From an uncultured Caldisericota bacterium (GTDB lineage: Bacteria; Caldisericota; Caldisericia; Cryosericales; Cryosericaceae): a DNA stretch of 64,000 nucleotides. Within the stretch, counting starts at the first letter, position 1; the number at the start of each line of letters is the position of its first letter. The notes beneath the pieces are model-generated. The model had not been told where the DNA came from. It searched no databases and saw only the letters and a list, made by a program, of their open reading frames with translations. This document shows positions 1-64,000 of the stretch, piece by piece. Made by a program: the position numbers and the translations under genes. The stretch covers positions 62,001-126,000 of the forward strand of contig CAIQIK010000020.1 in NCBI GenBank assembly GCA_903871855.1, read 5' to 3'.

Positions 1-2
1 TG

Positions 3-905
3 GATGCACGTATCGTTTCCGGTCACCGCATGTGTGCTGGCTGCGGCATTGGCGCTGTCATCAAGAACGTTCTTGCGGCGTCGGACAAACCGGTCATTGT
101 GCTCAACGCGACAGGGTGCCTTGAGGTTGTAACGACGATCTATCCATTCACGGCGTGGAACACTCCGTGGATGCACCTGACGTTTGAGAATGCTGCTGCG
201 GTGGCTGCGGGAGTCGAGTCTGCATACAAGTCGCTCAAGCGCCGCGGCAGGATCGAAAGCGATATTAACATCCTTGCGGTCGGCGGCGACGGTGGCACCT
301 ACGACATAGGATTCCAGGCTCTGTCCGGAGCGCTTGAGCGCAAGCACAACTTCATGTACCTTGTCTACGACAATGAGGGGTACATGAACACTGGTAACCA
401 GCGCAGCGGTGCAACTCCGTTCGGCGCTAGCACGACGACTGTTCCAGCGGGAAAGTTCAGCTTCGGCAAGCCGCAGTGGCGAAAGAACCTCGTGGAGATT
501 GCAGCAGCTCACCGCATCCCCTATGTTGGCCAGGCAGCAGTTCACAACACACTGGACCTGTACAAGAAGGCGCAGAAGGGTTTCAATGCTGATGGTCCGG
601 CCGTTCTTGCCGTTCTGCAGCCCTGCACAACCAACTGGTCTTTTGATCCTGCGCTCACCATGCAATACTCCAAGCTGGCTGTCGAGACCAACTTCTGGCC
701 ACTGTACGAGATCGAGAGCGGTGTCGTACATATCAATACCAAGCCCTCCAACCGCAAACCGATCGAGGAGTTTCTTAAGGGTCAGAGCCGCTTCAAGCAT
801 CTGTTCCGGGCAGGTAACGAACACATCATTGCCGAGATGCAGAAGATGATCGACGATGAGTGGGCTCGCCTGCTCAAGATCGAGGAGTCTGGCATCCAGT
901 TCTGA
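3..905 (+). CDS. porB: 2-oxoacid:ferredoxin oxidoreductase beta subunit (pyruvate synthase PorB-like), 5' truncated by window edge
   Basis: This is the thiamine-diphosphate subunit that oxidatively decarboxylates pyruvate (or another 2-oxoacid) to the acyl-CoA and reduces ferredoxin. The reading frame is open to the first base of the window, reading DARIVSGHRMCAGCG, so the true start lies upstream and the internal ATG at 30 is not the start. Visible hallmarks are the CAGC pair and a third Cys (NATGC) near the N-terminus, a fourth Cys in LQPCTTNW (together the [4Fe-4S] ligands of PorB), the TDP/Mg motif GDGGTYDIGF and the following YDNEGYMNTG. The alpha, gamma and delta subunits are presumably just outside the window. 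Substrate preference (pyruvate or 2-oxoisovalerate) cannot be decided from this fragment. Confidence 0.9.
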   Translation, partial: DARIVSGHRMCAGCGIGAVIKNVLAASDKPVIVLNATGCLEVVTTIYPFTAWNTPWMHLTFENAAAVAAGVESAYKSLKRRGRIESDINILAVGGDGGTYDIGFQALSGALERKHNFMYLVYDNEGYMNTGNQRSGATPFGASTTTVPAGKFSFGKPQWRKNLVEIAAAHRIPYVGQAAVHNTLDLYKKAQKGFNADGPAVLAVLQPCTTNWSFDPALTMQYSKLAVETNFWPLYEIESGVVHINTKPSNRKPIEEFLKGQSRFKHLFRAGNEHIIAEMQKMIDDEWARLLKIEESGIQF

Positions 906-932
906 ACCGCCTGAGTCTCACGTTGTATTCGT

Positions 933-962
933 CAGCCCACCGGCTACAATGGCGGTGGGCTG
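933..962 (+). promoter_or_regulatory. Perfect 10-bp inverted repeat containing a -10-like hexamer
   Basis: Arms CAGCCCACCG (933-942) and CGGTGGGCTG (953-962) are exact complements around a 10-nt loop. No T-tract follows, so it is a poor intrinsic terminator. TACAAT at 945-950 has a TTGTAT-like hexamer about 16 bp upstream, so the structure could instead be an operator overlapping the promoter of the next gene. Function is inferred only. Confidence 0.4.
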
Positions 963-984
963 ATTGCGTCAGAGGAGTAACTCA

Positions 985-1923
985 ATGACAACGAAGACCG
1001 TGTTCTATTCTGTCACGGGGCGTTCTCGAATGGTAGCCGAAGGCGCAGCGGTGACACTGAATGCCCCGCTCTTTTGCCTGATCGATCGCTTCACTGCTCA
1101 ACCTGCCGGATGGAAGCATGCAGCAAAGCGGGCAGTTCGAGGGTTTGACCTGGGAATTTTGAACACCCTCGGCGTATCATTCGACCGAGGGGACAGAGTT
1201 GTTTTCGTTTTTCCCTACTGGAATGGGGATGTCGTGCCTGCAGTATCTGGATTTGTCCGCTCAATTGGACTCACGGGCGTCACTGTATTCCTGGTGATGA
1301 CGCGTCGATGGAACGGTGGTGACGAGCTGATAGCTCAGCTCGAGGATGACATTGTCAGGCAGGGAGGAACGATTGGCGGGGTCTTCAGCCTTCGCACTCT
1401 GTGGCGAGTGCGGCAACGTCTCCGGTCGCTGGGGAGTCGTGTCGGACAACAGATTGCGCGGGAAGCGCAGGGAGCGCCGTACAGTCTCCAGGAACTGCTG
1501 GAGGATGCAATCGAGGATGAGGTCGAGGCAGGCGCTCGCTACCAGCAACTTGTCGAGATGACCCCCAACAGGCGTCTCAAGGCAACGTTCAGCGCTCTTG
1601 CAGTCGGTGAAGCTGCCCATGCTCAGGAGTTACAGCGGTTGCATCGCGCATATGCGGGCGTTGTCTACGAGCCACACAGGGCAGCCATTGCTTCTTTGAA
1701 GCCAGAGCAGATTCCTGATGTCACCGCTCTGCTTCAAGGACTCAGCGTTGTCATGGAAGCTGAACAGAAGGCCTTCATGGGATACCGTGCTATCGCGGCG
1801 CGGTACCCCAGCCAGCCCGATGTTGTTCGCCAGATGCTGACACTGGCCCGTTCTGACTTTCAGCACTACAGGGACGCGAGGGGCATGTACAACATGCTGA
1901 GTCGCCATCGCTCTAAGCGTTGA
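985..1923 (+). CDS. Flavodoxin-like domain fused to a ferritin-like (rubrerythrin-type) domain
   Basis: The protein is 312 residues when started at ATG 985, which has GAGGAG nine bases upstream; an upstream in-frame start at 964 lacks a site. The first ~150 residues look like a flavodoxin/FMN-reductase fold: a beta strand followed by YSVTGRSRMVAEG (phosphate-loop-like) and later VFVFPYWNGD. From about residue 165 the sequence turns into a four-helix ferritin-like domain with carboxylate/His helices (EDAIEDEVEAGARY, GEAAHAQEL, EAEQKAFMGY, RSDFQHYRDA) spaced like rubrerythrin di-iron ligands. Such a protein could pass electrons from FMN to a di-iron peroxide- or O2-reducing centre in an anaerobe, but that role is inference. 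It sits alone between porB and the Fe-S genes. Domain calls come from reading the sequence, not from a profile search. Confidence 0.6.
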   Translation: MTTKTVFYSVTGRSRMVAEGAAVTLNAPLFCLIDRFTAQPAGWKHAAKRAVRGFDLGILNTLGVSFDRGDRVVFVFPYWNGDVVPAVSGFVRSIGLTGVTVFLVMTRRWNGGDELIAQLEDDIVRQGGTIGGVFSLRTLWRVRQRLRSLGSRVGQQIAREAQGAPYSLQELLEDAIEDEVEAGARYQQLVEMTPNRRLKATFSALAVGEAAHAQELQRLHRAYAGVVYEPHRAAIASLKPEQIPDVTALLQGLSVVMEAEQKAFMGYRAIAARYPSQPDVVRQMLTLARSDFQHYRDARGMYNMLSRHRSKR

Positions 1924-1948
1924 CACGTATTCTCCGCTTTTTCATGTG

Positions 1949-1975
1949 TTGACACTACGCCGTTCGTGATAGGCT
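1949..1975 (+). promoter_or_regulatory. Possible sigma-70 promoter for the cysteine desulfurase operon
   Basis: A perfect TTGACA (1949-1954) is followed after 15 bp by TAGGCT (1970-1975). The -10 match is weak and the spacing short. It lies about 60 bp before the strong GGAGGT site of the next gene. Confidence 0.35.
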
Positions 1976-2035
1976 GAAAGAAGAAATCCTGCATTTGAGG
2001 CTGTTGTTGCCCGCCGCAGGAAAAGGAGGTAGGCA

Positions 2036-3217
2036 ATGATTTATCTTGACAACTTCCGCAGTACGATGGTTGCGCCTGAGGTCTGGGAAACTATGCGCAC
2101 TGCTGCTATTGATGAATATGCGGTGCCGGCAGCATTCACGCAGTGCGGCACTGGTGCCGCAGAACTCATAGAGAGAGCACAGGACCGGCTTGCAACTGCT
2201 ATTGGAGCTTCGCAGAATGAGGTCGTGTTTACGGGAAGTGGCACCGAAGCCATCAACATAGCGCTGTGGGGCGGGGTGTGGGCGCAGACAGTCGACAAAC
2301 CGGAGATTGTCACGAGCGAGATCGAGTATCCTGCTACGCTCGCGGTGTACAGGGCGCTGGAGAAGGAGGGCTACAAGGCCCACTACATCAAGGTCGACGG
2401 TGAGGGAATGTATGATCTCGACCAGCTTTCCTCGGTGCTGAATGAGCACACGGTGATGGTCAGCATGATGGGCGTAAACCATATGATTGGCACGATCGAA
2501 CCTCTCGCCCAGGCAGGAACCATCGTCGCCGAGGCGTCGCAACGCGCAGGCCGCAGGATTCCATTTCATGTGGATTTCGCCAGTGCACTGCAGACACAGC
2601 GACTGGATGTCGACGCGGTGAAGGCAGACCTGGTGAGCTTCTCCAGCAACAAGATCCATGGTCCCAAAGGTGTTGGGGCTCTCTACGTGCGAAAGGGCAC
2701 GAAGATTCGTCCCATCACCTTTGGCTCGGAGTCGTACTCTCCGCTTGTGCCGGGTACACCAAACACGATGGGTATTGCAGGATTCGACAAGGCCGTCGAA
2801 TTGCTGTATGCGACCTTCGACAAAGATGTTGAGCGCATGCGAGGCCTCACGAATCGACTCGCTGCCGGCATCCGTGAGCACGTTCCGCATATCCTGCTCA
2901 ACGGACCGGACAGCGCCGGAAGAGCCGCATCCCATCTGTGCTACAGTTTCCTGTTCATCGAGGGCGAGGCGATCATGATGTTCCTCGACATGGACGGGAT
3001 CGTGGTCGACACTGGTTCAGCCTGCGCGGCCGCAACGCTGAAACCAAACTACATTCTTATGGCCATCGGGCGCAATCACGAGCAGGCGCATGGGTCGATC
3101 CGCTTCACATTGTCTCGGTACAACACTGAGGCTGATGTCGATACTGCTCTAGCGAAGCTTATCCCGATCGTGGAACGCTTGCGTGCTCAGAGTACGATCA
3201 GGCCACCTGCACAATAA
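2036..3217 (+). CDS. Cysteine desulfurase-family protein (class V aminotransferase fold) with altered PLP pocket
   Basis: The family removes sulfur from cysteine through a PLP aldimine and an active-site persulfide, supplying Fe-S assembly. Length (393 residues) fits NifS/IscS. The PLP lysine is in SSNKIHGPKGVGALYV and a catalytic-loop cysteine is in TGSACAAATLKPNY. Three normally strict pocket residues differ. The stacking His of the xEHxA motif is Tyr (SEIEYPAT). The Gln of HxDxxQA is Ser (HVDFASAL). The His preceding the PLP Lys is Asn. The start is fixed by GGAGGT just upstream of ATG 2036. The IscU-like scaffold gene follows 9 bp downstream, which supports an Fe-S or sulfur-transfer role. 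The substitutions suggest a divergent subfamily; activity as a standard desulfurase is likely but not certain. Confidence 0.82.
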   Translation: MIYLDNFRSTMVAPEVWETMRTAAIDEYAVPAAFTQCGTGAAELIERAQDRLATAIGASQNEVVFTGSGTEAINIALWGGVWAQTVDKPEIVTSEIEYPATLAVYRALEKEGYKAHYIKVDGEGMYDLDQLSSVLNEHTVMVSMMGVNHMIGTIEPLAQAGTIVAEASQRAGRRIPFHVDFASALQTQRLDVDAVKADLVSFSSNKIHGPKGVGALYVRKGTKIRPITFGSESYSPLVPGTPNTMGIAGFDKAVELLYATFDKDVERMRGLTNRLAAGIREHVPHILLNGPDSAGRAASHLCYSFLFIEGEAIMMFLDMDGIVVDTGSACAAATLKPNYILMAIGRNHEQAHGSIRFTLSRYNTEADVDTALAKLIPIVERLRAQSTIRPPAQ

Positions 3218-3226
3218 GGAGGTACC

Positions 3227-3859
3227 ATGGCAATCAAGTACACTGCGAAAGTCATCGAGCACTTCAAGAGCCCGCACAACATCGGCGTCATCGAAAACGC
3301 CGATGCTTGTGCCACTGAAGGATCACCCGCGTGCGGTGATGAGATCACGGTCTACCTGAAGATTAACAAGGCAACCGACCGTATCGAGGATGTGAAATTC
3401 CAGTCCTACGGCTGTGCCTCCAACATAGCGACAGGGTCTATCATCACCGACTTGGCCAAGGGCAAAACGATCGACGAGGCTGAGGCGATCACGTGGAAGC
3501 AGGCCGCCGACGAGTTGGGGGGTCTCCCCCCTGTCAAGATGCACTGCTCTGTTCTCGCGGTCGATGGGCTCCGGTCGGCCATCCGCAAGTACAAGAAAGA
3601 GGTGAAGGGCATCGACTATGATTCCACGCTTGACGTGAAGACCGTGACCGAGGAATTGAAGCATGTACTGTGGCCGCCGGTCGGTGTCGACATCATCACA
3701 CTCAAGCTGGTAAAATACATTGGGATTGACCAGGGTGCGGTCAAGGTCGAAATCAGCATCAACTCTGACGATAAGTTCCTGGACCCGACGATTAATGAGA
3801 TCGTCGAACATGTCAGCAAGATCCGGGGGGTTAAATCGGTCAACGTCGAAAACGTCTAA
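3227..3859 (+). CDS. IscU/NifU-type Fe-S scaffold fused to a MIP18/DUF59-like domain
   Basis: Residues 1-130 are an IscU-like scaffold with the three cluster cysteines in order: [18 protein letters not shown] and MHCSVLA. The catalytic Asp after the first Cys is kept. The rest (about 135-210) has the pattern of the MIP18/DUF59 Fe-S maturation fold: [16 protein letters not shown], then KVEISIN, then a helix and [10 protein letters not shown]. The usual CP motif of that fold is replaced by FLDP. AAGGAGG precedes ATG 3227, and the gene is the immediate partner of the cysteine desulfurase. The protein probably assembles clusters for the many Fe-S enzymes encoded in this window. The C-terminal assignment is from pattern only; a NifU-C (Nfu) origin is less likely because no CxxC is present. 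Confidence 0.8.
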
Positions 3860-3903
3860 GTCTTGTGCGCATTGCAGCAAGCTCAGCTTGTGTGGAGGAA
3901 ACC

Positions 3904-4932
3904 ATGATCGATTTTCGTTCTGATACCGTCACGAAGCCTACACAAGCTATGCGTGATGCCATGGCAACGGCCGAGGTCGGCGACGATGTTTACCGCGAAG
4001 ACCCTACCGTCGTCAGACTGGAAGACCTGGGTGCAAAGATGCTGGGCAAGGAGGCTGGTCTGTTTGTGTGTTCGGGCACGATGGGTAATCAGGTCGCCAT
4101 TATGACGCACACACAGCGAGGGGATGAACTCATTACGGAAGCCGAGAGTCACATCTTCTATTATGAGGTTGGCGACATCGCGATGCTGTCAGGCGTCCAG
4201 GCTCGGCAGGTTCCAGGCAAGCGGGGTGTTATGGACCCGGATGAGGTCAAGCGTGCCATCCGCGATTCCAGCAACATTCATTTTCCGCGGACGTCCCTCA
4301 TCGCTGTTGAAAATACTCACAATCGAGGCGGAGGTAAGGTCTGGCCTATCGAGTACATGCGCGAGATTGCGGCAACGGCGCGTGAGCGTGGCATTGCCGT
4401 GCATATGGATGGAGCGCGGATCTTCAATGCGTCGATCGCTTCTGACATCGCACCGGACGTGTGGGCATCCTATGCCGATTCTGTCATGTTCTGTCTTTCC
4501 AAAGGCTTGTGCGCTCCCGTCGGGTCGCTGCTGGTGGGATCAAGAGACTGGATTGAACGGGCGCGCAAGAACCGCAAGCGCCTGGGAGGTGGTCTTCGTC
4601 AGGTCGGCATTCTAGCGGCTGCCGGCATTGTAGCGCTTGAGACGATGGTGGACAGGCTGGCGGAGGACCATGCCAACGCGAAACTGCTCGCAAGCGAGCT
4701 GGCCGGCATCGGGTACGGGACCGATCCTTCTGAAGCCGAAACCAACATGGTTATGGTCGACGTCAGTGCAAGTAGCAACGATGCTTCGTCGTTTGTGGTC
4801 GCGGTCAAGGAGAGGGGTATTCTTTGCAATGCTGTCACGCCGACTACTGTCCGGCTGGTCACGCACCACGATGTGACGACCGATCAGTGTCGTGAGACCG
4901 TCGAGGTTTTCAGGTCACTGCTGCACACCTAG
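3904..4932 (+). CDS. ltaE: Low-specificity L-threonine/allo-threonine aldolase
   Basis: This is a PLP enzyme that cleaves threonine (or allo-threonine) to glycine and acetaldehyde. The start at ATG 3904 gives the family N-terminus [13 protein letters not shown] and is preceded by TGGAGGAAA; the in-frame ATG at 3865 is too far upstream. Other hallmarks are [13 protein letters not shown], the tetramer/PLP region [20 protein letters not shown], and the PLP lysine in [12 protein letters not shown]. The length of 342 residues is normal. It follows the Fe-S scaffold gene by 44 bp and is probably co-transcribed, although no functional link to Fe-S assembly is evident. Confidence 0.92.
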
Positions 4933-4959
4933 GCAATTATCCGCGTCAAGGAGGAAACA

Positions 4960-5247
4960 ATGTTGAAACCAATACACGTTGAAGGAATACACACCAAGCA
5001 CAGCGTCTTTCTCTACACGCTGAGTACCTGCGGGTGGTGCCGCAAGACGAAGGCACTACTGCAGGAACTGGGGGTCGCGTACGACTACGTCGATGTCGAC
5101 CAGCAGGAGGGCAGCAACAGGGAACTGGCCAAGCAGGAGGTCCTGAAATGGAATCCAGCGTGTTCGTTTCCGACCATCGTCGTGGATGGCAAGGATTGTG
5201 TCGTGGGGTTTCAGGAAGACAAGATTCGAGAGCTTGCGGCCGAATGA
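4960..5247 (+). CDS. Glutaredoxin-like protein with CGWC active site
   Basis: A 95-residue thioredoxin-fold protein: beta strand [19 protein letters not shown], then VAYDYVDVD, then the cis-Pro segment [20 protein letters not shown]. The CGWC dithiol at residues 24-27 is closer to NrdH/archaeal glutaredoxins than to CPYC types. AAGGAGGAAA precedes ATG 4960. The next gene overlaps by ATGA and encodes a ferredoxin:thioredoxin-reductase-like protein, so this glutaredoxin is probably reduced by ferredoxin rather than by glutathione or NADPH. An extra Cys pair (NPACSFP, GKDC) is present. Confidence 0.88.
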
Positions 5248-5744
5248 GCAGCATAGTGGACGAACGTGTCGCTGAGGTCTGGGAGAGACTCGTCCTCGAG
5301 GCACGGGATGCAGGATACGCTGTCAATCCTGACGACGCTTTTGCCAGGGAGCTGGTCCGGGGTCTGTTGGAGAACGAGGCACGCTACGGATATCGGGCCT
5401 GCCCCTGCCGTCTGGCATCAGGAGTAAGAGAGCGAGATGTCGACCTTGTCTGTCCGTGTGACTATCGGGACGCCGATCTCGACGAATATGGTGCCTGCTA
5501 TTGCGCTTTGTACGTCTCGCCCGAGATCAGTCGTGGACAGAAGACTGCCACATCCATTCCAGACCGGCGTCCGGTCGGCGGGCCAGCTGCGCCCGCGGAG
5601 AAAATGGAACAACTGCATGTAGCCGGGCTCATGTTCCCGGTATGGCGCTGCAAGGTTTGCGGGTACCTCTGCGCAAGGCCACAGCCTCCGCTGGTCTGTC
5701 CAGTCTGCAAGGCCGGCAAGGAGCGTTTCGAGCGCTTCATGTAG
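5244..5744 (+). CDS. Ferredoxin:thioredoxin reductase catalytic-type domain fused to a C-terminal rubredoxin-like domain
   Basis: The first ~110 residues carry the FTR catalytic-chain cysteine pattern, in order CPCR, CPCDYRD and [10 protein letters not shown], which holds the [4Fe-4S] cluster and redox disulfide. The C-terminal ~45 residues form a rubredoxin-like iron site: [10 protein letters not shown]...CPVCKAG. The start at ATG 5244 overlaps the glutaredoxin stop (ATGA). The family transfers single electrons from ferredoxin to a disulfide. The rubredoxin module could serve as an extra one-electron relay. Together with the preceding gene this looks like a ferredoxin:glutaredoxin reductase couple, as known from some anaerobic prokaryotes. 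Confidence 0.85.
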
Positions 5745-5976
5745 TATGACGTAGAACAATCGTCATGGGCTGCACGTGCCGGAGAGGAAATGTGGGCCGT
5801 GACGCTTCGACGCAGTGACTTGGCATCGCTGGTGTTGACTCTTTTAAGGCTGATTGGTCGGCTTGCCGTGTCGAGAACACTCATTGCAGCAGTCAAGAGC
5901 GCTCTGCATGCGTGTATCAGCGCGCGTTGGGTCGTGAACACATTTCCAGAGAGACCATCGGGCTGAACACGCAATG

Positions 5977-6005
5977 TTGACAAGACGCGAGCGTTCTGCT
6001 ATAGT
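5977..6005 (+). promoter_or_regulatory. Strong sigma-70 promoter for the ABC-2 efflux operon
   Basis: TTGACA (5977-5982) and TATAGT (6000-6005) are separated by the ideal 17 bp. The predicted transcript starts near 6012, leaving an untranslated leader of about 240 nt before the ATPase gene. Confidence 0.7.
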
Positions 6006-6060
6006 CACACAACCTCGGCAAACGGGGGGCTCGACCATTCGTGAATATGGAGGTATCTCA

Positions 6061-6090
6061 ATGGTAGACAATAGAATTTGCACCAACTGA
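6061..6090 (+). CDS. Nine-codon leader ORF (MVDNRICTN)
   Basis: GGAGGT (6049-6054) lies at the ideal six bases before ATG 6061, and the frame ends at TGA 6090. This is a far better initiation region than chance would give in a leader RNA. It is followed by inverted repeats and then the ABC ATPase. The arrangement resembles translation-attenuation leaders of resistance and efflux genes, but no regulation is demonstrated. Confidence 0.45.
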   Translation: MVDNRICTN

Positions 6091-6207
6091 TGACAGGGGT
6101 GCTGTTGATTGGACAAGCTGCAGCCAAGAGTTTGCCACAGTAAACGCAGGACAGTCAATTCCTCAGTCACTGACTCTCACAGAGTCCGTCAGTAGTCTCT
6201 CCTGTCA
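6091..6207 (+). promoter_or_regulatory. Competing RNA stems after the leader ORF (candidate attenuator)
   Basis: TGACAGG (6091-6097) can pair with CCTGTCA (6201-6207). GACTCT (6172-6177) pairs with AGAGTC (6181-6186) across a three-base loop. ACTGAC (6169-6174) pairs with GTCAGT (6188-6193). The first arm begins directly after the leader stop codon, so a ribosome stalled on the leader would mask it. Folding energies were not computed. Confidence 0.4.
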
Positions 6208-6249
6208 TACAGTCGCTTTTCCCCACACTTGTTCTGGAGGTAGCACTGT

Positions 6250-7254
6250 ATGCATACAGCTATTCAAGTAGAGAACCTCACTCGCGTCTTCAACCGCAGG
6301 GGCACCGCTCCTTTTCACGCGTTGCGAGGCATCAGCTTCGACGTGTCGTATGGCGAGATCTTCGGTCTTCTGGGCCCAAACGGCGCCGGCAAGACGACGA
6401 CCATCAAGATCATGTCGACGTTGCTGCTACCTACGTCTGGGTGTGTTACCGTTGCCGGCTTCGACGTCGAGAAAGACTACGCTCATGTACGACCGCTCAT
6501 CGGCCTTATTTCCGGAGGCGAGACCTCGGGCTATGGTATTCTCACCGTCGAGGAGCAGCTCTGGATGTTTAGTCAGTTCTACGGTATGGAGACACCCGTG
6601 GCTCGCGCCCGGATCGAAGAATACCTCAAGCTCGTCGGAATGTGGGACAGCAGGCGTCAGCAGATGAACCGCCTGTCGACCGGCATGCGTCAGAAGGTCA
6701 ATCTGGTGCGCGGTCTGGTCACCGACCCAAAGGTACTGTTCCTCGACGAGCCGACGCTGGGCGTCGATGTGGAAGCCAGTGTCGTCATCCGCAGCATCGT
6801 GCGCGATTGGGTCCAGGAGAAGCCGGAACGCTCGGTCATTCTGACAACACACTACATGGCAGAGGCCGATGAACTCTGTTCGCGCGTGGCTATCATCAAC
6901 CATGGGCTCATTCTTGCGAACGCACCTCCATCACAACTCAAACAGGACCTGGACAGCAGGGCGCACTACGAGATCACGGTTGATCGGCTCACCGCGGGGC
7001 AGCTGGACCTTATCGCTGCATTCATGGGTGAAGGGAACGATCTCGTCCTGGGTGCCGACAAGGTAACCAACAGTCCAATGCTTGTCGCACATCTGATGCA
7101 CGAGAGTGACATCGCCCGTCTCATCACCGCGCTGGCAGAGCAGGGAGCAACACTTGAGTACATGCGCAAACTCGAGCCGACTCTGGAAGACGCGTTTCTT
7201 AAGATGGTGGGCAGGAGGTTCGAAGATGAAGAAGAAGCTTCTCCTGTTTCTTAG
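6250..7254 (+). CDS. ABC transporter ATP-binding protein, DrrA/CcmA (ABC-2) class
   Basis: A 334-residue ATPase with Walker A GPNGAGKTTT (about 43-52), signature LSTGMRQKVNLVRGL, Walker B VLFLDEPTLGVD and H-loop TTHYMAEAD. The class powers export of drugs, lipids or polysaccharide through two ABC-2 membrane subunits, which follow directly. The C-terminal ~80 residues, which end LEPTLEDAFLKMVGRR, are the usual DrrA-type accessory tail. TGGAGG precedes ATG 6250. The stop overlaps the next gene by 29 bp. Substrate is unknown. Confidence 0.92.
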   Translation: MHTAIQVENLTRVFNRRGTAPFHALRGISFDVSYGEIFGLLGPNGAGKTTTIKIMSTLLLPTSGCVTVAGFDVEKDYAHVRPLIGLISGGETSGYGILTVEEQLWMFSQFYGMETPVARARIEEYLKLVGMWDSRRQQMNRLSTGMRQKVNLVRGLVTDPKVLFLDEPTLGVDVEASVVIRSIVRDWVQEKPERSVILTTHYMAEADELCSRVAIINHGLILANAPPSQLKQDLDSRAHYEITVDRLTAGQLDLIAAFMGEGNDLVLGADKVTNSPMLVAHLMHESDIARLITALAEQGATLEYMRKLEPTLEDAFLKMVGRRFEDEEEASPVS

Positions 7255-7483
7255 AACGCTCAACGCGCGTGCCTATGTGCGCATTTTTGGACAGATGCGT
7301 GAGGCGACCTGGGTCGTCGCGAGTGTCCTGGGTGGTTTCTTCACGATGACGACCTACATCTACCTTTACCGGACGCTCGGCACCGGTTCTGAGTTCAGCG
7401 GACTGGTGGTGCTGGGTGGGTTCATGACTCCCTTTTTCCTGAATGTTCTGTGGGGTGTTGCGATGCAGTTGTACTGGGAGTAG
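7226..7483 (+). CDS. ABC-2 permease, N-terminal part ended by an in-frame TAG
   Basis: Starts at ATG 7226 behind AGGAGG inside the 3' end of the ATPase gene. Encodes 85 residues with one or two membrane segments (VVASVLGGFFTMTTYIYLY, LVVLGGFMTPFFLNVLWGV) and ends ...MQLYWE before TAG 7481-7483. The family normally continues LYWE-x-E-x-GNLE in one chain, and the next frame is exactly in register and supplies that continuation. Together they would make a typical ~271-residue ABC-2 permease. The locus is therefore either a nonsense pseudogene, a readthrough site, a reinitiation pair or a sequencing error. Confidence 0.75.
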   Translation: MKKKLLLFLRTLNARAYVRIFGQMREATWVVASVLGGFFTMTTYIYLYRTLGTGSEFSGLVVLGGFMTPFFLNVLWGVAMQLYWE

Positions 7484-7486
7484 GAA

Positions 7487-8041
7487 ATGGGGAATCTGGA
7501 GCTGATGCTTGTGAGCCCCGCCCCACTGCCCGCCTTCCTCGTCGGTTTGTCTGTCGGCGGCGCTATGCATACGATGCTCCGGTCTCTAGCAGTGCTGTTT
7601 TTTGGCATCGCCGTGTTTAAGGTGAAGTTCACGGTTCTGCACCTGCCTCTAGCTTTGTTTGTTTTCTTTGTGACCCTGTTTTCGATGTATGGGTTGGGTA
7701 TTGTGTTCTCGTCGCTGTTTCTCTACCATGGGCGGGACGCATGGCGCACCGCCGATCTCGTCATGGAACCGACGAACGTTCTCTCGGGGTCCTACTTTCC
7801 CGCCAGATTTCTGGGATTTGGTCTACTCGGTATCGCAGCACTCATCCCGACGACGCTGGGGCTTGACGCACTGAGACAGCTCCTGGTCCCTTCGTTCACG
7901 GTGAAGGTGCTGGACTGGCACTGGGAGTTGCTCATCCTCATCGGGCTAGGCCTCGGGTTTGCATTCATTGCGTCATGGGCGCTGCGGTCCGTCGAGTTCA
8001 AAGCCAGGCGCGATGCGCGCCTGACGCTCAGGTGGCAGTGA
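7487..8041 (+). CDS. ABC-2 permease, C-terminal part downstream of the in-frame TAG
   Basis: Same frame as the preceding fragment, beginning MGNLELMLVSPAPLPAFLVG, which is the internal GNLE-L-L-SP signature of ABC-2 permeases. Four further hydrophobic segments follow, including the loop NVLSGSYFPARFLG typical of the family. ATG 7487 lies only three bases after the amber codon, so termination-reinitiation is conceivable, but there is no good ribosome site of its own. The stop overlaps the next permease by one base. Neither half shows decay other than the stop codon. Confidence 0.75.
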   Translation: MGNLELMLVSPAPLPAFLVGLSVGGAMHTMLRSLAVLFFGIAVFKVKFTVLHLPLALFVFFVTLFSMYGLGIVFSSLFLYHGRDAWRTADLVMEPTNVLSGSYFPARFLGFGLLGIAALIPTTLGLDALRQLLVPSFTVKVLDWHWELLILIGLGLGFAFIASWALRSVEFKARRDARLTLRWQ

Positions 8042-8853
8042 TGAAGGGTTTTCTTGCTTCCATGTATATTGGTCTGCAGATCGAGAGCAACTGGACAAAG
8101 AAGTGGGTGTGGCTGCTCTATCTTGCGGCATACCCGATCGGCAGTTTTCTCGCGGTCATCATCCTCTATGGGGTCTTCGGCCAGAAGACCGGGCTGCTCC
8201 CGTACGCACTGTATGGGACTATTTTCTACTACTCATTGAGCATGGTGTTTTTCGATATGGCGTTCAGCGTCCACGATGACCGGGAGCACTATCAGACGCT
8301 GAAGTACATCTTCCTGTCGAGTACTTCGTACCGAACCTACTTGTGCGGCCGTGCGGCAACACGATATCTTATCGCGCTCGCAGGAATCGCCATCAATCTG
8401 TCCTGGCTCGTTCCCGTGCTGCACCTGCCGTTTCACCCCAACTGGGGCTACCTTGCAGCAGGCGCGGTCCTCGGGTATCTCGTGGCCGCCGGCCTGGGGT
8501 TGGCCATGGCTTCTGTGTTCCTCCTGACGATTAAGCTGGATGTCGACGTTGTCGACGCGCTCTTCGGGGGCCTGTTCGTGCTGAGCGGGGCGCTGTTTCC
8601 TCCAACTGCCTTTCCAGCAGTGTTTGCCAGGGTCGCAGAGTTCGTTCCCATGAGTCCGTTTATCGAACTTATGCGCCGGGCGATCTCGGGGAAGATCCTT
8701 ACTACTTTTCTCTCCGACACGTCGACGTTCCAGTTGCTGGGGAGAGTGGCCCTGTCGGCAGCGGTCCTGTTTGCACTGGGGTCGGTTCTGGTCTCGTTTG
8801 GCAGTCGCCAGGCTCAGCGCAAGGGCTACATTGATGTGACTACTGCATTCTAG
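8041..8853 (+). CDS. ABC-2 permease, second membrane subunit
   Basis: A 270-residue membrane protein with about six hydrophobic segments, for example WVWLLYLAAYPIGSFLAVIILY and YLAAGAVLGYLVAAGLGLAM. It has the family's conserved late segment LFVLSGALFPPTAFP, comparable to SG-xFP loops. The start is ATG 8041, overlapping the previous stop; an upstream in-frame start at 7975 would run deep into the previous gene. It pairs with the interrupted permease and the DrrA-like ATPase. No substrate is evident. Confidence 0.85.
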   Translation: MKGFLASMYIGLQIESNWTKKWVWLLYLAAYPIGSFLAVIILYGVFGQKTGLLPYALYGTIFYYSLSMVFFDMAFSVHDDREHYQTLKYIFLSSTSYRTYLCGRAATRYLIALAGIAINLSWLVPVLHLPFHPNWGYLAAGAVLGYLVAAGLGLAMASVFLLTIKLDVDVVDALFGGLFVLSGALFPPTAFPAVFARVAEFVPMSPFIELMRRAISGKILTTFLSDTSTFQLLGRVALSAAVLFALGSVLVSFGSRQAQRKGYIDVTTAF

Positions 8854-8890
8854 GCTCAGTCAGATTGGTAGCTCATGTCCGACGTCGGGA

Positions 8891-9418
8891 TCATTTGTGT
8901 TCGGACTTCGCCTTGGACATCGCTCCTAATCTGACGTAGTCATCGGCTCGGCGATGGAGTTCCTGTATCTCCTCGTTTGTAACTGATCTCACGACACGTG
9001 CGGGGACACCCATTGAAAGCGACCGGGCAGGCACAACCTTGTTCTCAGGAACCAGCGCTGCAGCGGCTACGACTGCCTCGTCACCGACAGTAGCTCCTGT
9101 GAGGACGGTAGCATGCATGCCGACCATGGAGTGGTGGCCGATCGTGCATCCGTGCAAGACGGCGCTGTGACCGATCGTGGCACCCTCGCCGACAATGAGA
9201 GGAACGTCGGTGTCTACATGCCCTACCACGTTGTCCTGGACGTTGGCATTACGGTGCACGACGATGGAGGCAATGTCGCCACGGAGGACCACGCCATACC
9301 AAATGCTGGCGCCCTCCTCGACGATAACATTTCCTATCAGGACGGCCGTGTCGGCGATAAATGCTGTGGATGCGACGGTTGGAGTCTTTCCACCGAATGC
9401 ACGAAGAATCCCGGGCAT
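8891..9418 (-). CDS. Gamma-carbonic anhydrase-like left-handed beta-helix protein (YrdA/PaaY family)
   Basis: A 175-residue hexapeptide-repeat protein. It begins with an N-terminal strand, then repeated turns such as IGNVIVEEGASIWYGVVLRGD, ANVQDNVVGHVDTD, GEGATIGHSAVLHGCTIG and MVGMHATVLTGATVG, which form the trimeric beta-helix. Metal-binding His positions (GHVD, GHSAVLHGC) are retained, as in zinc/iron gamma-CA relatives. The RGD and NVQD motifs are typical. The start overlaps the stop of the upstream small membrane protein (TAATG) with GGAGGAA upstream. Carbonic anhydrase activity is common but not universal in this group. Confidence 0.85.
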   Translation of the reverse strand: MPGILRAFGGKTPTVASTAFIADTAVLIGNVIVEEGASIWYGVVLRGDIASIVVHRNANVQDNVVGHVDTDVPLIVGEGATIGHSAVLHGCTIGHHSMVGMHATVLTGATVGDEAVVAAAALVPENKVVPARSLSMGVPARVVRSVTNEEIQELHRRADDYVRLGAMSKAKSEHK

Positions 9419-9672
9419 TATTGTTCCTCCTTGCGATGCAGTCGCCTTGCACGAGTCTCAGCAAAATCCGCGATGAAGCTCAGTCCGGCCATACCTAGTG
9501 CACTCATGCCACCAACAACAGCCAGGACTGACCAACCCGCCGGCCTGCCGGTGATGTGCATGACAAGAGCTCCCATGAAGGCAGCACAAGCGGCCAAGCC
9601 AAGACCGATGCCTGCTGCGGCCGCTGGATGAGTCGGCTCGTTTCCGTGCTTTACTTTCTTCGTAGATTGCAC
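9418..9672 (-). CDS. Small two-TM membrane protein of unknown function
   Basis: 84 residues from a GTG start at 9672, with a polar N-terminus, two hydrophobic segments (GIGLGLAACAAFMGALVMHI and WSVLAVVGGMSALGMAGLSFIA) and a basic tail RARRLHRKEEQ. I recognise no family. It is translationally coupled (TAATG) to the gamma-carbonic-anhydrase-like gene. A start further in (GTG at codon 7) is possible because the region before 9672 shows no clear ribosome site. Confidence 0.5.
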   Translation of the reverse strand: MQSTKKVKHGNEPTHPAAAAGIGLGLAACAAFMGALVMHITGRPAGWSVLAVVGGMSALGMAGLSFIADFAETRARRLHRKEEQ

Positions 9673-9685
9673 AAAGTATAGGGTA

Positions 9686-9704
9686 GCACTGTTTTTCGCA
9701 GTGC
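9686..9704. repeat. Short inverted repeat between divergent genes
   Basis: GCACTG (9686-9691) and CAGTGC (9699-9704) surround a T-rich seven-base loop in the gap between the divergent small membrane protein and the amino acid binding protein. It could be a regulator site shared by both. No regulator is identifiable. Confidence 0.3.
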
Positions 9705-9767
9705 GATATTGGGTGACTCGCTTGGGTGACGGTTGCCAGAAATCTGAATCATGCAGGAGGAGAAAGG

Positions 9768-10553
9768 ATGAAGAAGACAGCGTTTGCTCACAGTGCCATC
9801 TTGATGATTGTTGCAGTACTGGTCGTCACGATCATGACGGGATGCAAGACTCAGAGCAAGACACTTAACTGGGGGACTGACCCGACGTATGCGCCATTTG
9901 AATACGCCGATGCAAACAACAAGCCAACAGGGTTTGACGTCGAATTGATGGAAGCCATCGCTGCGAAGCTGGGCAGGACCAGCAATCTAACCAGTGGGGC
10001 TTTTGACGGGCTCCTTCTCGCCCTGGAGGACAAGAAGTTCGACGCGGTGTGTGCTGCTATGTCGATCACCCCTGACCGCGAGAAAGAAGTCAGTTTCTCC
10101 ATTCCTTACTATCGGGCGGATATGGGCATCATGTACAACCCAGCCAAAAACAACATCACTAAACCCGAGGATCTTGTGGGGAAAACGGTTGGAGTTCAGA
10201 CTGGCACGACAGGCGAGATCGACGCGAAGCTGATCAGTGGCGTGAAGGTCAACTCCTACCCCGACATCCAGCTTGCCACGCTGGATCTCGAGAATGGCAA
10301 GGTCGACGCTGTCGTGAACGACTATCCCGTGTGCACGGCCTATGCCAGTACGCATACTGCATTGAAGGTTATCGATACGATCTCGATCGCCGGCCAAGAC
10401 CTGACACTGTTCTACGGTATCGCCGTGCGCAAGGACGACACGCAACTCAAGAGCGATATCGATGCAGCTCTCCGCAAAGTGGTTGCGGATGGGACGTACG
10501 CGACGCTCTACCGCAAGTACTTTTTTGCCGACCCGCCATACCTGCCAAAATAG
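9768..10553 (+). CDS. Polar amino acid ABC transporter, substrate-binding lipoprotein
   Basis: 261 residues starting at ATG 9768 behind AGGAGGAGAAAGG. The signal peptide ends in the lipobox IMTGC, so the mature protein is lipid-anchored. The solute-binding family 3 pattern follows: WGTDPTYAPFEY, PTGFDVELMEAIA, GAFDGLLLALEDKKFDAV, MSITPDREKEVSFSIPYY, VGVQTGTTGE, DAVVNDYPV. Permease and ATPase genes follow in the same order as glutamine/arginine-type importers (GlnHPQ/ArtJQP). The exact amino acid cannot be read from sequence. Confidence 0.92.
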   Translation: MKKTAFAHSAILMIVAVLVVTIMTGCKTQSKTLNWGTDPTYAPFEYADANNKPTGFDVELMEAIAAKLGRTSNLTSGAFDGLLLALEDKKFDAVCAAMSITPDREKEVSFSIPYYRADMGIMYNPAKNNITKPEDLVGKTVGVQTGTTGEIDAKLISGVKVNSYPDIQLATLDLENGKVDAVVNDYPVCTAYASTHTALKVIDTISIAGQDLTLFYGIAVRKDDTQLKSDIDAALRKVVADGTYATLYRKYFFADPPYLPK

Positions 10554-10577
10554 CAGCAGTGGTTGGGGTCATGGAAA

Positions 10578-11222
10578 ATGTTTAAGTGGTCGATCATCTT
10601 CGAAAACTTGCCGTTTCTCCTGGCAGGTGCATGGACCACGTTTTCGCTGACGGTCGTCTCCATGATCTTTGCGACCGTCGCCGGGTTGCTGGTGGGGTTG
10701 ATGAACATGTTTGGGGGAAAGGTCATCGGCGCCATTACGCGCGTCTACATCGAGGCCGTGCGCGGGACGCCGGCTTTGTTGCTGATTCTGATCGTATACT
10801 ATGCTCTCCCCAGGATAGGTTTTAACCTGCCTCAGTTCCCTGCAGCCGCGGTTTCTCTTGCAGTGTGTTATGCTGCATACATCGCCGAAGTGTTTCGCTC
10901 TGCTGTTGAGTCGATCCCAAAGGGCCAGAGCGAAGCTGCTTTCTCGCTGGGCATGAGTCAGGCGCAGGCACTGCGCCATGTTATCCTGCCGCAGACGTTC
11001 CGGCGCGTTCTACCGCCGCTTGCCAATGAGTTTGCGGCATTGATCAAGGATACCTCCCTGGTTGCCTTCATCGCGATGCACGATCTTCTCTTCAATGCGA
11101 AGATCATCGGCGCCCGCACCTTCAACATCATGTCGCCGTACATCGGCGCAGCCCTTATTTACTTGATCATGACTACACCGGTCATGCAGTGGTCCCGAAA
11201 TCTCGAGAAGAAGGTAGAGTGA
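10578..11222 (+). CDS. Polar amino acid ABC transporter permease (HisM/GlnP family)
   Basis: About 214 residues with five membrane segments. The family N-terminus ([22 protein letters not shown]), [19 protein letters not shown] and the EAA loop ([21 protein letters not shown]) are all evident. The start is placed at ATG 10578 (MFKWSIIF); a TTG at 10563 is the only earlier option and neither has a strong ribosome site. It lies 24 bp after the binding protein gene and one base before the ATPase gene region. Confidence 0.92.
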
Positions 11223-11223
11223 G

Positions 11224-11982
11224 ATGACCGGTGACATGTTGTCACAGGGCAAGGTGCTCGTCGTCGAGGATCTGCACAAGTCGTTCGGCTCTCTCGAAGT
11301 TATCAAGGGAGTCAGCTTCGACATGGATTTCAAGGAACGGCTGGTGCTGATGGGACCCTCAGGTTCAGGCAAGAGTACGCTGGTGAGGTGCATCAACTGG
11401 ATAGAGCCCCCGTCGGCAGGCCGCGTGACATTCGACGGCAAACTCGTCGAGTCACGCAAGTATGACATTCGCAGACTGAGAGAAGACATTGGCATGGTGT
11501 TCCAGCAGTTCAACGTGTTTCCTCATCTCACCGCTCTTCAGAACATCGCTCTGGGCCCTATCGTCGTCAAGAAGGTAGATCGCAAGGCGGCCGAGGCTGA
11601 GGCAATGGAACTTCTGGCGAAGGTCGGTCTCTCGCATCGCGCTGATCACAAGCCTGGTCAGATGAGTGGCGGCGAGCAGCAGCGTGTGGCCATAGCGCGT
11701 GCGCTTGCCATGCACCCAAAGCTCATGCTGTTCGATGAACCAACGTCCTCGATTGATGTGGAGTTGATCCACGAGGTCCTCGACGTCATGGTCAAACTTG
11801 CGGACGAAGGCATGACAATGATTGTCGTCACGCATGAGATTGGTTTTGCGAAGGAAGTTGCGGACCGCGTCATCTTCATGGATCAGGGCCTCATCATTGA
11901 ATCTGGATCTCCTTGTGAAGTATTCGAGCATCCTCAACAGGAGCGTACACAAAGTTTCCTGAGTAAGGTGCTCTTGGCCTGA
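11224..11982 (+). CDS. Polar amino acid ABC transporter ATP-binding protein (GlnQ/ArtP/HisP family)
   Basis: 252 residues with Walker [17 protein letters not shown]-loop [17 protein letters not shown], signature [15 protein letters not shown], Walker [13 protein letters not shown] and H-loop [22 protein letters not shown], all canonical for amino acid importers. One unusual point is SSID, where most relatives have SALD at the D-loop. It is the last gene of the three-gene importer operon and is followed by a strong intrinsic terminator. Confidence 0.94.
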
Positions 11983-12000
11983 ATGTGTTGGTATCGTGAG

Positions 12001-12034
12001 GAGGGGCGCCTTTCGGCGCCCCTCTTTTTCTTTT
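12001..12034 (+). terminator. Rho-independent terminator of the amino acid importer operon
   Basis: GAGGGGCGCC (12001-12010), loop TTTC, GGCGCCCCTC (12015-12024) form a perfect 10-bp GC-rich stem followed by TTTTTCTTTT. This is the best intrinsic terminator in the window. Confidence 0.95.
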
Positions 12035-12081
12035 CATGGGGCATCTTTTGACTACACTTGAACATGAGGTCTATGGAATAT

Positions 12082-12582
12082 ATGGATACAATCGTCTATC
12101 CGGGCACGTTTGACCCGGTTACCAGAGGGCATATCGACATCATCGAGCGTGGGGCGCGTTTATGCAACCGGCTCGTCGTCGGCGTGGCTGGCATAGCATA
12201 CAAGAACCTCATCTGGTCGCTGGACGAGCGCGTCGACATGGTCCGGCTCGCGACGCACCATATAGCCAATGTCAGCGTGGAAGGCTTCGATGACTTGCTG
12301 GTTCGCTTCATGCAGCGCCAGGGAGCGCGCATGATGCTGCGCGGATTGCGGCCCATCTCGGACTTCGATTATGAAGTACAGTTTGCCTGGGCGAACAGGC
12401 ATCTCGACCCAAACGTAGATATCATCTATCTCATGAGCTCACAGGAGCATTTTCTCGTTTCGTCCACACTCATCAAACAGATGTACGAGGGCGGCGGGGA
12501 CATTCGTGACTTGGTGCCTGCGAGTGTTGCAGACAGGATAGTGCTTGGCCTGTCTCGGGCCAGGGGAGGGACGCATGATTGA
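12082..12582 (+). CDS. coaD: Phosphopantetheine adenylyltransferase
   Basis: Transfers AMP from ATP to 4'-phosphopantetheine, the penultimate step of coenzyme A synthesis. Family motifs are all present: IVYPGTFDPVTRGHIDII with the TxGH nucleotide motif (as TRGH), VEGFDDLLVRF, LRGLRPISDFDYE and the ISST-type SSTLIKQ. Length (about 166 residues) is normal. I place the start at ATG 12082 (MDTIVYPG), which has GAGGT eleven bases upstream; ATGs at 12064 and 12073 are alternatives. The next gene starts inside its last codons. Confidence 0.94.
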   Translation: MDTIVYPGTFDPVTRGHIDIIERGARLCNRLVVGVAGIAYKNLIWSLDERVDMVRLATHHIANVSVEGFDDLLVRFMQRQGARMMLRGLRPISDFDYEVQFAWANRHLDPNVDIIYLMSSQEHFLVSSTLIKQMYEGGGDIRDLVPASVADRIVLGLSRARGGTHD

Positions 12583-13063
12583 GAAGCTTACATTGCAGGA
12601 CATGATCGACCGCGTCGACCAAGTGAGGGAGCGGAGCCCCAGGTTGTTTGGTTATCGTATCGTCAAGGACGAGGAGCTCGCAAGTGCAGTAGCACATCTC
12701 CGCACTGCATTCCCGGAACAGGTCCGCAATGCATGTGCCCTGCTGGAGCAGCGTGATGCCCTGATGAGCGATGCCAGGCGACAGTACAGCCGGATGATAG
12801 AGGAGGGCCAGCGCTCGCACGATGATCTGGTTGCAGACAACGAGATCGTACGTTCCGCCGCCGCGGAGCGAGAGCGCATGATGGCCGAGGTTGCGGCTGC
12901 GCGAAAGACCGCTGAACATAAGGCTGATGGCTATTCACTCAAGATGCTGGAACAGCTGGAGCAGATCCTGACGAGGCTGACTGAGACTGTCAAGGCGTCG
13001 GAAATGCAGTTCCATGTGGAGGAGAAAGGCGATGAAACTCGAACTCCAGAAACTGAACATTGA
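12575..13063 (+). CDS. Conserved-context coiled-coil protein of unknown function
   Basis: 162 residues, almost entirely helical and charged, with no membrane segment. The middle (RDALMSDARRQYSRMIEEGQRSHDDL...AAERERMMAEVAAARKTAEHKADGY) resembles the long helices of DivIVA-like or ATP-synthase-b-like proteins, and I can see no catalytic motif. It overlaps the coaD stop by eight bases and the DUF177 gene start by 32 bases, so the three are translationally coupled. Genes of this kind between coaD and the DUF177 gene occur in other bacteria, but no function is assigned here. Confidence 0.7.
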   Translation: MIEKLTLQDMIDRVDQVRERSPRLFGYRIVKDEELASAVAHLRTAFPEQVRNACALLEQRDALMSDARRQYSRMIEEGQRSHDDLVADNEIVRSAAAERERMMAEVAAARKTAEHKADGYSLKMLEQLEQILTRLTETVKASEMQFHVEEKGDETRTPETEH

Positions 13064-13493
13064 GGAAGGGGGTAGCCAATCGTTTGCGTTCGAGGAAGCT
13101 TCGATCGGAGATCTTCCTGGAGTTGCGCTTCTTGAGCCGGTAACGGGACAGTTCGTCCTGAGCAACATGGGAATCGGATATCAGTTCTCTGGGTCGTTCA
13201 GTACGACGGTGAGCCAACCATGTGTGAGGTGTCTGGACCCGGTCGTGGAGGATGTCGAGTTCGACGTCAATGAAATGTATCTTCTCAATGGGGCAGAGGA
13301 TCGTGATCAGGAAGGTGTGTTTGCGCTCGAGTCAGACCTCCTCGATGTTTCCGACGTCGTGCGCCAGAACCTGCTCATGGAGGTCACCGAGTTTCCACTG
13401 TGCAAAGAAGATTGCAAGGGATTATGCCCTGAATGTGGAACGAACCTGAACTCGACAGTATGTCCGCATCAGAAATCGCTGGAGGGGAAGTGA
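13032..13493 (+). CDS. DUF177 (YceD-type) protein
   Basis: 153 residues starting at ATG 13032. Family features are CVRCLDPVVEDVEFDVNEMYL in the middle, the acidic D-x-SDVVRQNLLME segment and the C-terminal Cys cluster CKEDCKGLCPECGTNLN...CPH, which can bind zinc. YceD proteins are linked to 23S rRNA/50S assembly in bacteria and usually sit immediately before rpmF (L32). Here rpmF is absent and asnS follows instead, so L32 must be encoded elsewhere. Confidence 0.88.
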   Translation: MKLELQKLNIEEGGSQSFAFEEASIGDLPGVALLEPVTGQFVLSNMGIGYQFSGSFSTTVSQPCVRCLDPVVEDVEFDVNEMYLLNGAEDRDQEGVFALESDLLDVSDVVRQNLLMEVTEFPLCKEDCKGLCPECGTNLNSTVCPHQKSLEGK

Positions 13494-13495
13494 TC

Positions 13496-14779
13496 ATGTA
13501 CATCGACAAGGCAGCTGACTACGTCGGGCTGGTCCAGACTATCGAGGGTTGGGTCTACAATAACCGCAGCAGCGGGAAAGTAGCATTTGTCCTCGTTCGA
13601 GACGGCAGCGGCATCATGCAGTGTGTCGTTGCCAAAAGTGATGTCGACGAGTCGACATTCGAGGCGGTACGTCACCTCACGCAGGAGAGTAGCATCAGTG
13701 TAACTGGTACGATCCATGCCGAAGAGCGGGCGCCCGGTGGTCATGAAATGCATGTTCAGAAAATCGAGGTGCATCAGGCAGCTGTGGACTACCCGATTAC
13801 GCCTAAGGAGCATGGCGTCGACTTCCTGATGAGCAACCGACACCTGTGGCTCCGGTCAAAGCGCCAGTGGGCGATCATGCGCATACGGGCCACGATCATC
13901 AAGAGCATCCGCGACTACCTTGATGACAACGGCTTCCTGCTGCTCGATGCCCCGATCCTGTCTGCCAATGCCTGCGAAGGATCCTCGACGTTATTCTCGA
14001 CCGACTATTTCGGCATACCCGCTTACCTGTCGCAGAGCGGCCAGCTCTACAACGAAGCGACAGCCATGGCCTTTGGGAGAGTCTACTGTTTTGGCCCCAC
14101 GTTTCGGGCCGAGAAGTCCAAGACGCGCCGGCACTTGACCGAGTTTTGGATGGTCGAGCCCGAGATGGCATACTGCGATTGGTCGCAGAACTGCGATGTT
14201 CAGGAGAAATTTGTCACGTACATCGTGCAACAGGTCCTGGAGAAGCGTAAAGAGGAGCTAGCCATCATCGAACGGGATACTTCTCCGCTTGAGAAGATGG
14301 CCACGCCGTTTCCCCGTATCTCCTACGATGAGGCAGTGAAACTTCTCCAGAAAGCTGGTTCGCTTATACAGTGGGGCGACGATTTTGGTGGAGATGAGGA
14401 GACGCTTATCTCGAACCAATTCGAACGGCCCGTTTTTGTGCACAGCTACCCCAAATCGTTCAAAGCGTTCTACATGAAGACAAATCCTGCTAATCCGCAG
14501 ACGGTACTGTGCGCTGACCTGCTGGCTCCGGAGGGATACGGCGAGATCATCGGAGGTGGGCAGCGCGAAGACGACTACGAATTGCTTCTCGAACGAGTTC
14601 ATACCGAGGGGCTTGCCGAAGCAGACTACAAGTGGTACTTGGACCTGCGTAAGTATGGATCGGTTCCACACAGCGGGTTTGGCCTTGGCGTCGAGCGGAC
14701 AGTAGCATGGATCTGCAAGCTGCCACATGTACGGGAAACGATCCCATTCCCTCGCTTGCTCGAGAAGATCTATCCATAG
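13496..14779 (+). CDS. asnS: Asparagine--tRNA ligase
   Basis: 427 residues. The N-terminal OB fold binds the anticodon (EGWVYNNRSSGKVAFVLVRDGSG). The class II core has CEGSSTLFSTDYFG, the amino acid pocket YLSQSGQLYNEA, motif 2 FRAEKSKTRRHLTEFWMVEPE, GGGQREDDYELL and motif 3 SGFGLGVERTVAWI. The combination YLSQSGQLY with RAEKSKTRRHL separates AsnRS from AspRS. The start is ATG 13496 behind GGAGGGG, overlapping nothing; an earlier frame start at 13433 lies inside the DUF177 gene. The enzyme charges tRNA-Asn directly. Confidence 0.95.
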   Translation: MYIDKAADYVGLVQTIEGWVYNNRSSGKVAFVLVRDGSGIMQCVVAKSDVDESTFEAVRHLTQESSISVTGTIHAEERAPGGHEMHVQKIEVHQAAVDYPITPKEHGVDFLMSNRHLWLRSKRQWAIMRIRATIIKSIRDYLDDNGFLLLDAPILSANACEGSSTLFSTDYFGIPAYLSQSGQLYNEATAMAFGRVYCFGPTFRAEKSKTRRHLTEFWMVEPEMAYCDWSQNCDVQEKFVTYIVQQVLEKRKEELAIIERDTSPLEKMATPFPRISYDEAVKLLQKAGSLIQWGDDFGGDEETLISNQFERPVFVHSYPKSFKAFYMKTNPANPQTVLCADLLAPEGYGEIIGGGQREDDYELLLERVHTEGLAEADYKWYLDLRKYGSVPHSGFGLGVERTVAWICKLPHVRETIPFPRLLEKIYP

Positions 14780-14789
14780 ACCGGAAGCG

Positions 14790-15815
14790 ATGACGGCAGT
14801 CAAGGGAACCACATCTGACTTCAACGAGATCTCAGTCACCGAGGGTCTGACAAGTCTCAGGAGTAAGAAGCCGGCGTCGCTCTACGTCTTCGCGCCCGGA
14901 GACGACTACTTCGTTCCACAGGCGAAAGAGGCGGCGCGATCGCAGGTAGCGGAAGCTTTCCGCGCCTTCGATTATGCCGAGTTTGATGGTAGCGACGACA
15001 ACGTGGACGATATCCGCGAGTTCCTCGGCAGCGAGAGCTTCGGGTCCGGGCGCAAGGTTCTCGTCGTGAGCGGCCTCGAAGACAAGGGAGCCAAACGTCT
15101 GAGTACCATGGTTCCCCTGTTTCTGTCTGGCACCATCACCACTCTCATATTTGCAGATCCCGTCAAAGTTCCTCCAGAGCTGCTGAGAAAAGCCTATGTA
15201 GTTACTAACTATTCCGTGCCTCTGGCTGCGGTACGTTCTTGGATCAAGAAGAGGTTCGAGGGACGCGTAATAGAGGACCAGGCGGTCCATGAGCTCATGG
15301 GGCGAACAGCGAGCAGTTTCTTCCTTATGCGAAGCGAAATCGATAAGCTCCTTGCGTACACCGCCGCAGCCATTACTGTCACTGATGTCCGTGAGGTCGT
15401 GCCTCGGTGCCACATTGCGGCGGCCGCTGATCTCGTCGAAGCTATCTCTCTCAGGAAGTACGACCGCGCAGCGACAGCGCTCTATGACCTGTCGGCGTCC
15501 GGGGCGGCGGACACAACTATTCTCTATGATGTGGAACTCGGGTTTGTACGGTTGCTGAACGCGAAGCTTGTTTCGAAGTCGAACCGACCCAAGGCCGACC
15601 TCAGGGCATGGTGCCTGCGCACCCAGCATCAGTACCTCGACGATTATACGCTAAGTGCTCTTCTGACAGCGGCAAGTCATATCAAGCTGCGTGAACTTGA
15701 GGCCATGCTGGAGCGCCTCGAGGAAATTGAGTACGAAACGAAAAAAGGGCTCACCAGCAGTGCGCTGGCAGCCCTTGAACGGTTGCTCTCAGTAGTAGCT
15801 TTTACGACGCAGTAG
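14790..15815 (+). CDS. holA: DNA polymerase III delta subunit
   Basis: 341 residues fitting HolA, the clamp-loader wrench that opens the beta ring. Features: N-terminal YVFAPGDDYFVPQA, a short helix-rich AAA-like region with FLGSESFGSGRKVLVVSGLE, the middle VRSWIKKRFE...LMGRTASSFFLMRSEIDKL segment and C-terminal helices ending ELEAMLERLEEIEYETKKG. HolA lacks functional Walker motifs, as here. The start is ATG 14790, eight bases after the asnS stop. Its end overlaps the convergent rpsT gene by 14 bp; the holA-rpsT neighbourhood is common in bacteria and supports the call. Confidence 0.85.
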   Translation: MTAVKGTTSDFNEISVTEGLTSLRSKKPASLYVFAPGDDYFVPQAKEAARSQVAEAFRAFDYAEFDGSDDNVDDIREFLGSESFGSGRKVLVVSGLEDKGAKRLSTMVPLFLSGTITTLIFADPVKVPPELLRKAYVVTNYSVPLAAVRSWIKKRFEGRVIEDQAVHELMGRTASSFFLMRSEIDKLLAYTAAAITVTDVREVVPRCHIAAAADLVEAISLRKYDRAATALYDLSASGAADTTILYDVELGFVRLLNAKLVSKSNRPKADLRAWCLRTQHQYLDDYTLSALLTAASHIKLRELEAMLERLEEIEYETKKGLTSSALAALERLLSVVAFTTQ

Positions 15816-16071
15816 TCTTGGCCGTAATCTTGGCGGCATTCGCCTTTTTCATCAGGCGAGATTTCTTGCGAGCAGCCGTGTTCTTATGGACAATGCCCTT
15901 CTGAGCGAGTTTGTCGAGTTGTTTGACGGCGTCGACGACTTTCTCGGGTGCATAATCGGATTTGCGAGCCATATCCAGGGCAAGTTTTGTCTTGGCTGCG
16001 TGCTCAGTGTTGTATGCCGTCCGGGTCTTAGTCTTGCGGACGTCTTTAACAGAAGCTCTCTTGATTGGCAT
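15802..16071 (-). CDS. rpsT: 30S ribosomal protein S20
   Basis: 89 residues starting MPIKRASVKDVRKTKTR, strongly basic and helical, with the S20 C-terminal pattern LDKLAQKGIVHKNTAARKKSRLMKK. It binds 16S rRNA early in 30S assembly. The start at 16071 is supported by AGGAG eight bases upstream; the longer in-frame version from 16104 is not. It converges on holA, with the two 3' ends overlapping. Confidence 0.96.
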   Translation of the reverse strand: MPIKRASVKDVRKTKTRTAYNTEHAAKTKLALDMARKSDYAPEKVVDAVKQLDKLAQKGIVHKNTAARKKSRLMKKANAAKITAKTTAS

Positions 16072-16108
16072 GAAACTCTCCTTTGTCTCTTCGGAACTTA
16101 TCACGTTT

Positions 16109-16136
16109 ACTGTACCCGTTTTTCCCGTGATGTCAA
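16109..16136 (-). promoter_or_regulatory. Sigma-70 promoter of rpsT
   Basis: Reading the minus strand, TTGACA (16136-16131) and TACAGT (16114-16109) are 16 bp apart, about 40 bp before the rpsT start. Confidence 0.55.
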
Positions 16137-16299
16137 TGACGGAAGCGCCGTTGGAGCGGGGCCGTCATGCTGCGTACCCCATCGGAACCAAGGCCTGATG
16201 CTCACGGTGGATTTGGCCGTGGTAGCTGACGTCACAACCTCTTGGTGGTCGCGTTGTGGACGCTGGTTCTGTACACCACAAACGATGATCCAGCGAGGG

Positions 16300-16327
16300 T
16301 TGACTTGGCAGCGAGTTGTTATACAAT
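16300..16327 (+). promoter_or_regulatory. Sigma-70 promoter for the formate/nitrite channel gene (and possibly the hydrogenase operon)
   Basis: TTGACT (16300-16305) and TACAAT (16322-16327) are 16 bp apart. No terminator is visible between here and the hydA end at 22514, so this may drive the FNT-mobA-hydrogenase genes together. The rest of the 384-bp gap before 16456 shows nothing else I can assign. Confidence 0.55.
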
Positions 16328-16455
16328 TCACATGGCGTAAACGCATGCCGTCGTACCGCTGGGTGCCTTGGCTGGCTATTGATGATGCTGTCCCAGCGGA
16401 GGGAGTATTGTGTATATGCGCGGACGGGTGCGCTGGAAGACGAAAAGGAGGCGGC

Positions 16456-17310
16456 ATGGAATGCTTGTCACCTGCATCGATCGCTGAGACCACGGTAGTT
16501 TCCGGCGAGTGGAAGGCGAATCTGAGTGTGGTCCAATTGCTGATTCTGGGTACCCTTGCCGGCGCCTATATCGGGTTTGGCGGTCAGCTCTTTACGCTCG
16601 TTACGAGTGATCTTCCCCACTATGTGGGAACTGGGCTCAGCCGGCTGATCGGCGGTCTGTCATTCTCTGTCGGCCTCGTGCTGGTTGTTTTGAGCGGCGC
16701 CGAGCTCTTCACCGGCAACAGTCTCATTGCCATGGCGGCGTTCTCCCACCGGATCCGCTGGAGCCGTGTGGCGCGCAACTGGGCGTGGGTGTACATGGCC
16801 AACCTTGCCGGGTCACTTCTGCTTGCGGTGATTCTCTTCGGAACGAGACAGTATGCTATGAGTGAGTACGCAGTCGGAGCCAATGCTCTCAAAGTGGCTG
16901 TGGCGAAGGTCAACATGCCATTCTGGACGGCGTTCCTCCGTGGCATCCTGTGCAACTGGCTCGTGTGTCTCGGCGTATGGATGGCGACGGGGGCCACTGA
17001 CACGATTGGGAAAGTAGTGGGGACGATGGTGCCGATTACCGTCTTCGTGGCCTCCGGCTTTGAACACAGTGTAGCAGACATGTTCTTCGTTCCGATGGGT
17101 TTGCTCCTGAAGAAGGTGCCGTCGGTCGTCGCAGCTGCCGGCCCGCTTTCTGGTATTGAGCACCTGACATGGGGGAGTGGGTTGTTTATTCGGAGTCTGT
17201 TGCCGGTCACGCTCGGGAACCTTGTCGGCGGCGTGGTCTTTGTGGCGTTCCTTTACTGGGCAGTGTACCTTGGCTTATCCCGCGACCGAGCCTCTGAAGG
17301 TCTACGATGA
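16456..17310 (+). CDS. Formate/nitrite transporter (FNT) family channel
   Basis: 284 residues starting at ATG 16456 behind AAAGGAGG. Six membrane segments are visible: LLILGTLAGAYIGFGGQLF, LSFSVGLVLVVLSGAELFTGN, ARNWAWVYMANLAGSLLLAV, FLRGILCNWLVCLGVWMA, VFVASGFEHSVADMFFVP and LGNLVGGVVFVAFLYW. The FNT signature ELFTGN, the central pore His in GFEHSVADM and the second half NLVGG are present. FNT pentamers conduct formate, nitrite or HS-. The neighbouring hydrogenase genes favour formate, though no formate dehydrogenase is visible here. Confidence 0.9.
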   Translation: MECLSPASIAETTVVSGEWKANLSVVQLLILGTLAGAYIGFGGQLFTLVTSDLPHYVGTGLSRLIGGLSFSVGLVLVVLSGAELFTGNSLIAMAAFSHRIRWSRVARNWAWVYMANLAGSLLLAVILFGTRQYAMSEYAVGANALKVAVAKVNMPFWTAFLRGILCNWLVCLGVWMATGATDTIGKVVGTMVPITVFVASGFEHSVADMFFVPMGLLLKKVPSVVAAAGPLSGIEHLTWGSGLFIRSLLPVTLGNLVGGVVFVAFLYWAVYLGLSRDRASEGLR

Positions 17311-17386
17311 TCGTTCTGAGGACATGTTATTGGACTGGAGATGCGCACTCTCGTGCGTGGACGGCACTATGTCCGGGAGCCACTCC

Positions 17387-18019
17387 ATGAACCTCGTTGT
17401 GCTGGCGGGTGGGCAGAGCGAACGCATGGGCCACTGCTGCAAGCACCGAGACCTCCTCGCAGACATACCACTGTACAAACACGTTTTCCTTCACCTTGGC
17501 CCAATCTGTGACAGTGTCTTGGTCGTCGAGAACGCCGGGCGTGTCGACATGGAGTGCCGCGCTGGCATACGCGTCGTGCACGACCTGATCGCCGACGCCG
17601 GCCCCCTCGGCGGTATCTACTCGGGACTGGCCGCATCGGACTCCTGGTTGAACTTCGTCATTGCTGCCGACATGCCGTATGCATCTCGGCAGCTTGCAGC
17701 CGCCATGGAAGCATATGCGCTTCGGAACAAGTTCGACATTGTTTATCCAAACATCGACGGTTTGCTGGAACCACTCTTCGCCGTTTACTCGCAGCGTGTG
17801 GCTAGCGTGGCCCTCGCTGTGCTGAATGCTGGGCGCCGTTCGATCCGAGAGCTGTTCACAAGCGCGCAGTTGAGCGTTGGCGCTGTTGACAGGCAATTCG
17901 TCATGCGGTACGACCAGAAGCTGATGTCTTTCTTCAATGTGAACACACCCGACGACCTCATCATGGCAAGGCTGATGATGCCCGTGAGTGAAAAGTCTCT
18001 ACAGGAGGAACGTGTATGA
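17387..18019 (+). CDS. mobA: Molybdenum cofactor guanylyltransferase-like nucleotidyltransferase
   Basis: About 210 residues with the MobA start MNLVVLAGGQSERMG, the following Lys region (HCCKHRDLL), the conserved RVVHDLIADAGPLGGIYSGL and the metal motif AADMP. The final FFNVNTPDDL is the MobA C-terminal signature. It attaches GMP to molybdopterin to give the bis-MGD cofactor. The start is placed at ATG 17387; earlier in-frame ATGs exist at 17324 and 17369. The stop overlaps the hydrogenase-associated NuoE gene (ATGA). The xanthine-dehydrogenase-type enzyme downstream would normally use a cytosine or unmodified cofactor, so another Mo enzyme probably exists elsewhere. Confidence 0.85.
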   Translation: MNLVVLAGGQSERMGHCCKHRDLLADIPLYKHVFLHLGPICDSVLVVENAGRVDMECRAGIRVVHDLIADAGPLGGIYSGLAASDSWLNFVIAADMPYASRQLAAAMEAYALRNKFDIVYPNIDGLLEPLFAVYSQRVASVALAVLNAGRRSIRELFTSAQLSVGAVDRQFVMRYDQKLMSFFNVNTPDDLIMARLMMPVSEKSLQEERV

Positions 18020-18516
18020 GGATGAACCTGGAAGACCGTCTGAAAGAGAATCCCGAGCTAAAGAAGCAGTTTGATGCGCTCGACACGTACATTGGTAAGC
18101 TGGCAAGCCCGGAAGGCAGCCTCATCAATGTCCTGCACCGCGCCCAGGCGATCTTCGGGTATCTCCCGGATGAAGTACTCGAGTTCGTCTCCAGTAGACT
18201 GAACGTGCCGCGTTCTACCGTGTATGGTGTCGTCACCTTCTATCACTTCTTCTCGCGTGTTCCGAAGGGACGTCATACCGTCAGCGTGTGCCTTGGCACC
18301 GCCTGCTACGTGCGAGGCGGGAATGCAGTCTACGAGAAGGTTATGAAGATCCTGGGAGTCAAAGCCGGCGAGACCACTCAGGACGGCCGCTTCAGTCTGG
18401 ATCTTGTTCGTTGTGTGGGGGCTTGTGGTCTCGCCCCAGTCGTTGTCATCGACAAGGACACGTACGGGCGTTCCACGCCCGAGAAGGTTGCGACGTTGCT
18501 GAACAAGTACGCCTAA
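18016..18516 (+). CDS. hydC: NuoE-like [2Fe-2S] subunit of the [FeFe]-hydrogenase (HydC)
   Basis: 166 residues with the NuoE/HydC plan: a helical N-terminus (LINVLHRAQAIFGYLPDEVLEFVSSRLNV), VYGVVTFYHFFSRVPKG, and a thioredoxin-like domain with cluster cysteines VCLGTACYVRGG and RCVGACGLAPVVVI. It carries one [2Fe-2S] cluster between the flavoprotein subunit and the hydrogenase. It starts at ATG 18016 behind ACAGGAGG, overlapping mobA. The set 18016-22514 matches the HydABC composition of trimeric NAD-linked, ferredoxin-bifurcating [FeFe]-hydrogenases. Confidence 0.92.
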   Translation: MRMNLEDRLKENPELKKQFDALDTYIGKLASPEGSLINVLHRAQAIFGYLPDEVLEFVSSRLNVPRSTVYGVVTFYHFFSRVPKGRHTVSVCLGTACYVRGGNAVYEKVMKILGVKAGETTQDGRFSLDLVRCVGACGLAPVVVIDKDTYGRSTPEKVATLLNKYA

Positions 18517-18539
18517 CTTGGGACAATCGGGAGGAAACG

Positions 18540-18908
18540 ATGAAATCACTGGAAGAGCTGAAGCGCATCAAGGAACAGACCCTCAGGGAGATGGACCTTC
18601 GCCAGGCCAAGGAGAGAGGCAAGGTCGTCGTTGCGATGGGGACATGTGGCATTGCAGCTGGGGCGAAGGACGCTCTCATGGCCATCATCGACGAGCTCGA
18701 GAAGGCGGACATCCATGACGTCAAGGTAGTCCAGTCCGGCTGCATGGGACTTTGCGACAAGGAACCGACAGTCGAAGTGGCCATGAAGGGCCAGCCTGCC
18801 GTCATCTACGGCGACGTCAACGATACGAACGCGCGCAGGATTGTCCGCGAGCACGTCCAGGGTGGCAATGTCGTGGCTGATCTGGTCATCAAGCGGGAGA
18901 ACATCTAG
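18540..18908 (+). CDS. Thioredoxin-like [2Fe-2S]-domain protein of the hydrogenase operon (HydD-like)
   Basis: 122 residues with a helical N-terminus and a thioredoxin-like ferredoxin domain: VVAMGTCGIAAGAKDAL, then SGCMGLCDKEPTVEVAMKG. Only three of the four usual cysteines are present (one in the first motif, two in the second), so a canonical [2Fe-2S] site is uncertain. The start is ATG 18540 behind GGGAGGAAA. Small proteins of this kind occur between hydC and hydB in several bifurcating hydrogenase operons; their role is not settled. Confidence 0.8.
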   Translation: MKSLEELKRIKEQTLREMDLRQAKERGKVVVAMGTCGIAAGAKDALMAIIDELEKADIHDVKVVQSGCMGLCDKEPTVEVAMKGQPAVIYGDVNDTNARRIVREHVQGGNVVADLVIKRENI

Positions 18909-18932
18909 CTCAGGGGGAGAAGGGGAAACGCA

Positions 18933-20717
18933 ATGATACGAAATCAGCTGTTGGTCTGTGCAGGCGGTGCCTGCATCACGAGTGGCGAAAAGAGTGTCAA
19001 AGACGTTCTGGTCGACGAACTGAAGAAGAATGGTATCGAAGATGAGGTTCAGGTTATTGAGACCGGCTGCATGGGGGCGTGTGACCTGGGCCCGATCGTC
19101 GTCGTATATCCCGAGGGGACGTTCTACCAGAAGGTCACGGTCAAGAACGCAGGTCTTATAGTAAACGAGCATCTTGTGAAGGGTCGCACTGTCGGCGAGT
19201 TACTGTACACCGAGCCGACCAGTGAGATGAAGGCTCAGACCAGCGGTGATATCCCCTTCTATACGCGTCAGGTCAAGCGAGTCCTTCGCAATTGCGGTGT
19301 CATCGACCCTCTTTCTATCGAGGAGTATATCGCCCGGGATGGGTACTTCGCTCTTGGGAAGGCGCTGGAGATGACGCCGGACGATGTTATCCGCGTCCTT
19401 ACCGATTCGGGTCTGCGCGGCCGTGGCGGGGCTGGATTCCCGACCGGTCTCAAGTGGAAGGCTACCCGAGAAGCGAAGGGTTCCCCGAAATACGTGGTCT
19501 GCAATGGCGACGAGGGTGACCCAGGAGCGTTCATGGACCGCAGTGTGCTTGAGGGCGACCCGCATTCCATCATCGAGGCGATGGCCATCGCAGGATATGC
19601 GATCGGCGCGGAGAAGGGTTACATGTATGTCCGTGCTGAGTATCCGCTTGCCATTGAGCGATTCGAGTATGCGATCGGCAAGGCGCGCGAGTACGGGTTC
19701 CTCGGACGAGGTATTCTGGGCACTGGGTTCAATTTCGACATTGAGATCCGTATCGGTGCCGGGGCATTCGTTTGCGGCGAGGAGACTGCTCTCCTGCGGT
19801 CTATCGAGGGCAAACGAGGAACGCCGAGCATCAAGCCCCCGTTCCCTGCGCAGGCCGGGTTGTGGGCCAAACCGACGTTGATCAACAATGTCGAGACATA
19901 TGCCAATATTCCCCAGATTATTACAAACGGCGCGGAATGGTTCCGCAGCGTCGGGTCCGCCAAGAGCCCCGGCACGAAGGTGTTTGCTCTGGCGGGCAAC
20001 GTACAGAACACGGGCCTCGTCGAGGTTCCCATGGGAACGACGCTCAGGGAACTCGTGTTCGACATCGGAGGCGGCATCCCGGGAGGCAAGAAGTTCAAAG
20101 CGGCCCAGACCGGAGGTCCATCAGGCGGCGTCATCACCGCGGACTACCTGGACATGCCGATCGACTTCGACACGCTCAAGGAGATTGGAACCATCATGGG
20201 ATCCGGCGGACTCATCGTGCTTGACGAGAGCACCTGCATGGTTGACATTGCCAAGTTCTACCTTGGGTTCACGGTCGACGAGTCGTGCGGGAAGTGCACG
20301 CCGTGTCGCGAAGGGACTCTACAGATGTACCACATGATGGAACGGATTTGTGATGGCAAGGGTCGCGACGGCGACATCGAGAAGCTGAGCAAGCTGGCCA
20401 ACGTCATTAAGGATACGTCATTGTGCGGGCTTGGACAGTCGGCGCCAAATCCAGTCCTGTCGACAATCAGGTTCTACGAAGACGAGTACCGTGCTCACAT
20501 CTACGAAAAGAAGTGTCCGTCGCATGTGTGCAAGCACCTGCTGACGTACTCCATCATGCCCGAAAAGTGTGTTGGATGCACGGCATGCGCACGGCAATGT
20601 CCTGTCGACGCCATCACCGGTGAGGTCAAGAAGACTCACGTGATCGACCAGAGCAAATGCATCAAGTGTGGTTCCTGCTATGAAATTTGTCGTTTTAGTG
20701 CGATCCGCAAAGAGTAA
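18933..20717 (+). CDS. hydB: NuoF-like flavoprotein subunit of the [FeFe]-hydrogenase (HydB)
   Basis: 594 residues in four blocks. First, an N-terminal thioredoxin-like [2Fe-2S] domain (VCAGGACITSG, TGCMGACDLGP). Second, the FMN/NAD(H) core with GRGGAGFPTGLKW (about 162-174) and NGDEGDPGAFMDR. Third, a [4Fe-4S] module SCGKCTPCREGT with a distal Cys in DTSLCGLGQSAP. Fourth, a C-terminal 2[4Fe-4S] ferredoxin (CVGCTACARQCPVDAI, CIKCGSCYEIC). In HydABC enzymes this subunit binds NAD(H) and FMN and is the site where electrons split or join between NADH and ferredoxin. All cluster ligands are intact, in contrast to the second NuoF copy at 23573. Confidence 0.94.
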   Translation: MIRNQLLVCAGGACITSGEKSVKDVLVDELKKNGIEDEVQVIETGCMGACDLGPIVVVYPEGTFYQKVTVKNAGLIVNEHLVKGRTVGELLYTEPTSEMKAQTSGDIPFYTRQVKRVLRNCGVIDPLSIEEYIARDGYFALGKALEMTPDDVIRVLTDSGLRGRGGAGFPTGLKWKATREAKGSPKYVVCNGDEGDPGAFMDRSVLEGDPHSIIEAMAIAGYAIGAEKGYMYVRAEYPLAIERFEYAIGKAREYGFLGRGILGTGFNFDIEIRIGAGAFVCGEETALLRSIEGKRGTPSIKPPFPAQAGLWAKPTLINNVETYANIPQIITNGAEWFRSVGSAKSPGTKVFALAGNVQNTGLVEVPMGTTLRELVFDIGGGIPGGKKFKAAQTGGPSGGVITADYLDMPIDFDTLKEIGTIMGSGGLIVLDESTCMVDIAKFYLGFTVDESCGKCTPCREGTLQMYHMMERICDGKGRDGDIEKLSKLANVIKDTSLCGLGQSAPNPVLSTIRFYEDEYRAHIYEKKCPSHVCKHLLTYSIMPEKCVGCTACARQCPVDAITGEVKKTHVIDQSKCIKCGSCYEICRFSAIRKE

Positions 20718-20735
20718 TTGACCCGGAGGGACTTT

Positions 20736-22514
20736 ATGGAGACGAGAATGCTGAATGTGAAAATCAATGGACGGGATTACCAGGTGCCGGACGGAACGAC
20801 GATCTTGAAGGCTGCCAGGGAGTATGCAAAGATCGATGTGCCGACTCTCTGCTATCTTGAGGGAATCAGTGAGGAAGGCGCGTGCGCCATCTGCGTCGTC
20901 GAGGTAAAGGGCGCCCGCAACCTCCAGCGCGCATGTGTAGTTAAGGTCAGTGAGGGCATGGAGGTCTGGACCAATACTTCGCGCGTCCGCGAGGCCCGCA
21001 AGCTCAATGTCGAGTTGCTGTTGGCCAATCACCCAAAGGATTGCTTCACGTGCGAGAAGAGCCAGATCTGTGATCTTCGTGAGCTGGCGTCTGAGCTGGG
21101 GGTGCGGGAAGTGGAGTTTCCGCGAACCCGCACAGAGTTGCTGCCGTTTGACAACACATCGCTGTCGCTGGTGCGCGACCCCAACAAGTGCGTGCTTTGC
21201 AGGCGCTGTGTAAACGTGTGTGCCAAAGTGCAATCCGTCTATGCCATCGATATCGTGGGGCGCGGTTCGAACAGTACCGTCTCGACGTTCCTGGACGAGG
21301 GTCTGGGGAACGTAGAGTGTGTGAACTGTGGGCAGTGCCTGCTTGTTTGTCCGACTGGCGCCATCACCGAGCGGAGCGAGATTCCGGATGTATGGAAAGC
21401 GCTGGGAGACCCGGACAAGGTCGTGGTTGTCGAGACGGCTCCAGCAGTGCGCGTTGCCATCGGTGAAGAGTTTGGCATGCCTGATGGGACGCAGGCAACT
21501 GGCAAGATGGCCGCCGCTCTCCGGCGTCTCGGCTTTAACAAGGTCTTCGACACTGACTTCTCGGCCGACTTGACGATCATGGAGGAGGGATTCGAGCTCA
21601 TCGGGCGTATCAAGAACGGAGGCACTCTGCCGCTTATTACGTCCTGCTCACCAGGCTGGATCAAATTCGTGGAAACGTTCTTCCCAAAGGTGCTGGATCA
21701 CATTTCGACCTGCAAGTCGCCCCAGCAGATGTTTGGGACGGTAACAAAGACGTACTGGGCCGAGAAGATGGGGATCGACCCGAGGAAGATCGTTGTCGTG
21801 TCCACTATGCCGTGCACTGCCAAGAAATTCGAGAAGGAACGGCCGGAGATGAAGTCGGCGTTCCACTATTGGCAGGAGAAGCTGGGACTCAAGGACGAGG
21901 AGGCGTTCAAGGATGTCGACTGTGTCCTGACAACTCGCGAAGCTGCTCAGATGATCCGCGAAGCGGGCATCGACTTCGCAAACCTCCCTGACGAGGATTT
22001 CGACAAGCCGTTGGGCGAATCGACCGGCGCAGCTGTCATCTTCGGAGCTACGGGTGGCGTCATGGAAGCTGCGTTGCGGACCGCCTATGAAGTGCTCACC
22101 AAGAAATCACTGGCGAAGCTCGACTTCGAGGATGTGCGTGGACTCGAGGGCATCAAGAGTGCTGATGTCGACATTGATGGGACGACTCTGAAAGTCGCCG
22201 TCGCAAGCGGGCTGGGTAATGCACGCATCCTCATGGAGCAGGTGCAGAAGGGCGAGTCGCCCTATCACTTCATCGAGATCATGTGCTGCCCTGGTGGTTG
22301 TCTCGGCGGAGGTGGACAGCCGATTTCGGACAACCCCGACATCAAGAAGAAGCGTGCCGAGGCCATTTACCGAGAGGATGCGGGCAAGCCGATTCGCAAA
22401 TCACATGAGAACCCGGAGATTACGGAGATCTACAAGGATTTCCTGGGTGAGCCCAACAGCGAGAAGGCTCATCATTTGCTGCATACTGAGTACTGCGATC
22501 GCAGTTGTAAGTAG
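20736..22514 (+). CDS. hydA: [FeFe]-hydrogenase catalytic subunit (HydA), NADH/ferredoxin-linked group A type
   Basis: 592 residues. The N-terminal part is NuoG-like: a [2Fe-2S] domain (TLCY...GACAICVVEV...RAC), a His-Cys3 cluster (NHPKDCFTCEKSQIC) and two [4Fe-4S] clusters (CVLCRRCVNVC, CVNCGQCLLVCP). The H-cluster motifs are L1 TSCSPGW (about 301), L2 MPCTAKKFE (about 357) and L3 MCCPGGCLGGGGQP (about 515). L3 carries a Cys where most enzymes have Ala (MACPGGC). The C-terminus ends EYCDRSCK with extra cysteines. The start ATG 20736 lies behind GGAGGG. Reversible H2 production from NADH plus reduced ferredoxin is the expected role. Maturases HydEFG are not in the window. Confidence 0.95.
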   Translation: METRMLNVKINGRDYQVPDGTTILKAAREYAKIDVPTLCYLEGISEEGACAICVVEVKGARNLQRACVVKVSEGMEVWTNTSRVREARKLNVELLLANHPKDCFTCEKSQICDLRELASELGVREVEFPRTRTELLPFDNTSLSLVRDPNKCVLCRRCVNVCAKVQSVYAIDIVGRGSNSTVSTFLDEGLGNVECVNCGQCLLVCPTGAITERSEIPDVWKALGDPDKVVVVETAPAVRVAIGEEFGMPDGTQATGKMAAALRRLGFNKVFDTDFSADLTIMEEGFELIGRIKNGGTLPLITSCSPGWIKFVETFFPKVLDHISTCKSPQQMFGTVTKTYWAEKMGIDPRKIVVVSTMPCTAKKFEKERPEMKSAFHYWQEKLGLKDEEAFKDVDCVLTTREAAQMIREAGIDFANLPDEDFDKPLGESTGAAVIFGATGGVMEAALRTAYEVLTKKSLAKLDFEDVRGLEGIKSADVDIDGTTLKVAVASGLGNARILMEQVQKGESPYHFIEIMCCPGGCLGGGGQPISDNPDIKKKRAEAIYREDAGKPIRKSHENPEITEIYKDFLGEPNSEKAHHLLHTEYCDRSCK

Positions 22515-22527
22515 AACAGGAACACAA

Positions 22528-22555
22528 GGGGCGTCGACTTGCTGGTGGACGCCCC
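22528..22555 (+). terminator. GC-rich hairpin after hydA (weak terminator or processing site)
   Basis: GGGGCGTC (22528-22535) and GACGCCCC (22548-22555) form an 8-bp stem with a 12-base loop, just after the hydA stop. No T-run follows, so it may attenuate or protect the upstream RNA rather than terminate fully. Confidence 0.4.
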
Positions 22556-22588
22556 CAGGGCTCCTGAGGAACGAGGGGAGGTACGTCA

Positions 22589-22852
22589 ATGAACAGCGCA
22601 CAGCACGTTGGAGTCGTTGCAATCATCATCAGCAAGCGTGAGACGACAGCCCCGAAGGTGAACCAGATACTCACGAACCATGGAGACCTCATCATCGGAC
22701 GCTTGGGACTACCATATGGGGGCCATGGTCTTCATGTGATCTCACTCATCGTCGACGGCGAGAAGGAGCAGCTGCAGGGCCTGACTGCGGAGTTGACTGC
22801 AGTACCAGACACCATCGTCGAATCGACGATGAGCCCGGTCTGCCTCGGATAA
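22589..22852 (+). CDS. Iron-only hydrogenase system regulator, TM1266-type
   Basis: 87 residues with an ACT/NikR-C-like ferredoxin fold: HVGVVAIIISKRETTAPKVNQIL, HGDLIIGRLGLPYGGHGLHVISLIVDG and VPDTIVESTMSPV. The pattern GRLG-P-GG-G-HVI matches the small putative regulator family that accompanies [FeFe]-hydrogenase genes in Thermotoga and clostridia. A strong site GGGGAGGT precedes ATG 22589. Whether it binds DNA or a metal/ligand is not known from sequence; there is no separate DNA-binding domain. Confidence 0.8.
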   Translation: MNSAQHVGVVAIIISKRETTAPKVNQILTNHGDLIIGRLGLPYGGHGLHVISLIVDGEKEQLQGLTAELTAVPDTIVESTMSPVCLG

Positions 22853-22916
22853 GCTGCCAGCCGTCCACGTCGGGCAGGGAATGGAAAAGAGAGAGGTAGC
22901 AAGGGGTCTGTGAAAA

Positions 22917-22948
22917 ATCGTTTCAGCAAGGAATATACGCGAAACGAT
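22917..22948. promoter_or_regulatory. Inverted repeat upstream of the second NuoE/NuoF pair
   Basis: ATCGTTTC (22917-22924) and GAAACGAT (22941-22948) are perfect complements 16 bp apart. The adjacent stretch CTGTGAAA...GTTTCAG resembles an imperfect Rex-type operator (consensus TTGTGAAnnnnTTCACAA), and a Rex gene closes this gene block. Rex binding is a guess. Confidence 0.35.
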
Positions 22949-23042
22949 CGGCATTCGAGTAGTTTCCACAAAGTGCAGAACGCGGTCGGTTTCTTTGAGG
23001 GGAGCAGCAGTGCTCCGGAAAAAAACGATCAGGGAGGAAACC

Positions 23043-23576
23043 ATGGAGTTGGACAATGTCACTCGACCAGCGGGGCAGGCGCAGCCGCTGAGCGATGAAG
23101 ACAAGCGTTTTCTGCGCGAGCTGGTAGAGACAAATCGCATTGAGCATCACGGCCGGCTGTCCTACATGGACATCATGTTCGACCTTGAGCATCGCTACGG
23201 GAACTCCCTGCCGGGACCTGTGCTGGGCGAGGTCGCTCGACTAGTCGGGACCTCACCTGCGCAGCTGAATGGTTTCGTCACGTTCTACACGATGCTATCA
23301 ACAACTCCCCGCGGAAAGCACGTTATTCGTGTCTGCACGAGTGGTCCGTGCCACGTATCGGGTGCTCCGGCGATCCTGAGCAGCCTGAGGCAGTTGCTCG
23401 GTGTCGATATTGGTGAGACTACTCCGGACGGGATGTTTGCACTGGAGGCTTCCAGCTGTCTTGGGATCTGCGGAGTTTCCCCGACGCTCATGATCGATGA
23501 CGATGCGTACGGAAACCTCACGCCGGAAGACCTGCCACGAATTCTCAATGCGAAGCGCGCAGGAGGTACCCAGTGA
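23043..23576 (+). CDS. Second NuoE-like [2Fe-2S] subunit
   Basis: 177 residues with the same plan as HydC (helical N-terminus, VTFYTMLSTTPRGKHVIRV, then thioredoxin-like domain). All four cluster cysteines are kept: VCTSGPCHVSGA and SSCLGICGVSP. It is clearly divergent from the first copy, so it is an old paralogue rather than a recent duplication. The start ATG 23043 follows AGGGAGGAAA; upstream in-frame codons are rejected. The last codon overlaps the NuoF-like gene (GTGA). Its partner at 23573 lacks several clusters, so the pair may form a NADH-oxidising module for a different acceptor or a sensor. Confidence 0.9.
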   Translation: MELDNVTRPAGQAQPLSDEDKRFLRELVETNRIEHHGRLSYMDIMFDLEHRYGNSLPGPVLGEVARLVGTSPAQLNGFVTFYTMLSTTPRGKHVIRVCTSGPCHVSGAPAILSSLRQLLGVDIGETTPDGMFALEASSCLGICGVSPTLMIDDDAYGNLTPEDLPRILNAKRAGGTQ

Positions 23577-25180
23577 AGCTTTTCTCAACTCAAATCATCG
23601 TTCCTGTTGACTCCAACTCAGTCCTTCAGGGGGCTCTCGAGATAAGGCACGTCCTCGAAGAGACCATTGCCAAGTTCAACCTGGGCAGCCAGGTCTCGGT
23701 CGTCGAGACGGGTTCTCTGGGCATCTATGACAGAGGGGTCGTTCTTGCTGTCTTTCCCGACGACGTCTATTACGGCAACGTCATACCTTCAGACGTTGAG
23801 GAGATCGTCACGGAGCATCTCCTGAAGGGACGTGTGGTCTCGCGCCTCGCTATTGACCGCTCTCTCTCGTTCAAGCGGCTGGTCGAGAAAGAGTCGGGGA
23901 AGAGTCAGCAGAAGATCGTCCTGCGCAACGCGGGCCTCATCGACCCGGAGAATATCGACGAGTACATTGCTCGCGACGGCTACGGGGCTCTTGCAAAGGC
24001 TCTTGCGATGCAGCCCGGCGAGGTCATCCAGATCCTTACCGACAGCAAGCTCCAAGGGCGCGGGGGCGCGGGGTTCCCTACCGGCTTGAAGTGGGCGATG
24101 GTTGCGAAGGAGCAGAGCGAAGAGAAGTACATCGTGTGCAACGCCGACGAAGGTGAACCCGGTACCTTCAAAGACCGCCTCATTCTTGAGGGAGATCCGC
24201 ACAGTATCGTCGAAGCCATGACCATTGCCGGCTACGCTACCGGGGCTCACGTTGGTATCGCCTATGTCCGCGGCGAGTACTTCATGTCGATAGCACGCCT
24301 CAAGAAGGCTATCAAGGACGCCCAGGCTTATGGTCTCTTGGGCGACGACATTCTGGGGACCGGATTCAAGTTCGACATCGAGGTCTATCGCGGCGGCGGC
24401 GCCTACGTCTGTGGTGAGGAGTTCGCCCTGCTCGAGTCTATCGAGAACCGGCGAGGAGAGCCACGGAACAAGCCTCCGTTTCCACCTCAGCAGGGGCTTT
24501 TCAGCAAACCCACGGTCGTCAACAACGTAGAGACCTTTGCAAACGTACCATCGATTCTGTTGAACGGCAGCGATTGGTTCAAGTCATTTGGCACACCATC
24601 GAGTGCGGGTACCAAAGTGTTCTCGCTGTCGGGTGATATCGTGAACCGCGGTATCGTGGAGGTGCCATTCGGGGTGACCTTGCGCGAGCTGATCTATGAC
24701 TTTGGCGGCGGGGTCAAGGGAGGCAAACACATCGGGTTTATCCAGACCGGTGGAAGCGCTGGTACTGTGCTTAATGATAAGTACCTGGACATTCCATTGG
24801 ACTTCGCGTCTATGAAAGCCTACAACGTTTCGATCGGGTCGGGTGTCGTTCTCGTTGCCGCGAGCGATGTGCCACTCCTTCCGTTTCTTGCGGAAGTGGC
24901 ACACTTTTTCTGGCATGAGTCGTGTGGCAAATGCACTCCATGCCGTGAGGGAACACTCCAGGTCAAGGCCATCATGGATGCGCTCGTCAACCGGACGGCG
25001 GACCCCGCTTCCTTGCAACGCCTCGGCGTGCTGCTAAACTTGCTGAGCGATACGTCGTTCTGCGGGCTGGGACAGGCTGCTCCGCTCGCGTTTGAATCAG
25101 CCTTGCGCAATTTCCAAAGCGAATTTGACACGGCGCTGGCCGAGTCGCACGTGCCTGAGACCTGTCAGGAAGAAACGTAG
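23573..25180 (+). CDS. Second NuoF-like flavoprotein with degenerate N-terminal domain and no ferredoxin tail
   Basis: 535 residues, GTG start behind AGGAGGT, overlapping the NuoE-like gene. The FMN/NAD core (GRGGAGFPTGLKW, NADEGEPGTFKDR) and the SCGKCTPCREGT [4Fe-4S] module with TSFCGLGQ are intact. The N-terminal thioredoxin-like domain keeps its fold pattern (VVETGSLGIYDRGVVLAVFPDDVYYGNVIPSDVEEI) but every [2Fe-2S] cysteine is replaced. The C-terminal 2[4Fe-4S] ferredoxin of HydB is absent. The NADH site should still work, with electrons leaving through its own [4Fe-4S] cluster and the NuoE partner. No hydrogenase subunit follows; signalling genes do. Confidence 0.9.
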   Translation: MKLFSTQIIVPVDSNSVLQGALEIRHVLEETIAKFNLGSQVSVVETGSLGIYDRGVVLAVFPDDVYYGNVIPSDVEEIVTEHLLKGRVVSRLAIDRSLSFKRLVEKESGKSQQKIVLRNAGLIDPENIDEYIARDGYGALAKALAMQPGEVIQILTDSKLQGRGGAGFPTGLKWAMVAKEQSEEKYIVCNADEGEPGTFKDRLILEGDPHSIVEAMTIAGYATGAHVGIAYVRGEYFMSIARLKKAIKDAQAYGLLGDDILGTGFKFDIEVYRGGGAYVCGEEFALLESIENRRGEPRNKPPFPPQQGLFSKPTVVNNVETFANVPSILLNGSDWFKSFGTPSSAGTKVFSLSGDIVNRGIVEVPFGVTLRELIYDFGGGVKGGKHIGFIQTGGSAGTVLNDKYLDIPLDFASMKAYNVSIGSGVVLVAASDVPLLPFLAEVAHFFWHESCGKCTPCREGTLQVKAIMDALVNRTADPASLQRLGVLLNLLSDTSFCGLGQAAPLAFESALRNFQSEFDTALAESHVPETCQEET

Positions 25181-25210
25181 AGAGTAACGTCCTGGAGAGG
25201 AGTAGTCGAC

Positions 25211-25549
25211 TTGAAACTGACCGAGGTTCTTGAGATTACCGGTGCAATGTGTATCGTCGGTGAACAACTGGCGAGTATCGAGGTGAACTACGCGTTTGCT
25301 TCGGACCTCATGAGTGATGTGCTTGCCATGAGTCGTCCCGATACGTTGCTGATCACCGGGCTGACTACTCCTCAGATTATTCGAACGGCACAAATGCTTG
25401 ACCTGCCGGCCATTCTCGTAGCAAGAGGCAAGGATGTGCCTCAGGATGTCGTCGATTTGGCGCGCACGACGGGCATTGTCCTTTTGTCGACACACGACAT
25501 CATGTACGTGGCGTCTGGGAAGCTGTATGCCCGAGGCCTCTCTGGATAG
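25211..25549 (+). CDS. DRTGG-domain protein (first copy)
   Basis: 112 residues from a TTG start with GGAGAGGAG upstream. The sequence KLTEVLEITGAMCIVGEQ...EVNYAFASDLMSDVLAMSRPDTLLITGLTTPQIIRTAQMLDLPAILVARGK resembles the DRTGG/HPr-kinase-N-like domain seen as stand-alone proteins next to [FeFe]-hydrogenase genes. It is a paralogue of the protein at 26491: both share the SDLMSxV / CDLLSEV helix and end in SGKLY-x-x-GL. A nucleotide- or ligand-binding role is assumed for the family; nothing catalytic is visible. Confidence 0.7.
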   Translation: MKLTEVLEITGAMCIVGEQLASIEVNYAFASDLMSDVLAMSRPDTLLITGLTTPQIIRTAQMLDLPAILVARGKDVPQDVVDLARTTGIVLLSTHDIMYVASGKLYARGLSG

Positions 25550-25552
25550 TAG

Positions 25553-26482
25553 ATGTCTCTTGAGCAGAGTGTAGAAGCGCTGCGGTATCTGGGGCTGTTC
25601 AGCAGTCTGGACGCTTCCAGTATTATGTCTACTGCCGTGCATGCCCTTCATCCTGAGGATCGCGTTGCTGCAGCCCGCCTTCTCATGCGGGAAAAGTCGA
25701 TTTCCGGCGTGCCCATCGTCGATGCCGACTTCCGGTTGGTGGGGCTCGTTTCGGTGTCGAAGATCATCGAGGCGCTTGCTGATGGGCGTCTGGCGGACCC
25801 TGTCGACTCGGTGATGACTCGCGATGTAATCTCCCTGCATGCTCATGACTCCTTTGAGACGATCCTGTCCTGTTTCCAGCGCTTCAAGTTCGGGCGTTTC
25901 CCGGTGGTCGAAGACGATGGCAGGCTGGTTGGTATGATTACGGACACCGACGTTCTGTCGGCGATCATTCGCAGCTTCTACTCGGTGTATATCCACGACC
26001 AGAGGCGCGCGGTCACTCTCGGTAGTTTCTCAGCTCTCTCGAAGGAGTTCGAGAGCAGTGCAGACTTCGTCTATGACATACGTTGTAGGGGACTTGAGAA
26101 TGCTGGTGAAGGCTCGGCTCAGCTCAAAGCGTTCCTCCAGAACAAGGGTTTCGGAGAACCCATTGTTCGACGGGCCAGTGTCTGCGCCTACGAAGCGGAG
26201 ATAAACGTTTGTATCCATGCGGGCGGACATGGCTCACTCCGAGCCATTGCTCGCAATGGAGAGATCATCCTGCGCGTGGAAGACGAGGGACCCGGAATCG
26301 AAAACATCGATCTTGCGATGAAGGAAGGCTGGTCTACCGCGACTGATGCAATCAGGGAACTGGGGTTTGGTGCGGGCATGGGCCTGCCGAACATCCGCCG
26401 GTTTTCCGACCACCTCGTGATTATCTCGGGCAAAGACAAACCCACTAAGGTTGAGATGATCTTCCTGGAAGGCAAGGAATAG
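25553..26482 (+). CDS. CBS-pair protein fused to an RsbW-like HATPase domain
   Basis: 309 residues. Residues 20-140 form two CBS motifs (MREKSISGVPIVDADFRLVGLVSVSKI and FKFGRFPVVEDDGRLVGMITDTDVL), which usually bind adenine nucleotides. The C-terminal ~140 residues form a GHKL ATPase of the anti-sigma/serine-kinase type: N-box-like YEAEINVCIHAGGHGSLRA, G1 VEDEGPGIENIDLAM and G2 GFGAGMGLPNIRRFSD. The usual Asn of the N box appears as NVCIHA. No His-phosphorylation domain is present, so this is likely an energy-sensing protein kinase or switch. It lies four bases after the first DRTGG gene. Confidence 0.82.
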   Translation: MSLEQSVEALRYLGLFSSLDASSIMSTAVHALHPEDRVAAARLLMREKSISGVPIVDADFRLVGLVSVSKIIEALADGRLADPVDSVMTRDVISLHAHDSFETILSCFQRFKFGRFPVVEDDGRLVGMITDTDVLSAIIRSFYSVYIHDQRRAVTLGSFSALSKEFESSADFVYDIRCRGLENAGEGSAQLKAFLQNKGFGEPIVRRASVCAYEAEINVCIHAGGHGSLRAIARNGEIILRVEDEGPGIENIDLAMKEGWSTATDAIRELGFGAGMGLPNIRRFSDHLVIISGKDKPTKVEMIFLEGKE

Positions 26483-26490
26483 GAGGCACC

Positions 26491-26823
26491 ATGACAGTCC
26501 ATGACGTCATCGAGTCACTGGGTGCAGACGTCGCGGTCAAGGGTGACACTACGAGACTGGTAACGTCAGGATACGCCTGCGACCTGCTCTCTGAGGTCAT
26601 CGCCAAGGCTGCCCCTGGGTCGGCCTGGGCGACTATCCAGACACACGTCAATGTCATCGCCGTCGCAGCGATGGTCGGCATCAGTGTCGTTATCGTGTGT
26701 GAGGGGCGAACCTGTGAGTCCGACGTGCTTGAGCACGCCACAAAGGAACACCTGACGGTCCTTTATTCCAGGGATTCGGCATATACCGTTTCCGGGAAGC
26801 TGTACCTTCTTGGCCTGAGGTAG
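26491..26823 (+). CDS. DRTGG-domain protein (second copy)
   Basis: 110 residues; ATG 26491 behind ATAGGAGG. Paralogue of the 25211 protein, with TVHDVIESLGADVAVKGD, GYACDLLSEVIAKAAPGSAWATIQTHVNVIAVAAMVGISVVIVCEG and the shared ending SGKLYLLGLR. The two copies flank the CBS-ATPase gene, so they may act as its partners or form a heteromer. No known catalytic residues. Confidence 0.7.
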   Translation: MTVHDVIESLGADVAVKGDTTRLVTSGYACDLLSEVIAKAAPGSAWATIQTHVNVIAVAAMVGISVVIVCEGRTCESDVLEHATKEHLTVLYSRDSAYTVSGKLYLLGLR

Positions 26824-26826
26824 CTT

Positions 26827-27558
26827 GTGCTGGAGGTCCCCGGTGACCTGCACCTGCATTCGTGTCTGTCGCCGTGTGCGGATATCACGATGCTGCCGGG
26901 CGAGGTGGCGGAGCGGCTCGTCGCACGGGGGATACGTGTCGCTTCTCTGACTGACCACAATGCGGCGTGCAACGTGTCTGCGTTTCAGCGGGTATTTCGC
27001 CAGAACGGGATCTTGCTTGTGCCAGGGATAGAAGCTACCACTGCGGAGGAAGTCCACCTGCTCTGCTACTTCGAGACGATCTATGCCCTCTGGGAATTCA
27101 GTCGCAGACTACTGGCATCATATCCGCGCATCGCCAACGATCCCGAACGTTTCGGCTATCAGCTGGTCTGCAATGAACGGGACGAGTTTGTAGGTCAGTT
27201 TCCCTTTCTGCTTTCGGTGGCCAGTCTGCTGAGTCTTGAGGAACTGAGAGGGCTTGTCGAACGATTGGATGGTGTCGTCGTGCCGAGTCATTTGGACCGT
27301 CGTTACGGGCTTCTCTATCAGTTGGGAGTAGTGACGCCGGAGATGGAATTCCGCACCTATGAAATCGCCCACAAGGTGAACATCGAGAGCATCGCGTCGA
27401 AGCTACCTGGTCATCCGCAGTTCGTCTCGAACAGCGATGCTCACAACCTTGATTCCATCAGCCCTCCCAGGTACGTCTTCGAGATCGAGGAATTGACTGT
27501 TCATGAAGTACTGACGGCTCTTCGGCACGAAAAAGGAAGAGGCATAAGGCTGCTATGA
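26827..27558 (+). CDS. PHP-domain metal-dependent phosphoesterase
   Basis: 243 residues from GTG 26827, three bases after the DRTGG stop. All PHP metal ligands are present: DLHLHSCLSPC, SLTDHNA, PGIEATTAEEVHLLCYF, VVPSHLDRR and SNSDAHNLDS. The family hydrolyses phosphoesters such as histidinol phosphate, nucleotides or oligoribonucleotides; stand-alone copies beside hydrogenase signalling genes have no proven substrate. The end overlaps the HATPase gene (ATGA). It could act on a nucleotide signal made or sensed by the neighbouring CBS/HATPase proteins, which is speculation. Confidence 0.85.
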   Translation: MLEVPGDLHLHSCLSPCADITMLPGEVAERLVARGIRVASLTDHNAACNVSAFQRVFRQNGILLVPGIEATTAEEVHLLCYFETIYALWEFSRRLLASYPRIANDPERFGYQLVCNERDEFVGQFPFLLSVASLLSLEELRGLVERLDGVVVPSHLDRRYGLLYQLGVVTPEMEFRTYEIAHKVNIESIASKLPGHPQFVSNSDAHNLDSISPPRYVFEIEELTVHEVLTALRHEKGRGIRLL

Positions 27559-28136
27559 GGACGATAGCGGACCATGTTCTGGACATTGCTTCCAACAGTG
27601 TGACGGCAGGAGCCACTCATATATGGCTCGATATCGATCATCACCCCGCTGACCACCTGTTTGTCTTTACCGTTCGGGACAACGGGTGCGGGATAGATGC
27701 CGATAAGCACACACGTGTGTTTGATCCGTTCTTCACCACACGGCCGCACAACATCAGGAGGTTCGGCCTTGGATTGCCGTTCCTGAAGGAAAACACAGAG
27801 TTGACTGGCGGAGGGGTCGATCTATGGAGTATTCCGGGTGAGGGAACAACACTCAAGGCAACCTTTCACACAGACCACATTGACTGTCTACCACTTGGAG
27901 ACTTGGCATCGACCTTGTTCGCATTGCTCACCTCTGACCCAGCAGTAGTATGGCATATCCGCCGTGCAGAGGGAAGCCTGGCATATACTGTTGATACTGA
28001 GGAACTGCGGACAGTTTTCTCGCCGGAAGAGATGTCTGACCCTCAAGCGCAGTTGCTGCTTCTGAAGTTCCTGCGCGAGCAGGAGCGCGATGTGGCTCAA
28101 GGCAGCGGTGGTGTACCCGGGCAGGACGGGATGTGA
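27555..28136 (+). CDS. Stand-alone histidine-kinase-like ATPase (HATPase_c) protein
   Basis: 193 residues beginning directly with a GHKL ATPase: N box HVLDIASNSVTAGATHIWLD, G1 VRDNGCGIDADKHTRVFDPFFTT, G2 RFGLGLPFLKE and G3-like GEGTTLKATF. There is no dimerisation/phosphoacceptor helix, and the remaining ~80 residues are not recognisable. It overlaps the PHP gene and the Rex gene, so all are co-translated. It could phosphorylate a partner in trans or act as an ATP-dependent switch. Confidence 0.85.
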   Translation: MRTIADHVLDIASNSVTAGATHIWLDIDHHPADHLFVFTVRDNGCGIDADKHTRVFDPFFTTRPHNIRRFGLGLPFLKENTELTGGGVDLWSIPGEGTTLKATFHTDHIDCLPLGDLASTLFALLTSDPAVVWHIRRAEGSLAYTVDTEELRTVFSPEEMSDPQAQLLLLKFLREQERDVAQGSGGVPGQDGM

Positions 28137-28147
28137 GGGCGCTGGTG

Positions 28148-28840
28148 ATGACAAACTACAGATTAGATGATATATCGAAGGCAACTATTTCGCGCATGGC
28201 CACGTATCTGCGGTGTCTCACATACCTTGAGCAGCAGGGTACGTCGACACTTTCGTCGCGGGAGTTGGCATCGCTGACCGGGGTGAGCGCTGAACAGGTG
28301 AGACAAGATTTGTCGGTTTTTGGTCGATTTGGAAAGCGTGGCACGGGGTATGATGTTGTTGGACTGAAGACCGAAGTCGAAACCATCTTCGGGCGTGGGG
28401 TCGAGCGGTGGAAGTGCTGTATCGTGGGCGTAGGATCACTGGGCACAGCACTCATTGCCAGTCGCATGGTTCAGAAGTGGGGATTCAGGTACGTTGCAGC
28501 GTTCGATACGGATCCACGCAAGATCGGAACGCACGTGGAGCGTGTACCGGTACATTCTGTTGATGAGCTGAAGACTATTGTGCGCCGCGAGCACATCGCC
28601 ATCGGAGTCATCGCCGTTCCCGCGTCCGGCGCCCGAACAGTCGCCCGAATCCTCTGCGAGGCGGGCATTCGAGGCATCCTCAACTTCGCTCCGCAGAGTA
28701 TCAAGGTGCCGGAGAACGTTCCAGTGATCTCGGCGGATATCTCACAGGAGTTCCTCAAGCTTTCGTTTTATATCCAGGTTGCAGAGCAGCGGGCGCGCGA
28801 GGAGCAAGCCCAGATCGATGCCGTGTCGCACAGCGAGTAG
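28148..28840 (+). CDS. rex: Redox-sensing transcriptional repressor Rex
   Basis: About 230 residues. N-terminal winged helix: ISRMATYLRCLTYLEQQG, SSRELASLTGVSAEQVRQDLSVFGRFGKRGTGYDV. The Rossmann domain binds NADH/NAD: CCIVGVGSLGTALIAS, then VAAFDTDPRKIG, VIAVPASGAR and the family's GILNFAPQSIKVPENV. Rex derepresses fermentative genes when NADH is high, so its place at the end of the hydrogenase/NuoEF block suggests it regulates them. Start is ATG 28148 or GTG 28133, the latter overlapping the HATPase stop. Confidence 0.94.
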   Translation: MTNYRLDDISKATISRMATYLRCLTYLEQQGTSTLSSRELASLTGVSAEQVRQDLSVFGRFGKRGTGYDVVGLKTEVETIFGRGVERWKCCIVGVGSLGTALIASRMVQKWGFRYVAAFDTDPRKIGTHVERVPVHSVDELKTIVRREHIAIGVIAVPASGARTVARILCEAGIRGILNFAPQSIKVPENVPVISADISQEFLKLSFYIQVAEQRAREEQAQIDAVSHSE

Positions 28841-29145
28841 CAGCGCTTCTAGAGCACTACTCGTTCGGGGTGCACGTAGACACTCATGCGCCTGGCTTGC
28901 ACCAATACTACGACGGTGGTCTTGACTCTTTTCGCAAGAACAACAGACTGAGCAGTCATAGCACTCCTCAAGTCCAGACGGTCGTCATCACCGCTTGTCA
29001 CTTCCCAAGGCTAAATCCAGCTTAGGTAGGTTGCCGTTGGATGTGAAAGGCCAGCGTGGGCTCCGAGCCTGCTTGGATGTTGCATTTGCCGACTTACGAA
29101 GGTATTATGAATGTGAGTTATAGCGTTGTTTGCAAGGAGGCCCTC
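28841..29145 (+). other. Intergenic region before the molybdenum hydroxylase operon
   Basis: 305 bp without a supported gene. It contains the promoter listed at 29080; the first 240 bp show no RNA gene or terminator I can recognise. Confidence 0.5.
29080..29108 (+). promoter_or_regulatory. Sigma-70 promoter of the molybdenum hydroxylase operon
   Basis: TTGCAT (29080-29085), 17 bp, TATTAT (29103-29108); the start codon follows at 29146 behind AAGGAGG. Confidence 0.6.
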
Positions 29146-29979
29146 ATGGGCAGAATCACCCAGTACTATCATGCAGCATCTCTGGAGGATGCGTTTGCCA
29201 AAGCGAAGCAGTTGGGCCCTGTCGCTGCGTACATTGGCGGTGGTGTGGAGTTGGTCCTTCGCAGGAACCCGGAGATCACGACCCTGATCGATCTGTCGCG
29301 ATGTGGTCTCGATTACATTGCAGCAACCCGGGACGGGATCGAGATCGGTTCTCAGACCACACTCACGACGATCAGCCGCAGCGCAGACATCAGGCAGTAC
29401 GCCGGGGGTTCGCTTGCCTACTGGACTGGCCGTATCGCTCACAACAACCTGCGGAACATGATCACTGTCGGTGGAGTCATTGGGCGCAACCAGCCGTGGA
29501 ACGACGTCGTTCCCCATCTTGTTGCCCTGGGTGCACAGGTGCGGCTGTTTGACGGTGCTGAGCGCATCATGCCTCTCTCGGGCTACATCGAAGCGAAGCA
29601 GCCGGGGGTGATCATCAAGGGGGTCCTGTTGCCTGCAGAGAATGCTGGTTCGAAGGGATTCCTGTGGCGGTTCACACGCACCTGGCAGGACATCTCAACG
29701 CTGCACTTCTCAGCGCTTGTCAGCTGTGACGGAAAGGTCATGACGGCGGTCAAGCTGGTCTTCGCCGGGCGTCCGGGCCATGCCACCCTCTACCCCAGAC
29801 TGTCTGAAGAACTTGTCGGAAAGTCGTTGTCGCATGAGACGTTCGCGAGAGTGGCGGAGATGGCTCCTGACCTCGTCGAGGTCGGCACTGACCTTCGTGC
29901 GACAGGCGAGTTCCGGCGTGAGCTGGTGCGGGCGGCTATCCTCAACCTGGAAGAGTACATGACAGGGGTGGCGCAATGA
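29146..29979 (+). CDS. Molybdenum hydroxylase FAD-binding subunit (XdhB/CoxM-like)
   Basis: 277 residues with the FAD-binding PCMH pattern: an N-terminal YYHAASLEDAFAKAKQLG, AYIGGGVELVLRRN (FAD pyrophosphate loop, normally GGT-L), TLIDLSRCGLDYI, IEIGSQTTLTTI, NNLRNMITVGGVIGRNQPWNDV and a CODH FAD C-terminal domain. It moves electrons from the iron-sulfur subunit to an acceptor. The start at ATG 29146 is set by AAGGAGG. The small iron-sulfur subunit overlaps by ATGA, giving the order M-S-L seen in many such enzymes. Confidence 0.88.
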   Translation: MGRITQYYHAASLEDAFAKAKQLGPVAAYIGGGVELVLRRNPEITTLIDLSRCGLDYIAATRDGIEIGSQTTLTTISRSADIRQYAGGSLAYWTGRIAHNNLRNMITVGGVIGRNQPWNDVVPHLVALGAQVRLFDGAERIMPLSGYIEAKQPGVIIKGVLLPAENAGSKGFLWRFTRTWQDISTLHFSALVSCDGKVMTAVKLVFAGRPGHATLYPRLSEELVGKSLSHETFARVAEMAPDLVEVGTDLRATGEFRRELVRAAILNLEEYMTGVAQ

Positions 29980-30449
29980 CTATCCTGGTAACGGTGAATA
30001 CTGTTGAACACTTCTTTGATGTTCAACCTGACGAGGTCCTGCTGGATGTCCTGCGGCGAGAGGGCTACCTCGAGGTAAAGGGTAGCTGTCACACAGGAGA
30101 CTGCGGCGCGTGCACCGTCCTGCTGGACGGGCGCCCTGTCGCTTCCTGCCTGACACTGGCTGCCAAAGCCGACGGACACACTGTGACGACTGTACGCGGT
30201 ATAGGGGATCAGGCTCACCCTCACGCTATCCAGGACGCATTTGTGAAGAACGGCGCCGTTCAGTGCGGATACTGCGTGCCTGGTGCCATCACATCTGCCA
30301 AAGCGCTGCTGGACGAGAACCCTGATCCCACGGAAGAGGAGATTCGGTTGGCGATGGACAGCAACTACTGTCGATGCACTGGCTACGAACAGCAGGTTGA
30401 GGCTGTCCTCGATGCCGCCGCGCAGCTTCGGAAGGGGGACAGGAAATGA
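29976..30449 (+). CDS. Molybdenum hydroxylase [2Fe-2S] subunit (XdhC/CoxS-like)
   Basis: 157 residues with both clusters complete. The plant-type [2Fe-2S] site is GSCHTGDCGACTVLLDG...ASC, and the second helical site is CGYCVPGAI...NYCRCTGYEQ. Both are standard for the xanthine dehydrogenase/CO dehydrogenase superfamily. Overlaps its neighbours on both sides by four bases, so the three subunits are translationally coupled. Confidence 0.94.
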   Translation: MTILVTVNTVEHFFDVQPDEVLLDVLRREGYLEVKGSCHTGDCGACTVLLDGRPVASCLTLAAKADGHTVTTVRGIGDQAHPHAIQDAFVKNGAVQCGYCVPGAITSAKALLDENPDPTEEEIRLAMDSNYCRCTGYEQQVEAVLDAAAQLRKGDRK

Positions 30450-32875
30450 GCATCGAGAGAAAGGGTTTCCGTCACCTGACCGAAGGGTCGTATCCGGCGA
30501 CGCATGTGGTCGGCAAATCCGTTGACAAGGTTGACGGCTACGCTCTGGTCAGCGGAGCTCCAATGTACACAGACGATATCGCGGCACGCGATTTTCCAAA
30601 TCGTCTGCATGGGAAGATTCTCACCAGTCCGATCGCGAATGGTGTTATTATCTCGATCGATACCAGCGCCGCAGAAGCAATGCCTGGCGTTCGTCTAATA
30701 TTGACTTGGAAGAACACCCCGCGTACGTTCTACACGACGGCTGGACAGGGTTGGCCCGAGCCTTCACCGTACGACAACCAGATGTTCACGGAGCGCGTGC
30801 GCTTCGTGGGTGATCGTGTGGCTGCTGTCTTTGCGGACTCGAAGGACGTTGCAGAACGGGCGCTTAAGCTCATCAAGGTGAGCTTCAAGGAAGAGCCTGC
30901 TGTTCTTGATGCTGACGATGCGATGAAGCCGGGAGCTCCGATCGTGCATCCCGAAGATCCAAAGGGTGCCTATGATGCGGCGCATAACGTTGCTGCGCAC
31001 GTGGACATCAACGTTGGGGATGTCGACAAGGCACTGGCGGAATCCGAGGTGACCATCTCTGAGACGTTCCAGACGCACTATGCTCAGCACACCCCGATGG
31101 AGACGCATACAGCATTTGCTTACACGGATGACAAAGGGAAGATCGTCATCGTATCGAGCACGCAGGTCCCCTGGCACGTACGGCGCATTGTCTCAAGAGT
31201 TCTCGATCTTCCCATGAGCAAGTTGCGTGTCGTGAAGCCTCGAATCGGCGGTGGTTATGGCACCAAGCAGGAGATCCTCATTGATGACCTTGTGGCCTGT
31301 GCTGCTATCAGGACTGGGCTCCCATGCGAGATCGAGCTGACTCGCAAAGAGGAGTTCGTCTCTGCCAGAACCCGACATCCGATGAAGATCGACATGAGCA
31401 TCGGCTGTGACAAGCAGGGTCATTTCAGAGCTCTCAAGATGTACGTTCTCAGTAACACCGGGGCATATGGGAGTCACAGCCTTACGGTTATGTCCAATAC
31501 CGGCAGCAAGACGCTGCCGCTCTACAACAAGGCAACTGACGTCCGGTTCTTTGGTGATGCTGTCTATACAAACCTTCCCGTGCCGGGGGCCTATCGTGGC
31601 TACGGGGCGACACAAGGATACGCGGCTCTCGAATGTACGATCGACGATCTAGCCGCCAAACTGAATATGGACCCCATCGAGTTGCGCAAGAAGAACATGA
31701 TCAGAGTTGGGGAAGGTTCGCCGATCTTCGAGGCTCTCGGTGAAGGCCGTCAGGGCGTTGCCCAGACGATTAAGAGCAGCTCATTGCCTACCTTGGTCAA
31801 CTTGGGAGCCGAGGCAATCGGCTGGATGGAGAAGCGCGGCAAACACGTGCGCAGCGGTCACAAGGTTCGCGGCGTCGGGATGTCGATGCACATGCAGGGC
31901 TCTGGTATCCCACTGATCGATATGGCTTCTGCGTCGATCAAGCTCAACGAGGACGGAAGCTATTTCATGACCATGGGCGCCACAGACATCGGAACTGGTT
32001 CCGACACCATTCTGTCGCAGATGGCGGCTGAAGTCCTGGGGGTTACCATGGACCAGATCAGCGTTCTTTCCAGCGACACCGACCTCACACCGTTCGATGT
32101 CGGAGCGTATGCTTCTTCCACGACGTTCGTCTCAGGGGGAGCTGTCGTCAAGGCGGCCAAGGCAGTGCGCAACCAGATTTTCTCAGTTGCAGCCGAGATG
32201 CTGGGGGAGGAGCTGGATCAGCAACTCGTCATTGCAGAGCCAAAGGTCGAATGGGACAATACCCAAGCGGACCCCATCCTGTCCTTCTATCGTATGGAGG
32301 ATGGAAACGTGGTGTCGGTGCGGAGCGGAAAGAAGGTTTCCGTGTCTGGCATTGCCTATCGTGCCTATTATGAAGTCAATCAGAGACAGATTGCGACGAC
32401 GCAGTCGTTCGTGTCGCCGTACTCTCCGCCGCCCTTTGCGGCACACTTTGTGGAGATCGAAGTAGACGAGCTCACGGGGAAGGTCGAGGTTCTCAAGTAC
32501 GTGGCAGCCGTCGACTGTGGCGTGTCCATTAACCCTGACTTGGTTCGAGGGCAGATCATGGGCGCGATAGCAAATGGCATAGGGTTCGCGCTGACCGAAG
32601 AGTACCATTTCGGATCCCACGGCAACATGACCAATCCCTCGCTGTTCGATTACAAGATCCTGTCTCGCCGCGACATGCCGCCGACCGAGGTCATCGTCGT
32701 CGACAACTATGAGCCGACCGGGCCATGGGGAGCAAAATCGGTGGCGGAGATCGGCATCAACGGTGCCATCCCTGCAATCGGCAATGCAATCTTTGATGCG
32801 ACGGGGATTCGCCTTCATCGGACGCCGTACACGCCGGAGAGAGTTCTGGCGGCGTTGCGCGGCAAGAGTGTCTGA
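30446..32875 (+). CDS. Molybdenum hydroxylase large subunit (XdhA/CoxL-like, aldehyde oxidase/xanthine dehydrogenase family)
   Basis: 809 residues binding the molybdopterin cofactor. Visible motifs are KVDGYALVSGAPMYTDDI at the N-terminus, QTHYAQHTPMETH, GGYGTKQE (about 268), PGAYRGYGATQGYAALE (about 379), AADIGTGSDT-type ATDIGTGSDTILSQ, and the catalytic glutamate in GAKSVAEIGINGAIPAIGNAI (about 762). The loop GAYRGYGATQ rather than the AYRCSFR loop of CoxL excludes a true aerobic CO dehydrogenase. An N-heterocycle or aldehyde is the likelier substrate. In many relatives the Glu lies in VGE; here it is VAE. A terminator follows the gene. Confidence 0.9.
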   Translation: MSIERKGFRHLTEGSYPATHVVGKSVDKVDGYALVSGAPMYTDDIAARDFPNRLHGKILTSPIANGVIISIDTSAAEAMPGVRLILTWKNTPRTFYTTAGQGWPEPSPYDNQMFTERVRFVGDRVAAVFADSKDVAERALKLIKVSFKEEPAVLDADDAMKPGAPIVHPEDPKGAYDAAHNVAAHVDINVGDVDKALAESEVTISETFQTHYAQHTPMETHTAFAYTDDKGKIVIVSSTQVPWHVRRIVSRVLDLPMSKLRVVKPRIGGGYGTKQEILIDDLVACAAIRTGLPCEIELTRKEEFVSARTRHPMKIDMSIGCDKQGHFRALKMYVLSNTGAYGSHSLTVMSNTGSKTLPLYNKATDVRFFGDAVYTNLPVPGAYRGYGATQGYAALECTIDDLAAKLNMDPIELRKKNMIRVGEGSPIFEALGEGRQGVAQTIKSSSLPTLVNLGAEAIGWMEKRGKHVRSGHKVRGVGMSMHMQGSGIPLIDMASASIKLNEDGSYFMTMGATDIGTGSDTILSQMAAEVLGVTMDQISVLSSDTDLTPFDVGAYASSTTFVSGGAVVKAAKAVRNQIFSVAAEMLGEELDQQLVIAEPKVEWDNTQADPILSFYRMEDGNVVSVRSGKKVSVSGIAYRAYYEVNQRQIATTQSFVSPYSPPPFAAHFVEIEVDELTGKVEVLKYVAAVDCGVSINPDLVRGQIMGAIANGIGFALTEEYHFGSHGNMTNPSLFDYKILSRRDMPPTEVIVVDNYEPTGPWGAKSVAEIGINGAIPAIGNAIFDATGIRLHRTPYTPERVLAALRGKSV

Positions 32876-32900
32876 CCAAGATTCGTGGAGCAGGACGCAA

Positions 32901-32927
32901 AAGGGGTGCCCGACAAGGCACCCCTTT
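32901..32927. terminator. Bidirectional intrinsic terminator between convergent genes
   Basis: AAGGGGTGCC (32901-32910), six-base loop, GGCACCCCTT (32917-32926) form a perfect 10-bp stem. T-rich bases follow on the plus strand and TTTTGC on the minus strand, serving both the hydroxylase operon and pepT. Confidence 0.88.
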
Positions 32928-32951
32928 CTTACTGCCACAACGTTGCTCAGG

Positions 32952-34199
32952 TCACGGCGCAGTTGCTGGCCGAGCTGCAAACGCTTCCGCTATACCCACG
33001 ATGACCTGCACCGCTTTCTCCATGGACTGGATGACGATGTATTCGAGGGGGCCGTGGTAGTTGCGGCCACCAGTAAACAGGTTGGGGCAGGGAAGCCCCA
33101 TGTAGCTGAGCCGTGCACCATCAGTCCCACCACGGACAGGCTTCACGAGGGGCGCTATGCCCAGCTTCTCCATGACGCCGCGGGCGATGTCAACGAGGAT
33201 CATGTTCTGCTCGATGATCTCGCGCATGTTGTAGTAGGAATCGCGCACGCAAACCGTGACCGTGCCCTCCCCATACTTGGCGTTCAGGAAGTCGCAGATG
33301 GCATGCGCCATGCTCTTGCGCTGTTCGAAACGGTGCTTGTCGTGATCTCGGATGATGTACTTGGCTTCGGCTTTCTCGCAGATGCCCCTGATGCTGGTCA
33401 GGTGGAAGAAACCCTGGTACTTCTCAGTTGATCGAGGTGTTTCGTCGGCAGGGAAGAGCGTTGTCAGCTCAGCCGCTATGAGAGCCGCATTCTTCATGAT
33501 GCCTTTTGCGGTACCAGGGTGAATGCTTTTCCCAATGATCTCGAATTCTGCCGATGCGGCATTGAAGTTCTCGTATTCGAGGCTGCCGAGCTCGTCGCCA
33601 TCGAGGGTGTATGCGTACTTGGCGCCGAACTTCGCTACGTCGAACCGATCGACACCTTGTCCGACTTCCTCATCCGGTGTAAATGCAATCTTGATGGCGC
33701 CGTGCTTCACCTCGGGATGCGCCAGCAGGTACTCGACGGCAGTCATGATCTCTGCAATGCCTGCTTTGTCGTCAGCTCCCAGCAGAGTCGTGCCATCTGC
33801 CACGATGAAGTCCTCCCCTTTGTGCAGCAGCATGTCCGGGAAGGCGCTGGGGCTCAGAATCATGTTCTTCTCCGCGTTCAGGATGATATCGCCGCCATCA
33901 TAAGCACTGACGATACGCGGCTTTACACCCATTCCCGACGCGTCGGGAGAGGTATCCATGTGCGCGAGGAATGCAATGATCGGCACCGTCTCTGGATTCT
34001 CACAGTTGGCCGGAAGGGTCGCGGTGACGTAGCCATTCGGATCCACAGAGGAGTCCGTCAGACCAAGCGATTTCAGCTCTTTGTTGAGCTCATGGGCAAG
34101 AGCCAACTGCTTCTCGGTGCTGGGAAACGTGACCGAATTCTCGTCCGACTGAGTATCGAATGACGTGTAGTGCAGGAAACGATCCACCAAGTTGTTCAT
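32952..34199 (-). CDS. pepT: Peptidase T (tripeptide aminopeptidase)
   Basis: 415 residues, M20 metallopeptidase. It begins NLVDRFLHYTSFDTQSDENS as in PepT. Zinc-binding and catalytic motifs are LAHMDTSPDASG (His and Asp), LLGADDKAGIAEIM, FTPDEEVGQGVDRFD (catalytic Glu pair), YTLDGDELGSLEYENFNA and the C-terminal RGGTDGARLSYMGLPCPNLFTGG. It removes the N-terminal residue from tripeptides in the cytosol. The start overlaps the end of the DUF1893 gene by four bases. Confidence 0.95.
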   Translation of the reverse strand: MNNLVDRFLHYTSFDTQSDENSVTFPSTEKQLALAHELNKELKSLGLTDSSVDPNGYVTATLPANCENPETVPIIAFLAHMDTSPDASGMGVKPRIVSAYDGGDIILNAEKNMILSPSAFPDMLLHKGEDFIVADGTTLLGADDKAGIAEIMTAVEYLLAHPEVKHGAIKIAFTPDEEVGQGVDRFDVAKFGAKYAYTLDGDELGSLEYENFNAASAEFEIIGKSIHPGTAKGIMKNAALIAAELTTLFPADETPRSTEKYQGFFHLTSIRGICEKAEAKYIIRDHDKHRFEQRKSMAHAICDFLNAKYGEGTVTVCVRDSYYNMREIIEQNMILVDIARGVMEKLGIAPLVKPVRGGTDGARLSYMGLPCPNLFTGGRNYHGPLEYIVIQSMEKAVQVIVGIAEAFAARPATAP

Positions 34200-34663
34200 G
34201 TACTCCCCTTTCTGGGCGCATGGTTGCGTCCTGCATCTGATAGTGTCTGACTTGCTTGTTTGAGGGTTTCCAGCGCGACAAGTGGTTCATCGATACCGCT
34301 TACCGCTGCCTCCATCGGGCATGGCCCCGTGCCTGTCCGATTGAGCACATCCAGGATGACGGCATCACACGCGAAAGGAATACCGGCCGTGCGCAGAACG
34401 TCCTGTGCGCCAGTGCTCATCGTCAGGGCGAATACCGATCGAGGATGCACCAGAGTGAGGAGGAGTGCAGCCGCCCGCCCCACCAGTTTGTCGCCCCAGT
34501 CCAAGGGACCGTGACTGACGACACGTTCCTTCTCGACTGCCACGACGAGCGCACTTATTCCTCTACTGGTCGACTGACATACGAGAACCCCGCGGTCAGC
34601 CGCACAGAGGGTCGCATCTCCCAACCTGATCGCTGTCTGTACAAGTTGTTCGTTTTCCGTCAT
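34196..34663 (-). CDS. DUF1893-family protein
   Basis: 155 residues with the DUF1893 pattern: AIRLGDATLCAADRGVLVCQSTSRGISALV, WGDKLVGRAAALLLTLVHPRSVFALTMSTGAQDVLRTAGIPFACDAV and the ending VLNRTGTGPCPMEAAVSGIDEP. This family has a cytidine-deaminase-like architecture without a known reaction. The stop/start overlap with pepT suggests a shared transcript. No signal peptide or membrane segment. Confidence 0.82.
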   Translation of the reverse strand: MTENEQLVQTAIRLGDATLCAADRGVLVCQSTSRGISALVVAVEKERVVSHGPLDWGDKLVGRAAALLLTLVHPRSVFALTMSTGAQDVLRTAGIPFACDAVILDVLNRTGTGPCPMEAAVSGIDEPLVALETLKQASQTLSDAGRNHAPRKGST

Positions 34664-34741
34664 GAACCCCTCATTCCGCCGCCTCGGGAGCGGCAGTGTT
34701 CATTGTATCCGAAACCCTTCAGTCGTACAGCCTAATCCGTC

Positions 34742-34828
34742 ACTCCCCCGAGGGCGGGAGTCCATGCGTGTGTCTCAGCCTGAATTCCCGCACAGGCCTT
34801 TTTCTATCGTTCCCGCGCAGGCGGGCAT
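34742..34828. repeat. REP-like palindromic repeat cluster (left flank of the AbiE module)
   Basis: ACTCCC (34742-34747) and GGGAGT (34756-34761) form one palindrome, and CCCGC (34812-34816) / GCGGG (34821-34825) a second. A half unit GAATTCCCGCAC lies between. They are variants of the widespread GGATTCCCGCC-type element, and the same element occurs intact at 36661. They lie in the 205-bp gap after the DUF1893 gene. Confidence 0.6.
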
Positions 34829-34868
34829 TCATGCTGTCTCGGACCTGCGCATCTCTGCAATGCTGCCA

Positions 34869-35798
34869 TCAGCCATTATTGTCGTTGGCGAGTTCGGAGA
34901 TCCACGTTTGAGATACTGGGTCCCAATACGCGTCTTCAGCGCGTTCTTGGCAGATAGGATCAAGAAACCGGATGATGGCATGCATGACATCAATAAAATC
35001 CTTCGGGGCGACAAGGCCAGTGCGAGCAAGCCAAGCTTGCCATGCGTGTTGACGATCAATTGAAGATGAGAAGGTATCATCGAAGATAGTCACTCGGCGA
35101 GACAGAGACGTGCCGCGGTATCCGAATGTAGAATTCACAGCGAACTGAAGGGGGGCTATCAAGAAACTCTTGTGCTGTGCGAGGTACCACACATCATAGA
35201 AGTCTTTGTGTCGGGAATTGTTTAACCCGAGGTGCACCATGGCCTCGAATTTTTCGGAGACCGCATAGTCCAGAGAGTAGACGCGCATGCGAGGCGCTGG
35301 GATATCGCCAAGCAGAACGGGAAAATCGATCATCTCGTCGGTGTGGAAGGAACTGCCAAAGGCGATGTCTACGGAGACGGGCAAAACTGCAACACCAAGA
35401 CGTCCCGTTATCTTGAGTCTGGCCCCCACATGCTCGGCATCCGCCCTGATTGGACTGTTACTAACACTATCTCCGTCAAATAGGACTCCGTCTTCGGGGC
35501 AGGGCAGAGCTGCCACCCGAGCCAATGCTGTCGCTATCTCATCGGGTCGGTTGGCAAGTTCGTATCCCAGGAAGTCAATATCAACGGTGGCTCTCGGTGC
35601 CGGCAGTCCATAGGCAACCAGGAGTAAGCCTCCTTTGAGGTACAAACGCTCGCCGAGTTCCGACTGTGCAATCCGGAACAGGAGACGCTCCTGGAAGTAG
35701 CGTCTCAGAAGAGCGTTGTAGTTTTCTCCGTGAGAACGTGCGACGTTCAGAAGTCTGTCCCGGATGGATTCCGGGATGTTGAGTAGGGCTTTCCGCAT
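34869..35798 (-). CDS. AbiEii-type nucleotidyltransferase toxin
   Basis: 309 residues. It contains the DUF1814/AbiEii pattern: LYLKGGLLLVAYGLPAPRATVDIDFLGYE (the nucleotidyltransferase metal Asp pair in T-DIDF), PVSVDIAFG, then YAVSEKFEAMVHLGLNNSRHKDFYDVWYLA, which is the second family signature. In AbiE type IV systems this protein is the GTP-binding nucleotidyltransferase toxin that can arrest growth and block phages. It is preceded by its antitoxin gene with a four-base gap. All core residues look intact. Confidence 0.9.
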   Translation of the reverse strand: MRKALLNIPESIRDRLLNVARSHGENYNALLRRYFQERLLFRIAQSELGERLYLKGGLLLVAYGLPAPRATVDIDFLGYELANRPDEIATALARVAALPCPEDGVLFDGDSVSNSPIRADAEHVGARLKITGRLGVAVLPVSVDIAFGSSFHTDEMIDFPVLLGDIPAPRMRVYSLDYAVSEKFEAMVHLGLNNSRHKDFYDVWYLAQHKSFLIAPLQFAVNSTFGYRGTSLSRRVTIFDDTFSSSIDRQHAWQAWLARTGLVAPKDFIDVMHAIIRFLDPICQERAEDAYWDPVSQTWISELANDNNG

Positions 35799-35802
35799 GT
35801 CG

Positions 35803-36423
35803 CTATTCCGTCAGGAGAGCTCTGAGGTAGGGCTTGACGACTGAGGTCACCCTGCAGACGGCAGCCATTTCATCGAGCCTGGCAGAATTGAACCTGCGAG
35901 ACTGAACATACGTTTTGAGCGCTTCGAGCGCGAGGTTCTCGCCCATGGACCGGCGGAGCCTGAAGCAGTCGCAGACCGCCTTCTCAGGTGAGTAGATCCG
36001 GAAGTGCCCCGCGCCCGCCCTCACACGCTCGATACCGGGCGCATAGAACCGCTCCGAGAAACGAAAGGCTTTGACTGGTGGAAACGACATGCGTGCCGGC
36101 GTCATGTTGCGAGGCAACGCAATCGCAACGTGTGGCGGGTTGAATGTCGTGAGATCGTAGTAGCTGAGGGCGGAGTATAGGCAGATGACGGCTGACGGCA
36201 TGACTGTGCACACATCGACGAAGTCCTCCCACGCTCCCGCGGTTGCGCCAGACGATGTGAGCTTGTAGAGTCCGGGCTTCACCTTGTGGGCTGTGCCTTC
36301 GGCGACCAGACTTCTCAGTGTACGCGCCTGAATATGATACTTGCTCAGTGTGGACCCATGTACATACCCATGTCCAGCAAAACTTGCTTTCTTTATCTGC
36401 TTGTCCGTATCTCTCTTGTTCAT
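35803..36423 (-). CDS. AbiEi-type antitoxin and transcriptional regulator
   Basis: 206 residues with an N-terminal winged-helix region (HGSTLSKYHIQARTLRSLVAEGTAHKVKPGLYKL) and the C-terminal AbiEi domain (VCLYSALSYYDLTTFNPPHVAIALPRN..., YSPEKAVCDCFRLRR...EALKTYVQSRRFN). The family represses its own operon and offsets the toxin. GAGGTAATAT precedes the start at 36423. Inverted repeats around its promoter (36467-36507) fit autoregulation. Confidence 0.9.
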   Translation of the reverse strand: MNKRDTDKQIKKASFAGHGYVHGSTLSKYHIQARTLRSLVAEGTAHKVKPGLYKLTSSGATAGAWEDFVDVCTVMPSAVICLYSALSYYDLTTFNPPHVAIALPRNMTPARMSFPPVKAFRFSERFYAPGIERVRAGAGHFRIYSPEKAVCDCFRLRRSMGENLALEALKTYVQSRRFNSARLDEMAAVCRVTSVVKPYLRALLTE

Positions 36424-36466
36424 ATATTACCTCAGTCAGAGCCAAGTGGAGTGAAAACACATCAAC

Positions 36467-36507
36467 TGACATTGAGTATGTAGCATTCAAACAGGATGTC
36501 AATGACA
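36467..36507 (-). promoter_or_regulatory. Promoter and candidate operator of the AbiE module
   Basis: On the minus strand TTGACA (36502-36497) and CATACT (36480-36475) are 16 bp apart. Imperfect inverted repeats TGACATTGA (36467-36475) and TCAATGACA (36499-36507) bracket both hexamers. Known AbiEi antitoxins bind inverted repeats over their own promoter, which matches this layout; binding here is inferred. Confidence 0.55.
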
Positions 36508-36660
36508 GCGCATCGACTCATCCAACTTAGAGGTGAAGGATACAGAATACTGCTGGTCCTTGGGATGAGAAAGGAGCAGTAGGAGAAGTAACACTCTCGC
36601 GACGAATCCGTTTTCTCCGAGACTGTTACGCTTCACTGTACCCTTCAACAAAAGGACTGG

Positions 36661-36680
36661 ATTCCCGCCTGCGCGGGAAT
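36661..36680. repeat. REP-like palindrome (right flank of the AbiE module)
   Basis: ATTCCCGC, loop CTGC, GCGGGAAT: a perfect 8-bp stem, with the flanks GG and GACGG of the widespread GGATTCCCGCC...GGGAATGACGG element. It lies in the ~415-bp gap (36424-36838), which otherwise holds the AbiE promoter and the exporter promoter. Confidence 0.7.
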
Positions 36681-36723
36681 GACGGAGGCAGGGTAATTCA
36701 CGTGTATTCTTGTGTGAGTTGAC

Positions 36724-36789
36724 ACGACCAACGGATGAATGGTCGTAGTCACCGTTTGCGAGTTGACGCTGCATTCTCTCGCGTATACT
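36724..36789 (+). promoter_or_regulatory. Inverted repeat and promoter upstream of the metal exporter gene
   Basis: ACGACCA (36724-36730) and TGGTCGT (36740-36746) are perfect complements. TTGACG (36763-36768) and TATACT (36784-36789) follow with a short 15-bp spacer. The Fur-family gene in the same operon is a candidate binder of the repeat, but the sequence does not match a classical Fur box. Confidence 0.45.
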
Positions 36790-36838
36790 GGTGATTGTCT
36801 TGTTGCAAGTCATTTGCAGGTAGAGAGGCAACTAATCT

Positions 36839-37759
36839 GTGGTGAATGTCATTCTGGATGCTCTCAAGGATACGCTCAACATGGCGCCAATTCTGTTCGG
36901 GGTCTACCTGGTACTGGAATACGTCGAGGCGAAGTGGCAGCAGCGAATCGTCGATGCTGTCGAACGAGCGGGGCACGTTGGGCCTGTTGTCGCAGCAGCG
37001 GGGGGCGCTATCCCTCAGTGTGGTTTCTCGGTCATGGCAAGCGCATTGTATACGCAACGACTTCTCACCATGGGCACGATCGTCGCCGTGTACCTTGCCA
37101 CATCTGACGAAGCACTGCCTATCCTTTTGTCGAAGCCGGACAAGGCGTATATTGTGCTTCCTCTTGTCGGCATCAAGGTTCTGCTTGCTGTCGCAGGAGG
37201 ATATCTTGTTGACGCTCTGATGCGTACTGAAAATCGCAGACGCACACAGGAATGCCGGGACCGTCAGAAAGCCCAACAAGAGGCAGTGAGAATCGGTGAG
37301 CAGAGCTGTTCCTGTGATGGTACTCGCGCATCATGCACGTACGAGGAGACTGGCAGCATTGACTGGAAGGAAATCCTGTGGTCTGCAACGAAGCGGACGG
37401 CTCAGATTATCCTATTTGTTCTGGTCACTTCGCTCATCATTGGACTACTGATCCATCGCGTCGGCCAGGAGAACCTGTCGCGTTTGTTCTTGAACCACAC
37501 GATCTTCCAGCCCGTTCTGGCCGCACTCACAGGGCTCGTACCAAATTGTGCTGCCAGCGTAGCGATCACCGAGCTATACATCGCCGGTACCATCAGTTTT
37601 GGATCGACGGTAGCTGGTCTTGGTGCTGCCGGAGGCATGGGACTCATTGTCCTCTTTCGTGAGAATCACGACACAAAGAACACGCTGAAAGTTGTTGCCT
37701 GGCTGCTCGGTATCAGTATCGCTGCCGGCATCCTCATACAGTCCTTGTCAGGGAAGTGA
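36839..37759 (+). CDS. Putative heavy-metal exporter / manganese transporter, 10-TM ArsP_2-like family
   Basis: 306 residues with two similar membrane halves. The first half has APILFGVYLVLEYVE, the motif GGAIPQCGFSVMASALYTQRLLTMGTIVAVYLATSDEALPILLS and a TM. A His/Cys-rich cytosolic loop follows (SCSCDGTRASC). The second half has VLAALTGLVPNCAASVAITELYIAGTISFGSTVAGLGAAGGMG. The repeated P-x-C motifs (IPQCG, VPNCA) may bind metal. The start is GTG 36839 or 36842. A Fur-family regulator gene follows directly, supporting metal transport; the metal is unknown. Confidence 0.8.
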   Translation: MVNVILDALKDTLNMAPILFGVYLVLEYVEAKWQQRIVDAVERAGHVGPVVAAAGGAIPQCGFSVMASALYTQRLLTMGTIVAVYLATSDEALPILLSKPDKAYIVLPLVGIKVLLAVAGGYLVDALMRTENRRRTQECRDRQKAQQEAVRIGEQSCSCDGTRASCTYEETGSIDWKEILWSATKRTAQIILFVLVTSLIIGLLIHRVGQENLSRLFLNHTIFQPVLAALTGLVPNCAASVAITELYIAGTISFGSTVAGLGAAGGMGLIVLFRENHDTKNTLKVVAWLLGISIAAGILIQSLSGK

Positions 37760-37763
37760 CGTC

Positions 37764-38213
37764 ATGGACTCGGCGGGCAGGTGTCAGCTTTCTGGACAGA
37801 TGAAAGGATTCCGGATGACCAGGGATCGTCGCATCATTCTCCACGTTTTGGGCGAAGCGAGTATTCCACTGACAGCCGAAGACATCCTCGAAAGGGTGAA
37901 TGCATCCCAGCCGGGCATGGCACTCTCTACCGTTTATCGTACCCTCGATGAACTCATCAGCCGCAGCAGTGTGCAACGGACGCTGCTGAGCAATGACGGC
38001 CATGCATTCTTTGAGCTGATGGGAAGTGTCCATCGGCACTACATGGTCTGTCTCGGGTGTCATCGCATGTTTCCATTCAGCAGCTGTCCTGTAGGCGACT
38101 TTGCAGATAGCGCAGCTGAAGAGCTGAATTTTGAGGTAACCGATCACAGCCTCGTCTTGTATGGGTATTGCCGTCATTGCCGTTTAGGACGACAGTCTCA
38201 GGGATCGGAGTAG
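37764..38213 (+). CDS. Fur-family metal-responsive regulator
   Basis: About 149 residues. Winged-helix part: MTRDRRIILHVLGEASIPLTAEDILERVNASQPGMALSTVYRTLDELISR, with the A-STVYR recognition helix of Fur proteins. The metal domain has HRHYMVCLGCHRMFPFSSCP and a second pair CRHC near the end, which forms the structural zinc site. Whether it belongs to the Fur, Zur, PerR or Mur branch is undecided. It starts four bases after the exporter gene. Confidence 0.88.
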   Translation: MDSAGRCQLSGQMKGFRMTRDRRIILHVLGEASIPLTAEDILERVNASQPGMALSTVYRTLDELISRSSVQRTLLSNDGHAFFELMGSVHRHYMVCLGCHRMFPFSSCPVGDFADSAAEELNFEVTDHSLVLYGYCRHCRLGRQSQGSE

Positions 38214-38217
38214 AGAG

Positions 38218-38454
38218 TCAGCCGAGTTGCTCAGCGACGTCGGCCAATTGGTTGCGAATGGAGATATGCTGCGGGCACTTTTCCTCGCATGCTCCGCAGC
38301 GAACGCAGCTGTCAGGTGACGATCCTTCGCTTATCATGTGGTTGTATCTCTTGTGTCCCCATGTCCACATTACATTCTTGGTACAGAAGAAGTCCGTCCA
38401 GAATAGATCTAGGTGAAGCAAAACAGAGCTATCTTGCGTTTGGTCAGATGACAT
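38218..38454 (-). pseudogene. 3' remnant of a [4Fe-4S] aldo/keto reductase
   Basis: The last ~45 residues (HKRYNHMISEGSSPDSCVRCGACEEKCPQHISIRNQLADVAEQL) are the typical C-terminal ferredoxin-like tail of prokaryotic aldo/keto reductases, with CVRCGACEEKCPQ. The rest of a ~370-residue reductase is missing, and the upstream DNA is AT-rich island sequence. The gene appears to have been cut by insertion or deletion at the island border, near 38455-38500. Confidence 0.7.
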
Positions 38455-38520
38455 CTTGCTTTTCTCGCGATAGCCCTGACTCAGTCACACCACAACCCAA
38501 AGGTAGATTCGAAAACACGC

Positions 38521-39633
38521 TCAAACCGCCCTATGAACTATGTCCTTAACTCTCTCCTCGATATGTCTAAAGATAGTCTTATTTGCTTTGCAGAAGTAGT
38601 TCTCATCAGAGAAATCCTGTCGGGTCATATACCTGTAGTATGAACAGCCACCATGGCACACCTGATACCATTCACATTCTGAACACTCCGAGTGAATCGT
38701 TTTTGTCTCTCCCGCAAAATCCTTGTACTTATCGCTTTCTATGACAGTCTGCAAGTCGTCAGTCAAGATATTCCCAAATCTCAGCTCGTAATATCCAACA
38801 AAGCTGTCGCATGGATAAATATCACCGTTACAATCAATGGTGAGAAAGCTACTACATGTCCCGGCGAATTTGCAAAGCGTTGGCTTGCCACCCAACAAGC
38901 CGTTAAGGATGTTATCAAAGTATCGAATGTGAATCTTAGGATCGTCATCGTCCATCCACAAATCAAAGACCTGAATCATAAAATCTGCGAATTCAAACGC
39001 GGTTATGGATGACCCCGTTGTTTTTCCTTCATCTTTGTTGATCTCAATGCAAGGGAGGAAATCAAAAGTCTTGAAATTATGACCCACAAAGAAATCATAG
39101 ATTTCTTTAGCACTACAAGCATGTTCTTTGGTTACTACTGCCAGCAAGCCGAACGCTAATTCGTTCGCCATTAGACTGTTTGCTGATTTCATCACACGAT
39201 TGAATGATCCGTTTCCTGACGGATAAAGCCTATGATAATTGTGAATTTTGCTTGGGCCATCAAGGCTAATGCCAATGTTGAATTGATTCTCACGCAAGAA
39301 GCCGATCCATTCTTGACTAAGAAGCGTACCATTCGTTTGGATATTGTTGCGAATCTTCTGGCCCTCTCTTTGAACCTGCTTCTGAAAGGAAATGACATCT
39401 TCGTAGAAGTTCATCCCTACCAATAGTGGCTCTCCACCATGCCATATGAACGTTATCCTTTTTGATGGCAATGACAAAAGTTGCAAGATACTTTTGTGCA
39501 TTGTGTCTCTGCTCATAACAAGATTGCTATTGTCTCCTGTTAGATGAGACAGGTATTGGCAGTAGTTACATCTTAGAGTACACGCCGAGGTTACCTTCAT
39601 TATTAGGCTTATGTTTGTCATGTGCTCGTTCAT
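38521..39633 (-). CDS. Radical SAM/SPASM peptide-maturase-like enzyme
   Basis: About 370 residues. The radical SAM cluster motif is VTSACTLRCNYC (CxxxCxxC), followed by FIWHGGEPLLVGMNFYEDV, NNIQTNGTLLSQEWIGFL and GISLDGP, as in sulfatase-maturase/peptide-maturase relatives. The C-terminal SPASM domain holds auxiliary clusters: CKFAGTCSSFLTIDCNGDIYPCDSFVG, then CSECEWYQVCHGGCSYY and a last Cys (FCKAN). Start taken at 39633, five bases after the upstream gene; ATG 39621 is an alternative. Enzymes of this class install thioether or C-C crosslinks in ribosomal peptides. The two small paralogous peptides upstream make a RiPP role the best guess. AT-rich relative to the genome. Confidence 0.88.
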   Translation of the reverse strand: MNEHMTNISLIMKVTSACTLRCNYCQYLSHLTGDNSNLVMSRDTMHKSILQLLSLPSKRITFIWHGGEPLLVGMNFYEDVISFQKQVQREGQKIRNNIQTNGTLLSQEWIGFLRENQFNIGISLDGPSKIHNYHRLYPSGNGSFNRVMKSANSLMANELAFGLLAVVTKEHACSAKEIYDFFVGHNFKTFDFLPCIEINKDEGKTTGSSITAFEFADFMIQVFDLWMDDDDPKIHIRYFDNILNGLLGGKPTLCKFAGTCSSFLTIDCNGDIYPCDSFVGYYELRFGNILTDDLQTVIESDKYKDFAGETKTIHSECSECEWYQVCHGGCSYYRYMTRQDFSDENYFCKANKTIFRHIEERVKDIVHRAV

Positions 39634-39637
39634 TTCT

Positions 39638-40465
39638 CTAGTTCTGGAAGTCCCACCATATTGCATAGCCAAAACCTTCCTTAATTTCCCTCTCATTGAA
39701 ACGTTTGCGAATCAAGTACCTGTTGTCATACTCGTCACACTTAATACCACTTGACCCTTGATATTGCGAAAACTCCTCTGATGTCACTACACACCACCCA
39801 CAATGTACAGGCTTTGGTAGGTTTGGAGGAAGTCTCACGCTGAGTTCAAGAGACTTCGTAGGGCGCTTAATAGTAGCTGTTCCAATGGCGTCTGTGCTTG
39901 AGCGTAGAACATACTCCCAAGTAATTGGTGGAAGGTTACCCTTGTCTCCTTTTGCATATGGGCGCTTCAAGTCTATACCCACTCCGTCGGCGTGTTGCTG
40001 AAGATCATCACTGTCCAATTTGAGAGAGTCCCCTTCTGGAAAGCGACAGATGAATCCCTTAGGTGTTCCACGTAATGGATAGAACGTTTGAAATTCATGA
40101 AGTTCACTTCGTAGAGTTCTAAATCTGATTTTCTGTGTTATGGTAACTTTCCTGCTTCCATCGCCTTGTTCACACAAGTCAAGTTCGTCAATTTCCTCAA
40201 GTATTTGAAACCCGCTTCTTGTACCAATTCTTCGATCGAGATAAAATCCTAAGATATACAGCCCGATCGCCATTAGTACTACAATAAGCAGTATGGCCGA
40301 ATAGAGCCAACGATGCAAAAGCAACTCTTCTGGCTTGCCTCGAAAGAGTGCTTCGAAAACAATATAGCAGTTAACAATAACACTAAGTAGAAAAGCCCAT
40401 GCTGTCCCCTTTTTTCTTAAGAACTCTAAGATAGGACTTCTTGTTTCCTCTTCTTCGGTATCCAT
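39638..40465 (-). CDS. Two-TM beta-rich protein of unknown function in the peptide-maturase operon
   Basis: 275 residues. A polar N-terminus is followed by two membrane helices (AWAFLLSVIVNCYIVFEALF and WLYSAILLIVVLMAIGLYILGFYL). About 190 cytosolic or exposed residues rich in predicted beta strands follow (VTITQKIRFRTL, GFICRFPEGDSLKLD, LELSVRLPPNLPKPVHCGWCVV, YLIRKRFNEREIKEGFGYAIWW). I do not recognise the family. The architecture is like two-TM beta-strand-rich effector proteins described in bacterial conflict systems. Transport, immunity or an effector role are all possible. It lies between the small peptides and the radical SAM gene with gaps of 40 and 4 bases. Confidence 0.7.
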   Translation of the reverse strand: MDTEEEETRSPILEFLRKKGTAWAFLLSVIVNCYIVFEALFRGKPEELLLHRWLYSAILLIVVLMAIGLYILGFYLDRRIGTRSGFQILEEIDELDLCEQGDGSRKVTITQKIRFRTLRSELHEFQTFYPLRGTPKGFICRFPEGDSLKLDSDDLQQHADGVGIDLKRPYAKGDKGNLPPITWEYVLRSSTDAIGTATIKRPTKSLELSVRLPPNLPKPVHCGWCVVTSEEFSQYQGSSGIKCDEYDNRYLIRKRFNEREIKEGFGYAIWWDFQN

Positions 40466-40505
40466 TGCGCTTATCTACATTACGCCTACCCACAGAATTC
40501 GTTTG

Positions 40506-40691
40506 TCAATTCCGATCCCAGTTGTCCCAAGCATTATAATCCGACCAATCATCAATACCGTTCTCTGCAAGATTGGCCAAACCTCTTATGCGACGAACTG
40601 CTCCTATTAGGATCTTGCCTCCTTGCTCCAAGCAGCACTTCTCGGCCTGCATCTTCTCTTCAAAGAGTTTCAATTCCCTGGAGGTGATCAT
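40506..40691 (-). CDS. Candidate RiPP precursor peptide A (ends WDNWDRN)
   Basis: 61 residues starting MITSRELKLFEEKMQAEKCC and ending DDWSDYNAWDNWDRN. The N-terminal ~45 residues are a charged helix with E-x-G-x-x-IL...I-x-G in common with peptide B. The C-terminal tail is very rich in Trp, Asp and Asn. The start at 40691 is chosen because it aligns with the start of peptide B (M-I/L-TSREL); an in-frame ATG at 40739 is less likely. The tail motifs W-S-D, W-D-N and W-D-R are typical three-residue sites for cyclophane-forming radical SAM enzymes. Confidence 0.65.
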   Translation of the reverse strand: MITSRELKLFEEKMQAEKCCLEQGGKILIGAVRRIRGLANLAENGIDDWSDYNAWDNWDRN

Positions 40692-40739
40692 GTGCTCTCG
40701 CCCTTGCTCTTCCGCATAAATACTTGTGCTTCTACCCAT

Positions 40740-40934
40740 CTAGTTTCGATCCCAATTGGACCAGTTAATCGACTCGTTGTATTCCGCCCACTTGTTCAAG
40801 TCATTCTCCTCAAAACTCAACGAGCCATTTATGCATTGAAGTGTCGCTAACAGAATTCTGCTACCTGTCTCAATACAATGCTCCATGTCACGTATCTTGC
40901 TCTTAAGATGTCCCAATTCTCGTGATGTAAGCAT
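40740..40934 (-). CDS. Candidate RiPP precursor peptide B (ends WSNWDRN)
   Basis: 64 residues starting MLTSRELGHLKSKIRDMEHC and ending NKWAEYNESINWSNWDRN, behind a strong GGGGAGAG ribosome site. It is clearly homologous to peptide A: same leader start, a conserved Cys, E-x-G-x-x-IL and the same last residues NWDRN. It is the first gene of the presumed operon B-A-2TM-radical SAM. The conserved leader with a variable middle and conserved aromatic tail is what precursor families look like. Confidence 0.65.
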   Translation of the reverse strand: MLTSRELGHLKSKIRDMEHCIETGSRILLATLQCINGSLSFEENDLNKWAEYNESINWSNWDRN

Positions 40935-41205
40935 GTTCTCTCCCCTTTACCTTCCCATTTGAAATCTATCATGGAGCTTCTCAAGAACAACTCAAATTGC
41001 TACACTAGGAAGCCTACAGGAAGCTGAGTCATTGCTCCGTTAATCAGTCTGTATTCGACAAGGGTTTTCTTACAACAAAACTCCGTCTTCCAACAAGAAG
41101 ACAGAAGACGCCAAATAGCATAGAAACAGCTGTAGAATAACGAGGGATTGCCGCACTTGCTCCCGTTCCTCGTACGTCTGTCCTCTCTTGGCTATCATTA
41201 GCCCC
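40935..41205 (-). other. AT-rich gap upstream of the small-peptide operon
   Basis: 271 bp without a supported gene. It should hold the promoter of the peptide operon; on the minus strand TTGTTC-16 bp-TAGATT is the best but weak candidate, about 45 bp before the start of peptide B. Confidence 0.3.
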
Positions 41206-41967
41206 CTAATCGCGGCTTAGTGATAGCACTGTATGGAACATATTTTCGCTGTCAATAGCTTCTCGGGGAGCGACTTGCCAAACCACGTGCAACAACTCCT
41301 CGGCTGACACCTGGTAAGACGTTTTCCAGTCGGGGCACTTCCTCGGACGGTTGTTGAACGCGTGGATTGCATCATCGAGTTGCTTCTTGGCCACTGACAA
41401 GAAGCTTGTATGCTTAGGAAAGAACTGACGTACAACCCATTCGTGTTTTCGTTGGCAGACCGTTTCCGCAGGCCATATAGATGTGCGAAGGATCTCGCAG
41501 TCACTTACGCGACTTCTGGCCGCTGTTCCGGTTAGTCGCTCACCCTTGGATATGCGATCAGGGATCGTACCTCTTCATTCTTCGCCTTCCGCTTTGCGGT
41601 AATTCCCTTGCTGCCTGAGTTTTTCTCGGAGAACCACTTGTAACAAGCCGTTCTTCAAGGCATGGTAGATAGTTGCGGTGCAAGGGTCCATGTCATGATG
41701 GCGGGCAGTCTGCTCAGGTGACCAGTACTGCTCCAAGCCGGTTACAATCTGTTCGTAATTCTGATCTCATGACCTTCAGTTGAGGCTTACATGCTCGTCT
41801 GCAAAGCGTGTAAGAATTCTGAGCCTCATGAGCACTGTAGCCGTGTCTCCCTCCATTTCTGCGGACTTCCCGGCTGATCGTACTCTTACTTCGTCCAAGC
41901 GCCCCGTAATCTGTATGATGTTTTTCTGATGGTGATACATCAGTAGTGTGTACTCGCATTCACTCAT
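41206..41967 (-). pseudogene. Decayed IS30-family transposase
   Basis: Three reading frames together give most of an IS30 transposase. The N-terminal HTH is GRSKSTISREVRRN...YSAHEAQNSY (41714-41959). A middle part YWSPEQTARHH...TIYHALKNGLLQ is readable around 41560-41740. The C-terminal catalytic end is NENTNGL...FNNRPRKCPDWKTSYQV (41206-41504). Frameshifts and an internal stop separate them, so the element is dead. It marks the right side of the AT-rich island. Terminal inverted repeats were not identified. Confidence 0.8.
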
Positions 41968-42211
41968 GGTAAGATGGTAGTAGTTCGCCCTGTCAACCTT
42001 CTATTCTATCGCATCGGTTTGTCTCGATGGACTTCCTTGTTCAGTTCAGCTCGTTGCACCCAAATTGGACAGCTGGCAGTAGAAGACAGATGAGGCAATA
42101 CGATCCGTTGCAACACAGGTCAAAGGGAATAAACTGAATGTGCATGAAATCAGCAACTCACAGGCCTGTCAGGGCGCATCTGCTCTGCGGGGCCGAGGCA
42201 AGGAGCCATGA

Positions 42212-43417
42212 ATGAAGAAGAGAGTCGCCGTTGTCTTCGGTTCGCGCTCAGTGGAACACGAGGTCTCCATCATTACCGCCGTTCAGGCGATGAATTCTCT
42301 GGATGAGGAGCAGTTCGAGGCTGTCCCGCTCTACGTGTCCAAACAGGGCGTCTGGTTCACGGGAGAAGTCCTGAAGACAATGGACGTGTTCCGTGATCTG
42401 GCCAGCCTTCCGGGCAAGGCGCAACGCGTGCACCTGCAGCCCTTTGCCGGAAAGTTCACCTTCGTGGTGCAGGCCTCGCGCAGAGGCTTCATGGGTCGTG
42501 CTGCGGATGCGAGACCGCTGGCTGTCGATGTGGGATTGTTGTGCAACCATGGCACCAACGGTGAAGACGGGACGATGCAAGGCATGTTCGAACTGCTGGG
42601 GATCCCCTACACGAGTGCGGGCGTGACCGGTTCTGCGCTTGGCATGGACAAGGTGTTCCAGAAGCAGCTGTTCGCGGCCGCGGGAATCCCCGTGGTTTCA
42701 TACGTCACGTTCAGCAGACGTGCATGGCGTGCTTCTCCTGATGACTGCCTCCGTGCAGCCGAGCAGCGCCTCCAGTTTCCCATGTTCGTAAAACCAGCCA
42801 ACCTGGGCTCCAGTGTCGGTATCACGCGCGCGACCGACCACGACAGGCTGCGATACGCACTGGAGGTTGCCAGCCACTTCGACCGCAAGCTGCTGGTGGA
42901 GCAGGCTATTGTTGATCATCGCGAGGTCAACTGTGCCGTTCTGGGCAACGACGAGCCGATACCATCGGCATGCGAGGAGGTCTTCAGCTCGCACGTCTTC
43001 CTCGACTACGACGCTAAGTACAAGGTGGGGTACAAGGCCACAACTGGGCCGGATAGCGGCGCCCAGAAGGCGGAGGCACGCAAGGTACCGGCAAATCTCG
43101 GTGACGACCTCACCCGTCGGGTGCAGGAGCTGGCGTGCCGCGCATTCACGGCGCTCGATTGCCGGGGTGTCGCCCGGGTCGACTTCCTGATCGATAGAAC
43201 GGGAGCTGTGTACGTCAATGAGATCAACACGATTCCGGGAGCCCTGTCGTTCTACCTGTGGGAAGCCGTTGGCATGCAATACCGGGACCTGCTTGCGAAG
43301 CTGATCGATCTGGCCTGCGAAGCATTTGAAGATCGCAGGTCGAACGTCATCAACTACGATGTCTCAGACCTGCTGAGGCTGGGTTCAAAGGGCAAGGCCG
43401 GAACCAAAAGCGTCTGA
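42212..43417 (+). CDS. ddl: D-alanine--D-alanine ligase family protein
   Basis: 401 residues, ATP-grasp. Motifs: VVFGSRSVEHEVSI at the N-terminus, CNHGTNGEDGTMQGMFELLGIPYTSAG (about 113), GMDK, FVKPANLGSSVGI, the LDYDAKY loop, and VDFLIDRTGAVYVNEINTIPGALSFYLWEA (about 335), where Asp, Glu and Asn bind Mg. It joins two D-alanines (or D-Ala with another residue) for peptidoglycan. The NTIPGALSFYLWEA ending differs from the NTMPGFT-type of classical Ddl and is typical of a longer sub-branch. The following hydrolase and Mur ligase genes suggest a dedicated cell-wall operon. Confidence 0.9.
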   Translation: MKKRVAVVFGSRSVEHEVSIITAVQAMNSLDEEQFEAVPLYVSKQGVWFTGEVLKTMDVFRDLASLPGKAQRVHLQPFAGKFTFVVQASRRGFMGRAADARPLAVDVGLLCNHGTNGEDGTMQGMFELLGIPYTSAGVTGSALGMDKVFQKQLFAAAGIPVVSYVTFSRRAWRASPDDCLRAAEQRLQFPMFVKPANLGSSVGITRATDHDRLRYALEVASHFDRKLLVEQAIVDHREVNCAVLGNDEPIPSACEEVFSSHVFLDYDAKYKVGYKATTGPDSGAQKAEARKVPANLGDDLTRRVQELACRAFTALDCRGVARVDFLIDRTGAVYVNEINTIPGALSFYLWEAVGMQYRDLLAKLIDLACEAFEDRRSNVINYDVSDLLRLGSKGKAGTKSV

Positions 43418-43426
43418 CGCAGTCTC

Positions 43427-44212
43427 ATGGCGACCACGCTCGTCGACGGCATCACGCTTACGTATGTGGACGAAGGGTCTGGAGACCCTGTCGTGCTCCT
43501 GCACGGTTGGGGAGGTCAGGCGGCCAGTTTGACGCCCCTCATCGTGGGATTGCGGGACAAGTACCGGGTTCTTGCTTTCGACCTTCCTGGTTTCGGTGGC
43601 AGTAGTCTTCCTCCGGTTCCTTGGGGCACGCCCGAGTATGCCGCTTTCGTTGAGAAAGCGGTGGCGTCTCTGGGGATCACACGCGCGACGTATATCGGGC
43701 ACTCGTTTGGCGGCCGTATCGCCATATGGCTGGCGGCGCACGTGCCTGAAACTGTCCAGGCTCTCGTCCTTGTCGATGCGGCCGGTATCAGGCCGCCGGC
43801 AACACTGAGACGACGCATGCGTCAAGCCTTCTACAAGGTGGCAAAGGCAGTCCTGCGTCTCCCGATCCTTGGGGCTCGGGGACCAGTGCTGCGGGAACGC
43901 CTTGCCATGCGGTTCGGAAGTGCCGATTACCGGGCGACGACTGGGGTGATGAGGGCATCTATGGTGAAGACCGTGGGTCTCGACCTCACGGCATGCCTGG
44001 GGGCCATCAGTGTGCCGACGCTGCTCCTGTGGGGGGAAAAGGACACCGAAACGCCCATTGCGGATGGACGGAAGATGGAAGGGCTGATCAGGGGGTCGCG
44101 GCTTATTGCTGTTGCAGGTGCGGGTCACTTCAGCTACCTGAACAGTCCGGCATTTGTGAATGCCGTGGTGAGTGCATTCCTCTGCGGAACGCGAGAAGGA
44201 GCGACGGGATGA
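43427..44212 (+). CDS. Alpha/beta hydrolase
   Basis: 261 residues with the full catalytic triad: nucleophile Ser in GHSFGGR (about 91-97), Asp in LLLWGEKDTETP and His in VAGAGHFSYLNSP. The oxyanion motif LLHGWGGQ is near the N-terminus. The substrate cannot be told from sequence. It is 9 bases after ddl and overlaps the Mur ligase gene by ATGA, so a role in precursor or peptide processing of the cell wall is conceivable. There is no signal peptide, hence it is cytosolic. Confidence 0.88.
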   Translation: MATTLVDGITLTYVDEGSGDPVVLLHGWGGQAASLTPLIVGLRDKYRVLAFDLPGFGGSSLPPVPWGTPEYAAFVEKAVASLGITRATYIGHSFGGRIAIWLAAHVPETVQALVLVDAAGIRPPATLRRRMRQAFYKVAKAVLRLPILGARGPVLRERLAMRFGSADYRATTGVMRASMVKTVGLDLTACLGAISVPTLLLWGEKDTETPIADGRKMEGLIRGSRLIAVAGAGHFSYLNSPAFVNAVVSAFLCGTREGATG

Positions 44213-45819
44213 GGGGTTTGGCTGCAGTCCTTGCGGCACTGGCCACTGGCACGGCCCTCGCTCTTGCCTTTGCAAGAGTCGTCTATCTTCTTCACATGCT
44301 GCAGCTCGAGGAATACGATACCCGGCGGTTTGTCCACTGGGTTATCCTCCACGTCGACCAGCTGGTTGCCAATCCCCTGCTCGACCTCCTTGGCTTCCTT
44401 GGGGTCGTTGCACTGTTCCTGCACCTTGAATCGGCAGCGTCGATCGTCGTGGCCTGCAGCCTGTCGGCAGCTGTGGGCATGGCAGGACTCCTGTGGGAAC
44501 ACCGTCTCGGGGCACGGAGTCCAGTGAAGAAGGCCCTGGTCATAACTCCGCGCGCGCGACGCCTGCTGGTCTGTACCACAGTCCTCAATGTGGGGATGTG
44601 TCTGGTACTGTTTCCTGGGCAGGCAAGACTTGCCCTCGCGATAGCCTGGCTTCTGCCGATACTGGCTCCTGTCGTTCTGGTTGCCGGCCGCACGGTCATG
44701 GAGCCCGTCGAGGCGTTGATGCGAGACTGGTACGTAAGAGACGCTCGCAAGGTTCTTGCCGGGTTTGCCCCGACTGTCGTCGGCATCACTGGAAGCTATG
44801 GCAAGACGAGCACCAAGTACTTCACAGCGCACCTGATCGAGTCGCGCTATCGTGTCCTGATAACGCCCGAGAGCTTCAACACGACCATGGGCATCTGTCG
44901 CGCCATCCGCGAGCAGCTCGGCCCAGAACACGAGGTGTTCGTTGTGGAACTGGCCGAGAACGAGAAGGGCGGATTTGAGCACCTTCTCAGCTTGGTTCCA
45001 TGCAGCATCTCGATCGCGACGTCGGTCGGTCTGCAGCACCTCGAGGAGTTTGGTTCCGAAGCTGCCATCCAGCGTGTCCTCAAGGGATTCGTCAGCATGC
45101 CTGGGAGCGGATCCACGGTCGTCCTAAACGGCGATGACCCTGTCCTTGCGGACATCGAGAGCGTGCAGGGGAAGAGACTCTTGAGGGTGAGTGCAGGCGG
45201 ATCGTTGTCATCTGACTTGCATGCCGAGAACATCGTGACGAGTACCGATGGCCTGTTGTTTGATATCGTGACGAGTCAGGATGAGCGATTCGCGTGCCAC
45301 ACGATGCTGCTCGGCGGGCATAATGTGGAGAACATCCTGATGGCGGTCGCTGTGGCGCGCGAACTGGGTGTGCCCTGGAATGCTATTCAAGATGGTGTCG
45401 CCACACTGCAGGCATTTCCACATCGACTACAGATGACGGTTGACGCCATCGGCATTCGCATCATCGATGATGCCTTCAACTCGAATCCTGCCGGGTTTGC
45501 CATGGCGATGGAGGTGTTGGCTGCTTTTCCTTCGCGACGAGTCCTTGTCACCCCAGGGCTGGTGTCGCTGGGCCATGCAGAGGACGCCGCAAACGTCGAA
45601 GCAGGAAGGCAGGCGGCTGGAGCGGCTGACACAGTGATCCTTGTCGGCCCGAAGAAGACCCGACCGGTCCGCGAGGGGTTGCTGTCGGCTGGTTTCCCGG
45701 AGACGAGCATCCTCACGGTTCGTTCCCTCGAGGAGGTCAGGGGGCTCATGCGAAGCCTGCTGACACCAGGTGACACGGTGCTGTTTGAGAATGACCTCCC
45801 TGACACCTACAATGAGTGA
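44209..45819 (+). CDS. Membrane-anchored Mur ligase (MurF-like)
   Basis: 536 residues. The first ~170 contain about five hydrophobic segments (LAAVLAALATGTALALAFARVVYLL; LLDLLGFLGVVALFLHLES; LLVCTTVLNVGMCLVLFPG; LAIAWLLPILAPVVLVAG). The Mur ligase core follows: VVGITGSYGKTSTKYF (about 192), TPESFNTTMGI, VELAENEKGG, VVLNGDDP, GGHNVENILMAVA, and IIDDAFNSNPAGFAMAMEVL, which matches the MurF DDAYNANPxS segment. It links an amino acid or dipeptide to UDP-MurNAc peptides in an ATP-dependent way. The membrane domain is absent from normal MurF, so it is probably a specialised enzyme acting at the membrane, next to Ddl. Confidence 0.85.
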   Translation: MRGLAAVLAALATGTALALAFARVVYLLHMLQLEEYDTRRFVHWVILHVDQLVANPLLDLLGFLGVVALFLHLESAASIVVACSLSAAVGMAGLLWEHRLGARSPVKKALVITPRARRLLVCTTVLNVGMCLVLFPGQARLALAIAWLLPILAPVVLVAGRTVMEPVEALMRDWYVRDARKVLAGFAPTVVGITGSYGKTSTKYFTAHLIESRYRVLITPESFNTTMGICRAIREQLGPEHEVFVVELAENEKGGFEHLLSLVPCSISIATSVGLQHLEEFGSEAAIQRVLKGFVSMPGSGSTVVLNGDDPVLADIESVQGKRLLRVSAGGSLSSDLHAENIVTSTDGLLFDIVTSQDERFACHTMLLGGHNVENILMAVAVARELGVPWNAIQDGVATLQAFPHRLQMTVDAIGIRIIDDAFNSNPAGFAMAMEVLAAFPSRRVLVTPGLVSLGHAEDAANVEAGRQAAGAADTVILVGPKKTRPVREGLLSAGFPETSILTVRSLEEVRGLMRSLLTPGDTVLFENDLPDTYNE

Positions 45820-45959
45820 TGTGGTGTCCGAGCGGGGTGGTCGGGAATATGGGTGATCGATCGCGGCGCGGACCGAAGGTCTGAATCACGCACAGGCAGG
45901 TTGGCTTGTGAAAGTTTGGCACTAGTGCCGCTCAATGAGAGGACTGCTAACTGTTAACC

Positions 45960-46000
45960 TTGACGTTTTGACGGTTTTGAATATGATGCAAACGTTTGCA
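45960..46000 (+). promoter_or_regulatory. Promoter with overlapping perfect LacI-type operator
   Basis: TTGACG (45960-45965), 16 bp, TATGAT (45982-45987). TGCAAACGTTTGCA (45987-46000) is a perfect 14-bp palindrome with the CG centre of LacI/PurR/RbsR operators and covers the start of transcription. The LacI-family gene is the second gene of the operon, so autoregulation is likely. Confidence 0.75.
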
Positions 46001-46028
46001 GGCGAAAATCGGGATTTGGAGGCGATAG

Positions 46029-47819
46029 ATGGGAATCAAGTCTGACACCTGGATCGCGTCCCATGCACTGGCTGGCATGATCGAACCGTTTGCACCAGAC
46101 TCTCCCAGGGGCGTCGTCTCCTATGGAGTGTCATCGTATGGATACGACATGCGTGTGGCGGACGAATTCAAGGTTTTCACCAATGTCTTCAACACCATCG
46201 TCGATCCAAAGGCGTTCACCGAGCAGAGTTTTGTGGACATGAAGGGGGATTCCTGCATCATCCCGCCAAACTCCTTCGCGCTCGCGCGCAGTCTGGAGTA
46301 CTTTCGGATTCCCCGGGATGTCCTGTGCCTTGTCATCGGCAAGAGTACGTATGCCCGAGCAGGCATCATTGTCAACGTGACGCCGCTTGAACCATGCTAC
46401 AGTCCTGATACTGAGGTACTGACCTCAAATGGATGGAAGAATATTACGGAAATACAAGACATGGAAGAAGTTGCAACAATAGATTCACAAGGGGAGATGG
46501 AATATCAGCAGATAACGGGAAAACAAAAGACCCCATTTCAAGGAGACCTAATTTCCGTAAAGGGACGGAATTTGGATCTTCTGGTAACACCAGAGCATTT
46601 CCTGTATGTGAAGTCCAGATACAAGGAAAGTTATGAATTTGCTAGGGCAAAAGATGTGTATGGAAAGTACAATTTTGAGATGAAAAGAGATGCTGTGTGG
46701 AAAGGCGAAGATCCCAAATTCTTTGAACTAGATACTGCAGAAGACGATACCTACAAGCAATTGAATGTTGTTGCAGAAAGAGTATTCAAAATGCTTGAGT
46801 ACTCAGAAGAGCTTTCTACAAGAAAACTGTATGATGGGTTAGTCGAATCCGGATACAAAATAGTCTATGAAAATTTGGACTATTTGCTCTCCCTGCTAGT
46901 ATCAAAATCTAGTCTCTCTGTTAAAAAGAGAAGAACGGGGAAGATTACCAATAAAGTCTATAGGCTAAGTAAAAGAATCTCTTTGGGAGAATTCGCAAGA
47001 ATACAAATTCCTATTGAAGATTGGGCTTGGTTTATGGGCATTTGGTTGTCAGAAGGATCTGCTTTTTCACGGCCAAAAGGGAATTACGCAATCAAAGTAG
47101 CGCAAATAGGAACGGAGAATAGAGAAATAATAAAAAGGCATCTGCTGAAACTACCATTCGATTTTGTAGAAGAAGAACTTGGTTTCAAGGCATTGAATAA
47201 ACAACTGTCGACCTATTTGCAACAATATGGCCATAGTAAAGAGAAACATATACCAAACACAATAAGAAACTTGTCGCCTAGACTTCTGAAGATTTTCCTA
47301 GATGCTTATATTCTTGGAGACGGGAACAAAGAAACCGAAACAATAACTACTTCTTCAAGAAAAATGGCCGACAATCTTCAGGAAGTCATACTGAAGGCAG
47401 GATACGCTTCTATTGTTAGATATGTCGAAAAAGGCCAAACGCACTTTTTGAAAGGAAGAAGAATGTCTTCTGGGAATATATGTAAAATAAGAATTTCCAG
47501 AAAACAACTTACTCCTAAATTGTGTGGGAAATCCTTTTCAAAAGTTCCATATGATGGTTTTGTCTATGATGTAACTGTTCCGAACCATACCCTATACACA
47601 AGAAGAAATGGAAAATCCTGTTGGTCAAGCAACTGCTGGGAAGGCTTTGTGACCATCGAAATCAGTAACACGACGCCGCTTCCCGTCAAGGTCTATGCCA
47701 ACGAGGGGATTGCCCAGGTTCTCTTCATGGAAGCTGATGACGTATGTGGCGTCTCCTACGAAGATAAGAAGGGAAAGTACCAGAATCAGACAGGTATCTG
47801 GTTGCCGAGGGTAGAGTAG
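46029..47819 (+). CDS. dcd: dCTP deaminase interrupted by a LAGLIDADG intein
   Basis: The 596-residue product consists of extein residues 1-122 and 536-596 (183 residues joined) around a 413-residue intein. The host protein is a dCTP deaminase (dCTP to dUTP): [30 protein letters not shown], then [30 protein letters not shown] and the QTGIWLPR tail. The insertion splits the conserved PLEP-x-WEG loop beside the catalytic Glu of VTIE. The spliced protein would read LEPCWEG, with Cys where relatives have Glu or Gly. Start ATG 46029 behind TTTGGAGGCG. First gene of the nucleoside operon, under a LacI-type operator. Confidence 0.93.
46395..47633 (+). mobile_element. Intein with LAGLIDADG homing endonuclease, inserted in dcd
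   Basis: Starts at Cys123 (block [21 protein letters not shown]) and ends at Asn535, followed by Cys536. Block B is [14 protein letters not shown] with the TxxH motif. A region with helix-turn-helix/winged-helix look ([21 protein letters not shown]) precedes the endonuclease. The two LAGLIDADG-type helices are [12 protein letters not shown] and [11 protein letters not shown]. Block F is [16 protein letters not shown] and block G is CWSSN|C. The penultimate residue is Ser, not the usual His. The intein DNA is strongly AT-rich compared with the exteins, a sign of recent transfer. Confidence 0.92.
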
Positions 47820-47821
47820 CC

Positions 47822-48832
47822 GTGAGGGAAATCGCGCGGAAGCTCGGTGTTTCCACAAGCACAGTATCGCGGGCGTTCTCGAAACCGGAGATGGTGCGGC
47901 CGGAGCTGCGTGAGCGCATCCTGAAGATGGCCAGGGAGTTGGACTACAAACCCAATCGCATTGCACGCGCCATGGTCCTTGGCCAATCCGATCTCATTGG
48001 ACTTGTGGTTCCAGACATCACCAACCCCTTTTTTCCAGCTATCGTGCGCGGCGTGGAGGATGAAGCACACAAGCATGGCCTGAACCTTATCGTCTGCAAT
48101 AGCGACGGTCATGTGGCCAAGGAGAAACAGTACCTGCGTTCTCTGCATGACCTGACCGTGGCGGGAATCATCGTGGCCAGCGCTTCCCGAAGAGATGCGT
48201 ATGTGGCAGAACTGGCGGCTGGTGTTCCCGTTGTCGTCATGGACCGTAGACTCTCCGGCTCCCTGGTTTCACAGGTGAGTGCCGACAACTACAGTGGGAG
48301 CAAGGCTGTGGTCGACTACCTGGCGGGACTGGGACACCGCAAGCTGCTCTATCTTTCGGGCCCTTCGATGATTTCTACAGCCGAGGACAGGCTCCGAGGG
48401 TTCCGTGACCAGTGCCGTCTGCATGAGATCGACTTCGATGTCGTGCGTGCGGGTTTTGGGATCGACGACGGCTACGGGGCCATGAAGCAGGCAGGGTCTG
48501 TGATGGACGGCACAACCGGTGTCGTCTGTGCCAATGACCTGTGCGCGTTCGGCGTTCTGGCGAGACTTGCAGAAGTGGGCATTGCGGTGCCGGAAAGGGT
48601 ATCGGTTACTGGCTTTGACGACATTGCGTTCGCGAGGATCTTCAGCCCATCGCTGACGACGGTACGACAACCTACCTATGAGATGGGACAGCTGGCAGTG
48701 AGAGCGATTCTCGACATGAGAGGCGGCCATGTGTCATCTCACCCTGTGGTTCTTCCGACGGAGCTTGTGGTCCGGGATTCGACAGCTCTCCGGAACACTT
48801 CTGTAGAGCGTTCCAGGGCAACTACCTTGTAG
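47822..48832 (+). CDS. LacI-family transcriptional regulator (RbsR-like)
   Basis: 336 residues from GTG 47822. N-terminal HTH VREIARKLGVSTSTVSRAFSKPEMVRPELRERILKMARELDYKPN with the hinge helix ARAMVLG. A periplasmic-binding-like sensor follows: LIGLVVPDITNPFFPAIVRGVEDEA, VMDRRLSGSLVSQVSADN, GHRKLLYLSG, GVVCANDLCAFGVL and VSVTGFDD. It is expected to bind the 14-bp palindrome at 45987. The gene neighbours suggest ribose, a nucleoside or ADP-ribose as inducer. It lies two bases after dcd. Confidence 0.94.
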   Translation: MREIARKLGVSTSTVSRAFSKPEMVRPELRERILKMARELDYKPNRIARAMVLGQSDLIGLVVPDITNPFFPAIVRGVEDEAHKHGLNLIVCNSDGHVAKEKQYLRSLHDLTVAGIIVASASRRDAYVAELAAGVPVVVMDRRLSGSLVSQVSADNYSGSKAVVDYLAGLGHRKLLYLSGPSMISTAEDRLRGFRDQCRLHEIDFDVVRAGFGIDDGYGAMKQAGSVMDGTTGVVCANDLCAFGVLARLAEVGIAVPERVSVTGFDDIAFARIFSPSLTTVRQPTYEMGQLAVRAILDMRGGHVSSHPVVLPTELVVRDSTALRNTSVERSRATTL

Positions 48833-48834
48833 TC

Positions 48835-49773
48835 ATGGTCATATCATTCGGTAGCATCAACATGGACCTCGTTGTCCGCTGTGAGCGTGTGCCAGACCAG
48901 GGTGAAACCATTGTCTCGACTGGATGGCTCACTAACCCGGGAGGGAAAGGTGCGAACCAGGCGGTGCAGGCTGCCCGACTGGGAGCGGAGACCGTCCTGG
49001 TGGGGCGCGTTGGATCAGATGCCTTTGGGCGGGACGTGATGAATGGGCTGTCGGCTTACAGAGTGGACATCGGCGGCGTCATGGTAGACCCGGTCTTGCC
49101 GACGGGCGTCGCGTGCATCTTGGTAGAAAGAGGCGGCGAGAATCGCATAGTGGTCGTCCCGGGCGCCAACGGTGCCGTCGGCGCTGCCGAACTCAAGACT
49201 CTGGACGGCTTGCTGCAGCCCGGGGTTGTCCTCCTGCTGCAGTGTGAAATCCCGTTTGCGGTCGTTCGGGAGGCTGCTCACGTGGCGCACCTGAGAGGAG
49301 CTACTGTCATCCTCGATCCTTCGCCCTGGGGATCCGTTATCCTGACGCCAGGAATATTTGGCGATGTAGATTACCTCATGCCGAACGAGGGTGAAGCCTG
49401 TGCGCTTACTGGAACCTCCGATCTCAAGGAGGCCGCAGGAATCCTTCTGGGTCTGGGCGCACGGACTGTCATCGTGAAGCGGGGAGACAAGGGTGCATTT
49501 GCGGTTGGCGCGTTCGAGAGCCCCGAGGTGCCCGCTTTTTCGGTGGTACCGGTCGATACGACGGCAGCAGGCGATTCTTTCCAGGGAGCCTTTGCTGCGT
49601 CGCTGGATCTCGGGTTTGACCCCGGCACAGCGCTCTACTGGGCGATGGCGGCAGGTGCGCTTACCGTAACACGGCCGGGCGCTCAGCAATCGATGCCGGA
49701 TGAAGTGGAAGTCACTGCGTTTCTTGAGGCAAGGCTGCGCAAGGGAGACCGTCTCCCAAAGCAGCAGATCTGA
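48835..49773 (+). CDS. rbsK: Ribokinase (PfkB family)
   Basis: 312 residues. Family signatures: N-terminal FGSINMDLVVRCERVP with NPGGKGANQAVQAARLG (sugar-binding GGKGANQA), then VVVPGANGAV, and the catalytic end PVDTTAAGDSFQGAFAASL (Asp base in TTAAGD). It phosphorylates ribose at O5 (or a related sugar released from nucleosides). Its start follows the lacI stop by two bases. Along with the nucleoside phosphorylase gene this fits degradation of imported nucleosides. Confidence 0.92.
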   Translation: MVISFGSINMDLVVRCERVPDQGETIVSTGWLTNPGGKGANQAVQAARLGAETVLVGRVGSDAFGRDVMNGLSAYRVDIGGVMVDPVLPTGVACILVERGGENRIVVVPGANGAVGAAELKTLDGLLQPGVVLLLQCEIPFAVVREAAHVAHLRGATVILDPSPWGSVILTPGIFGDVDYLMPNEGEACALTGTSDLKEAAGILLGLGARTVIVKRGDKGAFAVGAFESPEVPAFSVVPVDTTAAGDSFQGAFAASLDLGFDPGTALYWAMAAGALTVTRPGAQQSMPDEVEVTAFLEARLRKGDRLPKQQI

Positions 49774-49795
49774 AGGACAAAGGAGAGGAGTCAAC

Positions 49796-50812
49796 ATGAA
49801 GAAGATGCTACGTACGCTGCTCGTGCTTATGCTTGTTACCTTGTCATTTGCCGGCTGCAAGCCAACAGCGACTGGTCCCAAGACCGACAAGGTCGTCTAC
49901 CTCATCAATGGCGCGCTTGGCGACAATGCATTCTACGATTCTGGCCAGAAAGGGATCGACAACATCAAGGCACAGTATGGTGTGGAGACGAGGACGATTG
50001 AGTGCAACTTCGACGCAGGCAAGTACGAGCCTAGCCTCGAAGCAGCCACACAATACAGCGACGTCGTGTTTGTCATTTCTTATGCGTTCGAGGACAACTT
50101 GAAGGCGATGGCCGACAAGTATCCGAACAAGATCTTCGTCAACATCGACACGATCGTACAGAACAGCAAAAACACGATAACGTCCGCCAAGTACATCGAA
50201 GAAGAGAGTGCGTTCCTTGCGGGAGTCTGTGCCGGCCTTACGACGACGGACATGAGCATCAAGAACATCAACGCCGACAAGATCGTCGGTGTAGTGGCCG
50301 CAGCTGACGACCCAGTTGTCATGGCGTTTGTGAAGGCCTATGAGGACGGCGTCCACTATGTCGACAAGTCCATCAAGGTCGAGCGTGTGGTTCTCGCTGG
50401 TGTTTGGGACGACCCAGCCAAGGGCAAGCAGGCCGCCCTAAGTCTGTACGACAAGAAGTGCGATGTCGTGTTTCAGGTGGCGTCTGAAACTGGTCTTGGT
50501 GTCCTGCAGGCTGCCAAGGAACGTGGCTTGTACGCAATCGGCGTCGATACGAACCAGAACAACATCGAACCCGGTTACGTCATTGCATCGGACATCAAGG
50601 ACGTCGGCAAGACCATCGAAGAGATCTACAAGACAATCAAGGATGGTACCTACAAGCCGGGCCAGGTCATAAAGTATGGACTGAAGACCGGTACGGTCGA
50701 CCTGGTGACTGACGCGACGGTGCAAGTCCTTCCAAAGAGTATTCTCGACCGCATCAGCGAAGTCCGTCAACAGATCATCGACGGTACGCTCGCCGTCACC
50801 AAGTACCAGTAG
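49796..50812 (+). CDS. BMP-family (PnrA/BmpA-like) substrate-binding lipoprotein
   Basis: 338 residues, ATG 49796 behind GGAGAGGAG. Lipoprotein signal [16 protein letters not shown] with the lipobox FAGC. The BMP/Med family pattern is [29 protein letters not shown]-type fragments, [54 protein letters not shown] and [20 protein letters not shown]. These proteins bind purine or other nucleosides for the ABC transporter encoded by the next three genes. Confidence 0.93.
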
Positions 50813-50823
50813 GACAGCCGTTC

Positions 50824-52374
50824 GTGGCACGTGACGTCCTGATCGACCTGCGGCATATTACCAAGGTGTTCCCCCCGGACACCGTTGCGCTGTCTGACGT
50901 GTCGGTATCGTTCGAATCCGGCGAGATCCATGCGCTGGTCGGAGAAAACGGAGCGGGGAAGAGCACACTCATGAAAGTGTTGTATGGTCTCGAGCGTCGG
51001 GACGCAGGAGACATCTTCTTCAGAGGTGCCAAGGTCGAATTCAGGACGCCACGTGAGGCAATTTCCGCCGGCATAGGGATGGTACACCAGGAGATGCTGC
51101 TTATTCCGGAGTACACGGTATGGCAGAACATCGTCTTGGGCGCCGAGCCCGTCCGTGCCTTTGGGGCAATTGATGTTCATAGGGCGCGTGAGGCAGTGCG
51201 TCAGAAGATCGAAGAGTTCCAGTTCAACTTGGAACCCGACACACTCGTGGGAGATATCTCGGTAGCCGCACGTCAGAAGGTCGAGATCCTCAAACTGCTC
51301 TACCGCAATGTCTCGGTGCTTGTTCTGGACGAACCGACGGCGGTACTGACGCCGCAGGAGATTCCTCAGCTGTTCTCCGAACTGGAGCGTCTTCGGGACA
51401 AGGGGCATACGATTATTTTCATCTCTCACCGGCTCGATGAGGTGCTGACGCTGAGCGACCGCGTGACCGTCATGCGGCGCGGCAAAGTCGTGGGTACGTC
51501 CGCAGCGTCCGATCTCACGAAGGAGGATCTGGCCCGGCAGATGGTGGGCAGAGAGGTCCTGTTCACTTCGCAGCGACAGCCTCAGGAACCCGGAGAGATG
51601 GTCTTCCGCGCGCAAGGGCTGAATTGTAGTGACACCGAGCATCGCGCAAGACTGCATGACGCGACCATCGACGTGCGTGCCGGCGAGATCGTAGGAGTGG
51701 CGGGGGTCGAGGGGAATGGCCAGTTCGAGCTGGTGAACGCAATCATGGGTCTAGCGCCAATGACGTCGGGGGCGCTGGAGGTGAATGGGAAGGACATCAC
51801 GCGTGCCGACATCCTAGCCAGACGAGCCCTGATCTCCTTTGTTTCGCAGGATCGAGGCAAGATGGGGGCCAGTATCAATGCTTCCATCCTGGAAGACGCC
51901 GTTATGACGCATCACATACTCGATCCGGGTTTCAGCACCTGGAGGGGTCTCGGCCTCAACTACCGACGTGCTGTTGTATTCACCGAGCAGATACGGACGC
52001 AGTTCAGCGTAAGCATGAGCGGTGTGCGAGACCCATTCCGGTCGCTGTCCGGTGGCAACCAGCAGAAGGTGATTCTCGGCCGCGAACTACTGCTGGAAAC
52101 ACCGTTTGTCCTCATGGACCAACCAACGCGAGGCCTGGACGTCGGTTCCATCGAATATGTCCATCAGCTTCTACTGGACCTGCGGAGCAAGAATCGGGCT
52201 GTCTTGCTGATATCGGCCGACCTCGACGAACTCTTTACGGTGGCCGACCGCATCGTCGTCATGTGCCAGGGCGACATTGTAGCGGACCTTGCCACGGACA
52301 CGACGAGCCGTGAAGAGGTCGGATACTACATGCTCGGAGGAAAGGAAGCTGAACATGCGGAAACAGGTTCTTAG
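50824..52374 (+). CDS. Nucleoside ABC transporter ATP-binding protein (double ABC domain)
   Basis: 516 residues from GTG 50824. Two ABC halves as in RbsA/NupA. The first has [16 protein letters not shown], a variant signature [14 protein letters not shown] and [15 protein letters not shown]. The second has a degenerate Walker [17 protein letters not shown], signature [16 protein letters not shown] and [19 protein letters not shown]. Such asymmetry is normal in this family. Pairs with the BMP lipoprotein and the two permeases. Confidence 0.93.
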
Positions 52375-53392
52375 CGGGCTTCTCGGCGTTTTGGCGGCGT
52401 TTGTTATCGGGGCGCTCGTACTCCTGTTCCAGGGGTTCAACCCAGTCACGACCTACGGTGCACTGCTTCAGTACTCGTTGTTCAGCGCATCGGGATTCGC
52501 CGCTACAGTGACGCGAGCCGTTCCCCTGATCCTGACAGGACTCTCGGCTTCGATCGCGTTTGCCTCCGGACCCGTGAACCTCGGACAGCCGGGTCAACTC
52601 ATCATGGGGGCCCTGGGCGTGGCATTGGTTGGGTTGTTCGTCCGCCTGCCCCCGGTATTCCTTATCCCGCTTTGCATCCTCGCATCTCTTCTTGGTGGTG
52701 CGCTGTGGTCCGGGCTTGCAGCACTGCTCAAACGTGCCTTCGCAATGGATGAGTTCATCGTCACGCTCATGCTCAACTTTATTGCCGACTACTTCGCACT
52801 GTGGGTCATTACGTATCCCCTGTTCGACCCGTCTGCCCTGAGCCCTATGACCAGGCGCATCAGCACCGCCGCATGGCTGCCGGATCTGGGAGGCGTGAAC
52901 ACAAGTGTCCTGTTCATGGTGTTTGCAGCTGTCGTCTGTTGGCTGATCATGAGCAGAGGCCGCAGTGGCTATGAATGGCGAATGACCGGACAGAACTCGC
53001 TGTTTGCGCGGATCGGCGGATGCAAGGTGGATGCCAACTATGTCCGCGTCATGCTGGTCACCGGAGCCCTTGCAGGGCTCGCCGGTGGGTTGATGGTTAT
53101 GGGCGGTCCCCATCGCTTTGTGAAGGGACTAGGCGCCAACTATGCCTGGGACGGTATTATGATCGCAGTCGTAGCAGGCAGTGGCGTCTCGGGGACCTTT
53201 CTCTACGGGTTGCTCTTCAGTGCACTGCAGCAGGGCGCCATAGGCATGGAACTCGTCACAGCTGTGCCTTCAGAATTCATCGACGTGCTGCAGGCAGTCA
53301 TTGTTCTGGTTGTGGTAGCAGGAAGGGTTTCGCTGAACATGGTGTTTGACTGGCTGGCGACCAGGCAGAAACTCAAGGAGAGCGCGGAGTGA
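52355..53392 (+). CDS. Nucleoside ABC transporter permease 1 (NupB/YufP-like)
   Basis: 345 residues starting at ATG 52355 behind GGAGGAAAGGAAG, overlapping the ATPase gene by 20 bases. About nine hydrophobic segments with the family motif [52 protein letters not shown] and [15 protein letters not shown]. The basic-residue stretch [10 protein letters not shown] marks the cytosolic N-terminus. Ends by a GTGA overlap with permease 2. Confidence 0.9.
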
Positions 53393-54279
53393 ACGTCCTG
53401 TTTGGGCTCTTCTCGGCTATGCTCATCGGAGCCACACCCATCCTGCTGGCCGCGATCGGCGGGACGTTCACTTTCTATGCCGGCATCTTCAACATTGCGA
53501 TGGAAGGGATGATGCTGGTCGGGGCGTTCTGCGCTGTTCTCGGGTCGTTCTTCCTGCACAGCTGGTTCCTTGGCATTCTATGCGCGGTAGCTGGGGCGCT
53601 GGTCATGGCCGGTATCTTCGTCTTGTTTGCCGTGAGACTTCATACGGATGAGTTCTTGACGGGCATAGCACTGAATCTGTTTGCGGTAGGCCTGACGACA
53701 TTTCTGCTGCGCGACATCTTCCACGTCAAGGGGGCTTTCACTGATGCCGGTATCCGCGCGATCCCTGCCGTGAAGCTGCCGCTGATTGACGGCATCCCCA
53801 TTCTAGGAAGGTTGCTCAGCGGGTACAACGCCATCATCTACGTCGCAGCCCTGGTGACCGTGCTGGCCGCGTTCGTCATCTTCCGGACTCGTTTCGGGCT
53901 CCGGCTCCGGGCAGCAGGGTACAACGCCGTGTGTCTAAGTTCGAGCGGCGTTCCGGCATCGACGATACGTATCTGGTCGCTCATCGTCTGTGCGGTATGC
54001 TGCGGTCTGGCAGGCGCGTATCTCTCTCTTGGATCCGTGCGGCTGTTTGCCGAGAATATGTCAGCGGGACGCGGCTGGATCTCGCTGACGGCCGTCATTC
54101 TGGTCAGCGGGAATCCCTGGGGCATCGCGATCATCTCTCTGCTGTTTGGGTTCTTCGACGGTCTGACGGTATTCCTGCAAGGCAGTCGTATTCCTACTCA
54201 GTTCACGGCCATGATCCCCTACGTCGCGACACTCGTTTCCCTGTACCTGTACTCCGTCCGCAAGAGGAGGCAGGCATGA
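53389..54279 (+). CDS. Nucleoside ABC transporter permease 2 (NupC/YufQ-like)
   Basis: 296 residues from GTG 53389. Hydrophobic throughout, with [41 protein letters not shown] near the start, the family's most conserved segment, and a late [36 protein letters not shown]. It completes the importer with permease 1. The end overlaps the next gene by ATGA. Confidence 0.92.
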
Positions 54280-55655
54280 GCTTCAAGGCATGGCAAATGG
54301 AACGTGACATACGACGTTCTGCTGTTCCGTTGGACCGGCGCCTGCATCCAAGCAGCTGGTGTGAGCAGACGGCTGCCGACAAGGGACAGGATGAGGTGAT
54401 GCTCATGCTCTGGGAGAGCTCTGTGCCGGGATCGGGTGCTCCCGAGTGCCTCTATCGCGAGGCAGCCCAGTCGATGGAGAACCAAGGCTTCGATGAGAGT
54501 GTGGCGGTGTCGCTTATTCCAGAAGGCTTGCGCCTGGCTCGCAGTGGAGATGCTCCTGCACTGCGCATACTCACCGCTCACTACCTTGATGCACTGTTTG
54601 CTGCGCCACAGGATCCCCGGTGTTCCTACCTTGAGTTCGAGCGCCTCGTCTCGTGGGATGATGTTCTGACTCGCCTACCAGCGGCTCGCGCGCCGCAGCA
54701 GGAGCAGCCAGACAGCGTTGAGGAGAGAACACTGGCTGGGTGGATCGGCCAGCTTGCGGGCGGTGCGTTTGGTACTGCCATCGAGGGATACACAGGCCAA
54801 CGCATTGCAGAGGTCTATGGCGACGTCCGTTCTTATGTCACGGATCCTGAAACAATGAACGACGACGTTGTCTACGAGCTGGTGTTCCTGGACGCTTTTG
54901 AGTCACACGGACGTGATCTCACGTCGCAGGACGTTGCCAATGAATGGCTACAGCAGATACCTTTTGGCTGGTCGGCAGAGTGGATTGCTCTCCAGAACTT
55001 GCGTGCTGGTCTCATGCCACCCGAGTCGGGAAGCTACCGCAACCCCTATTCCGACTGGATTGGTGTTCAGATGCGCGGGATGATTTGCGGGATGCTGGCG
55101 CCGGGACGTCCAGTGGAGGCCGTAAGGCTTGCCCATCTCGACGGAGTCGTGTCTCACGCGGCAAACGGTGTGTACGGGGGCATGTATGCAGCAGCGCTCA
55201 CGGCCCTCGCCTATGTGCGCGATGATCCGCGTGTCGTTGCGGTCGAAGCGGCGGGATATGTTCCTCAGGGGAGTGAATACGCCGCTGTTCTGCACGAGTG
55301 TCTGGACTTGGTCACGCGGGAGTCGGATGTTTCTTCAGCGCTTGCATGGGCTGAACAGCGGTTTGAGCAGTACAACTGGATCCATGCATACCCGAACGTG
55401 GCGGCGGACATCATTGCTCTCTGGTATGGTGGTCACGACATCACGGAGTCATTTGCGCTGCTGGCTCGCTGCGGGCTCGACATTGACTGCAATGCCGGTC
55501 TCGTCGGAACAGTCCTGGGTGCCATGGGCGGGGTCCCGGCCGTATGGGCGGATCCCATTGGTGATCGGCTCGATACGTATATTCCAGGCAAGGAACGACT
55601 CTCGATCCACGCCTTGGCGGAGCGAACGGCACGACTGGCTCGTGGCATGCTTTAG
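54276..55655 (+). CDS. ADP-ribosylglycohydrolase family protein
   Basis: 459 residues. The first ~150 are an unrecognised helical extension. The ARH fold follows, with [18 protein letters not shown] (canonical GDA-G-xxE, here without the Asp), the metal motif [17 protein letters not shown] (canonical TDDT), [44 protein letters not shown], and the C-terminal metal segment [21 protein letters not shown] (canonical D-x-DT-A). It should cleave an N- or O-glycosidic bond to ADP-ribose or a nucleoside ribose. The altered first motif means the substrate may differ. It is encoded between a nucleoside importer and a nucleoside phosphorylase. Confidence 0.82.
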
Positions 55656-55676
55656 TATTCCAGGGAGGTAGATTCC

Positions 55677-56405
55677 ATGTCACAATTTCACATGAGGTTT
55701 GAGGCAGAGGACTTGGCACCGCACGTCATGCTGGTCGGCAATCCCCAGCGAGCCGAGCAGGTATCGAAGCTGCTCCAGGGTGCTCGCCTGGTCAATGACT
55801 ATCGGTATCTGCTTGTCTTCACGGGGACGTACGAGGGTAAACGGGTGTCCGTGGCCACGACGGGAATGGGGGCTCCGTCGACAGCAATCGTCGTGGAGGA
55901 GCTGTGTAACCTTGGCGCGCGTGTGCTGCTCAGGGTTGGCTCGGCCGGGGGCATTGCATCAGACGTCGACGCCGGCGACATTGTCGTTGCCACGGGGAGT
56001 ATCCGCGACGATGGAACGTCTCCCCAGTACCTTCCACTGTCGTTCCCAGCGGTGCCGGATGCCGACCTCCTTCGCATCACTATGGAAACAGCCCGGGACG
56101 TTGTTCCGACGGCGAAGCACGGAGTCGTCATCAGCAGTGACGCATTCTACCGCAACTACGACAAGGACAAGATGAGCCTGATGATGCAATCGGGCGTGAA
56201 GGCGATCGAAATGGAAAGCGGCTGCGTGTTTATTGTTGGTCAGTTTCGCGGCGTCCGCACGTCCGCCCTTTTTGCTATTGACGGGAGCGTCACGAAGGAT
56301 GCAATCAAGCCGAAGGCTGCCGAGGACTTGTTCAAGATGGCCGAGGAGCAGAGCATTCGAATCGGTCTCTCTGCCCTTGTCAGGGCATCGAAAGCGGGGT
56401 TGTAG
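55677..56405 (+). CDS. Nucleoside phosphorylase (uridine/purine-nucleoside phosphorylase family)
   Basis: 242 residues, ATG 55677 behind GGGAGG. Family motifs: HVMLVGNPQRAEQVSKLL, TGMGAPSTAIVVEELCNLGARVLLRVGSAGGI (phosphate site), ISSDAFYRNY and KAIEMESGCVFIVGQFRGVRTSALFAIDGSVT (nucleoside site with EMES). It splits nucleosides with phosphate into base and ribose-1-phosphate. MSQFHMRFEAEDLAPHVMLVGNPQR resembles uridine phosphorylase more than DeoD, but specificity is unresolved. Last gene of the operon. Confidence 0.92.
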   Translation: MSQFHMRFEAEDLAPHVMLVGNPQRAEQVSKLLQGARLVNDYRYLLVFTGTYEGKRVSVATTGMGAPSTAIVVEELCNLGARVLLRVGSAGGIASDVDAGDIVVATGSIRDDGTSPQYLPLSFPAVPDADLLRITMETARDVVPTAKHGVVISSDAFYRNYDKDKMSLMMQSGVKAIEMESGCVFIVGQFRGVRTSALFAIDGSVTKDAIKPKAAEDLFKMAEEQSIRIGLSALVRASKAGL

Positions 56406-56426
56406 GCGCCTGACACCTGGCCGAGA

Positions 56427-56463
56427 GCAAGCACCCCGTGCATTATTTGCTCGGGGCGCTTGC
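56427..56463. terminator. GC-rich hairpin between convergent operons
   Basis: GCAAGCACCCCG (56427-56438) and CGGGGCGCTTGC (56452-56463) form a 12-bp stem with one mismatch. It has no T-tract on either strand, so termination may be partial. It separates the nucleoside operon from the minus-strand DUF2804 gene. Confidence 0.5.
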
Positions 56464-56493
56464 GGTGAGTCGTCTTACTCGGTCAAGAATCGG

Positions 56494-57522
56494 CTACCAG
56501 CGAGCGTAGTGGTCCTCGGCTGCTCCTACGAAGTCTGTGATTGCTATTGGATCGGAACCTGGTGGTGTCATGGTACCAGTGTACCGACCCACGAGCTGAT
56601 GAATGTGACTCTGAAGAAGACCGGCGTTCGTGTGGGATTGACGGTCCGTCATCGGGACAAACGACAGATCGACGCGCCCATCGGGACTGCAGACGCGCCA
56701 CGGCTGCATGATGTGAGCCTGATCATACGTGAAGGAGACGAGCCCCAGTTTGGTGAGATGTCCATCGACCACCACGGCGTTCTCGTTGTCGCCTCGGTCA
56801 TGGAAACCACTGCACAGATTGAAGCCAACTGTCTGACCCTGCTGTGTTCGGCCTGAAGCTGTTGCCCACTTCCATGGCGTGACGGCCTCGAGGAAGCCCC
56901 GACTCCAGTCCAGTTCGCCCAGCGCTTCTGAGCGACCGCACTCCCATGTCTCCTCTCCAACGCGGATAGTCCCCTCGGCGGGCATACAGGTAACCTTGGT
57001 GGTATAGGCGAAGCGTCCATTCCTGAGGGGGTCGACGACGTTCAGAGACTCGAGTTCCCTCGGCCAACCGAGAAGCAGGTCGGCATAGAGGTTCTGTGGC
57101 CCATTGAACCTGGGCCAGTCGATGGTGACATGTTTTCCTTCTGGCATCATCTCAAAACGGAGCCGCCTGGAGGTCCCTTCACGGGCGCTCGTCGTTCCCC
57201 TGCGAGGATGGTCGGCCAGAACGACGCCGGTTCCGAAGGGGATGTTTGATGTCTGCTCCAGCAGGATGTTGCGTTTGATATCATACAAGTACGCTGCGAC
57301 GTTGGCCAGGTAGCCTACGTGGGCTATCTGTGCCGCGAAGAAGATTGCTGGTGTCGCGACATAGAAGTATTCCCACCGCTTCAGCCGCCACGAACGGAAA
57401 ATGTGACGATGCACCGACGCGGCAGCTGTCATATTCACGTCGAACAACGGTTGCCTGGCCCACCCGAAATTGACCAGACCATCGCTCGTGACCATCGAAA
57501 GCGGTTCAGTGTGCTCGCCCAC
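56494..57522 (-). CDS. DUF2804-family protein
   Basis: 342 residues. The family signature is near the end: LGELDWSRGFLEAVTPWKWATASG, then VGFNLCSGFHDRGDNENAVVVDGHLTKLGLVSFTYD. The N-terminal half has FGWARQPLFDVN and WEYFYVATPAIFFAAQIAHVGYLANVAAYLYD. The fold is lipocalin-like in the wider group, and no enzyme activity is established. It ends near the nucleoside operon hairpin and is separated from the glycogen operon upstream by 78 bp, so it may have its own promoter or be read through. Confidence 0.82.
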   Translation of the reverse strand: MGEHTEPLSMVTSDGLVNFGWARQPLFDVNMTAAASVHRHIFRSWRLKRWEYFYVATPAIFFAAQIAHVGYLANVAAYLYDIKRNILLEQTSNIPFGTGVVLADHPRRGTTSAREGTSRRLRFEMMPEGKHVTIDWPRFNGPQNLYADLLLGWPRELESLNVVDPLRNGRFAYTTKVTCMPAEGTIRVGEETWECGRSEALGELDWSRGFLEAVTPWKWATASGRTQQGQTVGFNLCSGFHDRGDNENAVVVDGHLTKLGLVSFTYDQAHIMQPWRVCSPDGRVDLSFVPMTDRQSHTNAGLLQSHIHQLVGRYTGTMTPPGSDPIAITDFVGAAEDHYARW

Positions 57523-57600
57523 GATCTCCTCCTGTCTCAGTCTGAAAAGGCTACCTTGTGCAGCGTAATCTTGTAGCTTCTTCCGGTAATGACGCTTTGG

Positions 57601-60087
57601 CTATTGCATCCAGGAACGGATCTTCTTTTCTGCGTCGGCCAATCGGTCGCGTTCACGCTGGTCCGTCGTATAGCTGGAATAGATGTGCAGTACCGGGCGA
57701 TCCCTGTCAGGCAGCACGAGCGTGTAGCCATCTTCCTCGCGTTCCTTGACCCCTTCGACGAACTCCGCCGTGTCACGATAGAGCTCGCTCATGCGGCGCA
57801 TGATCGTCCCTTTGGACTCCCACGGGCATGGCAGCTCGATATGACTGGGATCCCGGACCGGAGTCTCCTGCTTCAGTGCGACGAGGTCTTGTCCTGTCTT
57901 GGCAAGCGTCTCAAGCAGGAAACCGATGGAAAGCATGCCGTCATAAAAGGGGAGAGTGCGGGAGAAGATGAATCCTCCCTGGATGTCCGCGCCGGCGTCG
58001 GTATTTGTCGCTTCGCGGATGATGTTGCGCGGCAGGGTCGAGCACCAGTGCACATCGACCCCCTGATCCTTGACGTACCGTTCCAGCTCGATGGATGCTG
58101 TAATGGGAAGAGTTACGGAATTCAGGACCCCGGACTGATGTCTGGAGCCAATCATGAGTGCTGTGGCACGGGTATCTGAAAGGATTTCGCCGCTTCGGTC
58201 CACGATGAAAACCTTCTCTCCGGACGCGTCCAGGATCACGCCGAACGATGTCCCCAGTGACTTGACCATGGAAGACAGCTTCCGCTTGGCGTCCCGGAAA
58301 TCAGATGCTGTCCTTACCGCCCTTCGCCCGTCAGCGTAGGCATTCAGTGAGACGATCTCGAGACCGAATTCCCCCGCAATGGCAGGAAAGAACTGGACGG
58401 GAGTACCATACGAGTAGTCGATGACGAACCGGATGCCGGACGACTGGATAGTGGCCACGTCCAGAGAATTCAGGAAGTAGTCACGATACGATTCCACAAC
58501 ACGAGGTGGAATATCGATGGTCCCTACCTCTTCGACATCGGCGCGGGCGAATTCCTCACGGAAGAACAGGCGCTCGATGGCTCCTTCCTGCGTGGTGGAA
58601 AGGTCGAACCCTGATCGATCATACAATCGTATTGTCGTGAGTCGACGGTCGAATGGCGAGCGCATGACGTGAACGCCGCCACTGCCTGCGAACGACTTAA
58701 CGGCGAACCGTGCGAGGGGCACTGGGGCTGCCTGAAGGTCCATGACGCGTACGCCGGCGCTCATGAGGCCTCCGATGACCGAGCGCTTGAGCATGCGGGA
58801 TGATTGGTGGTCATCGCGCGCGGTGAAGACGACTGAACCCTTGCCAAGGAATGTACCGTAGGCGCAGCCCAGCTTGGCACACATCTCCGGCGTGACTTCA
58901 ACGTTGTTGACACCGACGATACCATACGAGCCAAACAGAGCTTTTGACCACGCTTTGCCCCAGACAACATTACTGGTAACTGTGGAACCTGGTTCGACAG
59001 TCTTGCCCGGCCAGATCTGGACCTGGGACTTGAGAACAGAGCCCTGTCCAATGATGCAATCGTCGGCCACCGTGTTGTCGCCTTCGAGAAGGACATCCTT
59101 GCCGACGTGGACGTTCTTGCCGACGATGGAATTGAAGATGCGGGCCCCCTGCTCCACGACGACGCCATCCCACAGGACCGAGTTGTCGACGTCTGCTCCA
59201 CTCTGCACAACGGCATGGTCGCCGATGAAGGAGCTGCGCACGCGTGCTTCGCCGATAGTCGTGTCCTTGCCGATCAGAACTGAACCATCAAACCCCTTGA
59301 AGCTCGAGATCTGGCTCCTTTCACCGACCCAGACATCACTGCCGATGCGACCGATGCGTTCGCCTTGGGCTTCGAGGTCGACCTTCCCTTTCAGCACGTC
59401 TGCGTGCGCATGCTTATACTCGCGGATGTTGCCAACGTCGCGCCAGTAACCTGGTGCGACGTATCCGAACAGCGGCTGGTTGTGAGCCAGCAAGGTAGGG
59501 AACAAGTTCTTCGAGAAGTCGAACTCTTTGTCCTCAGGTATGTCATCCCACACAGACGGCTCCAGGACGTAGATCCCTGTGTTCACGGTATCGGAAAACA
59601 CCTCTCCCCATGAAGGCTTCTCAAGGAAGCGCACAATGTGCCCTGCGGTATCGGTGATGACAATACCATACTCCAGAGGGTTCTCCACTCGTGACAACGT
59701 GATTGTCGCAGCTGCCTTGTGTTCGCGATGATACTGAACTGCTTTGGTGAGGTCGATGTCGGTGACGATGTCGGCTGCAATGACCAGAAACGTCTCCTGC
59801 AGACTGGCTCGCGCAAGCCCAATCGCCCCCGCGGTTCCCAGGTCCTCCTGACTAGTAACGTACTCAATCTTTACACCGAATTCGCTACCGTCACCGAAGT
59901 AGCTGCGTATGGCATCGGGCTGGTGATATAGGATGACGACAAGATCATCGAATCCGTGCTTCTTGAGCAGCCGTATGATGTGGAGCATCATGGGGCGGTT
60001 GGCGAATGGAACCATCGGTTTTGGAAGATTGATGGTCAATGGGCGCAACCGAGTACCAAAGCCTCCTGCCAGGATGACTGCTTTCAT
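57601..60087 (-). CDS. Sugar nucleotidyltransferase fused to LbH repeats and a degenerate phosphomannomutase domain
   Basis: 828 residues from ATG 60087. Residues 1-240 are a sugar-1-phosphate nucleotidyltransferase: VILAGGFGTRLRPLTINLPKPM, SQEDLGTAGAIGLAR, VENPLEYGIVITD and GYWRDVGNIREYKHAH. A left-handed beta-helix follows (IGKDTTIGEARVRSSFIGD..., NSIVGKNVHVGKDVLLEGD). The last ~450 residues resemble phosphomannomutase/phosphoglucomutase, but the TASHNP serine motif reads MRSPFDRRL and the metal motif DxDxDR reads DASGEKVF, so mutase activity is doubtful. It is probably a GDP-mannose- or NDP-glucose-forming enzyme with a regulatory tail. The start overlaps the glgA stop. Confidence 0.85.
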   Translation of the reverse strand: MKAVILAGGFGTRLRPLTINLPKPMVPFANRPMMLHIIRLLKKHGFDDLVVILYHQPDAIRSYFGDGSEFGVKIEYVTSQEDLGTAGAIGLARASLQETFLVIAADIVTDIDLTKAVQYHREHKAAATITLSRVENPLEYGIVITDTAGHIVRFLEKPSWGEVFSDTVNTGIYVLEPSVWDDIPEDKEFDFSKNLFPTLLAHNQPLFGYVAPGYWRDVGNIREYKHAHADVLKGKVDLEAQGERIGRIGSDVWVGERSQISSFKGFDGSVLIGKDTTIGEARVRSSFIGDHAVVQSGADVDNSVLWDGVVVEQGARIFNSIVGKNVHVGKDVLLEGDNTVADDCIIGQGSVLKSQVQIWPGKTVEPGSTVTSNVVWGKAWSKALFGSYGIVGVNNVEVTPEMCAKLGCAYGTFLGKGSVVFTARDDHQSSRMLKRSVIGGLMSAGVRVMDLQAAPVPLARFAVKSFAGSGGVHVMRSPFDRRLTTIRLYDRSGFDLSTTQEGAIERLFFREEFARADVEEVGTIDIPPRVVESYRDYFLNSLDVATIQSSGIRFVIDYSYGTPVQFFPAIAGEFGLEIVSLNAYADGRRAVRTASDFRDAKRKLSSMVKSLGTSFGVILDASGEKVFIVDRSGEILSDTRATALMIGSRHQSGVLNSVTLPITASIELERYVKDQGVDVHWCSTLPRNIIREATNTDAGADIQGGFIFSRTLPFYDGMLSIGFLLETLAKTGQDLVALKQETPVRDPSHIELPCPWESKGTIMRRMSELYRDTAEFVEGVKEREEDGYTLVLPDRDRPVLHIYSSYTTDQRERDRLADAEKKIRSWMQ

Positions 60088-61502
60088 GAGGACGCCTCCA
60101 TGGAATGGTACAATGCGAGATAGTCGCGTGCACTCGCCTGCCATGAGAAGTCGCAGGCCATGCCGATGGCCTGGATACGTCGGAATACGTCGCGGTCGGA
60201 GTACAGTCTTGTGGCACGCCTTACGGCGTCAAGGAAATCAGATGGTGTCGCGTCGTCGAAACTGATACCGTTCCCGGTCCCTGTCTTGGGATGGACATCC
60301 TGAACCGTGTCCTTCAGCCCGCCCGTTCTTCGTACCACGGGGATGCTTCCATAGCGGAGTGCAATCATCTGCGACAGGCCGCACGGCTCGAACCGCGACG
60401 GCATGAGAAAGAAGTCTGATCCGGCATACATGCGGTGCGCAAGACCCTCATCGAACTTGCGGCTCAGCACGAAACGCCCAGGGTAGGCGGCGGCCTTTGC
60501 CGCCAGAGCCGCCTCGATGTCGGTGTCGCCCGTGCCAAGGACCATCAGATTCATGGGAAGCGACATCATCTGGTCGAATGCGCCGAGCACGAGGTCGACT
60601 CCTTTCTGGGCAACCAGCCGTGACACCATGACGAATAGGGGACGGCCAGGTTTTGACGCGAGTCCGGTTTCCTGCAGTAGGCTCTCCTTATCCTGTTCCT
60701 TTCCAGCGAGTGAAGAGGGGCCATACATGTGTAGCAGTGCTCCGTCAGCCGATGGATCCCAATAGGACCAGTCGATGCCATTGAGAATGCCACTCAGGTG
60801 GTCACGCCGTGCTGCTAGAATGCCGTGGAGGCCGAAACCATACTCATCGGTCTGAATCTCACGGGCGTACGTCGGAGAGACCGTGTTGACTTCGTCGGCC
60901 CAGACGATGCCCCCTTTGAGGTAGTTTACGTTGCCGTAGAACTCGAGACCGTCGACGGTGAAGACTGAACTCGGCAGCCCAATGTCAGGCAGGATCTCGG
61001 GTGAGAAGAGTCCCTGGTAGGCGATGTTGTGGATCGTCAGCAATGTCTTCTCCCGGCGCTCAGGATACATGACGCGCAGATAGACGGGCAGCAGCGCGGC
61101 TTGCCAGTCGTGCACGTGGATGACGTCCGTGCCGCCGAGTGCCACGATGGTATCGAGTGCGGCACGTGCAAAGAAAGCAAACCGCAGCCAGTTGTCCGGG
61201 TAGTCGCCTTCGCGTGTATTGTAGAGACCGTCGCGTTCGAAGAACTCGTTCTGAGTAATGAAGTATGTCTTCTGGTGGCGGAGGACCGTGTACGGCAGGG
61301 TCCTGCCGCCCATTGCGAGCGTGCCGGTCATGACCTGTTCGAGCGGAAGGTTCTTCGCCATGATGGTGCGATAGAAGGGCAGAATCAGGAACGTGTCCGC
61401 CCCGAGCATATGCAGAGCTGCAGGAAGGCTGCCTGTCACGTCTCCAAGACCGCCGGTCTTGGCATAGGGCAGTGCTTCCGAGGCCACAAAGAAGACTTTC
61501 AA
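60084..61502 (-). CDS. glgA: Glycogen synthase
   Basis: 472 residues, GT5 family. N-terminal VFFVASEALPYAKTGGLGDVTGSLPAAL contains the KTGGL sugar-nucleotide loop. DVIHVHDWQAALLPVYLR, TIHNIAYQGLF, NYLKGGIVWADEVNTVSPTYAREI and the C-terminal MPSRFEPCGLSQMIALRYGSIPVVRRTGGLKDTV are all standard. It elongates alpha-1,4-glucan from ADP- or UDP-glucose. It overlaps galT upstream and the nucleotidyltransferase downstream by ATGA-type overlaps. Confidence 0.95.
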   Translation of the reverse strand: MKVFFVASEALPYAKTGGLGDVTGSLPAALHMLGADTFLILPFYRTIMAKNLPLEQVMTGTLAMGGRTLPYTVLRHQKTYFITQNEFFERDGLYNTREGDYPDNWLRFAFFARAALDTIVALGGTDVIHVHDWQAALLPVYLRVMYPERREKTLLTIHNIAYQGLFSPEILPDIGLPSSVFTVDGLEFYGNVNYLKGGIVWADEVNTVSPTYAREIQTDEYGFGLHGILAARRDHLSGILNGIDWSYWDPSADGALLHMYGPSSLAGKEQDKESLLQETGLASKPGRPLFVMVSRLVAQKGVDLVLGAFDQMMSLPMNLMVLGTGDTDIEAALAAKAAAYPGRFVLSRKFDEGLAHRMYAGSDFFLMPSRFEPCGLSQMIALRYGSIPVVRRTGGLKDTVQDVHPKTGTGNGISFDDATPSDFLDAVRRATRLYSDRDVFRRIQAIGMACDFSWQASARDYLALYHSMEASS

Positions 61503-62506
61503 AGCTGTACCTCACGCAGGAACTGCGCGGTTTCTTCTGGTATCGTCGGATTGATGTAGAAACCCGTTCCCCACTCGAATCCAGCAGTGCGTGTGACACG
61601 AGGCATGATCTCCATGTGCCAGTGGTAGTGAGGAAGGCCGTCCGTGTTGAGAGGGGCTGTGTGCAGGACCAGGTTGAAGGGCGGATCGTCAAGTGCTCCG
61701 CGCAATCGTTGCAGAGTGCGTTTCAGCAAACCCGCGAGTTCCAGAAAATCGCCCCGGGTTGTCCGTGCGTAGTCACTTTCGTGCTGCTTGGGCAGGATCC
61801 ACGTCTCGAAGGGGAAGCGCTGGGCGAATGGCACAGCACTGATAAACCGTTCACTGTCCTCGACGACGCGTTTGCGGTCCGACAACTCTTGCTGGATGAG
61901 GTCACAGAAAACGCATCGGTCTTTGTACTCGTAGTATTGCAGAGCGCCCGTTAGCTCTTCCTGTACGCGCAAGGGCACGATAGGCAGGGCAATGATCTGA
62001 GAGTGGGGGTGCTGGAGAGACGCGCCGGCCCGGGCACCCTTGTTCTTGAACACCATGACGTACTTGAACCGCTTGTCGCGGGCGAGGTCGACGATGCGGT
62101 CGCGCCATGCCCACAACACTTCCTTGATCTGCATCTCGGACATCTGTGCCATTTCCTCGTCATGGTTGGGAGTTTCAATGACGATCTCATGTGCGCCGAT
62201 GCCGTTCATCATGTCATAGATGCCGTCACCGTGTTTGCCCATGGTGCCCTCGATCTTGAGTGCTGGGAACTTGTTGGGAACAACGCGCACCCACCAGCCC
62301 GGCTCATTGGGCCTTGAATCGGTTCTGCGGTATGAGAGGACTTCCAGCGGCGTGCTTGCCTCGTTCCCAGGTTCGAATGGACACTTGGACAGATCGGTCA
62401 GACGGTCTTCCTTGTCTGTCTTGAAGTTGCTTGGGCGCAGCGCACGTTCAGTGGCAATGATGACCCACCGTCCAATGATCGGGTCTTTCCGTAGCTCAGG
62501 CATCAC
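61499..62506 (-). CDS. galT: Galactose-1-phosphate uridylyltransferase-family protein
   Basis: 335 residues, HIT superfamily. N-terminal MPELRKDPIIGRWVIIATERALRPSNF, zinc Cys in CPFEPGNE, the catalytic HxHxQ motif as LQHPHSQIIALPIVP (the nucleophilic His is the second), CVFCDLI and the C-terminal LHYHWHMEIMPR-type metal His cluster. The enzyme exchanges UMP between UDP-glucose and galactose-1-phosphate; in such operons it may act on glucose-1-phosphate in an atypical direction. The ATG overlaps the stop of the GH57 gene. Confidence 0.92.
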   Translation of the reverse strand: MMPELRKDPIIGRWVIIATERALRPSNFKTDKEDRLTDLSKCPFEPGNEASTPLEVLSYRRTDSRPNEPGWWVRVVPNKFPALKIEGTMGKHGDGIYDMMNGIGAHEIVIETPNHDEEMAQMSEMQIKEVLWAWRDRIVDLARDKRFKYVMVFKNKGARAGASLQHPHSQIIALPIVPLRVQEELTGALQYYEYKDRCVFCDLIQQELSDRKRVVEDSERFISAVPFAQRFPFETWILPKQHESDYARTTRGDFLELAGLLKRTLQRLRGALDDPPFNLVLHTAPLNTDGLPHYHWHMEIMPRVTRTAGFEWGTGFYINPTIPEETAQFLREVQL

Positions 62507-64000
62507 ATCCTCCTCAGGTCGTCAAGGTGAAGATGGTCGAAGACATGGTCCATGGGCTGTGACTGTTCAGAGGTGCTATAGGGCTCTCCTTCTGCTGCTG
62601 CGAGCAGGTTTCGAACCTTGCGATGATGTTCAAGGAACCTCGACATGCCATACGACCGAGCCTGACCCGTGGTAATGAGGAAGGGCCAGTCAGAACTTTC
62701 CTCCAGCAGAATCTCTCGCAGCAGCGTGTCGCCGGCAGAACCGCTGAGATCTGGCAGAAGCTTGACGAATCGGCGTTGATCGCTGTGGATCATGTCCCAG
62801 ATCCACGAGGTCTCAGAGTTCATCCACGTATCGTGTCCACCTCCCGTGCCCCAGCTGGACTCGCGCAGTCGCCCAAGGGGCAGATCGCGCTCAGCCAGGA
62901 CTGTTGTCGGAGCGACTGCCGAGACAGATTCTTTCGCGGCCAGGTCCCGAAGCACGGCGGCGATCCACCGCGGTCCTTCGTACCACCAGTGACCGAAGAG
63001 CTCCGTATCGTAGGCTGCTACGATCACACCTGGATCGCCAGTGAGCCTGCGTCGTTGCGCAGCGAGGTCGCTGACCAGCGAAGCGAAATGCGCAGCATGT
63101 TCTGCAGCGCGTTTCTGAGCGTCAACCGGCTTGTAGAGTTCTTTTGCTCCCAGATCGATCTGTTTGCTGGTGATGCGCCAGTACTGCCATCCCGAGCCTT
63201 CACATCGCCGGTGGAACTCGCGGTAGACGCCGTCTCCCGGATAGCCGAGGTCGCGCGACCAGACTTGCTCGCTGGTGGCTGGGTTGCGCAGGAACACCGC
63301 TGTGCCCGAACCGATGTTCCATGGCGTCCAGGGCGCATCGACACTTGTTGAGATGGCAGCGTTCCCGCTCATAGGATTGGGTGTTTCACCTGTTTCGAAA
63401 GCAGCTGCGTTTGTGACGAAGTAACGCAGTCCTTGCTCGGCGAGGAGGCGCTCAATACCAGGGAGATAACCGCATTCCGGCAGCCAGAAGCCCACAGGTT
63501 TTCGACCCATCCAGTACTCATATGTTGCTGCTCCCGCCCGAATCTGCAGGCGTCTGGATTCGTCGTTGCTGAACAGTGGCATATAGCCATGCGTGGCGCA
63601 AGAGGTCAGCACCTCCAGGCGTCCTCGCTCCTGCAAGCTGGCGAAGGCCCCTACCATATCGCCGCCCAACACCTCGAACTGCCCACGACGCTGGTCCAGT
63701 TCTTCACGGTAGAACATGTTGAGATCATGAGCTTCTTGAGTATCCGGCAAGCGTGATACGTCCTGTTCCAGGGCTTTGCGCTTTATGTCGACCCACGCTC
63801 GAAAGCTGTCAACAAACGCGGGGGACTTGAGCTGTTCCATGAGGATGGGAGTGATGCCGACAGCAATGGTTCCCGGTACGTTGTCACGGTCCAGGCTTTC
63901 CAGACCCTCAAGGAGAGGGAGGTACGTGTCGAGGGCAATCTCATGCAACCACTCTTCGCCGAAAGGCCAGCGTCCCTTGCCAAGGACGTAGGGCAGATGC
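62503..64000 (-). CDS. GH57 family alpha-glucan enzyme (1,4-alpha-glucan branching enzyme-like), 5' end outside the window
   Basis: The frame runs to the window edge, reading HLPYVLGKGRWPFGEEWLHEIALDTYLPLL, the usual first block of GH57 enzymes, so the start is just beyond 64000. The catalytic nucleophile Glu lies in VGFWLPECGYLPG, and the acid/base Asp in YDTELFGHWWYEGP, followed by a C-terminal helical domain. The WLPECGY/TELFGHWW combination matches the DUF1957-containing branching-enzyme subgroup rather than amylopullulanase. It would make alpha-1,6 branches in the glycogen built by the downstream GlgA. It overlaps galT by four bases. Confidence 0.9.
   Translation of the reverse strand, partial: HLPYVLGKGRWPFGEEWLHEIALDTYLPLLEGLESLDRDNVPGTIAVGITPILMEQLKSPAFVDSFRAWVDIKRKALEQDVSRLPDTQEAHDLNMFYREELDQRRGQFEVLGGDMVGAFASLQERGRLEVLTSCATHGYMPLFSNDESRRLQIRAGAATYEYWMGRKPVGFWLPECGYLPGIERLLAEQGLRYFVTNAAAFETGETPNPMSGNAAISTSVDAPWTPWNIGSGTAVFLRNPATSEQVWSRDLGYPGDGVYREFHRRCEGSGWQYWRITSKQIDLGAKELYKPVDAQKRAAEHAAHFASLVSDLAAQRRRLTGDPGVIVAAYDTELFGHWWYEGPRWIAAVLRDLAAKESVSAVAPTTVLAERDLPLGRLRESSWGTGGGHDTWMNSETSWIWDMIHSDQRRFVKLLPDLSGSAGDTLLREILLEESSDWPFLITTGQARSYGMSRFLEHHRKVRNLLAAAEGEPYSTSEQSQPMDHVFDHLHLDDLRRM

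Follow-up and report, generated by a model that had tools for sequence, protein, structure and literature searches.

Upstream of an ABC exporter operon of Candidatus Cryosericum (Caldisericota), we identified a conserved leader of approximately 160 nucleotides (nt) between a nine-codon open reading frame (ORF) and the first exporter gene, in which two mutually exclusive helices share one strand. We consider it probable that this leader acts in cis as a translational attenuator of the ermC/toiL kind, operated by the ribosomes of the short ORF. The leader lies in a 64,000-nt stretch of DNA, here referred to as the window, within a 299-kb contig of a 1.84-Mb genome, and all leader and operon features described below are on its forward strand. 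Control of this kind has precedents, and what appears to be new is the layout and its presence in this phylum; our search of the open-licence literature on Cryosericum, on Caldisericota riboswitches and on Caldiserica leader peptides found no such control described for the phylum. If the proposal is true, ribosome-sensing control of exporters would extend to an uncultured phylum, in a layout where a long-range helix incorporates the stop codon of the leader ORF and competes for the start codon of the target.

The operon starts with an ABC ATPase gene (positions 6250 to 7254; PF00005 above cut-off), followed by the genes of ABC-2 permease 1 (7226 to 8041) and ABC-2 permease 2 (8041 to 8853; PF12698 above cut-off). 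This combination of an ABC ATPase and ABC-2 permeases in one operon is that of an ABC-2 exporter, with PF01061 just below its cut-off in the second piece of permease 1 (26.7 versus 26.9). An earlier note on this DNA had called the exporter DrrA-type. The resemblance holds, but membership in the family does not, as the ATPase scored 266.9 bits against the drrA model TIGR01188, whose cut-off is 312.45; the drrB model TIGR01247 gave 41.9 bits for permease 1 of the related locus L003, against a cut-off of 223.05. The ATPase is 92 to 94% identical in relatives among which are four species of Candidatus Cryosericum and several metagenome-assembled genomes of Caldiserica, and on this basis we assigned the window to Cryosericum. 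An in-frame TAG (7481 to 7483) interrupts permease 1 of this genome alone, as all ten full relatives have an open frame at that point; the TAG stems from a sequencing error or else marks an operon in decay. In loci L011 and L051 (genomes G005 and G008), the ATPase is just 84 to 85% identical to that of the window, while for the leader and permease 1 the distance is much like that to other species; the ATPase gene may have been exchanged by recombination in these two. An in-frame TGA in paralogues of the ABC ATPase was considered and rejected, since the stop is the end of the protein in L020, L021 and L024, the three loci for which the coding frame was read; L017, L018 and L022 were obtained in a different frame or strand. 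Upstream of the leader, a gene at 5247 to 5744 encodes a ferredoxin-thioredoxin reductase beta domain and a rubredoxin-like domain (PF02943 and PF21349), and a glutaredoxin gene (4960 to 5247) adjoins it.

The leader is preceded by a sigma-70-like promoter, TTGACA-17-TATAGT (5977 to 6005), that matches 11 of 12 consensus positions and places the predicted transcription start at approximately 6012. Among the 11 genomes with a full copy, TTGACA is present in all and TATAGT in nine (TAGAAT in L045 and TATATT in L047), and the sequence flanking the boxes has diverged. The first bases of the predicted transcript (approximately 6012 to 6035), from [CT]TTGAGGG onward, are alike in nine of the ten full relatives and quite different in the window. 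Two features described in the earlier note, an ideal Shine-Dalgarno (SD) sequence six bases ahead of an ATG and a nine-codon ORF in front of the efflux operon, were found as claimed: GGAGGT occupies 6049 to 6054, the ATG 6061 to 6063, and the ORF (6061 to 6090; ATG GTA GAC AAT AGA ATT TGC ACC AAC TGA) encodes MVDNRICTN and precedes the ATPase gene at 6250. A short ORF with its own SD is kept in the relatives; in all 11 full copies, the window included, it is nine codons long. The divergent, partial copy in genome G013 also has GGAGGT and, read by eye, a ten-codon ORF, MRISETTRIN, after AAGGAGGT. Mean pairwise divergence of GGAGG among the 11 genomes is 0.000, compared with 0.179 before and 0.278 after it. 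The combination of a strong SD and a short ORF is in itself common and not unusual, as the window holds 27 matches to GGAGG-N5-9-ATG, five of which open ORFs of 5 to 20 codons.

The peptide is conserved in part. Its consensus in the 11 genomes is M-[VAT]-[DEY]-N-R-I-[CR]-[TI]-N, so that M1, N4, R5, I6 and N9 are invariant; codons 2, 3, 7 and 8 vary, i.e., four of the nine sense codons change their amino acid, and the G013 peptide is, by eye, nearly unrelated. The earlier note had named loss of peptide conservation as a ground for rejecting ribosome-stalling control by antibiotics, and that ground applies in part. Drug-specific arrest-peptide attenuators, such as those of ermC and cat-86, have a conserved leader peptide sequence, and no conservation of that type was found across the 11 genomes and G013. 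A drug-specific arrest peptide is therefore unlikely. Codons 4 and 5 show synonymous changes only, a weak hint of selection on the peptide level. Common to the copies is thus a strong SD followed by a short ORF whose end falls inside a helix, P1, described below.

The same alignment bears on a second small protein, ORF2 (MTGVLLIGQAAAKSLPQ; 6090 to 6143), that would start from the overlapping stop-start TGATG. Such an overlap of stop and start is as in translational coupling, yet over the 17 codons in 11 genomes, seven are invariant and ten change the amino acid, a stop also occurring at one of the ten; no codon changes synonymously only. There is an early stop in L053, the frame is lost in L051 and, by eye, the ORF is short in G013. 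On this pattern of codon changes, we rejected ORF2 as a gene and consider the reading very improbable.

Of 15 Cryosericum genomes searched at the DNA level, 12 have the leader, its own included: ten other full copies and the copy in G013, which lies at a contig end. There was no match in G004 (UBA4822), G006 and G007. G006 has no close relative of the ATPase (best identity, 38%), and in G007 the contig breaks within the ATPase gene. UBA4822 carries the operon and, by eye, the same kind of promoter with the leader absent, which indicates that the leader is a separable module. In G013, synteny holds upstream of the copy, and the ATPase part is found on a different contig; on the strength of the upstream synteny, we took the copy as presumably orthologous in place. 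In this genome (L119; G013:C188, 108 to 862), approximately 750 bases separate the leader match from the next stretch resembling the window, where the corresponding spacer is approximately 300.

In the ten full relatives, BLAST similarity begins at 6036 to 6037, with none from approximately 5752 to there. The region from 6089, one base inside the leader stop codon, to 6249 differs between the window and these ten relatives by 1.9 to 5.6%, compared with 28 to 57% at four-fold sites of the ATPase gene and 26 to 39% at those of permease 1. Four further genome pairs (14 of 55 pairs were compared in all) gave 0.6 to 9.3% for the leader versus 6 to 57% for the ATPase and 21 to 35% for permease 1. 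We also compared 160-nt segments along the syntenic region with seven genomes, two of which were uninformative (G004, with no leader match, and G013, whose copy is cut by the contig end). Against G005 (505 matched segments) and G003 (734), only leader segments reached the level of the segment at 6081, and against G008, 4 of 919 did, one of them the leader. The counts were 25 of 880 for G014 and 40 of 1,033 for G001, leader segments included, so that the leader stands at about the 95th percentile there.

Within the leader, the conservation is uneven. Mean pairwise divergence in the 11 genomes is 0.000 for the leader SD, 0.278 for the spacer, 0.143 for codons 1 to 6, 0.073 for codon 7 to the stop, 0.012 for the 5′ strand of P1, 0.066 for the interior between the P1 strands and 0.062 for the 3′ strand of P1; the segment from the exporter SD to the start codon (6236 to 6252) is invariant (0.000). 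The 5′ strand of P1, with the leader stop codon inside it, is thus the least variable of these segments after the two SDs. Judged by these sequences, the peptide is more variable than the RNA, and it is the RNA that is under conservation.

The overlapping alternative stems that the earlier note had placed downstream of the leader ORF are present and extend further than it had them, past 6210 to the exporter start codon at 6250. P1 pairs its 5′ strand AACTGATGACAGGGG (6085 to 6099), which includes the leader stop codon TGA (6088 to 6090), with its 3′ strand CTCCTGTCATACAGT (6199 to 6213). In full it joins AACUGAUGACAGGGG with CCCCUGUCAUACAGUU in 15 base pairs and one bulged A; the last pair is missing from the window, which also carries the permease 1 TAG. 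The 3′ strand contains CATACAG (6206 to 6212), which can change its partner in silico. In the alternative helix, CAUACAG pairs with CUGUAUG (6246 to 6252), which holds the exporter AUG, and the pairing is extended by GCUUUUCC against the SD region; in the consensus fold, the rest of this start-region hairpin (6214 to 6252) sets GCTTTTCC against GGAGGTAGC, with the exporter SD at 6236 to 6241, and CTGTATG against CATACAG. Through CATACAG, P1 and the start-codon helix exclude each other in silico. Twelve of the 15 P1 pairs never vary, as do 16 of 21 pairs overall; no covariation was seen, none of the 21 being changed on both sides. An A-C mismatch occurs in P1 of 3 of the 11 copies, and one more copy is mismatched at the P1 end.

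Folding of the 11 sequences, a check that the earlier note had proposed, supported a change of partner. When the RNA is free, CATACAG pairs with the leader with a probability of 0.43 to 0.85, the lowest value belonging to L047, where it is split nearly evenly (0.43 with the leader and 0.49 with the start codon). With the 5′ strand of P1 masked, CATACAG moved onto the start codon in all 11 genomes (0.71 to 1.00), and its pairing with the start region was 0.69 to 1.00 under either this mask or a 29-nt ribosome footprint at the leader stop codon. Folded from the predicted transcription start, start-codon accessibility fell from 0.44 to 0.71 in the free RNA to 0.00 to 0.20 with a ribosome at the stop codon in 8 of 11 genomes; in the other three, it was low already when free (L047, 0.20; L049, 0.25; L048, 0.00). 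The free value depends on the 5′ end: it was 0.10 in L003 and 0.22 in L011 with a shorter 5′ end, compared with 0.61 and 0.57 from the predicted start. Footprints at codons 1 to 4 left the start codon open (0.40 to 0.73) and those at codons 7 to 9 closed it in the window, L003, L045, L052, L011 and L051. Early footprints opened it poorly in L053, L046 and L049 (0.06 to 0.36), in L048 (0.00 to 0.52) and in L047 (0.22 to 0.37). Accessibility of the exporter SD was 0.16 to 0.37 in both states; the predicted targets of control are therefore the start codon and the stability of the whole hairpin.

We compared the drop in accessibility with that of shuffled sequences. The stretch between the 5′ strand of P1 and the exporter SD was shuffled in the window, L003, L011 and L051, all four from the eight switching genomes, and none of 150 shuffles in each (0 of 600) reached the observed drop. 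These results bear on the reading that the region is an ordinary 5′ untranslated region (UTR) with a chance short ORF and no switch. The five arrangements of SD and short ORF within the window would suit it, as would the overall fold, which was no more stable than that of shuffled sequences (z, −0.52; 52 of 200 shuffles folded at least as well). Set against the conservation of the leader, which places the arrangement beyond chance, and against the shuffle control of the switch, an ordinary UTR is very improbable.

From these elements we infer that the leader ORF is translated, in which direction the switch works and what it senses. In the proposed attenuator, the promoter would give rise to a leader with efficient translation of the nine-codon ORF. 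On reaching the leader stop codon, ribosomes would cover the 5′ strand of P1, and the freed CATACAG would pair with the exporter start codon and close it (OFF). Ribosomes held early on the ORF, or not loading at all, would allow P1 to form and capture CATACAG, leaving the start codon open (ON). The exporter would thus be made when translation is disturbed, as by ribosome inhibitors and possibly when supply runs short at codon 5 (Arg, AGR). Given the drift of the peptide, the data are more in line with a sensor of translation in general than with an arrest peptide specific to one drug. Several observations speak against an attenuator, namely, the absence of covariation, the mismatches in P1 and its missing last pair in the window, the low free accessibility in L047, L048 and L049, the even split of CATACAG in L047, the poor opening by early footprints in L053, L046, L049 and L047 and mostly also in L048, the dependence of the values on the 5′ end, the SD accessibility that is alike in both states, the unexceptional stability of the overall fold and an interior of 99 nt that is more conserved than such a device needs.

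Codon 5 also raises the question of amino-acid attenuation, in which a ribosome waiting at this Arg codon (AGA or AGG) would open the exporter under a shortage of the rare arginyl-tRNA. The codon is AGR in 11 of 11 genomes, and across 49 long ORFs of the window, no Arg codons are used less than AGA and AGG (6.7 and 7.3 per thousand). Furthermore, of the nine codon positions tried, placing codon 4 in the P site gave the greatest start-codon accessibility in 7 of 11 genomes. For L053 and L046, two of the seven, the values were nevertheless far lower than in the free RNA, at 0.32 and 0.36 versus 0.71. This is one codon rather than a run, by eye it is absent from G013, and an exporter is no obvious target of arginine control. 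We consider this reading quite improbable.

The attenuator that we favor has several described relatives. The bmrCD transporter presumably belongs to another ABC class than the Cryosericum exporter. In ermC, efficient leader translation leads to a stem that protects the ribosome-binding site (RBS), and a held ribosome leads to an alternative stem that leaves the resistance gene open, according to a published account (PMC4191407). The Cryosericum leader is predicted to follow the same logic, a ribosome at the stop codon closing and a held or absent ribosome opening the target. As far as that account goes, it differs from ermC in that the target is an ABC-2 exporter, the peptide is not conserved as an arrest peptide, and the start codon would be closed via a strand common to a long-range helix around a 99-nt conserved interior. 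The short upstream ORF toiL of Escherichia coli topAI sets the accessibility of the RBS and responds to several classes of translation inhibitors; there, pairing with the RBS involves the leader ORF itself, and the proposal is that a stalled ribosome frees the site (PMC12121999). Both systems have a short upstream ORF that governs, or in our case would govern, downstream accessibility, and a general sensor is proposed for both. Compared with toiL as described there, only the last codon, the stop codon and the following bases pair in Cryosericum, and they do so with a distant strand; the predicted effect of a ribosome at this position is closure of the start codon.

The nearest ABC exporter precedent among the systems compared here is bmrB-bmrCD of Bacillus subtilis, where a 53-amino-acid leader ORF and alternative stems precede an ABC multidrug exporter and control transcription termination (PMC4191407). 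A leader ORF with alternative stems ahead of an ABC exporter is what the two have in common. In contrast to that system as outlined, the Cryosericum leader has no terminator-like site: a consensus scan of 5977 to 6250 found no intrinsic terminator of the kind a transcription attenuator has. In mgtQ-mgtB of Salmonella, a short ORF over alternative stem-loops sets the translation of a transporter and reportedly depends on acidic residues (PMC8092293). The overlap of a short ORF with alternative stems that control, or here may control, a transporter gene is alike; in contrast to the acidic residues there, codon 3 of the Cryosericum ORF is D, E or Y.

The interior between the P1 strands (6100 to 6198; 99 nt; divergence, 0.066) contains a hairpin, GACTCT-CAC-AGAGTC (6172 to 6186), and two sets of blocks that are invariant even when G013 is included. 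The first set reads GCA-n-CAACTGATG-n-CAGGG and GTTGATTGGAC, the second CGCAG-n-AC, TCAA, TC, TCA, TCA and the GACTC of the hairpin, and the two flank a variable middle. An inner fold of P2 (GUUGA/UCAAU) and P3 (CUGC/GCAG) is a candidate; its pairs are kept in 12 of 12 rows, at a cost of 1.1 to 10.3 kcal/mol relative to the unconstrained fold in 11. Another hairpin, ACTGAC/GTCAGT (6169 to 6193), was rejected, as it is broken in L047, L048 and L051. The strongly conserved interior represents a candidate structured RNA outside Rfam.

This interior invites the reading of a riboswitch-like or protein-binding RNA, with the interior as a sensor and P1 as its closing helix. Binding would stabilize P1 and turn the exporter on, and the ORF would be a helper that, for example, resets P1. 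A 99-nt interior at a divergence of 0.066, with invariant blocks that even G013 retains, exceeds the needs of an attenuator, and such blocks around a variable middle are as in aptamers. In riboswitches, a strand of P1 is usually common to the expression platform, the same layout as that of CATACAG, which P1 shares with the start-codon helix. Searches against Rfam point the other way. The whole window gave no match at the gathering level, hence no known class of riboswitch, and 5740 to 6300 gave, at E values of up to 10, only a chance match to a microRNA (E value of 6.2). Proven riboswitches are usually more widespread than this leader, which as searched is a single copy per genome in one genus and one place among 54 genomes of the phylum. 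An ORF that runs into P1, which sets this leader apart from riboswitches, would keep disturbing an aptamer, and the inner helices P2 and P3 are no more than candidates. This reading is possible and clearly less probable than the attenuator. A hybrid of the two, a sensor restricted to the genus, would have an aptamer for a small molecule in the interior (perhaps for the exporter substrate), P1 as the closing helix and the ribosome at the stop codon as a second input, so that the exporter would be on when the ligand is present or translation falters; we think it rather unlikely.

The distribution was assessed with an RNA model of the leader, R1. Among 54 genomes of the phylum, it found one copy per genome in one place, 12 Cryosericum copies in all and none credible outside the genus, in a search run with stricter filters and 60 first-look candidates scored per genome that could miss weak copies. 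Four weak matches, one each in G036 and G048 and two in G047 (E values of 0.01 to 0.78), were attributed to chance, as their alignments are without the larger part of the interior or a good deal of the pairing in P1. Two viral contigs with an exact 19-base match were likewise discarded, their downstream sequence being unlike the leader by eye and without an R1 match, and a two-block pattern had no match in viral contigs. A 16-base pattern, CAACTGATGNCAGGGG, searched with up to two mismatches in the 54 genomes, brought up a recurring AAACTGATGRCAGGGG. It was rejected as a second copy of the RNA, since its flanks in six Cryosericum stretches and four loci of another family are mutually alike and unlike the leader; by eye, it is probably a conserved protein-coding stretch, and the four loci of the other family had no Rfam match.

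Two observations were made by eye elsewhere in the window. An ORF of 596 amino acids (46029 to 47819) resembles a dCTP deaminase split by an intein-like insert and lies in a stretch with a low GC content of 0.44, compared with approximately 0.57 around it. The region from 38001 to 42000 also has a low GC content (0.45 to 0.46) and holds a radical-SAM/SPASM-like ORF on the reverse strand (38521 to 39696) and a membrane-protein-like ORF; it may be an acquired island.

Follow-up and report, generated by a model that had tools for sequence, protein, structure and literature searches.

Histidine-kinase-like ATP-binding proteins are encoded inside the bifurcating hydrogenase operons of Acetobacterium woodii (HydE, Awo_c27000) and Acetomicrobium mobile (hisK). 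HydE is found outside the active enzyme and 'may be involved in assembly or signalling' (PMC3315566), and the hisK product likewise lies outside the holoenzyme (PMC9304861); neither account mentions DRTGG, RsbW or PHP partners. In the Bfu family of HydABC-like bifurcating enzymes the catalytic partner varies (PMC9304861). The CBS-DRTGG-CBS segment of family II pyrophosphatase is a regulatory unit responsive to AMP, ADP, ATP and Ap4A (PMC10742508).

Here we describe a five-gene block from an uncultured Caldisericota bacterium, lying in a 64,000-nucleotide stretch of contig CAIQIK010000020.1 that was analysed as a whole (hereafter, the window). We give about an even chance to the reading that the block is a conserved energy/redox signalling module serving NADH:ferredoxin-coupling enzymes. 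No paper describing such a module was found in a search of the open-access literature.

Gene organization of the locus

The block (positions 25211-28136) comprises genes for DRTGG1, an RsbW/SpoIIAB-like ATPase to which a CBS pair is fused, DRTGG2, a PHP-family protein and a second GHKL ATPase (HATPase2), all co-directional and tightly packed (Table 1). The five reading frames lie where a sequence-only reading of the window had placed them and in the order it gave, with the DRTGG paralogues flanking the CBS-ATPase. The gaps from DRTGG1 to PHP are 3, 8 and 3 bases in turn, and the overlap claimed between the PHP and HATPase2 genes amounts to 4 bases (27555-27558). A further 4-base overlap (28133-28136) joins HATPase2 to rex, before which the earlier coordinates end; by position, rex belongs to the same transcript as the block.

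Upstream lies a group-A6 bifurcating [FeFe]-hydrogenase operon, with genes in the order HydC, HydD-like 2Fe-2S protein, HydB, HydA, TM1266 regulator, NuoE2 and NuoF2. HydA scores above the NF040763 cut-off and is accompanied by HydB and HydC, which identifies the enzyme as an NADH-dependent bifurcating [FeFe]-hydrogenase. Within the window's genus the block is conserved and, on the congener contigs read, its neighbours keep the same order. Two consensus scans gave no Rex operator match above chance upstream of hydC or within the block, promoter and terminator signals inside the block were not in excess of those in shuffled sequence, and no RNA elements were found. Since rex alone among the module genes encodes a DNA-binding domain, no transcriptional route is visible.

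Table 1. Features of the hydrogenase operon and the adjoining five-gene block (window positions)
Feature	Position	Strand	Support
HydC/BfuC (NuoE-like), first gene of hyd operon	18016..18516	+	ORF; profile matches of relatives
HydD-like 2Fe-2S ferredoxin-fold protein	18546..18908	+	82-87% identity in congeners
HydB/BfuB bifurcating diaphorase, C-terminal 2x[4Fe-4S]	18933..20717	+	Complex1_51K, NADH_4Fe-4S, Fer4
HydA, [FeFe]-hydrogenase group A6	20718..22514	+	NCBIfam NF040763 891 bits (cut-off 765)
TM1266-family hydrogenase-system regulator	22589..22852	+	TIGR03959 73.8 bits
NuoE2, second 2Fe-2S thioredoxin-like subunit	22995..23576	+	PF01257 129 bits
NuoF2, second diaphorase subunit, without C-terminal Fer4	23573..25180	+	
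DRTGG1 protein, 112 aa, TTG start	25211..25549	+	PF07085 25.0 bits
CBS pair-RsbW/SpoIIAB-like ATPase, 309 aa	25553..26482	+	CBS 99 bits (two copies); HATPase_c_2 33 bits
DRTGG2 protein, 110 aa	26491..26823	+	PF07085 21.7 bits, sub-threshold
PHP-family metal phosphoesterase, 243 aa	26827..27558	+	PHP (PF02811) 28.7 bits (threshold 26.4)
HATPase2, GHKL ATPase, HydE/HisK-like, 193 aa	27555..28136	+	HATPase_c 60 bits
Rex redox-sensing repressor (NADH/NAD+), 235 aa	28133..28840	+	NCBIfam Rex 238 bits

Distribution and linkage to NADH:ferredoxin enzymes

More than 550 ATPase relatives came out of a scan of public genomes; 124 loci were analysed in detail, and 74 loci had full flanks. The module is present over about 20 bacterial phyla, and a HydB/BfuB bifurcating diaphorase or Rnf is also present in 61 of the 74 full-flank loci. 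The catalytic partner varies among loci, being an [FeFe]-hydrogenase, an [NiFe]-hydrogenase, a formate dehydrogenase or an HdrA-like flavoprotein, and as the same module accompanies each of these it tracks NADH:ferredoxin coupling and not hydrogenase as such. These contexts, together with Rnf, rule out a hydrogenase-specific role. The association with [FeFe]-hydrogenases proposed in the sequence-only reading is therefore real but too narrowly drawn; linkage to NADH:ferredoxin enzymes is observed, and we hold it with high confidence. Enzymes of the Bfu family accompany the module, whose own proteins are not Bfu subunits.

Within a sample of 200 genomes from one Bacillota phylum, group-A6 HydA occurs in 67 of 73 module carriers versus 68 of 127 non-carriers, bearing out the co-occurrence that had been suggested as a check. 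Conversely, 67 of the 135 HydA-carrying genomes in this sample have the module, and a listed HydA is found no more than 12 kb away for only about half of the sample's modules. Natural fusions among the 124 loci (DRTGG1-ATPase, 6; ATPase-DRTGG2, 4; PHP-HATPase2, 3; FeS-DRTGG2, 1; CBS-ATPase, 22) make it plausible that the parts of the module act together.

Domain structure of the module proteins

The CBS-ATPase comprises two CBS motifs forming a pair (residues ~20-140, recognized by Pfam and in the model), a long helix (131-169) and an RsbW/SpoIIAB-like ATPase domain (~172-305), and is retained at full length with 81-93% identity in 9 of 12 sampled congeners. Its AlphaFold model (pLDDT 86.7) matches the AMP/Ap4A-binding protein AcuB and SpoIIAB (1til), and the CBS fold also matches CBSX2 with AMP. 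By sequence profile the closest solved relative of the ATPase is SpoIIAB (1.6e-13), and the N, G1 and G2 boxes for ATP binding are intact and conserved. CBS2 keeps the ribose-binding T-x-x-D (MITDTD). The ribose aspartate of CBS1 is lost in the window's genus (VSVSK, versus [SC]-x-E-D in other phyla), so that perhaps only one canonical site is left. From the predicted fold and motif, adenylate binding by the CBS pair, as the sequence-only reading had supposed, is plausible.

Both DRTGG proteins fall just short of the PF07085 gathering score of 25.2 bits. A profile built from 26 relatives lends these weak assignments support, as it finds the regulatory region of CBS-DRTGG pyrophosphatase (3l2b/3l31) at 2e-5. 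The DRTGG1 family pattern DLMSDVL...TGL.N.Q..RTAE...RGK is conserved in 97 loci, and DRTGG2 of the window aligns with DRTGG2 of other phyla. The pyrophosphatase unit similarly has DRTGG adjoining a CBS pair, whereas in the window the two kinds of domain belong to different proteins, with an ATPase as effector.

The PHP metal-ligand motifs (HxH, DHN, GxE, EEVH, SH and SDAH) are all intact and are invariant among 20 homologues; PHP is absent from ten loci that retain the remaining module genes beside HydB. HATPase2 has a small C-terminal domain and lacks a DHp domain (model pLDDT 89.3), with KinB and ZraS as its closest sequences. Its gene is often within the structural operon, as in HydC-HATPase2-Fd-HydB, and homologues in many loci hold the HydC-X-HydD-HydB position of HydE; in the window, by contrast, HATPase2 follows PHP and is not between hydC and hydD. 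As a histidine-kinase-like ATPase without DHp that is encoded with HydABC, HATPase2 fits the description of HydE/HisK, and by ATPase type and the operon position of its homologues it corresponds to these unexplained proteins of A. woodii and A. mobile.

Putative alternative sensor inputs

In most loci the ATPase is adjoined by a degenerate HydS-like Fe-S protein. It shares with HydS, the sensory [FeFe]-hydrogenase of group C, the arrangement of 2[4Fe-4S], Fe_hyd_lg_C and a C-terminal 4Fe-4S motif, but the module proteins examined have no PAS domain. The residue preceding the conserved Cys-Pro of motif L1 is mostly Ala or Ser. No such Fe-S protein was found among 15 genomes belonging to the window's genus. 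The ATPase instead carries a fused CBS pair in the window's genus, Chloroflexota, Aerophobetes and some Bacillota. The Fe-S protein is missing in 21 of the 22 CBS-fusion loci, which points to a likely swap of sensor input. Strict exclusivity held for all 17 CBS loci of a first set and was then broken by L162 (Bacillota), which has both, and replacement is accordingly stated as a tendency; corrected for kinship it comes down to ~4 changes, too few independent events for significance. A single origin of the CBS fusion finds no support in the free trees, which need 3-4 changes, but one clade survives the AU test (p 0.525).

Comparison with partner-switching kinases

SpoIIAA and RsbV are encoded directly before SpoIIAB and RsbW, and in 115 of 124 loci a DRTGG gene is found at the matching spot directly upstream of the ATPase, or fused to it. 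The module resembles the RsbW/SpoIIAB anti-sigma kinases in fold, ATP motifs and a small partner gene upstream, but differs in the CBS fusion, the DRTGG neighbours and a genome without STAS partner or SpoIIE phosphatase. STAS (PF01740) was found in none of 15 genomes, the window's own included, with positive search controls; the SpoIIE/PP2C phosphatase (PF07228), present in 2 of the 15 genomes searched, is absent from the window's genome (94.8% complete). Classical partner switching is therefore unlikely, and the DRTGG proteins become the best candidate partners. Of the RsbW-type phosphorylation of partners put forward from sequence, only the homology holds, the usual STAS partner being absent from this genome. 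We do not class the module with the RsbW/SpoIIAB partner-switching systems, although it may work similarly. That DRTGG is the partner of the RsbW-like kinase seems to us slightly favoured; that it is phosphorylated by this ATPase is a tentative suggestion.

Discussion

The linkage to NADH:ferredoxin enzymes and the putative adenylate-sensor domain fused to a kinase suggest that the module probably adjusts these enzymes to the energy or redox state. In the working that we infer, down to ligand, phosphorylation, direction of control and target, an input domain would control the RsbW/SpoIIAB-type ATPase, the input being in the window the CBS pair, which would bind AMP, ADP, ATP or Ap4A, and in most other lineages the degenerate HydS-like Fe-S protein. 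The ATPase would bind, and may phosphorylate, the DRTGG proteins, above all DRTGG1. The state of DRTGG, along with the HydE-like ATPase and with PHP in the role of phosphatase, would then set the activity or assembly of the co-encoded NADH:ferredoxin enzyme.

A signalling rather than a chaperone function is, in our judgement, reasonably probable. In the chaperone reading, the two GHKL ATPases and DRTGG scaffolds would spend ATP on the loading or assembly of the multi-cluster HydABC/Bfu complex, with the Fe-S protein donating or checking clusters and the CBS pair gating by energy charge. It draws on the location of HydE and hisK outside the holoenzyme (PMC3315566, PMC9304861), the interleaving of the HATPase2 gene with structural genes, and Foldseek rankings that place MutL/PMS2 GHKL domains beside histidine kinases. 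However, sequence profiles favour SpoIIAB/RsbW and histidine kinases over Hsp90 as the kin of the ATPases, with MutL weaker, and the presence of the module in only about half of HydA-carrying genomes in the Bacillota sample indicates that assembly does not in general depend on it; we consider this reading unlikely.

Quite improbable is anti-sigma style control of transcription, in which the RsbW-like protein would bind a sigma factor and DRTGG1 would replace STAS as anti-anti-sigma. The kinship to SpoIIAB and the upstream partner gene would suit it, but STAS and SpoIIE are missing from the genome, no sigma factor gene is seen in the block, and HydE and PHP are left unexplained. In a two-component or phosphorelay system, HATPase2 would serve a histidine kinase or a response regulator as a separate catalytic domain. 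Although HATPase2 resembles the KinB and ZraS catalytic domains and response regulators flank the module in two Nitrospirota loci (L041, L044) and in L153, the block holds no DHp or receiver domain and the modelled C-terminal domain of HATPase2 is unlike the DHp helical hairpin; we think this reading very improbable. That unrelated genes sit beside hyd genes by chance, as the 13 of 74 full-flank loci without BfuB and Rnf might suggest, is strongly disfavoured by the conserved gene order, which with the linkage holds up in about 20 phyla and alongside several catalytic partners, and is scarcely credible.

Returning to the signalling reading, the module might represent an undescribed class, spread over some 20 phyla, of RsbW-type kinases in which DRTGG replaces STAS, inputs are swappable (Fe-S/H2 or CBS adenylate) and Bfu complexes and Rnf are controlled directly; we put this forward as a doubtful proposal. 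Whether an anaerobe releases H2, formate, acetate or ethanol is decided by its NADH:ferredoxin enzymes, whose control, Rex aside, is poorly understood. HydE/HisK, unexplained in the operons of these enzymes since at least 2012, is now tied to a five-part module that probably takes an energy or redox signal as input and that follows the NADH:ferredoxin core across catalytic partners, which makes it directly testable by genetics in tractable acetogens and thermophiles. If true, a DRTGG-partnered signalling class would explain this long-orphan gene, and an RsbW kinase without STAS would extend a textbook signalling family.

Gene block and upstream operon

Five linked genes (DRTGG, CBS-ATPase, DRTGG, PHP and HATPase) had been read from the sequence as a possible energy-signalling module, and domain searches bear out this gene block. 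All five are encoded on one strand, with gaps of 3–8 bases and two 4-base overlaps, and they run on into rex. Pfam identifies a CBS pair fused to HATPase_c_2 (the ATPase), a PHP domain and a free-standing HATPase_c protein (HATPase2); the two DRTGG domains score 25.0 and 21.7 bits, both slightly below the gathering score of 25.2. HydA from the upstream set belongs to group A6 (891 bits). The genome assembly comprises 1.84 Mb in 50 contigs.

Coordinates of the module and other features in the window
Feature	Position	Strand	Content
Region with core and catalytic subunit	17177-22514		HydC-Fd-HydB, then HydA
Upstream set	18016-25180		HydC, HydD-like 2Fe-2S protein, HydB, HydA, TM1266-type regulator, second NuoE/NuoF pair
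Five-gene module	25211-28136	+	DRTGG1, CBS-ATPase, DRTGG2, PHP, HATPase2
rex	28133-28840	+	continues the module
Molybdenum hydroxylase genes	29056-32875		three, CoxM/S/L-like, xanthine dehydrogenase family (by eye)
Toxin-antitoxin type pair	34869-36423		resembles AbiEii nucleotidyltransferase and AbiEi regulator (by eye only)
dCTP deaminase-like gene	46029-47819		apparent in-frame intein-like insertion (by eye, from translation), starting near a 17-residue stretch and ending near SSNCWEG

Conservation and composition of the module

Nine of the 12 congeners sampled carry the CBS-ATPase at full length (81–93% identity), and its neighbours keep their order in the contigs read. Three congeners (L107, L108, L110) carry a formate dehydrogenase-like cluster where the window has molybdenum hydroxylase genes. 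Other families of this class interleave the module genes with a hyd-type operon, the order in two genomes (G013, G018) being DRTGG1-ATPase-[Fe-S protein]-DRTGG2-PHP-HydC-HATPase2-Fd-HydB-NuoE-NuoF. A profile of the ATPase domain matched at least 587 stretches in GTDB genomes, at least 557 of them confirmed, and the best 80 of these span about 20 phyla.

A set of 124 loci was annotated with profiles built for this analysis: 80 picked purely on ATPase similarity, about a dozen drawn from samples of Chloroflexota and Aerophobetes, 12 loci of Bacillota selected for having no HydA nearby, 10 selected for long ORFs, and the remainder relatives of the window. DRTGG lies immediately 5' of the ATPase, or is fused to it, in 115/124 loci; a second DRTGG on the 3' side is found in 94, PHP in 92 and HATPase2 in 87. 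Fusions join DRTGG1 to the ATPase (6 loci), the CBS pair to the ATPase (22), the ATPase to DRTGG2 (4, all of the window's class), PHP to HATPase2 (3) and the Fe-S protein to DRTGG2 (1), and these fusions make it plausible that the parts work together. A reduced DRTGG-ATPase-Fe-S trio stands alone in L037, L054, L063, L066, L072, L080, L081 and L084, mostly Bacteroidales and rumen bacteria, without second DRTGG, PHP, HATPase2 or HydB. Response regulators and large histidine kinases flank the module in L041 and L044 (Nitrospirota) and L153 (one Bacillota genome).

Association with NADH:ferredoxin enzymes

Where both flanks extend for at least 7 kb (74 loci), the bifurcating diaphorase HydB/BfuB is present in 56, an Rnf operon in 7, and one or other in 61. 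The catalytic partner is [FeFe]-HydA in the window and in many Bacillota and Bacteroidota, a formate-dehydrogenase-like molybdopterin protein in others (L016, L048, L104 by Pfam; L011 by length and N-terminus), or a [NiFe]-hydrogenase (L142 by Pfam; L106, L137, L139, L141 by HoxY/HoxH motifs). Further partners are an HdrA-like flavoprotein (L020, L082 by Pfam; L014, L026, L032 by C-terminal sequence) and Rnf (L104, L109, L152, L157, L162); in the Bacillota loci L152, L157 and L162 the rnf operon directly adjoins the module. The module thus tracks an NADH:ferredoxin core whose third partner varies.

In 200 genomes drawn evenly from one Bacillota phylum, that of G096, group-A6 HydA occurs in 67/73 ATPase carriers versus 68/127 non-carriers (Fisher p 7e-9; genomes not independent). 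Within this sample 34/74 ATPase genes have a listed HydA no more than 12 kb away, and several of the remainder adjoin HydB with other partners, or Rnf. The proposed hydrogenase link therefore holds as co-occurrence but not as an exclusive association, and the energy-signalling interpretation, right in direction, was too narrow.

The enzyme set found with the module matches the Bfu family of HydABC-like bifurcating enzymes (PMC9304861); the main text of that paper has no match for DRTGG, PHP or kinase, and its operon figure includes hisK. In Clostridium aceticum a histidine-kinase-like gene has been reported next to rnf, and an HPr-kinase-like gene next to a bifurcating formate dehydrogenase (PMC7911925).

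Within the window's genus, one type of HydB (83–89% identical) and Fd (82–87%) pairs with HydA or, by strain, FdhA, which suggests that the catalytic subunit is exchanged on a common HydC-Fd-HydB core. Besides the window, the loci of the genus that show this core followed by HydA or an FdhA-like protein are L108, L110, L113 and L114. MobA-like and formate-channel-like genes lie near both versions alike.

Input domains and candidate ligand

In most loci the gene 3' of the ATPase encodes an Fe-S protein of 410–470 amino acids. Its two [4Fe-4S] motifs are accompanied by a hydrogenase domain in degenerate form (PF02906, 91 bits) and by a further Fe-S motif, PF04060. The cysteines of motifs L1 (x-C-P), L2 and L3 are retained in nearly all rows, and the residue preceding the L1 cysteine is mostly Ala or Ser; sensory HydS proteins have a similar change at this position. 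The protein is absent from all 15 genomes of the window's genus. The CBS fusion is found in this genus, Aerophobetes, some Bacillota and Chloroflexota, where 11/201 sampled genomes carry the ATPase, 10 of them with the fusion. The Fe-S protein is missing in 21/22 CBS-type loci versus 11/102 others. Replacement of the Fe-S protein by the CBS pair as input is suggestive rather than proven, because the tree shows only about four changes of the CBS state, which is not enough for a test corrected for kinship, and because L162 carries the two together. A single fusion event is compatible with the AU test (p 0.525).

The predicted structure of the window CBS-ATPase (pLDDT 86.7, pTM 0.51) has two compact domains joined by a helix (residues 131–169), their relative orientation being uncertain. 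The model matches SpoIIAB (1til) and CBS proteins solved with AMP, ADP, ATP or Ap4A (AcuB, CBSX2, MgtE). CBS2 retains T-x-x-D; the CBS1 motif is lost in the window's genus and retained in other phyla. The module DRTGG resembles that of CBS-pyrophosphatase, in which DRTGG and two CBS domains form a regulatory unit inhibited by AMP and activated by Ap4A. Taken together, the model matches, the CBS2 motif and this likeness make sensing of an adenylate or Ap4A by the CBS pair the leading guess for the window protein.

Putative kinase partner and accessory proteins

The ATPase is nearest to SpoIIAB and RsbW, with conserved nucleotide motifs. Pfam searches with positive controls returned neither a STAS-domain protein nor a SpoIIE phosphatase in the window genome (assembly 94.8% complete), and no STAS match in any of nine congeners searched. 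DRTGG1 occupies the gene position of the STAS partners in RsbW/SpoIIAB systems and, by this analogy, is the putative partner of the ATPase. The DRTGG motifs DL[ML]SDV and TG(L) are strongly conserved, and their Ser/Thr residues would be candidate phosphorylation sites.

PHP has a complete set of metal ligands and is related to EndoQ, RNase AM and a putative phosphoesterase (3e0f); judged from these relatives, its substrate may be a phosphoprotein, nucleotide or nucleic acid. It is absent from ten HydB-bearing loci, some on truncated contigs. HATPase2 lacks DHp; its GHKL domain is followed by a C-terminal domain of unusual type. By position and type it is the putative counterpart of A. woodii HydE, which does not belong to the active enzyme and may have a role in assembly or signalling (PMC3315566), and of A. 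mobile hisK, whose product lies outside the holoenzyme (PMC9304861).

The main rival to signalling is that the module serves a chaperone function. On the signalling reading, to which we give an even chance as a mechanism, this would be a variant of GHKL-kinase signalling: a STAS-less, RsbW-like module that accompanies NADH:ferredoxin enzymes, has DRTGG proteins as its partners and can exchange its inputs.
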